DNA of 27,779 nucleotides, taken from a virus. This document shows, piece by piece, positions 1 through 27,779 of this stretch. A program made the translations under genes and the position numbers. Within the stretch, counting starts at the first letter, position 1. Each line of letters begins with the position of its first letter. The notes beneath the pieces are model-generated. The model ran no database searches. It saw only the letters and a program-made list of their open reading frames with translations, and was not told the origin of the DNA. The stretch spans positions 1 to 27,779 of IMG/VR virus record IMGVR_UViG_3300012920_000199. One strand, written 5' to 3'.

Positions 1-38
1 AAAATATTAAACGATTGCAAAAATTTAAAAGAAAATAA
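1..38 (+). CDS. 3' end of an upstream gene (partial)
   Basis: The frame beginning at base 3 is open to a TAA at 36-38 and reads NIKRLQKFKRK, a basic tail that would be a normal C-terminus. It ends 2 nt before the next ATG at 41, matching the very short spacings elsewhere in the window. Another frame is open from base 1 to a TAG at 61-63 and cannot be excluded. The fragment is too short to name; that it is coding at all is inferred from spacing. Confidence 0.3.
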   Translation, partial: NIKRLQKFKRK

Positions 39-40
39 AG

Positions 41-259
41 ATGAATCTAATAAGAAAAATTAGTATTGGCAGAGATTATAAAAACGATGCAATGCATTAC
101 TCTATTGGCCAAGAAGTATTTGGAGGGCATAAAATAGTTGAAATTATTGAAGAAGATGAGTGCTATAATATTTATATAGAGAAGGAAGAAGAGGTATTAC
201 CTTGGAAAAACTTTAATAAAAATATGGCAATAGCAGTTGAATATAATTTAGAATATTAA
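41..259 (+). CDS. Small conserved-looking phage protein, unknown function (72 aa)
   Basis: I do not recognise a named family. The protein has a short basic N-terminus (MNLIRKISIGRDYKNDAMHY), then a run of alternating hydrophobic residues (YSIGQEVFGGHKIVEIIEE), an acidic IYIEKEEEVLPW segment and a closing NMAIAVEYNLEY. This pattern suggests a small all-beta fold of four or five strands with no membrane segment or signal peptide. The leader is A-rich (aaagaaaataaag) with no Shine-Dalgarno. The stop overlaps the next start by one base (TAATG), so translation is probably coupled to the co-chaperonin-like gene. A role linked to head assembly or late expression is only a guess from position; it could equally be a moron gene. 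Confidence 0.6.
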   Translation: MNLIRKISIGRDYKNDAMHYSIGQEVFGGHKIVEIIEEDECYNIYIEKEEEVLPWKNFNKNMAIAVEYNLEY

Positions 260-852
260 TGAAGCATCTTCATTGTTATATTATATCTCCGGTAAACGGT
301 GTGTATAGCAATAAAAAACTAGTTGAAAAAAAAGAATTAATTTTAAATACCTCAATAGAAGATCATAAATTTGTAAATAGAATAGGTAAAATAATTGAAA
401 CGCCAATTAACAATCCTATTTTAAAAGTAAATGATGAAGTAATTGTTCATCATAATATTTTTAGAAGATTTTATGGTATGAATGGTATAGATAAATACGG
501 TTCAAGTTTTTTTCAAGAAAATAAATATTTTTGTTATATAGATCAAATATTTTTATATAAGAGAAATAATGAATGGAAAACAATAGAAGGTTTTAGTTTT
601 GTAAAACCTGTTTTTAATCAGAATAAATTTGATGAGCGTAAAGAAAAGCCTCTTGTAGGTGTTTTAAAGCACGTTTCGCCACGTTTAAGAAGCTTAAATC
701 TTAAAAAAGATGATTTAGTAGGCTTTACAGAAAACAGTGAATATGAATTTGTTTTTGATAATGAAAGACTATATAGAGTTCCTGATAATTCAATAGCAAT
801 AAACTATGGAACACAAAAAAATGAAATTGAATATAATCCAAGCTGGTTATAA
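259..852 (+). CDS. Tandem GroES-like co-chaperonin (two GroES folds, 197 aa)
   Basis: Two successive stretches match the GroES pattern. Domain 1 (about 17-101) has a mobile-loop-like segment with the hydrophobic triplet LIL (27-29), then a glycine turn (GKIIETP, 43-49), the barrel strand LKVNDEVIVHHN (55-66) and a closing FCYIDQIFLYKR (91-102), analogous to GroES 'VKVGDIVIF' and 'SESDILAIVE'. Domain 2 (about 112-183) repeats this: FSFVKPV, GVLKHVSP, LKKDDLVGF, EYEFVFDNERLYRVPDNSIA. Domain 2 has a shorter loop without an obvious hydrophobic triplet. Phage co-chaperonins such as T4 gp31 replace GroES so that GroEL can fold capsid protein. Position next to packaging and head genes suits this. 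Each domain is near the usual GroES length (about 95 aa). The fold call is by eye; function is inferred. Confidence 0.65.
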   Translation: MKHLHCYIISPVNGVYSNKKLVEKKELILNTSIEDHKFVNRIGKIIETPINNPILKVNDEVIVHHNIFRRFYGMNGIDKYGSSFFQENKYFCYIDQIFLYKRNNEWKTIEGFSFVKPVFNQNKFDERKEKPLVGVLKHVSPRLRSLNLKKDDLVGFTENSEYEFVFDNERLYRVPDNSIAINYGTQKNEIEYNPSWL

Positions 853-1078
853 AGCAGTAGATGAGTTAATAAAAGTAGCAGAAGAAAAAATTATTTTAAA
901 TGATCCTAACGAGGATTTAGCTGCAGATAGATTAAAAAACGCAGCAGCTACAAAAAAATTAGCAATATTTGATGCTTTTGAAATATTAACTAGACTTGAA
1001 AGTGAAAAAAATGTTATAGATGTTTCTGATAAAGTAAAAAAACCATTTAAAGGTTTTGCTGAAAGAAGATCTAAATAA
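821..1078 (+). CDS. Small helical protein; possible small terminase subunit
   Basis: An 85-aa, mostly helical, charged protein containing AVDELIKVAEEKIIL, a central DLAADRLKNAAATKKLAIFD segment and a basic tail ending GFAERRSK. It lies immediately before the large terminase (5-nt gap), the usual place for a small terminase subunit. I see no clear helix-turn-helix, so the terS assignment rests on position and size only. An ATG at 806 would add five residues (MEHKK). I prefer 821 because it follows an A-rich run (acacaaaaaa), typical of starts here, and shortens the overlap with the preceding gene to 32 nt. It could instead be another small packaging or head accessory protein. Confidence 0.6.
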   Translation: MKLNIIQAGYKAVDELIKVAEEKIILNDPNEDLAADRLKNAAATKKLAIFDAFEILTRLESEKNVIDVSDKVKKPFKGFAERRSK

Positions 1079-1083
1079 ATATA

Positions 1084-3291
1084 ATGTACGATTTAATTAA
1101 ATTAATTAATCCTATTAAATTAAATGTTATAAAAAGATATAACAAAGCAAAAAAATGGGGTTATGGATATAATAAAGAGCATGATATAATTGTTATTAGT
1201 AAAACAGGTGCTATAGGTGATATAATTGAAATACAAAATTTAAAAATAGCTTTACCTCCTGCTCCTAAAAAAATATCTAATACAAATAATAGATGGGAAG
1301 CACATGTATATCCTAAAGAATTAGATCAAATAAAAACAAGATTTCAATGGGATACATATCCTGCTATTTTTAAAAATAAATGGTACGATTATATTGATGA
1401 AGAATTTAACAAAAGAGAAAACGGGTTTTGGTTTATTAACAACAATGTACCCACTTATATTACTGGTACTCACTACATGTATTTGCAGTGGACAAAAATT
1501 GATGTTGGAAAACCAGACTTTCGCGAAGCAAATAGAATATTCTATATATTTTGGGAAGCTTGCAAAGCCGACCAAAGATGTTATGGTTTATGCTACCTTA
1601 AAAACAGAAGATCGGGATTCTCTTTTATGGCAAGTTGTGAAACCGTCAATCAAGCTACAATTACAAAGGATGCACGATTTGGGATACTTTCAAAGTCTGG
1701 AGCAGACGCTAAAAAAATGTTTACAGATAAAGTTGTTCCAATTAGTACCAATTATCCTTTCTTCTTCCGTCCCATTCAAGACGGTATGGACAGACCTAAG
1801 ACAGAGCTTGCTTATAGAGTTCCAGCGTCAAAGCTTACAAAGAATAACCTCAAAGCTTCCGTTGGGTTTGACGATGACATTCCGGAGGGATTGGATACCA
1901 CTATCGACTGGAAAAACACAGGTGACAACTCTTATGATGGTGAAAAGCTTCGTATTTTAGTACACGACGAATCTGGTAAATGGGAAAGACCAGATAACAT
2001 TTTAAATAACTGGAGAGTTACAAAAACAACACTTCGACTTGGAAGTAAGGTTATAGGAAAATGTATGATGGGTTCAACGTCAAACTCATTAGATAAAGGA
2101 GGTGATAATTTTAAAAAACTTTATTATGATTCAGATGTCACAAAACGAAATCGTAATGGCCAGACTAGCTCGGGATTATATAGTTTGTTCATACCTATGG
2201 AATGGAACTACGAAGGATTCATTGATTCTTATGGACATCCTGTATTCGGAACGCCAGAGAAAGAAGTCCTTGGAAACGATGGCGAGCTTATTGACACAGG
2301 TGTAGTTGACTTTTGGAATAATGAAGTTGAAGGATTAAAGCACGATGGAGATGCTTTAAATGAATATTATAGGCAATTTCCAAGAACGGAAGAACATGCT
2401 TTTAGAGATGAAACTAAAAACAGTATATTCAATTTAAGCAAAATTTATGAGCAAATTGATTATAATGATGATTTAATGCGTAAAGGATATATTACGCAAG
2501 GTTCTTTTTCTTGGGAAAATGGAATAAAAGATTCAAAAGTAATGTTTACTCCAAATAAAAACGGTAGATTTTTTATTTCGTGGACACCGCCTAAAAATTT
2601 AGAAAATAATATCATTTTAAAAAATGGTATAAAAACACCAGGTAATGAGCATATAGGTGCATTTGGATGTGACTCATACGATATATCTGGAACAACAGAC
2701 GGACAAGGCTCAAAAGGGGCTTTACACGGATTAACTAAGTTTAGTATGGAAGATGCTCCTGCTAATTCATTCTTTTTAGAATATGTAGCAAGACCTCAAA
2801 CAGCTGAACTGTTTTTTGAAGATGTATTAATGGCTTTAGTTTATTATGGTATGCCTGTACTTGCAGAAAATAATAAACCAAGATTACTATATCATTTAAA
2901 AAGAAGAGGATACAGGGCTTATTCAATGAATAGACCTGATAAAGTTTGGAATAAATTATCTATAACAGAAAAAGAAATAGGTGGTATTCCAAATACGTCG
3001 GAAGACATAAAACAAGCACACGCGGCTGCAATTGAAACGTATATAAATAATCATGTTGGCATTGACGAAAATGGAGGTGGGAACATATATTTTAATAATA
3101 CGCTTAATGATTGGGCTAAGTTTGATATAAATAAAAGAACTAAATTTGATGCAACAATAAGTTCAGGTTTAGCAATTATGGCGTGTAATAGACATTTATA
3201 TCATCCAAAACCTAAATATATGAAACCTAGTTTAGATATTAAAATAGCGAGATTTAATAATAAAGGATCTCATTCAACAATAATAAAATAG
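1084..3291 (+). CDS. terL: Terminase large subunit (packaging ATPase and nuclease)
   Basis: This is the motor that pumps DNA into the prohead through the portal and cuts the concatemer. The ATPase half shows a Walker A-like loop KNRRSGFS (173-180), a variant of the K-x-R-R-x-G form common in phage terminases; a Walker B strand RILVHDESG (290-298) with the acidic pair D295-E296; and a coupling motif CMMGSTS (327-333). The C-terminal RNase H-like nuclease half has candidate acidic residues at D530 (GAFGCD), E595 (LAENN) and D689 (KFDATISSGLA). At 735 aa it is long for a terminase but in the range of crAss-like and marine podovirus relatives. It ends in TAG, the only non-TAA stop here, one base before the portal ATG. 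The ATPase core is noticeably richer in GC than the rest of the gene. Confidence 0.93.
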   Translation: MYDLIKLINPIKLNVIKRYNKAKKWGYGYNKEHDIIVISKTGAIGDIIEIQNLKIALPPAPKKISNTNNRWEAHVYPKELDQIKTRFQWDTYPAIFKNKWYDYIDEEFNKRENGFWFINNNVPTYITGTHYMYLQWTKIDVGKPDFREANRIFYIFWEACKADQRCYGLCYLKNRRSGFSFMASCETVNQATITKDARFGILSKSGADAKKMFTDKVVPISTNYPFFFRPIQDGMDRPKTELAYRVPASKLTKNNLKASVGFDDDIPEGLDTTIDWKNTGDNSYDGEKLRILVHDESGKWERPDNILNNWRVTKTTLRLGSKVIGKCMMGSTSNSLDKGGDNFKKLYYDSDVTKRNRNGQTSSGLYSLFIPMEWNYEGFIDSYGHPVFGTPEKEVLGNDGELIDTGVVDFWNNEVEGLKHDGDALNEYYRQFPRTEEHAFRDETKNSIFNLSKIYEQIDYNDDLMRKGYITQGSFSWENGIKDSKVMFTPNKNGRFFISWTPPKNLENNIILKNGIKTPGNEHIGAFGCDSYDISGTTDGQGSKGALHGLTKFSMEDAPANSFFLEYVARPQTAELFFEDVLMALVYYGMPVLAENNKPRLLYHLKRRGYRAYSMNRPDKVWNKLSITEKEIGGIPNTSEDIKQAHAAAIETYINNHVGIDENGGGNIYFNNTLNDWAKFDINKRTKFDATISSGLAIMACNRHLYHPKPKYMKPSLDIKIARFNNKGSHSTIIK

Positions 3292-3292
3292 C

Positions 3293-5716
3293 ATGGCTGA
3301 AACAATTTTAAAAAGTTCATTTCCTAGTCAAATAGCTTCTGATGAAGAAAAAGCATCTTTTGAATATGGGGAAAAAGTAGCAAAAGCAATTGAACACGAG
3401 TGGTTTAAAAGAGACAATGGTGCTACAAGATTTTATTCCAATAGGGATGAATATCATAGACTTCGTTTATATGCAAGAGGAGAACAATCAGTAAAAAAAT
3501 ATAAAGATGAATTATCTATTAATGGTGATTTGTCTTATTTAAATTTAGATTGGAAACCTGTACCTATTATACCTAAGTTTGTAGATATAGTTGTAAATGG
3601 AATGTCAGATAGATTATTTGATATTAAAGCTTTTTCTCAGGACCCTTCATCTGTAAAAGAAAGAACAGATTATGTTCAAAAAATTATGGATGATATGCAG
3701 ACTAAACAGTTTAATGAAAATGTGCAAGAAAAATTAGGTATAAATTTATTTAATACTGATCCAAATAAATTACCTGCTGATGATCAAGAATTAGCTTTGC
3801 ATATGCAAACAGAATATAAACAAGCTATTGAAATTGCGGAAGAACAAGCTATAAATACTATATTAAATCAAAATAATTATGATTTAACACAAAAAAGAGT
3901 AAATTATGATTTAGTTACGTTAGGTATTGCATCGGTAAAACATGAGTTTAACAAAGCAGAAGGAATCAAAGTTAGATGTGTTGATCCTGCTGATTTAGTA
4001 TATTCATATACTTATTCTCCTTATTTTGATGATATTTATTATATAGGTGAGGTAAAATCAGTAACAATAAATGAAATAGCAAAACAATTTCCTAATTTAG
4101 ACAATGATACTCTTAAAAAAATATCTAGTCAAGGTTATCAAAGTGCATCTTCACATAATAGATATATAAATGAAGATAGCGTATTAGATTCAAATAGTAT
4201 ACAAGTATTATACTTTAATTATAAAACATACAACAATGAAGTTTACAAAATTAAAACAACAGCTACAGGAGCTTCTAAAGCGATTCAAAAAAATGATCAA
4301 TTCAATCCGCCAGAGGATATTGAAAATCTTTTCGAAAAAGCAAGCAGATCAATAGACGTAGTATATGAAGGAGTATATGTATTAGGTGTTAATATGCTTC
4401 TTAAATGGGGTCTTGCAAAAAATATGATTAGACCTAAAAGTGATACAACAAAGGTAATGATGAATTATCATATTGTTGCACCTAGAATATATAAAGGAAG
4501 AATCGAATCATTAGTTAGTAGAATTACAGGATTTGCTGATATGATTCAGTTAACACATTTAAAATTACAACAAGTAATGTCAAGAATGATACCCGATGGT
4601 GTTTATCTTGATGCAGATGGTCTTGCTGAAATAGATTTAGGTAACGGTACAAATTATAATCCGCAAGAAGCATTAAATATGTTTTTTCAAACAGGTTCTG
4701 TTATTGGTAGATCTTTAACACAAGACGGTGATATGAATCCAGCTAAAGTGCCAATACAAGAACTTACATCTAATGGTGGCAATAATAAAATAGCTTCTTT
4801 AATACAAACGTATAATTATTATCTTCAAATGATAAGAGATGTAACCGGATTGAATGAAGCAAGAGATGGCAGTAAGCCTGATCAATACGCTTTACTTGGA
4901 GTACAAAAATTAGCTGCTGCTAATTCAAATACGGCTACGCGACATATATTGCAAGCTAGTTTATATTTAACAGCAAGAGTTGCTGAAGCGGTTAGTTTAA
5001 GAATATCAGATGTTTTAGAATATTCACCAACTAGAGAGGCTTTTATATCTTCAATAGGAAGATTTAATGTTGGTACGTTGGATGATATTAAAAACATGCA
5101 TTTACATGATTTTGGAATATTTATAGAACTTGCACCAGATGAAGAAGAAAAAGCAAGGCTTGAAAATAATATACAAGCAGCTCTTTCAAAAGATCAAATA
5201 TTTTTAGAAGATGCAATTGATATTAGAGAAATTAAAAATATTAAATTAGCTAATCAATTGTTGAAGGTAAGAAGAAAAAAGAAAATGAATGATGATATGC
5301 AACGTCAACAGCAAAATATACAAATGCAAACTGAATCAAATACACAAGCAGCACAAGCTGCAGCACAAGCTGACGTTCAAAAACAACAAGCATTAACTCA
5401 ACAAAAAGCAGAATTAGCTCAAATTGAGTCTGATCTTGAAATACAAAAATTACAACAAGAAAAAGAATTGAAAAAAGAATTAATGTCATATGAATTTCAA
5501 TTAAATATGGCATTAAAAGATAAAGAATCTGAAGTCTATACTAGCAGAGAAAAATTTAAAGAAGATAGGAAAGACGAAAGAACAAGAATTCAAGCTAGCC
5601 AACAGTCTAAATTAATTGAACAAAGAAAAGATAGAAAAGGAGAGCAAGAATTTGAATCCGCTGGTAATGATACAATGGGCAGTGGATTTAATTTAGAGGC
5701 ATTTGAACCTCGTTAA
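3293..5716 (+). CDS. Portal protein
   Basis: An 807-aa protein directly after terminase. The N-terminal part carries segments I associate with portals of marine Bacteroidota and crAss-like phages: LRLYARGEQSVKKYKDELS (57-75) and LDWKPVPIIPKFVDIVVNGM (85-104), followed by the mixed alpha/beta wing and stem region. From about residue 660 it becomes Gln/Ala/Glu/Lys-rich (QRQQQNIQMQ, AAQAAAQAD, LEIQKLQQEKELKKEL) with a long helical or coiled-coil pattern, expected for an extended portal barrel projecting into the capsid. The C-terminus FNLEAFEPR is short and uncharged. It would form the dodecameric ring at one capsid vertex, docking terminase during packaging and the neck proteins afterwards. Confidence 0.9.
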   Translation: MAETILKSSFPSQIASDEEKASFEYGEKVAKAIEHEWFKRDNGATRFYSNRDEYHRLRLYARGEQSVKKYKDELSINGDLSYLNLDWKPVPIIPKFVDIVVNGMSDRLFDIKAFSQDPSSVKERTDYVQKIMDDMQTKQFNENVQEKLGINLFNTDPNKLPADDQELALHMQTEYKQAIEIAEEQAINTILNQNNYDLTQKRVNYDLVTLGIASVKHEFNKAEGIKVRCVDPADLVYSYTYSPYFDDIYYIGEVKSVTINEIAKQFPNLDNDTLKKISSQGYQSASSHNRYINEDSVLDSNSIQVLYFNYKTYNNEVYKIKTTATGASKAIQKNDQFNPPEDIENLFEKASRSIDVVYEGVYVLGVNMLLKWGLAKNMIRPKSDTTKVMMNYHIVAPRIYKGRIESLVSRITGFADMIQLTHLKLQQVMSRMIPDGVYLDADGLAEIDLGNGTNYNPQEALNMFFQTGSVIGRSLTQDGDMNPAKVPIQELTSNGGNNKIASLIQTYNYYLQMIRDVTGLNEARDGSKPDQYALLGVQKLAAANSNTATRHILQASLYLTARVAEAVSLRISDVLEYSPTREAFISSIGRFNVGTLDDIKNMHLHDFGIFIELAPDEEEKARLENNIQAALSKDQIFLEDAIDIREIKNIKLANQLLKVRRKKKMNDDMQRQQQNIQMQTESNTQAAQAAAQADVQKQQALTQQKAELAQIESDLEIQKLQQEKELKKELMSYEFQLNMALKDKESEVYTSREKFKEDRKDERTRIQASQQSKLIEQRKDRKGEQEFESAGNDTMGSGFNLEAFEPR

Positions 5717-5745
5717 AAATTTTATTAATTATATAATATTTTATC

Positions 5746-7050
5746 ATGTCAAATAAACAAGAACAACAAGAAGAAGTTGTTGAAGCAATAGAAAAAGTTG
5801 AAGAAACAACAGAACAACCTAAAGAAGAAGTTAAAGCTGAAGAAAAGGTTGAAGAAAAAAAAGAAGAACCAAAAAAACCAGCAGCAGAGGTTGCTGATGA
5901 TGGTACAATAAAAATAGATTTACGTAATTTTAAAAAAGAAGAAGATGCCACTGGAAAGCAAAGCACAGATGAGGTACCTGTTCGCAACGAATCCGAAACT
6001 AGCGAAGAAGTTCGTGAAGAAAACAAGCAAGCAGAAGATGAAAAACCTTCCGGAGAAAGTACTGGCGAAACTAAGCAAGAAGAAGAAAAAGTTAATGAAG
6101 AAGAGTCCGTATTAGAGCTTGTAAATGAGGAAGAAGAAAAAAGTTTACAGGAAAAAATAAAAGATATTCCAAATAAACTTAAAGAAGAGCCAAAAAACGT
6201 AAATAATAAAGAAGAAACACAAGAATTACCCGAAAATATTAATAAACTAGTTGAATTTATGAATGAAACTGGAGGTAGTCTTGAAGATTATGTAAAATTA
6301 AACAAAGATTACAGTAAAATGGAGGATATGGATGTCTTACGTGAATACTATAGACAATCAAAACCACATTTATCTGAAGAAGAAATAAGCTTTTTAATGG
6401 AAGATACTTTTTCTTATGACGAAGAAGAAGATGAAGAAAGAGATATTAAAAGAAAAAAGCTTAGATTGAAAGAATCAATCGCGGAAGCAAAGTCAAATCT
6501 CACCGGTCTGAAGCAAAAATATTACAATGACCTTAAGTTAAGCTCAAAGTTAACCCCAGAACAAAGAGAAGCGGTTAAATTCTACGATGATTATAAACAA
6601 GAGCAGCAACTCTCAACAGAAACAGCTCAAAGACATAGATCAATATTTGAACAAAAAACAAATGAAGTATTTTCCCAAAATTTCAAAGGTTTTGAATATA
6701 AGGTAGGCGAAAACAGATATAGATTTAAAGTCAAAGATGTAGATAGAGTAAAAGATACACAGTCAGATATTAATTCATTAGTTAGTAAATATGTAAATAA
6801 AGAAAACGAAATGAGTGATGCTGCTGGTTATCATAAAGCTTTGTTTACAGCAATGAATGCTGATTCAATAGCTAATCATTTTTATGAGCAAGGAAGGGCA
6901 GACGCTATTAAAGAGTCTATGGCCAAATCTAAAAATATAGATATGGATCCCCGAGCTACTCATCAAGAAGTTACTACGAATACAGGATTTAAAGTTAGAG
7001 CTGTAAGTGGAGATGATGCTGACAGATTAAGAGTAAGATTTAAACAATAA
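5746..7050 (+). CDS. Probable head scaffolding protein (acidic, helical)
   Basis: A 434-aa protein between portal and major capsid protein, the standard site of a scaffold gene. Residues 1 to about 150 are low-complexity and dominated by Glu and Lys (EQQEEVVEAIEKVEETTEQ and similar), probably disordered. Residues about 175-330 are helical (GGSLEDYVKLNKDY, LREYYRQSKPHLSEEE, a DEEEDEERDIKRKKLRLKES charge switch). The C-terminus is basic (DADRLRVRFKQ), reminiscent of the basic coat-binding tail of P22-type scaffolds. There is no protease motif. Role is inferred from position and composition. The N-terminal third includes a short segment (about 5941-6060) with higher GC than its surroundings. The leader at 5717-5745 is almost purely A/T. 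Confidence 0.65.
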   Translation: MSNKQEQQEEVVEAIEKVEETTEQPKEEVKAEEKVEEKKEEPKKPAAEVADDGTIKIDLRNFKKEEDATGKQSTDEVPVRNESETSEEVREENKQAEDEKPSGESTGETKQEEEKVNEEESVLELVNEEEEKSLQEKIKDIPNKLKEEPKNVNNKEETQELPENINKLVEFMNETGGSLEDYVKLNKDYSKMEDMDVLREYYRQSKPHLSEEEISFLMEDTFSYDEEEDEERDIKRKKLRLKESIAEAKSNLTGLKQKYYNDLKLSSKLTPEQREAVKFYDDYKQEQQLSTETAQRHRSIFEQKTNEVFSQNFKGFEYKVGENRYRFKVKDVDRVKDTQSDINSLVSKYVNKENEMSDAAGYHKALFTAMNADSIANHFYEQGRADAIKESMAKSKNIDMDPRATHQEVTTNTGFKVRAVSGDDADRLRVRFKQ

Positions 7051-7067
7051 CTTAAAATTTAAAAAAA
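7051..7067 (+). promoter_or_regulatory. A-rich, SD-less translation start region of the major capsid gene
   Basis: The 17 bases before the capsid ATG end in eight consecutive A residues counting the A of the start codon. There is no purine-rich Shine-Dalgarno. A-rich leaders favour strong initiation in Bacteroidota, and the capsid protein is the most abundant virion component, so this is probably a high-efficiency start. The effect is inferred from host biology. Confidence 0.4.
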
Positions 7068-8549
7068 ATGGGATTATTTAGTACGGGTGGATCGTTTCCC
7101 GCTGGGTTAACGCCTTCACCTACAAAAACGTTGTTTTCGGGCAACTATTTAACATTTGACGCAGGGTCAGGTGGAGGAACATTTGCTCAACAATTTTTAC
7201 CCGATGTATATGAAAAAGAAGTAGAAAGATATGGTAACAGATCCGTTTCTTCTTTCCTTCGTATGGTCGGCGCTGAAATTCCTTCTGCTTCAGATCAAAT
7301 AATTTGGTCAGAACAAGGAAGGTTACATATTGCGTATGATAGTGTTTCTGTAAATACAACATCAGGTGTAGTTACAAAAAACGGTCATGCTGTTAGAGTC
7401 GGACAAACTGTTGTAATTATAGAAGCTGGCTCAACACCTTTTAACCCAGGTAGCGGACAAAGTTCTTGGGATGCTGATAAAGTAGTAAAAGGAGTTGTAT
7501 CTGCTATAAACGCTAATGGTAATTCATTTACTGTATTAGCTTATGGTGGTGCAACACTTACAGCTGCGGGACTTACGTCAGGGTCATCTGTTACATGTAA
7601 AATGTTTGTATATGGTTCTGAATTTCAAAAGGGTACCGCTGGTATGTCTGGATCTATAGATGCAGGGTTTCAACAATTTAGTAATTCGCCTATTATTATC
7701 AAAGATAAATATTCTATCAATGGTTCTGATACTGCGCAAATTGGCTGGGTTGAAGTAACAACTGAAAACGGTGCGTCAGGATATTTATGGTATTTAAAGT
7801 CTGAGCATGAAACAAGACTTAGATTTGAAGACTATCTTGAAACTTCAATGGTTGAAGGTGAACTTGCTGTTTCTGGTTCAGGAGCAATTGGTGCTTCTTT
7901 TAAAGGTACTGAAGGTTTATTTGCTGCTATTGAGTCAAGAGGTAATATTTATCAAAACTTTAATTCTGGAGAAGCTGCCCTTAGTGGTAGTACGACTAGA
8001 TCGTCTTTAGGAGATTTTGATGAAATTCTTAAAAACTTAGATAAGCAGGGTGCTATAGAAGAAAACATGCTTTTCTTAAATAGATCCACTGCACTTGCTT
8101 TTGATGATATGCTTGCAAGTTTAAACCCACATTCAACAGGTGGTGTTAACTTTGGTGTATTTAATAATAGTGAGGATATGGCACTTAATTTAGGATTTAA
8201 TGGTTTTAGAAGAGGTTCTTATGATTTCTATAAAACTGATTGGAAATACTTAAACGATGCTACTACAAGAGGTCTTGGTGGTAATATAGATGGTGTACTT
8301 GTTCCTGCAGGTACTTCAACTGTATATGATCAACAACTTGGTAAAAATATCAAAAGACCATTCTTGCACGTAAGATATAGAGCTTCAGAAGCTGATGATA
8401 GAAAAATGAAATCTTGGATCACTGGATCTGTAGGTGGAGTTTATACTACTGATGTTGATGAAATGAATGTACACTTCTTATCAGAAAGATGTTTGTGTGT
8501 TCAAGGAGCTAATAACTTCGTATTATTTAAGACTGCTACGCAAGCTTAA
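7068..8549 (+). CDS. Major capsid protein (HK97 fold)
   Basis: A 493-aa protein after the scaffold gene. The N-terminus has the signature FLPDVYEKEVERYGNRS (about 43-59) and IIWSEQGRLHIAYDS, which I associate with major capsid proteins of marine Bacteroidota podoviruses and crAss-like phages. Mid-protein there is a beta-rich Gly/Ser/Thr stretch (about 95-185: VRVGQTVVII, VVKGVVSAINANGNSF) that could be an inserted surface domain. The C-terminal half carries helical and strand elements expected of the HK97 A-domain (FDEILKNLDKQGAIEENMLF). No N-terminal delta domain is evident, consistent with a separate scaffold. The gene is followed by a strong hairpin terminator. Its first 200 or so bases are GC-rich relative to the window. 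Confidence 0.9.
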   Translation: MGLFSTGGSFPAGLTPSPTKTLFSGNYLTFDAGSGGGTFAQQFLPDVYEKEVERYGNRSVSSFLRMVGAEIPSASDQIIWSEQGRLHIAYDSVSVNTTSGVVTKNGHAVRVGQTVVIIEAGSTPFNPGSGQSSWDADKVVKGVVSAINANGNSFTVLAYGGATLTAAGLTSGSSVTCKMFVYGSEFQKGTAGMSGSIDAGFQQFSNSPIIIKDKYSINGSDTAQIGWVEVTTENGASGYLWYLKSEHETRLRFEDYLETSMVEGELAVSGSGAIGASFKGTEGLFAAIESRGNIYQNFNSGEAALSGSTTRSSLGDFDEILKNLDKQGAIEENMLFLNRSTALAFDDMLASLNPHSTGGVNFGVFNNSEDMALNLGFNGFRRGSYDFYKTDWKYLNDATTRGLGGNIDGVLVPAGTSTVYDQQLGKNIKRPFLHVRYRASEADDRKMKSWITGSVGGVYTTDVDEMNVHFLSERCLCVQGANNFVLFKTATQA

Positions 8550-8565
8550 TATTTATTGTAAAGTT

Positions 8566-8601
8566 AAGGGCATCTTAATTGGTGCCCTTGCCTTTACTTT
8601 T
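8566..8601 (+). terminator. Intrinsic terminator after the capsid gene
   Basis: A 9-bp stem (AAGGGCATC at 8566-8574 with GGTGCCCTT at 8581-8589, one T-G wobble) closes a 6-nt loop (ttaatt) and is followed by gcctttactttt. It lies in the 74-nt gap after the capsid stop. A GC-rich stem plus T-rich tail in such AT-rich DNA is a convincing Rho-independent terminator, possibly leaky so that downstream neck genes are made at lower level. Confidence 0.8.
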
Positions 8602-8623
8602 AACAATCTTATTATATTATATT

Positions 8624-9388
8624 ATGAAAACAAAAACAACTTCCCAAACTAAAAAATGGGAATTAAAAGATAGAAATTATATCTTAACAGGTAATAAAAC
8701 ACCTATAACATTTACATTAGCATCTAAACATCATTCAAGAACACCTCTTCTTTGGTTTGACAAAGAAAAAGGATATGCAAGAGAATTAAGATATGCTACA
8801 AATCAAAAAAGTCCTTTTGTTGATGAACAAAAAGGGCATGTTACTTTAGCTCATATTGTTTTTAGAGATGGAGCTCTATATGTTCCTAAAACAAATCAAT
8901 GTTTACAAAAATTACTTTCTCTTTATCATCCTGGTAAAGGAGGGTTTTATACAGAAGTTGATAGTGTAGAAGAAGCTAAAGATGATTTATTAGATTTAGA
9001 ATTAGAAATTGAAGCTTTAAATTTAGCTAGAGAATTAGAATTAGACCATGCAGAAGCTGTACTTAGAGTTGAACAAGGATCTTCTGTTACTGATTTGACT
9101 AGTAAAGAAATAAAAAGAGATTTGTTATTATTTGCAAAAAATAACCCAGGTCTTTTTATAAATCTTGTTAGAGATGAAAATGTTCAGTTAAGAAACTTTG
9201 CTATTAAAGCAGTTGAAGCTGGCATAGTTGATTTAGATGGTGATCAAAGAAATTTTTATTGGGCAAAAAATAAAAAGAAATTGATGACAGTTCCTTTTGA
9301 AGAAAATCCATATTCAGCATTTGCTGCGTATTTAAAAACTGATGAAGGTACACAAGTTTATAAATCAATAAATAAAAAATTAAAATAA
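8624..9388 (+). CDS. Conserved-looking phage protein downstream of capsid, unknown function
   Basis: A 254-aa soluble protein. N-terminal segments KKWELKDRNYILTGNKTPIT and PLLWFDKEKGYARELRY, the middle GHVTLAHIVFRDGALYVPK, a very acidic helix (EAKDDLLDLELEIEALN) and a C-terminal half with KEIKRDLLLFAKNNP and NPYSAFAAYLKTDEG give a mixed alpha/beta profile. I recall similar proteins beside capsid genes in marine phages but know no assigned role; a head or neck accessory function is a guess from position. I start it at the ATG at 8624, preceded by an A/T-rich leader. An upstream in-frame TTG at 8579 would fall inside the terminator hairpin and is unlikely. Confidence 0.7.
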   Translation: MKTKTTSQTKKWELKDRNYILTGNKTPITFTLASKHHSRTPLLWFDKEKGYARELRYATNQKSPFVDEQKGHVTLAHIVFRDGALYVPKTNQCLQKLLSLYHPGKGGFYTEVDSVEEAKDDLLDLELEIEALNLARELELDHAEAVLRVEQGSSVTDLTSKEIKRDLLLFAKNNPGLFINLVRDENVQLRNFAIKAVEAGIVDLDGDQRNFYWAKNKKKLMTVPFEENPYSAFAAYLKTDEGTQVYKSINKKLK

Positions 9389-9398
9389 TTTATCTTAT

Positions 9399-9433
9399 AG
9401 TGGTAGGGCTGCTATAAGGTAGCCCTATACACT
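9399..9433 (+). terminator. Long hairpin before the connector genes (possible terminator or processing site)
   Basis: TAGGGCT (9404-9410) pairs exactly with AGCCCTA (9421-9427). The stem extends outward through AGTG (9399-9402) with CACT (9430-9433), with one bulge, and inward by two wobbles and a C-G around an ATAA loop. The following bases are aaaataataatt, so there is no good U-tract on this strand; the A-run would give a U-tract on the opposite strand. It may be a weak terminator, an RNA-processing or stability hairpin, or act bidirectionally. Confidence 0.55.
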
Positions 9434-9448
9434 AAAATAATAATTAAT

Positions 9449-10156
9449 ATGGTTAGCGTAGATACAGTATATCAAAGAGTATTAGCAATTTTAAATAAAG
9501 AAAATCGTGGTTATATGACACCACAGGAATTCAATCTTTTAGCTAATCAAGCACAATTAGAAATATTTGAACAATACTTTTATGATTTGACACAGTTTAA
9601 TAGAGGTGGTCAAATTAATAATGAGTTTGCAAATATTGTAAAAAATATAAAAGAAAAAATAAGTTTATTTAAAAAAACAGCAACATTAACTTATTCAACA
9701 GATACATATGCGTTGCCTTCAGATTTATATAGGTTAGGCACAGTTTATTATAATGATTCAATTGAAGTTGAACCAATTGATCAAATAGAATTTTTATATA
9801 TAAATACTTCACCTTTAACAAAGCCTGATACTACAAGACCTATATACACTAGATCGGGATTATTAATAAAAGTATATCCTACAACAATTACTTCTAATAC
9901 AGAAATAGCAGCTTCATATATTAAAAAACCCGCTACAGTCGAATGGGCTCATGTGGAGGTTACAGATGATAATTCAACAGATATGGTAAAGCTGTTTGAT
10001 TCTTCATCTGCTGTTGATTTTGAATTACACGAATCAGAAGAAACTGTATTAGTATATAAAATATTAGCTTATGCTGGATTAGTTATAAAGCAGCCTGAAA
10101 TAAGTCAGGTAGCAGAAACTAAAGACAGTTTAAAAACACAAAAAGAAAAATCATAA
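9449..10156 (+). CDS. Head-tail connector / ring-like protein 1
   Basis: A 235-aa protein with helical N-terminus (TVYQRVLAILNKENRGYMT; NLLANQAQLEIFEQYFYDL), a strand core containing ALPSDLYRLGTVYYND (88-103) and PIYTRSGLLIKVYPTT (131-146), and C-terminal helices (EETVLVYKILAYAGLVIKQP). This helix/beta/helix order with an 'LPxD' turn resembles T7 gp11 or P22 gp4-type tail-tube and adaptor proteins that stack below the portal. It comes straight before a second protein of the same architecture (3-nt gap). Family membership is judged by pattern only; an alternative is a minor neck protein of another family. Confidence 0.6.
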   Translation: MVSVDTVYQRVLAILNKENRGYMTPQEFNLLANQAQLEIFEQYFYDLTQFNRGGQINNEFANIVKNIKEKISLFKKTATLTYSTDTYALPSDLYRLGTVYYNDSIEVEPIDQIEFLYINTSPLTKPDTTRPIYTRSGLLIKVYPTTITSNTEIAASYIKKPATVEWAHVEVTDDNSTDMVKLFDSSSAVDFELHESEETVLVYKILAYAGLVIKQPEISQVAETKDSLKTQKEKS

Positions 10157-10159
10157 TAG

Positions 10160-11074
10160 ATGGCATTAGGAACCTATAACACAGACGGGACTAAACAAAC
10201 CCAAAAAGAATATTATGCTGGAAACCAAAAAGGTAATTATCAATTTATTCCAATAACAGATATTATAAATAACTTTATAGTATCACAGGTTGGTGACGAT
10301 AAAATAATTAAAAGTGCTAAAAGAGCTGAAGTTGCTTTTCATGCACAAAGAGGAATCCAAGAATTAAATTATGATACTATAAATAATTTAAAAACACAAG
10401 AAATAGATTTACCACCTTCACTTAGTGTAGATTTACCACATGATTTTGTAAGTTATGTACAAATATCAATGGTAGACGATAACGGTATTGAAAGACCTAT
10501 TAAACCTAGCCCAGTATCTACCGCCCCCACTTCTGTATTACAAGATTCAGATTATAATTATTTATTTGATTCAAATGGTAATTTATTAGTAGGCTCTTCA
10601 TCATTAACTGTACAAAGATTTCAAACATCAACAAATGACACATCTGCAACAACAACAGATAGTAGTATAAATTTTTTAGAAGAAGGTTACGGATATAATG
10701 TTGACTTTGGTAAAAGATATGGATTAGATCCTACAACTGCAACAAGATCCGGGTTTTTTATTATAGATGATAATAACGGTACTATATCTTTTTCAAGTGA
10801 TTTAAAAAATAAAGTAATTACTATAAAATATATTTCTGATGGGTTGGATTCAGACGGGGACATGCGAGTACATAAGTTTGCAGAAGAAGCATTATATAAG
10901 TGTATAGCACATGGTATTATGACTGCAAAATCAAATGTTCCTGAATATCAAATAAACAGATTAAAAAAAGAAAGAAGGGCAGCTATAAGATCTGCAAAAC
11001 TTAGGCTTGCTAAAATAAATATTACAGACTTAACTCAAACTATGAGAGGTAAGTCTAAACACATTAAACACTAA
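10160..11074 (+). CDS. Head-tail connector / ring-like protein 2 (tail tubular A-like)
   Basis: A 304-aa protein. A polar N-terminal 25 residues precede helices (ITDIINNFIVSQVGDDKIIK; AEVAFHAQRGIQELNYDTI), then a beta core starting SVDLPHDFVSYVQISMVDDN (89-108), a Ser/Thr/Asn-rich loop region (about 120-175), and a C-terminal helical bundle (RVHKFAEEALYKCIAHGIM; INRLKKERRAAIRSAKLRLA). The 'LPxDF' entry into the strands and helical ends recall T7 gp11/P22 gp4-like ring proteins of the neck. It sits between the preceding connector-like gene and the giant hub gene, as expected of the layer joining portal to tail. The insert around 120-175 may be a surface loop. Confidence 0.65.
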   Translation: MALGTYNTDGTKQTQKEYYAGNQKGNYQFIPITDIINNFIVSQVGDDKIIKSAKRAEVAFHAQRGIQELNYDTINNLKTQEIDLPPSLSVDLPHDFVSYVQISMVDDNGIERPIKPSPVSTAPTSVLQDSDYNYLFDSNGNLLVGSSSLTVQRFQTSTNDTSATTTDSSINFLEEGYGYNVDFGKRYGLDPTTATRSGFFIIDDNNGTISFSSDLKNKVITIKYISDGLDSDGDMRVHKFAEEALYKCIAHGIMTAKSNVPEYQINRLKKERRAAIRSAKLRLAKINITDLTQTMRGKSKHIKH

Positions 11075-11077
11075 TAC

Positions 11078-14000
11078 ATGTCTGAATTAAAGCATACGTT
11101 TACGTCAGGTCGAATGAATAAAGATCTTGACGAAAGACTTATTCCTAATGGAGAATATAGAGACGCTTTAAATATTCAAGTATCTACATCTGAAGGTTCA
11201 GACGTAGGTGCTATTGAAAATGTATTAGGTAATAAACAAATATTTGATTTACAATTAACAAATGCAGCCTGTATAGGTGCTGGTAAAGATTTACTAAATA
11301 AAAAAATATATTGGTTTGTTACAGCTGATGAATTAGATGGTATTTATGAATACGATACATTAAATGATATTGTAGTACCTATATTAATAGATACAAAAAA
11401 TACGAATACTATTACATTAAATGACATTTCATTTTTATCAAACGATGAAGAAGAATTAATACTATCTAATATTTCAAAAAATAATTTATCAAATATAACA
11501 GGTATAAATATTGATGATATACCTTTAATAGAAAATCAAGAAGCTTTAATTTTAAAAAATATTGATATAACCGTATCAAACCCAGCAATTAATATTTCAA
11601 TTCCAAAAAATACAATATTAATGTTGGATAAAAACAATAATTATATATTTAAAAATATTAAGTATACATTAAAAGATTTAGGCAATTTATCCGTAACTTT
11701 TTTACATTCAGATGGTGCTTTATTAAGTTTTTCAAAAAATAATTTTATAAATGGTGTAAATGTATTAGACGGATTATTATTTTTTACAGATAATTTAAAC
11801 GAACCTCGTGTTATAAATATTGAAAAATTTAAGTTTTATTCTAACGAATTATTAGCTTCAGATGGTACAATATTAAAAACGCAAAGCACATCTTTAACAG
11901 ATATTAATAATAATACAAGAGAATTAAACGAATTTGATATTTCATTAGGTGTACAATCGCCACAAACATCCCCTATTTTAACATTAAAAGATACTTTAAG
12001 AGATGGTACTGTTTCTATAGTAATTGATTCTTTTTCTTTTTATAGAAACAATCAATTAGTATTACCTAACAGTGTAGACAGAACAATAAGAGTAACATAT
12101 TCAACTCTTCCTGATTGGAAAATTGGGGATAACATATTATTTGAACCAACTGATGATGATGCAGATTTTAACGCTATATTAGGTATAGAAAGAATATTAT
12201 CTAATATTATTACTTTTTATGTTGTTTCATATTCAGGTACACCTGAAAATAAAAATTATGAAATTGAACAAACTTTAATAGAAGATGAATCTATATATGA
12301 ATTAAAATTTCCAAGATTTGGATATAGATGGAAATATAATGATAATAGATTTTCAACATTTTCTCCTTTTTCAGAAGTAGCATTTTTGCCCGGTGATTTT
12401 AAATATGATGGTAAAAAAGGATTTAATGAAGGTTCAATAAATCAAACAAAAAAAATTATTCTTTCAGATATAAATATTGGGCCTGATACAGTAAAACAAA
12501 TAGATATATTATTAAAATTTGATGATGATAATAATGTATATATATTAGATAACAAAAAAAGAAAAGATATAGTTGATTTAACTTTAGAAATAGAAATTAC
12601 TAAAGAACAAATTAAATCTACTGTTGATAACAAACAACTATTAAGACAATGGGACAATATTCCTAAAAGAGCTAAAAGTCAGGAAATTACAGGAAATAGA
12701 ATTATATATGGTAATTATTTTCAAAATTATGATATATATAATGAACCAAAATTTGAAATTTCTTTAAGAGGTAGAGACAGTGAGTATAAAAGAAGTATTA
12801 AATCAGACAGAAATTATGAAATAGGTGTTGTTTATGTTGATAAATTTAATAGACAAACACCAGTATTAACTAATGACTCAGGTTCTTTTTATGTAAATAA
12901 AGAACAAGCTGTTAGTTACAATGCTTTTAATATAAAATTAACTAATAACCCTCCTGCTTGGGCTACTCATTTTAAATACTTTATTAAAGAAACATCAGCT
13001 GAATATTATAATTTAGCTGCTGATAGATTTTATTTTGATGATGAAAATGGATATGTGTATATTTCTTTTTCTTCGGCAGAAAGAAATAAAGTTACAAAAG
13101 ACACATATTTACTTCTAAAAAAGTTTCATGGTAAAGATGAATTCATTAATACAAGATCTAATAGATATAAAATATTAGATATATTTAATGAGCCACCTGA
13201 ATTTGTGCATGAAAAAATTACTAAAATAGATGTTTTAGGAAATGTATTATTTGCTCAATCATATGGCAGCTCTAATGTGCAAAGTACTAAAACCTCTGGG
13301 TTAACACCTGTAAAAGACAGTATTGCAATACAAATACATTCTGTAAATTCAGATGGGACTCTTGCTAATGCGCCTAGTGGAGATTATGGATTTGATTCTA
13401 TAACTAAAACAAATTTAAAAGTTGGAAAATATGTTAAATTTGAAGTAGGAGGTAAAAGAACAAAAAAATATAGAATTAAATCATTAAGGTATCATATGGA
13501 TGGCCAAGATGAAGCTGAAGTAAAATTTGAAACACCTTTTGGTGATGATGTAGATATTTTATATGAATCTACAGATGCTCCTAAAGCTAATATAAATATG
13601 GAAATTTATGAAGATCAAGCTTTTGCAGGAGATCCTGAATTTAATGGAAGATTTTTTATTAAATTAGAAACAGACGGTACGCTAAAACAAGCTGTAGCTG
13701 AAAATGAAACATTAGATGATAATATTGAATATTATTCTTATGCTAGTGCTTTATTTGATGGAATAGATAGAAATAAAGATAATTTTACAAGTAATGGAAC
13801 TGGAAAAGGTGGGCCCAAACATACACCAATATTTGTAAATGGAGGAGGACGTGAAGGAGCTGATGTTACACCATATGATAAGTTTGCAGATGGAACTAAA
13901 GCAAGTATAGTTTTTGAACAAACAGGGCCAACAGATGATACTTTTTTCTTAAATGCTTTAAGTATAGGTGATAGATTGCGTTTTTCAAATCAAGATACAA

Positions 14001-17000
14001 TATATAGAATAGGTAGAATACAAAAAGAAACTGCTAAATTTAGATGTAGTAGAAGAAATGGTCAAAAAGTTTTACAAGTAAGATTATTATTTCAAAATGA
14101 GGATGACACAAGACAAAGAATAACTAAAACTATATGTGAATTTGATACAGAATTAAACCAAAATAATAGAATTACTGTTGAGTTATTAAAGCCTTTAGAC
14201 GATGAAAAAAGTAATTTTACAACAAACCCTGCTATTTTTGAAACTGAACCTATAAGACAAAAAACAGATTTAGATATTTATTTTGAAACAGAAAAAGCAT
14301 TTTTAATATCGGAGCATGGTAATATTAATAAATTAGATTGGTATAATTGTTTTAGTTTTACTAATGGTGTTGAATCTAATAGAATTAGAGATGATTTTAA
14401 TGCTCCTTTCATAAAAAACGGTGTAAAAGCTTCAACAGTTTTAGAGGAGGGCTATCAAGAAGAGCATAAATTTAATGGTGTAATTTTTTCAGGTATTGTA
14501 AATTCTAAATCTTCAGTTAATAATTCTAATCAGTTTTTACAAGCAGAAACAATAACAAAAGATTTTTTACCTTCATATGGAAGAATTCAAAAACTTCACT
14601 CATGGGATGATAGTTTAGTTGTTTTTTTAGAAAATAAAATTTTAAGAACTCCTGCAAATAAATCAGCTTTGTTTAATGCTGACGGCTCTACAAATTTAAT
14701 ATCAAGTTCTAATGTTATAGGAAATCCTATTGAATATAATGGTGAATATGGAATATCAAATGATCCTCAATCTTTTGCTGTTTTTGGATTTAGATGTTAT
14801 TTTGTTGATCGTAAAAATGGAAAAGTATTTAGACTATCTAAAGATGGATTAACACCTATTTCAGATGTTAATATGGGGGACTTTTTTAGTGATAGATTAG
14901 AAACAACTCAAACTATTTTTGGTTCATTTGATGAAGATAATCAATTATATAATTTGTCTTTTGAAACCGATGCAGATACAGTGTGTTTTTCAGAAGCAAT
15001 AAATGGTTGGCCAACTAGAAAATCTTTTGTTCCTGAATTTGCTGTTTCTATAAATAGTAAGTATTATACTTTTAATAATGGTAATTTATGGCATCATGGC
15101 AATTCTGGTGCTATTAGAAATAATTTTTATGGAGTACAAAGTTTTTCACAAGTACAATTAGAAATTAATGATGATCCTTCTACTGTTAAAAAATTTAAAA
15201 CTTTAGTTTATGAGGGTACAAAAGGATGGACGGCAGATATAAAAACAGATTTAGAAAATTCTAATGATATATCTTTTAAAAGAAAAGAAAATAAATATTT
15301 TGCAAATATTTCAGGAGAAACAAAAACAGCATTAAATTTAGATTTAAAAAAGTTTAATTTTCAAGGTATAGGTAGACCAGCAAGTATTGATACTATAGTA
15401 GATAATAGACCTAATACAACATATAATTTTTCTATTTCAACAACACTAAATATAAATTCAAGTACAGTTGCTTTACCTAATAATAAACCAGGTGAACTTA
15501 TTACAAAAAGCACAGTTAATTTAATATTAAGTCCTAAAACAAATAATTTTAAATTATTAGCCTCTGATTTTTCAGGAACAAATTGCACTTTTACACAAAG
15601 TGGTGATAATGTAAAAATTACATATACTCATGGGTTTAATTTTTATCCTGCAACAACAACTAATATTCAAATACCAATTACTGGGGGAAGGTTAATAAAA
15701 AAAGATGTTACTTTAACTGGCTCTTATACTGTAGCTTTAAGTGGTTGTATTGATAATTTAGGTAATAACACATATTCAATTACAGGGCAACCGGGGCAAA
15801 TTGTAAATATTGTAAATAGACAAATAACAGCAAATCAAGGATTTAAAATTTTAAAAACAGCTGTTACCATCGATAATCCTTCTATATTTAATAATTCAAA
15901 TATATTACAAGATCCTAATGTTGAAGATATAGTTGATATACAAGAAAAAACTGTTTTACCTCAATTTGATGAGTCAAATAGAAATTATATTATAACAGCT
16001 ACAGCAGAGCAGCTTGTTATACCAAATGCAATAATTGTAAGTAAAAAAGTTACTGATAATACTTTAACTTTATTAAATAAAAGTGAATTTAAAACCGTTT
16101 TAGTAAAAGGAGAAAAAAATGCAGAGTTTGTTTATGAATTTAAAAGAGCTGGCACCTTATTAACTACGCAAACAATTATTATAAATGATTCTGAAGAATT
16201 TGAAATTCCATTAGAATTTGACGATACCGATTATACTGTAGCAAGAACATATACATTAACATTTAGAGTTGGAAATAAAACAGAATTTGGTACTAATTTT
16301 GGAGCTACTATAATAACATTTACAAGATCAGCAGTTGCAAATAATAAAATTAATTTAAAAATTGTACATGATGATATTTCTACCTCTCCTAAGTTTGCTG
16401 ATAATGAATACTCTATATTTACTCGTAGTTCTGCAATAAGAAGTGATTCTTTACAATTAACTTTAAATTCTTCTTATGCATATCAAATTATTAGAAATGC
16501 AATTTTTCCTGATGATTTTGATGGAGATACCGATAATCCTAATCCATTAGATACTCAAAGAATAGACAATGTAACTTTTCCTAAATTTAACATAAGTGTT
16601 GGTACAACAAATTCAACGGATCACATTGTTACAATAGATTATAAAATTTCTATGATTAATATTTTTGGTGGTAGAAATATATTATTAGATTTAAATAAAT
16701 TTGTGAATAGATTAGTAACATTAACAATTAATTATAGTGATTCTCAAAACACTCATGATACCGGTAGTAATGATGATTATACTACTGCAATTACAGGTAG
16801 TACAACAATACAAGGAATAGCTGGTTCAGATGCTACATCAACTACTCAAACAGATATTAAAATAACAACAACTAGTGGAAAACAATTAATAAGTGGATTA
16901 GGATTAGATGAATTCCAATTATTTGATGGTTCAACTAATGTTACTAATACATATGAAACAGACGGTAAACTTCAATTTCAAACTGCAGCAAAAGGAACTA

Positions 17001-18751
17001 TAGCTATAATAAGATTATTGTTAGGCAATTTTACGTTTCCAAATGTAAATAAAACATTAACAGTTAAACCAACACAAGATATTATAGAAGCCGCGGCAAC
17101 TGTAAATGATTATCAATTATCTATAGAATCAATACATGGCTATCCCGTTATCGCTCCTTCTGAAGGAGCAAGTTTAGATGAATTAAGATTAATTCAAGGT
17201 TTTGATAATGGTTTTCGTGCAGTAAAAATGTTATCATGGCCTAGATCTAACACAGATGCTAGACCAATTGGTAGTAAAATGACAAATAAAATTACAGAAA
17301 TTTCTTCTGTGTCTGGAACTAAAAGATTAGTACAATTTACATATACTATTAATAGATTTAAAGATACAGCTACTCAATATGGGCCAAATAGAAGTAATAG
17401 TGGAATTAATTCTCCTGCCGGACTTGCAAGAATATCTAAATTTGCAAATGCATCTACATATTCTTCTAATTACAGAATAAAAGATATGTCAGGAAATGGA
17501 GAGTTTGAGCTTGCTGCAGCGGGAAGTTATACACCTGCCGGTGGTGGATCGGCTGTTACTGTTGCTGGGCCTGTTGTTCTTAGTAATAATAATTTAACTG
17601 CAACTATAAATATATTAATTAATATACATACAGTTACATCAAACTCATTAACTTCTGGAAGAGCAAGACTTCAATTTGCAATAGATCATAAAGAAGATAT
17701 GAAAACAAAAGGAACTCATATTAAAAGCTCTAAAAATGAAGCTTGTAAAGATGCTAATGATAATAATACTATATTAATATATAACAGCGACGCAACTAGC
17801 ACGGAAGTTAAACTAGGTGCTTGGACTCCTATTATTACAGGAAATAGTAGAGCTTATACAGCTTCTAATCGCTATGGGTTTGATCAATATATTAAAGATA
17901 AAATTAATGATAAAGTATATAAAGTAGGAGGTATTTATGTAGATGGAGTAAAAGAAATATTAGATGCATGTGTAGACGCTAAAGCTGTTCCCCCTAGATT
18001 TCTTCAAGAAATAGTTTTATTTGCATCAAATACAACAGTACAAGATGGAAGAACAGCTAGACCTCAATTTAAACCAATTATAGGTTCAGTTGCACTTGCA
18101 AATAATACAATACCTATATTTAATAATTCTGGAGGAGTACCTAATGATACATATTATAGATTACAAAAAATATATGCAACTCAGGAAGTTTATAAAAACT
18201 ATGATGATATACTTAAAAATAAATACCCATTTATTTTTGATAGATTTCGTCATTTTTCATTTAGTTTAGTTCCAGGAGGAGTTACAAGGTTTGTTTCTAT
18301 AGCGTTTCATGTTGTAGGTAATGGAGTATTAAGTATATTTCAAAAAATGTATGGAATATATTTTAAAGTTACTTCAAGAAGTAGTCAATATTTTAATCTT
18401 TTAAAACCAGACGGTCCTTTTCCAAGATTTATAAATATGAAAGCTAAAGATGCAGGATTTGATTATTATAAATTACAATATGAAATTAAAGTAAATAACT
18501 CTCAAAATATTATTTTAATAATAAAAGATGTTCCTTATGTTCCTGGTTCTGGTTCAAATGGTTCAATTGAATTTATAGCTCTTCCAAATGCTTTTATAGG
18601 TTTAGCATCTAAAACACGATTTACAATGAACGCTTTAATAGATTCAGCTAATTCTCAAAAGCATGATATAACGAAAATAAAAAACTTTATAGGATGTACT
18701 GCATCTGGATCAAGAACTACAGTAGTAGGACCTCATTTTGGACCTCAATAA
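11078..18751 (+). CDS. Giant tail hub / 'stabilization' protein (2557 aa)
   Basis: The N-terminus is diagnostic to me: GRMNKDLDERLIPNGEYRDA (11-30) followed by LNIQVSTSEGSDVGAIENVL (31-50) matches the 'stabilization protein' of crAss-like and marine Bacteroidota phages. Repeated strand pairs such as KKIYWFVTADELDGIYEYD (about 75) and VLDGLLFFTDNLNEPRVINI (about 225) suggest a propeller-like hub, as in T7 gp12. The region about 1170-1400 (SWDDSLVVFLENKILRTP, FGFRCYFVDRKNGKVFRLS, KTLVYEGTKGWTADI) looks like the end of this core. From about 1440 to 2557 the sequence is Thr/Asn/Ser-rich and beta-rich with Ig-like texture and no repeats obvious by eye. No separate tail fibre gene is seen here, so this arm may contact the host. 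Hub role likely; receptor role inferred. Confidence 0.8.
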   Translation: MSELKHTFTSGRMNKDLDERLIPNGEYRDALNIQVSTSEGSDVGAIENVLGNKQIFDLQLTNAACIGAGKDLLNKKIYWFVTADELDGIYEYDTLNDIVVPILIDTKNTNTITLNDISFLSNDEEELILSNISKNNLSNITGINIDDIPLIENQEALILKNIDITVSNPAINISIPKNTILMLDKNNNYIFKNIKYTLKDLGNLSVTFLHSDGALLSFSKNNFINGVNVLDGLLFFTDNLNEPRVINIEKFKFYSNELLASDGTILKTQSTSLTDINNNTRELNEFDISLGVQSPQTSPILTLKDTLRDGTVSIVIDSFSFYRNNQLVLPNSVDRTIRVTYSTLPDWKIGDNILFEPTDDDADFNAILGIERILSNIITFYVVSYSGTPENKNYEIEQTLIEDESIYELKFPRFGYRWKYNDNRFSTFSPFSEVAFLPGDFKYDGKKGFNEGSINQTKKIILSDINIGPDTVKQIDILLKFDDDNNVYILDNKKRKDIVDLTLEIEITKEQIKSTVDNKQLLRQWDNIPKRAKSQEITGNRIIYGNYFQNYDIYNEPKFEISLRGRDSEYKRSIKSDRNYEIGVVYVDKFNRQTPVLTNDSGSFYVNKEQAVSYNAFNIKLTNNPPAWATHFKYFIKETSAEYYNLAADRFYFDDENGYVYISFSSAERNKVTKDTYLLLKKFHGKDEFINTRSNRYKILDIFNEPPEFVHEKITKIDVLGNVLFAQSYGSSNVQSTKTSGLTPVKDSIAIQIHSVNSDGTLANAPSGDYGFDSITKTNLKVGKYVKFEVGGKRTKKYRIKSLRYHMDGQDEAEVKFETPFGDDVDILYESTDAPKANINMEIYEDQAFAGDPEFNGRFFIKLETDGTLKQAVAENETLDDNIEYYSYASALFDGIDRNKDNFTSNGTGKGGPKHTPIFVNGGGREGADVTPYDKFADGTKASIVFEQTGPTDDTFFLNALSIGDRLRFSNQDTIYRIGRIQKETAKFRCSRRNGQKVLQVRLLFQNEDDTRQRITKTICEFDTELNQNNRITVELLKPLDDEKSNFTTNPAIFETEPIRQKTDLDIYFETEKAFLISEHGNINKLDWYNCFSFTNGVESNRIRDDFNAPFIKNGVKASTVLEEGYQEEHKFNGVIFSGIVNSKSSVNNSNQFLQAETITKDFLPSYGRIQKLHSWDDSLVVFLENKILRTPANKSALFNADGSTNLISSSNVIGNPIEYNGEYGISNDPQSFAVFGFRCYFVDRKNGKVFRLSKDGLTPISDVNMGDFFSDRLETTQTIFGSFDEDNQLYNLSFETDADTVCFSEAINGWPTRKSFVPEFAVSINSKYYTFNNGNLWHHGNSGAIRNNFYGVQSFSQVQLEINDDPSTVKKFKTLVYEGTKGWTADIKTDLENSNDISFKRKENKYFANISGETKTALNLDLKKFNFQGIGRPASIDTIVDNRPNTTYNFSISTTLNINSSTVALPNNKPGELITKSTVNLILSPKTNNFKLLASDFSGTNCTFTQSGDNVKITYTHGFNFYPATTTNIQIPITGGRLIKKDVTLTGSYTVALSGCIDNLGNNTYSITGQPGQIVNIVNRQITANQGFKILKTAVTIDNPSIFNNSNILQDPNVEDIVDIQEKTVLPQFDESNRNYIITATAEQLVIPNAIIVSKKVTDNTLTLLNKSEFKTVLVKGEKNAEFVYEFKRAGTLLTTQTIIINDSEEFEIPLEFDDTDYTVARTYTLTFRVGNKTEFGTNFGATIITFTRSAVANNKINLKIVHDDISTSPKFADNEYSIFTRSSAIRSDSLQLTLNSSYAYQIIRNAIFPDDFDGDTDNPNPLDTQRIDNVTFPKFNISVGTTNSTDHIVTIDYKISMINIFGGRNILLDLNKFVNRLVTLTINYSDSQNTHDTGSNDDYTTAITGSTTIQGIAGSDATSTTQTDIKITTTSGKQLISGLGLDEFQLFDGSTNVTNTYETDGKLQFQTAAKGTIAIIRLLLGNFTFPNVNKTLTVKPTQDIIEAAATVNDYQLSIESIHGYPVIAPSEGASLDELRLIQGFDNGFRAVKMLSWPRSNTDARPIGSKMTNKITEISSVSGTKRLVQFTYTINRFKDTATQYGPNRSNSGINSPAGLARISKFANASTYSSNYRIKDMSGNGEFELAAAGSYTPAGGGSAVTVAGPVVLSNNNLTATINILINIHTVTSNSLTSGRARLQFAIDHKEDMKTKGTHIKSSKNEACKDANDNNTILIYNSDATSTEVKLGAWTPIITGNSRAYTASNRYGFDQYIKDKINDKVYKVGGIYVDGVKEILDACVDAKAVPPRFLQEIVLFASNTTVQDGRTARPQFKPIIGSVALANNTIPIFNNSGGVPNDTYYRLQKIYATQEVYKNYDDILKNKYPFIFDRFRHFSFSLVPGGVTRFVSIAFHVVGNGVLSIFQKMYGIYFKVTSRSSQYFNLLKPDGPFPRFINMKAKDAGFDYYKLQYEIKVNNSQNIILIIKDVPYVPGSGSNGSIEFIALPNAFIGLASKTRFTMNALIDSANSQKHDITKIKNFIGCTASGSRTTVVGPHFGPQ

Positions 18752-18764
18752 ATTAATTATAATT

Positions 18765-19091
18765 ATGGCTAATAAAAGTATTACCTTTACAAAAAAAATA
18801 AATGTATCTTTACAGCCTACAGATCTAATTTATTATTTAGATACTGCTGGCAATAAAATACAACTTGGAAGCTGTGTAAGCGTAGCAGAAGATAGATTAT
18901 CTTTTGTAGTTAATGTGCTTTCTACAGCTAAACCACCTCAAGACAATGCATACTTTATGTTTAATAAAAATAATGTAATACATAGTAATGGGGTGCTTGG
19001 CTATCATGCCACAACAACTTTTAAAAATACATCAACAGAATTCTGTGAATTATATGCAGTAAATTCTGAAGTTAACTTAAGTAGTAAATAA
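18765..19091 (+). CDS. Small beta-rich virion-associated protein, unknown
   Basis: A 108-aa protein starting MANKSITFTKKINVSLQPTD and ending in LGYHATTTFKNTSTEFCELY with a final SEVNLSSK. Alternating hydrophobic residues suggest an all-beta fold; there is no membrane segment. I have a sense of having seen this C-terminal pattern (N-G-x-L-G-Y, x-N-x-S-x, E-L, S-S-K) in other marine phage structural regions, but no function is known to me. It lies between the giant hub gene and the ejection-type genes, so a virion component is a reasonable guess. The ATG at 18765 is chosen; an in-frame TTG at 18738 would overlap the hub gene and lacks support. Confidence 0.65.
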   Translation: MANKSITFTKKINVSLQPTDLIYYLDTAGNKIQLGSCVSVAEDRLSFVVNVLSTAKPPQDNAYFMFNKNNVIHSNGVLGYHATTTFKNTSTEFCELYAVNSEVNLSSK

Positions 19092-19093
19092 TT

Positions 19094-19885
19094 ATGAGTA
19101 CAGGAGATATTGGTGTTGGAAGTTTATATGACGGAACATATAGACAAGCAAAACAACAAGGATACAGTGATACAAGACAAAATTTTTTAGCACTAGGAGG
19201 TCAAAAAACCGGTGTAGGTAAAGCTTTAGGGGCTATAGGTAAAGGTGCTGGTGGTGCAGCTGGAGCTCAAGCCGCTAAAGGTGGTGGCGGTGGTGCTTTT
19301 GGACAAATAGCAGAAGGCTTAACCGGTATAGTTGGAGGCTTAATAGGTGGCGGTAAAAGAAGAAGAGAACAAAGAGCTGCAGAGCAAGAATTAAAACAAA
19401 GAAAACAAGATTACGAACAGTTTGAGTTTAAAGACAGTACTAGAAACATGACTAATCCTTTTGAGGATTTAACTGTTAATCAACAACAAGCTCAGTTTCA
19501 ATCTCAACAACAACAACAAGCACTTGCAGGAACTTTAGGCGGATTACAGCAAGCAGCAGGAGGTTCTGGTATTGCAGCACTTGCTCAAACACTTGCACAA
19601 CAAAGCTCAGCTAATTTACAGGCTTCAGCTGCAAGTATAGGGCAACAAGAACGAGCAAATCAATTACAAAGAGCTAAAGGCCAACAAAACTTAGAAGCTG
19701 CAAGAGCAAAAGGCGCAGCTGAATTAGAAGCAAAAGAATTTGGAAGAACAGAAACTTTATTAGGTATGGCTCAACAAAGAAAAGCCGCAGCTGATGCGGC
19801 AAGAGAAAAAGCTACTCAAGGTTTAGTTGGTGGTATAGCTAATGTAGCTGTAGGCGCCGGTAGACTAGCAGCGGGAGGAATGTAA
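19094..19885 (+). CDS. Gly/Ala/Gln-rich internal virion (ejection) protein
   Basis: A 263-aa low-complexity protein. Residues 35-88 are Gly/Ala-rich and moderately hydrophobic (KALGAIGKGAGGAAGAQAAK; GQIAEGLTGIVGGLIGGG), closed by a basic KRRREQR. Then comes a charged helix, an NPFEDLTVNQQQAQFQSQQQ segment (121-140), an Ala/Gln helix, and a second glycine-rich hydrophobic end (GLVGGIANVAVGAGRLAAGG). This layout recalls small ejection proteins (T7 gp14, P22 gp7) that enter the host envelope during DNA delivery. It is followed by two larger helical proteins, the same small/medium/giant order as T7 gp14-15-16. Function is inferred from composition and order; no catalytic motif is seen. Confidence 0.65.
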   Translation: MSTGDIGVGSLYDGTYRQAKQQGYSDTRQNFLALGGQKTGVGKALGAIGKGAGGAAGAQAAKGGGGGAFGQIAEGLTGIVGGLIGGGKRRREQRAAEQELKQRKQDYEQFEFKDSTRNMTNPFEDLTVNQQQAQFQSQQQQQALAGTLGGLQQAAGGSGIAALAQTLAQQSSANLQASAASIGQQERANQLQRAKGQQNLEAARAKGAAELEAKEFGRTETLLGMAQQRKAAADAAREKATQGLVGGIANVAVGAGRLAAGGM

Positions 19886-19896
19886 AACAATATAAT

Positions 19897-21546
19897 ATGG
19901 CAAATTTAGCATTAATAAGAGGCGCACGAGATGCAGCAAATAAATTCGTAGATGTAACAGGTGTTGTAAGACAAGCTGTGCTCAGGGGTGAGGCAGCATT
20001 TTTAAGACAAGAGGCATTAGAAAGAGCTGAAAAAGAAAAAAGTGAAGCTTTTAGACTTCAGCTTTTAGCACGAGGTGATACTTTACAAAAAAGTAAAATT
20101 GCACCTGAAATGCAAGGATATGCTACAAATAAGGCAATGCAGTTACAACAACAGTTTAGGCAAACACTATTAGATCCTAATGTTTCTAAAGAGGATCAAG
20201 TTATAGCTTTACAAAATTATAATTCTCAAATAGATGAAATTACATCTTTTAATCAACAGTTTTTAGAATTTCAAGATAATTTTCGTAAACTTGAAACTAG
20301 CCAATTAAGTGATTTAAACGATGCTGAGCGACTATCAAATGCTAGAATGATAGCAACAGGTCAATTTCAATGGGACGGTGAAAATTTTATATTAGGCGAG
20401 GGTAAAAATAAAAAAATGGTAAATGCACAAGAATTGTTTGCTGAAGGTAATCAAGAAATAATAAAAGAAACTGTAGGTTATAATAAACTATTAGCTGATT
20501 TTCAATCTTTGGGTTTGGAACAAGGATATAAAAAAGTACCTGAAGAATTGTTTGATCAAATGGTAGAACAAAAATTTAAGGGATCGGATATAAATCAAAT
20601 GAATAATGCAGGATTAGCAAGCATAGTGGTAGATTATATTTCAAACGAAAGTGTAGATAAAGAAACTGAGTCTGATAATATGGAACAAAAGCAAATGCTT
20701 AAAGAAGCATTAAAACAAGACTACGCAGATGATGGTTTATTAAATGCTAGTTCTACAGGTGTAAAACAAATAGTATCAGATTCTGGATTACCATATAGAG
20801 AATATTTATTGAATTATATTAAAGATAATGTTAAAAAAGCTGTTAAAACACAATACGATATAGGATTTAACAATGCACCTGCTGATCCTGTAAAAAGCCC
20901 TGGCAAAGATACTGAAGCTGATAAAAAAAGAAAAATTGCACTACAAAGTGCACAACTTAGATCTGATAAATTAGTTTCTCCTACTATTAGAGAAGAATTA
21001 GGATTTAAGCTTAATAATATAGGTGTTATTATAGGTAGTCCTAATCAATATAAAATACCTACAACTAATGATCAAACATTTCTTGGTGCTTTAAATAAAT
21101 TAGGAATTGATGCTGCTTTTATAGCTAATAAGAATAACGAAATTATTGAGTTAGAAATGAGAGAACAAACTACAAACAGAAAAGTTCGCTTAAGATCAAA
21201 TGCAAGTTTAGTTCAGGTAGTTATAAGTGCTTTTAAATTAACCGGTATATCTGATCTTGATGCTGAAATAAAAGCTAATGAGATAATATATGGTAAAAGA
21301 GGTTTTGCTATTCCATCACAAAAAGAATTAGAAATTAGAGAAGGATTGCCTGTTACTGCTAAAACAAATGTAGACGAAACATTTTTTGATGACACTGTAT
21401 CTGTTAAAGAAAAGAAAGATTTACCTAGGCTAGTTAAAAAAAGATTAAACATGACTTCCGTAAACCAAGAATTTACAAGAACACAAATTAACGAAGCAAT
21501 AAGACAGGTTAATGAAGAATTAAAAACAAATTACAAAGAAATATAA
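19897..21546 (+). CDS. Helical internal virion / cargo protein (T7 gp15-like position)
   Basis: A 549-aa, highly charged, mostly helical protein. The N-terminus (ALIRGARDAANKFVDVTGVV) leads into long helices rich in Glu, Gln, Lys and Leu (EALERAEKEKSEAFRLQLL; YATNKAMQLQQQFRQTLLD). A Lys/Asp-rich linker sits near residue 330-345 (SPGKDTEADKKRK), and the C-terminal part has mixed strands and helices (ELEMREQTTNRKVRLRSNAS; NEAIRQVNEELKTNYKEI). There is no membrane segment, signal peptide or enzyme motif. It lies between a membrane-active-looking small protein and a 2005-aa giant, the position of the middle ejection protein in podoviruses. I do not recognise a specific family. Confidence 0.65.
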   Translation: MANLALIRGARDAANKFVDVTGVVRQAVLRGEAAFLRQEALERAEKEKSEAFRLQLLARGDTLQKSKIAPEMQGYATNKAMQLQQQFRQTLLDPNVSKEDQVIALQNYNSQIDEITSFNQQFLEFQDNFRKLETSQLSDLNDAERLSNARMIATGQFQWDGENFILGEGKNKKMVNAQELFAEGNQEIIKETVGYNKLLADFQSLGLEQGYKKVPEELFDQMVEQKFKGSDINQMNNAGLASIVVDYISNESVDKETESDNMEQKQMLKEALKQDYADDGLLNASSTGVKQIVSDSGLPYREYLLNYIKDNVKKAVKTQYDIGFNNAPADPVKSPGKDTEADKKRKIALQSAQLRSDKLVSPTIREELGFKLNNIGVIIGSPNQYKIPTTNDQTFLGALNKLGIDAAFIANKNNEIIELEMREQTTNRKVRLRSNASLVQVVISAFKLTGISDLDAEIKANEIIYGKRGFAIPSQKELEIREGLPVTAKTNVDETFFDDTVSVKEKKDLPRLVKKRLNMTSVNQEFTRTQINEAIRQVNEELKTNYKEI

Positions 21547-21550
21547 TTTT

Positions 21551-24500
21551 ATGCCAGATTACGAAGTTATTATAGACGATCAAAAGAAAACATTTCGGGT
21601 ATCTAATAATAATAGAGAAAAATTTTTATTACAATATCCAGATGCTAAGCTTGCTCCCCCGCCTCTTGATTTGGCTAATAAGCTTAAACAGCTTTCTTAT
21701 TTTCAAAACAATTACTTTGAAGATAGGATGGAAGCATTCAAAGATAAATATTATAATAGAGATGACGAGGGTAAAATTATAGATTATAAAGAAGAAACGA
21801 CTAGAGATCTTACTTTTTTAGAAGCATTAAAAGAAGCTAGTAAACGGGTATTTTTGGGTGGTGTTATATTTGGAGGAATGCCTCCAGATAAAGTTGATAA
21901 AGAAACCGGAGAACCTATAGAAAGACTTAAACCATATGATTTTGGAGAAGGTGCTGCTGCTGCTTTTATTGAGGCACCGTTAAGACAACTTGAAAGATTT
22001 TCTGTATTAGATAATCAAATTAATGCTGCGGTTGGAATGTTACTTGGCAATAAAGATATTGTAGAGCCTAACTTATTTAAAATGCAGGCTTCAGAAGAAA
22101 GAAGTGCTAAATTAGTTGAAAAAGGATTTACTGATGTAACAGAAGCTAAAACATTTCAAGAAGGAGGAGAAAGTATTATTTCAGGGGCTCTTAATAGTTT
22201 AGCTTCTTTTGGTGGCTCTGCTATAGAAATGATGGGAGGAAGAACCCCTGCAGGTATATTATTAATGGGTGCAGATATGATTTCTAAATCTATTATAGAT
22301 TATAATCAACAAAAAGCAGCCTCGCAAGGTAAATCTATTGAACAATTAATAGACGAAAAAGATATTGATTATATTGAACCTTTTTCATATGGATTAGCAG
22401 GTACCAGTTTAGAATATATTGGCTTTAAAGGTGCTACAAGAAAAATTATGGAAATGGCGCCTAGTATTCAAAAAAGAATATTTAATGCTGCATGGGCATC
22501 AACTGGTGAAGGTAGTACAGAATATACACAAGGTGCATTAGAAGCTATAAATGCACAGGTTGCACTTGATAAATCTAAAACAGATTTTGATAGATTAAAT
22601 TCAATGACCAAAGCATTGGAAGAATATTATTCATCAAAAGATGCTCTTGAACAATTTTTTCAAGGAGCGTTTGGCGGTGGAGCTATAAATATAATGCGTA
22701 ATACAAGTGCTCAAGATCTTCAATATGCATATGCTTTAGTTGGCAACACAAGAACCCAAGAAGAAATTGCTAGGTTAGAAAAAAATATTAATGCTCTTGC
22801 AAAAGCTAGGGCAAAATTAGCTGTAACAAAAGATCCAACAGTTGCTGAAGGTATAAGAAAAAGAATTGAAAAATTAGAAAATAAAATAAAATTTGGGATT
22901 ACTCAAAAAAATGGTATTTTATTTACTGCAGAAAAAGAAGATTACGATCAAGTAAAAACGATGAGCCAATTGGCTGCGCTACAGGTTAAAAAAGTTAATG
23001 AGTTAAGAGAAAAAATTGACAATGGTGAAATTACTGATTCTGAATATAACGAAGCCATTGAAGGATACAAGGAAGCCTTTTTAAGCGCTAAAAAAAATAT
23101 ATTAGGTGTAGCGGGTAAAGTTGCTGCTAAATCAAATAAACAAGCTGCAGAGGTAAATAAAATATATGAAGAAGAAATTGCTAATGAAACTGATAAAGAA
23201 AAAATAAAACAAGCTGAAGGCAAAATACTTGAAAAATATAGATCAATGGCAGCTAGAATTGCTTCAAAAAGAAAAAATGCACCTGGCTTTGATTTAGATA
23301 TATTAACAAATGAAATATTATCAGGTAAAAGAGGTGTAATAGATCTTTTAAGAAATTATAAAAAATACGTTACAAAAGCACAAAAAGAAAACAAACCGGT
23401 TGCACCTTTATCAGGATTTATAAATAATATGATTGGAGTAAGGGCAATTGAAGCTTCAAATAGAGTATTGAAAAAAGATTTTGATGAGTTAGCTGAAAAT
23501 GTTACAAAAAAATTAGCAGGAAAAACTGCAGAACAACAGATTGAAAATATAGAAAAAATAACTGATAAATTAAATCTTGACGAAAAAGTTAGGAAAAAAA
23601 TTGTTGAATCTGCTAAAAAAATATTAGGTACTAAATTACCACAGCTTGCAAATAAAAGAGCTATAAAGTCTGAAATTGTTAAAGCATTAAGAGATGATTT
23701 GTTTAAAACATTTAAAACAGATGTATTTAAAGTTGATCTTAGTTATAAAGAATTTTTATCTGATAATTTTGAAAATATATTTAAAAGTATTCCACAAGCT
23801 ACTCTTAATAAAAGATTTTCACAGTTATTTACACAAAAAGTATTAGACGAACAAGGTAAAGCTGTAAGAGAAAAAACACCTGAAGGAAAATTTGTTTATA
23901 AAAGACCTCCTATTACTAAAGAACAATGGATTGATTATTTTACTAAACAACCCAAAGCAATGTCAGGTGATTCTTGGGGGAAAACAAAATCTTCTAGAAA
24001 AGGTGCTTTAGCTCAAGTATTGGCAGATGAATTAGGATTAGATCAAATTGTTCAAGCTATAGCTGATCCAGAAATTGCAAAAAGATTTAAAGAAGTACAA
24101 GAATTACAAGGTGAAAAATTAGAACCTGGTTTTGCAACTAGATTAATACAAGCAATTGATAGATCCATAGAAGAGTTAGATAAATTTCAAAGAGAAAATT
24201 TATTATCTGATGCAGGTGTAACTACTGCTGTAAAATTAATGCTTAAAGGCGTTAAAAAATTAGTAGAAGCTGGAACTCCTTTAATTGATGCTATAGATAA
24301 AGCTATAAGCGATTTAAAACAAGGTAAATTTGAAGATGTTAATCAATATGAAGTTGACGAATTAGCAAATACTTTTACAAAACATAAAGAACTAATTACT
24401 GAGTTTGTAAATGAAAAAAATCGTAAGAAAGCACAAAAAGCTTTAGCTAAACTAATTGAAAAATATAAAAATGCGATTGAAACTCAAGGAATAATTGAAA

Positions 24501-27500
24501 TAGAAAATAAAAATGGTGTATTTCAAAAAAGAATTATAAAAGAATATAATGAATTAGAAACTGAAGAGGATAAAAATAATTATATAGCTGAATTTCATAA
24601 TAGTTACTTTCCTGATTTAAGAAAAGGTAAATATAATGGTAAAACAAGATATTTAGCTAACGAACCTAAACAAGATAATCAAAAAATTAAATATGATAAC
24701 TATGTAAATTTATTAAAAAGCATTTTTAAAGACATAGAATTATTAAATAAAAATAAAGTAACAAAAGAAACAGAAAATGTACCCTTATTTAGTGCTAATC
24801 AAAGTGGAATTAAAATCAATGGTAAGGCAATTAAACTTGATTCATCTAAAAAAAGAATGCTATGGGACAAAAAACATCATGTTGTAAACGCTCAAAAAAA
24901 TATTTCAGCTTTTGAAGCATTGGCAAATGAAAATTCTGATAAAAATATAATAATAGCAAAAAAACTTTTACAAGGATTTATTGATGAATATAAAGCTGCT
25001 ACAAATGAAACTGCAAAAAAAGAAGTATTAAAAAATGCTTTTTTTACTCTTAAACTATTATCAAGTAGTCAAAGAGGTGTAATTAAAGGTATGTTTCCTT
25101 TTAGGCAGCATGGAGAACTACTAGATATTTTAAATGATAAAAAATATAAAAACAAAAAATTTATAGCCGAACATAATCCTCCAATAAGCTGGTTTGTTGA
25201 AAACGTTCTAATGCCTTATATAACAGGAGGAATTAAAAATTTTGATGGTTTGTTAAGTATTACTAGATCATATTCAATAAGTTTTATACCTAAAGTTTTA
25301 AATGACAAAATTGATAAAGCTGGCTATAAAGATAAAATGCCTGATAATGAAGATGGATCAAAGTTTGATGTTTTTAATAATCCTATAATAAGATATTGGA
25401 AAAGTAATATAATATCAAAACCAAAAGATGAAGATATAACTTATATGGGTTTTGGTATAAGATTTAGAAAAAAAGGGAATAAAGTTGTAGGAAATACAAA
25501 AGGAACATCTTTAAGCGATTTATTTAATAAGCTTTTACAAAATTCAGAAGGTATTGATTGGAGAAAAAGAATTCAAAAAAATGATGCTAAAATTGCTGGT
25601 AAACAAAAAACACAAAGTTTATTTAAAAAATTTTTTGGTATACCTTATCAAGCTGAAGATTTTGCTGGATTACTTTATGAAACATTAGGTAAAGGAAAAT
25701 TAGGTGAACAACAAATGGAGTTTTATAAAGAAACATTATATAAACCATTTGCAGAAGGTATAAGAAAATATGAAGTAGCAAGACAGCAAGCTCTTTTAAA
25801 ATGGGCAGTATTAAAAAATAAAGTAAAAAAGTTTATTCCTAAAGGTTTAAAAGATGTATATGATAAAGAATCTAATTTAACAAATGAGCATGCTATTAGG
25901 ATATTTATATGGGATAAACAGGGCATGATTGATATAAATGTAGCCGATGATGCTAGTGTAATTAATAGTTTAGAATTAAGCCAAGACAAGATTGATGCCG
26001 CAAAGAAGTTAGTTAGAAATAATCCTGGATTAAAACAAATGGCTAAAGAGCTAATGGATCTTTTTCCTGAAGGTTATCCAAGTCCATCTCAAGGCTGGGT
26101 TGGTGGCGGCATCCAAACAGATTTATTAAGTAATATTAATGGAGAGAAAAGAACTAAATTTTTAGAAGAATGGCAACAAAATGCTGATGAAATATTTAGC
26201 CAAGATAATTTAAATAAACTAGAAAGTTTATATGGCGAAGAATATGTTAAAAGTTTAAAAGATGCTTTACAAGCAATGAAAACGGGAAGAAACAGAATAT
26301 TTGGTTCAAGACTTCCGTTTGAAAAAGCATTAACAAACTGGATTACAGGTTCAGTAGGTACTATAATGTTTTTAAATGCGCGTTCTGCTCTTTTACAGAT
26401 GATTTCATCTATTAACTTTTTAAATCTTTCAGATAATAATCCTATAGCAGCAGCAGCAGCGGTTGCAAATACAAAACAATATTATAAAGATATTGCATTT
26501 CTTTATAATTCAGATTTCTTAAAAGGTAGAAGAGGCGGTTTAAGAACAGATATAAATGCAGATGACATTGCAAGAGCAGCAGACGAAAGTGGTAATATAG
26601 TAAACCGATTAGCTGCAACTCTTTTGAAAAAAGGTTTTGTATTAACACAAGTTGCGGATTCAATAGCAATTGTTACAGGAGGTGCTACTTTTTATAGAAA
26701 TAGAATTAACTCTCTTATGAAAAAAGGAATGAGTAAAAAAGAAGCAGAAAAAGAAGCCTTTTTACAATTTCAAGAACTTACAGAAGAAAGCCAACAATCA
26801 TCTAGGCCTGATAAGCTTTCACGCCAACAAAGAAGTAGTTTAGGTCGCTTTATTTTAAACTTTGCGAACACACCTATGCAATATAGTAGATTAATTAAAA
26901 AAGCTGTTTTAGACTTATCTTACGGCAGAGGAGATCCTAAAACTAATATTTCAAAAATTTTATATTATGGTGCAGTGCAAAACGCAATTTTTACAGGTTT
27001 ACAACAAGGATTATTTGCAATGCTTTTTGATGATGAAGAAGATGATGAAAAAAAATTAGTTAGTAATCAACAAAAACTTGCTGATGGATTAAATGGTATG
27101 CTAAATACTTTATTAAGAGGTACTGGAATGTATGGTGCTTTAGGTGCTGCAGGACTTAGTATACTTGATCATATTAAAAGAAAAAAAGAAATTGGTAGAG
27201 GATTTGATGATACAGATATGGAATTAGTTGGTATATCACCATCGCTTTCTGCAAAACTTAGAAAAATAAGAACAATAGAAAGGTATTATTCATGGAAACA
27301 ATATAAAGAAAAAATGAATGATTTTAGTATAGATAATACTCATCTTAGAGCAGCCGCAACTGGTCTAGAATTTTTTAATGTTCCAGCTGAAAGAATATTA
27401 AGAAAAATGGATAATATTAAATCAGCAATGGAAACCGAACATGCTATAATGGTAAGAGTTGCATTTGCATTAGGATGGAGTAAATGGAGTTTAAATATAA

Positions 27501-27568
27501 AAGATGAAAAACCAGAAAAACCAATATTAAAAGGAGTAAGAGGAACACGAGGTACAAAAAGATTATAA
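21551..27568 (+). CDS. Giant internal virion / ejection (cargo) protein, 2005 aa
   Basis: The N-terminal cap MPDYEVIIDDQKKTFRVSNN plus FLLQYPDA resembles a short module that opens large proteins in marine phages. Residues about 205-251 (SIISGALNSLASFGGSAIEM; PAGILLMGADMISKSII) are Gly-rich and amphipathic or membrane-active. About 300-350 contains GEGSTEYTQGALEAINAQVA. Residues 400-1100 are Lys/Glu-rich helices and coiled coil. A compact domain near 1205-1280 carries AEHNPPISWFVENVL, SFIPKVLNDKID and DKMP. The C-terminal region (about 1700-1830: ADSIAIVTGGATFYRNRI, SQQSSRPDKLSRQQ, FANTPMQYSRLIKKAVLDL, KILYYGAVQNAIF) is a pattern I recall from giant ejection proteins. The gene has the role and order of T7 gp16 or crAss-like cargo. 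I see no lysozyme or polymerase motif. Confidence 0.7.
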   Translation: MPDYEVIIDDQKKTFRVSNNNREKFLLQYPDAKLAPPPLDLANKLKQLSYFQNNYFEDRMEAFKDKYYNRDDEGKIIDYKEETTRDLTFLEALKEASKRVFLGGVIFGGMPPDKVDKETGEPIERLKPYDFGEGAAAAFIEAPLRQLERFSVLDNQINAAVGMLLGNKDIVEPNLFKMQASEERSAKLVEKGFTDVTEAKTFQEGGESIISGALNSLASFGGSAIEMMGGRTPAGILLMGADMISKSIIDYNQQKAASQGKSIEQLIDEKDIDYIEPFSYGLAGTSLEYIGFKGATRKIMEMAPSIQKRIFNAAWASTGEGSTEYTQGALEAINAQVALDKSKTDFDRLNSMTKALEEYYSSKDALEQFFQGAFGGGAINIMRNTSAQDLQYAYALVGNTRTQEEIARLEKNINALAKARAKLAVTKDPTVAEGIRKRIEKLENKIKFGITQKNGILFTAEKEDYDQVKTMSQLAALQVKKVNELREKIDNGEITDSEYNEAIEGYKEAFLSAKKNILGVAGKVAAKSNKQAAEVNKIYEEEIANETDKEKIKQAEGKILEKYRSMAARIASKRKNAPGFDLDILTNEILSGKRGVIDLLRNYKKYVTKAQKENKPVAPLSGFINNMIGVRAIEASNRVLKKDFDELAENVTKKLAGKTAEQQIENIEKITDKLNLDEKVRKKIVESAKKILGTKLPQLANKRAIKSEIVKALRDDLFKTFKTDVFKVDLSYKEFLSDNFENIFKSIPQATLNKRFSQLFTQKVLDEQGKAVREKTPEGKFVYKRPPITKEQWIDYFTKQPKAMSGDSWGKTKSSRKGALAQVLADELGLDQIVQAIADPEIAKRFKEVQELQGEKLEPGFATRLIQAIDRSIEELDKFQRENLLSDAGVTTAVKLMLKGVKKLVEAGTPLIDAIDKAISDLKQGKFEDVNQYEVDELANTFTKHKELITEFVNEKNRKKAQKALAKLIEKYKNAIETQGIIEIENKNGVFQKRIIKEYNELETEEDKNNYIAEFHNSYFPDLRKGKYNGKTRYLANEPKQDNQKIKYDNYVNLLKSIFKDIELLNKNKVTKETENVPLFSANQSGIKINGKAIKLDSSKKRMLWDKKHHVVNAQKNISAFEALANENSDKNIIIAKKLLQGFIDEYKAATNETAKKEVLKNAFFTLKLLSSSQRGVIKGMFPFRQHGELLDILNDKKYKNKKFIAEHNPPISWFVENVLMPYITGGIKNFDGLLSITRSYSISFIPKVLNDKIDKAGYKDKMPDNEDGSKFDVFNNPIIRYWKSNIISKPKDEDITYMGFGIRFRKKGNKVVGNTKGTSLSDLFNKLLQNSEGIDWRKRIQKNDAKIAGKQKTQSLFKKFFGIPYQAEDFAGLLYETLGKGKLGEQQMEFYKETLYKPFAEGIRKYEVARQQALLKWAVLKNKVKKFIPKGLKDVYDKESNLTNEHAIRIFIWDKQGMIDINVADDASVINSLELSQDKIDAAKKLVRNNPGLKQMAKELMDLFPEGYPSPSQGWVGGGIQTDLLSNINGEKRTKFLEEWQQNADEIFSQDNLNKLESLYGEEYVKSLKDALQAMKTGRNRIFGSRLPFEKALTNWITGSVGTIMFLNARSALLQMISSINFLNLSDNNPIAAAAAVANTKQYYKDIAFLYNSDFLKGRRGGLRTDINADDIARAADESGNIVNRLAATLLKKGFVLTQVADSIAIVTGGATFYRNRINSLMKKGMSKKEAEKEAFLQFQELTEESQQSSRPDKLSRQQRSSLGRFILNFANTPMQYSRLIKKAVLDLSYGRGDPKTNISKILYYGAVQNAIFTGLQQGLFAMLFDDEEDDEKKLVSNQQKLADGLNGMLNTLLRGTGMYGALGAAGLSILDHIKRKKEIGRGFDDTDMELVGISPSLSAKLRKIRTIERYYSWKQYKEKMNDFSIDNTHLRAAATGLEFFNVPAERILRKMDNIKSAMETEHAIMVRVAFALGWSKWSLNIKDEKPEKPILKGVRGTRGTKRL

Positions 27569-27569
27569 A

Positions 27570-27779
27570 ATGAACGGATATAAAAAAGATTTAAGACATT
27601 ACATAGGAGCAGCAGGAATATTTTTATTGGTAATAGCTTTATTATTATTTTTAAGTTTTTATCAAATACCTAGAGAAAACAAAGATATATTTGTATCTAT
27701 AATTGGTATGATTGTAGGTTCATTATCTGTAGTTGTATATACCATTATAGGTAAAAACCCAGATGAAGTAAATTCATTG
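27570..27779 (+). CDS. Probable holin, two transmembrane segments (partial, runs off the window)
   Basis: An ATG at 27570, one base after the preceding stop, opens a frame with no stop before the window end (70 codons). It encodes a short charged N-terminus (MNGYKKDLRHY), a first membrane helix (about 12-31, IGAAGIFLLVIALLLFLSFY), a polar turn (QIPRENKD), a second membrane helix (about 40-60, IFVSIIGMIVGSLSVVVYTI) and GKNPDEVNSL. Two close helices in a small protein at the end of the virion-gene block suit a holin that lets endolysin reach the cell wall. An endolysin gene would be expected nearby, beyond the window. A small membrane protein of other function is possible. Confidence 0.65.
   Translation, partial: MNGYKKDLRHYIGAAGIFLLVIALLLFLSFYQIPRENKDIFVSIIGMIVGSLSVVVYTIIGKNPDEVNSL

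Follow-up and report, generated by a model that had tools for sequence, protein, structure and literature searches.

The window, that is, the whole 27.8-kb stretch of DNA analysed here, comes from a marine Bacteroidota phage and begins 258 bases before a gene for a GroES-like protein, the ATG-started open reading frame at 259-852 (plus strand), for which the ORF list and the translation give 197 residues and 23.4 kDa. The question raised by this locus is which chaperonin such a protein would close, and how a subunit that appears to consist of two GroES domains could be fitted to a ring of seven-fold symmetry. A first-pass annotation of the same DNA had read the product as two fused GroES folds with a docking loop in the first only, capping the GroEL of the host in place of GroES.

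The tandem gene, its family and its neighbours

The genes around the tandem gene are arranged as follows.

41-259, plus strand: 72-aa ORF, a conserved neighbour; its stop overlaps the tandem ATG (TAATG)
259-852, plus strand: tandem GroES-like co-chaperonin gene (ORF and translation, PHROG 13932, 171 relatives, dN/dS)
806-1078, plus strand: 90-aa conserved ORF, overlapping the tandem 3' end and preceding TerL
1084-3291, plus strand: terminase large subunit (phrog_6681, E 1e-167)
3293-5716, plus strand: portal protein (phrog_6547, E 1e-159)
7068-8549, plus strand: virion structural protein, 52.7 kDa (phrog_13704, E 6.9e-102)

The protein belongs to PHROG 13932 ('co-chaperonin GroES'), which it matches significantly along the whole profile (E 8e-16, residues 1-174, profile positions 1-190 of 200). 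Pfam Cpn10 (PF00166) recognises only domain 2 (residues 126-179) with 13.4 bits, short of its gathering cut-off of 21.1 bits, and gives 24.1 bits on domain 2 of the phi40:1 homologue. At least 587 relatives were found after a scan of IMG/VR, and relatives of about 30-36% identity to the window protein occur on 77 phage records, among them Elemovirus Flavobacterium phages, Cellulophaga phages phi38:1, phi40:1 and Calle, and one Maribacter phage; the phi18:3 tandem protein is also present in BFVD as S0A356 (TMq 0.76). For the analyses below we collected 171 related tandem proteins, and an alignment of 82 sequences was used for AlphaFold2 (AF2) and for the definition of invariant columns. The closest long relative (L076, on record G027) carries a tandem protein 92% identical to that of the window, with dS 0.20 and dN 0.03 (dN/dS about 0.16), substitution rates from which the gene is judged to be under purifying selection.

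Ten matches were obtained from bacterial and archaeal assemblies, all in MAG contigs, and we take them to be phage contigs because the longer ones are about 50-65 kb and share the neighbouring genes. Two relatives come from bins assigned to Alphaproteobacteria and Archaea (L170 in a MAG labelled Maricaulis, L171 in one labelled Euryarchaeota); they are probably Bacteroidota phage contigs binned there, the alternative being a wider range of hosts. The suggestion that the protein may define a family of viral co-chaperonins thus holds as to its wide distribution but not as to its novelty, since RefSeq and depositors already name the gene 'chaperonin cpn10' or 'co-chaperonin GroES' in related phages, and 'chaperonin cpn10' is listed among the core genes of Pervagoviridae (PMC8776804).

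The gene order (72-aa ORF, tandem gene, 90-aa ORF, terminase, portal and then structural genes) agrees with the position in a packaging or head block noted earlier. The other phages of PHROG 13932 (Pervagoviridae phi38:1, phi40:1 and Calle; Elemovirus) carry whole-length relatives of about 30-35% identity, and in all phages examined the tandem gene lies directly before terminase and portal. The clade of the window differs from these other phages by the additional 90-aa ORF before TerL and by a C-terminal EYNPSW tail on the tandem protein. The TAATG overlap with the 72-aa ORF is found in 136 of the 157 relatives examined, and this overlap of stop and start codons suggests translational coupling. 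The 72-aa ORF itself (RKISIGxDYKNDAMHYSVGQEVYGGH...) gave no family match. No family match of weight was obtained for the 90-aa ORF (SADRLKNAAATKKLAIFDAFEIL) either; its overlap offsets are identical (-43 or -52) in 123 relatives, and by position it would be a candidate for the small terminase. A reading of the tandem protein as small terminase was dropped, because this separate conserved ORF directly precedes TerL. In the elemo and Calle phages the 90-aa ORF is absent and the terminase that follows is longer (about 875 versus 735 aa). Further downstream, the product of 7068-8549 is likely to be the major capsid protein, as the Calle_1 gene in the same order is annotated structural/major capsid; the virion block also includes two very large ORFs, 11078-18751 (2557 aa) and 21551-27568 (2005 aa).

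Two GroES-like halves with unequal loops

Within the tandem gene the following segments were distinguished.

259-576, plus strand: domain 1, residues 1-106, GroES-like barrel with long loop (AF2 strands from 7-11 to 97-102; 7ekq_R; weak GroES HMM signal)
292-384, plus strand: putative mobile loop of domain 1, residues 12-42 (low AF2 confidence at 21-40; P11-G43 length)
337-345, plus strand: putative chaperonin-binding triplet LIL, residues 27-29 (sequence; relatives; phage GroES triplet at the same place)
448-456, plus strand: HHN motif, residues 64-66 (invariant columns in the 82-sequence alignment; outside the usual GroES pattern)
577-813, plus strand: domain 2, residues 107-185, GroES-like barrel with short loop (hhalign 87%; HMM; 3nx6)
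610-657, plus strand: shortened domain-2 loop, residues 118-133, without hydrophobic triplet (P117-G134 length)

With the alignment as input, AF2 gave a model of the window protein with pLDDT 88.3 and pTM 0.79 (the single sequence yielded a pLDDT of 33.5 only), in which the ten-residue blocks of lowest confidence are those of residues 21-40, in the domain-1 loop. The fold search that had been proposed as a check of the two-fold reading was made against the PDB by Foldseek, and the full-length model matched GroES and gp31 chains, with 7ekq_R first: this chain of 194 aa was aligned along the whole length (TM 0.57, 206 columns, rmsd 5.7 A), and the next matches were single GroES and gp31 chains, with TMq values near 0.25-0.35 and alignments of some 75-107 columns. 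7EKQ is a chloroplast Clp/Cpn structure, and its chain R, which has the size of a tandem GroES, may be CPN20 or CPN23. As the Foldseek probability was 1.00 against many GroES chains, the predicted model has the GroES beta-barrel fold, an assignment that for each half refers to the match of the full-length model. In this model both halves resemble GroES and appear to be placed to each other roughly as in 7ekq_R; given the rmsd of 5.7 A, the arrangement agrees only roughly with that of neighbours in a ring.

By sequence, domain 2 is the more readily recognised half. The GroES HMM gave, for the best family members, 26.3 bits on domain 2 (phi40:1 homologue; reversed-sequence maximum 3.9) and 11.7 bits on domain 1 (reversed maximum 1.7). 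In profile-profile comparison (hhalign), domain 2 matched phage GroES with 81% and host GroES with 87% probability, shuffled columns scoring about half, while domain 1 was not detected (probability 10% or lower). Domain 2 of the phi40:1 homologue also aligns along the solved GroES 3nx6 (E 0.0017), and the single-GroES family PHROG 3188 finds its best stretch in the elemo homologue at residues 14-64 (whole-protein E 3e-4), corresponding to domain 1 with its loop. Thus domain 2 can be recognised as GroES-like from its sequence, and domain 1 resembles GroES chiefly in its fold and weakly in sequence; with this proviso the two GroES folds claimed for the 197 residues are borne out by prediction. 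Searches of the PDB with the sequence of the window protein and with the profile of its family gave nothing relevant and no Cpn20-type chain; a lone weak hit of the profile, an acyltransferase, was regarded as chance. Domain 1 carries, in addition, residues that are invariant or nearly so among the relatives and are not typical of GroES, Y16, N18, R41, H64 and N66, of which H64 and N66, in the HHN motif, are invariant in the 82 diverse relatives; their conservation suggests a further contact.

The two halves differ clearly in the loop. The distance from P11 to G43 in domain 1 is 33 residues in 158 of 171 relatives, and its counterpart in domain 2, from P117 to G134, is 18 residues in 159 of 172. 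A hydrophobic triplet, as expected in the mobile loop of GroES, is present in the domain-1 loop of 166 of the 171 relatives (LIL in 126; the triplet is followed by N in nearly all) and in the domain-2 loop of only 3 of 172; in the window protein it is the LIL at residues 27-29. The segment corresponding to the roof of GroES is short in both domains. The view that the docking loop is confined to the first domain is correct for most of the family, but the Callevirus phages phi40:1 and Calle differ from the clade of the window in that domain 2 has a 28-residue loop of GroES length (VLDNGLRVIEEE), and for this reason the loss of the domain-2 loop is not universal. In these two proteins (L083 and L084; residues 118-145) the loop includes NGLRV and may represent the ancestral state of the family. 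We infer from these sequences that domain 2 descends from a loop-bearing GroES, the loop having been lost in most of the family.

GroEL and single-domain GroES encoded by related phages

Since the window starts so close to the tandem gene, it could not show what lies further upstream, and it encodes no GroEL itself. Among a first set of 20 related records, 18 encode both GroEL (about 520 aa) and a single-domain GroES (83-91 aa), the latter adjoining the GroEL gene or lying very near to it; in a second set both were found on 7 of 13 records. In all the records without this pair the sequence upstream of the tandem gene is shorter than 9 kb, so that the contig would end before the locus is reached; wherever a related record extends at least 10 kb upstream, the pair is encoded, as it is in the complete isolates checked. 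On linear environmental contigs where the distance was measurable, and with the exception of two contigs opened between the pair and the tandem gene, the pair is located 2.7-15.7 kb upstream of the tandem gene, which stands outside the groEL/groES operon; in G027 the distance is 11 kb. With the tandem gene added to this pair, the phages thus possess a set of three chaperonin genes, in which the tandem protein represents a second, additional co-chaperonin. For the phage of the window itself, the presence of GroEL may be presumed from its relatives.

The phage GroELs retain the GDGTT ATP motif and the segments IRKIQSVLEYA and SALIMNK (consensus), which we take, by eye against E. coli GroEL, to be the loop-binding helices H and I. 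Virioplankton chaperonins and viruses with their own chaperonin were reportedly treated by Marine et al. in 2017. Phage-encoded GroELs were found on 263 phage records, and phages phi-EL and OBP bring their own GroEL (PMC5934643) as the tandem-bearing relatives do. The phage GroEL protein of phi38:1 was detected in infected cells (PMC13288928), and GroEL and GroES homologues were both noted for a Maribacter phage (PMC11590407). No mention of a tandem second co-chaperonin was found in open-access papers on phage-encoded GroELs.

The single-domain GroES of these genomes (PHROG 3188, 5725) differs from the tandem protein in that it consists of a single loop-bearing domain (about 85 aa) and is the partner of groEL, but the loop triplets of the two are similar. 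The phage GroES loops read GLILT, GLLLA, GLIIA and the like (LIL/LII/LLL) and domain 1 reads LILN, with the triplet at the same place in the loop; in Callevirus the triplets are MAV (tandem) and MTF (phage GroES). Over 18 pairs, which are related and not independent, co-variation of the two triplets is only suggestive.

These findings bear on the proposal that the protein caps the host GroEL. In its full form, a homo-oligomeric lid of three or four tandem subunits would replace the host GroES and be tuned to the capsid protein. Precedents exist: the host GroEL is capped by a phage-encoded lid, gp31, in the case of T4 (PMC6318259), and homo-oligomers of Cpn20, despite their even number of domains, are functional in vitro together with a heptameric GroEL (PMC5780408). 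The hosts' GroES, however, in the assemblies holding relatives, mostly has the triplet III-P, whereas the tandem LIL-N is like that of phage GroES, and a tandem trimer would offer three loops, below the minimum of four given in PMC4242682 (a tetramer would offer four). The claim in this form is not supported, because the related phages bring a GroEL of their own together with a separate single-domain GroES, which makes the phage GroEL the likelier partner, and we consider a lid on the host GroEL quite improbable.

The presence of an ordinary GroES near the phage GroEL also invites a reading in which the fold of the tandem protein was repurposed for head assembly or packaging and is not a GroEL lid at all, the domain-1 loop and the HHN motif contacting terminase, portal or capsid protein. 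Such a role would suit the fixed site before terminase and portal, the invariant residues of domain 1 beyond the GroES pattern and the weak likeness of this domain to GroES by sequence. What speaks against it is the hydrophobic triplet at the GroES loop position in nearly all relatives, resembling that of the phages' own GroES; besides, the phi40:1 homologue carries no virion MS/MS note, unlike its structural neighbours, which is as expected of an assembly factor and argues mildly against a part of the virion. This reading is unlikely, though less so than capping of the host GroEL.

The tandem protein as a proposed lid subunit for phage GroEL

The explanation that we find best, and to which we lean somewhat, is that the tandem protein contributes its two domains as a co-chaperonin subunit to the GroEL encoded by the phage itself; that it binds this GroEL is, to the same modest degree, probable. 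In its favour are the predicted fold, the co-occurrence with phage GroEL and GroES, the likeness of the loop triplets, the segments retained by the phage GroELs, the detection of the phi38:1 GroEL during infection and the lack of a virion MS note on the phi40:1 homologue. Against it count the placement of the tandem gene away from the groEL/groES pair, the fact that the window fragment has no GroEL, the conserved domain-1 residues atypical of GroES, the failure of profile-profile comparison to detect domain 1 as GroES, and the merely rough agreement with the domain arrangement of 7ekq_R. Domain 1 would dock on the apical domain of GroEL through the LIL loop, and domain 2 would serve as a loop-less spacer in the next position of the ring. 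As a ring made only of tandem subunits has an even number of domains, never seven, co-assembly with the ordinary GroES of the phage would be the most likely way to complete the lid: three tandem subunits and one single subunit would provide seven domains and four docking loops, a stoichiometry in line with the minimum, cited from Nojima 2008 in PMC4242682, of four active GroES subunits out of seven for GroEL binding. A mixed ring of exactly this composition is possible but doubtful.

The nearest known design is found in plastids. Cpn20 of chloroplasts and apicoplasts (CPN20/CPN23) has, as model and profiles indicate for the tandem protein, head-to-tail GroES domains; it provides the best whole-length fold match, and it coexists with single-domain Cpn10 as the tandem protein does with phage GroES. 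Chloroplast Cpn10 and Cpn20 mix into rings of seven GroES domains (PMC5780408), and a CPN11/20/23 heterotetramer on ClpP was observed by cryo-EM (PMC8889267), from which 7ekq_R appears to come. Differing from Cpn20, which has a docking loop in both domains, the phage protein usually lacks the loop in domain 2, and its sequence similarity to Cpn20-type chains in the PDB is undetectable; the phage tandem GroES is probably a fusion independent of Cpn20. The complete scheme, in which three loop-asymmetric tandem subunits and one GroES form a lid of seven domains and four loops that evolved independently of chloroplast Cpn10/Cpn20, is a shade more doubtful than the mixed ring as such.

The origin of the top structural match from a complex in which CPN11/20/23 sit on a protease core raises the thought that the tandem protein may cap another heptameric machine, such as the Clp protease of the host, or inhibit the host chaperonin, and is not a folding lid; inhibition of ClpP activity is indicated by the title of a cited work. 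The same chloroplast proteins, however, also serve as GroEL-type lids, nothing in the tandem sequence singles out ClpP, and a ClpP gene was looked for and not found in 19 related records, so that the target would have to be that of the host. We regard this as very improbable.

For the lid on phage GroEL, T4 gp31 offers a further comparison. Both gp31, in which the loops are longer and the roof is missing (PMC6318259), and the tandem protein combine a phage co-chaperonin fold with a longer loop and a reduced roof relative to GroES; gp31, however, is a single-domain protein that works with the host GroEL, and the tandem protein has two domains and occurs in phages with their own GroEL. Given a longer loop in domain 1 and a short roof segment in both domains, the chamber may be more open and perhaps larger, and large late proteins such as the 52.7-kDa capsid protein could be folded in it. 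The analogy of gp31 and gp23 makes the capsid protein the natural candidate for a substrate, which is proposed here tentatively.

Although the gene was already known as cpn10/GroES, the open-access literature searched yielded no mention of its two-domain architecture, of a loop restricted to one half, or of phages that combine GroEL and GroES with the tandem protein. The number of docking contacts needed by a chaperonin lid has so far been studied with engineered GroES, and the loss of the domain-2 loop would, if the proposed working is true, be a natural experiment on this number; phi38:1 and its Cellulophaga host form a cultured system in which the idea of a mixed lid can be tested. Probably, then, the tandem protein supplements the lid of a folding chamber that the phage itself encodes, in a design otherwise known from chloroplasts. 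If so, phages and chloroplasts would have separately solved the fitting of even-numbered subunits on a seven-fold ring, and widespread phages of Bacteroidota would bring along all the parts of an autonomous folding machine, including lids of two kinds.
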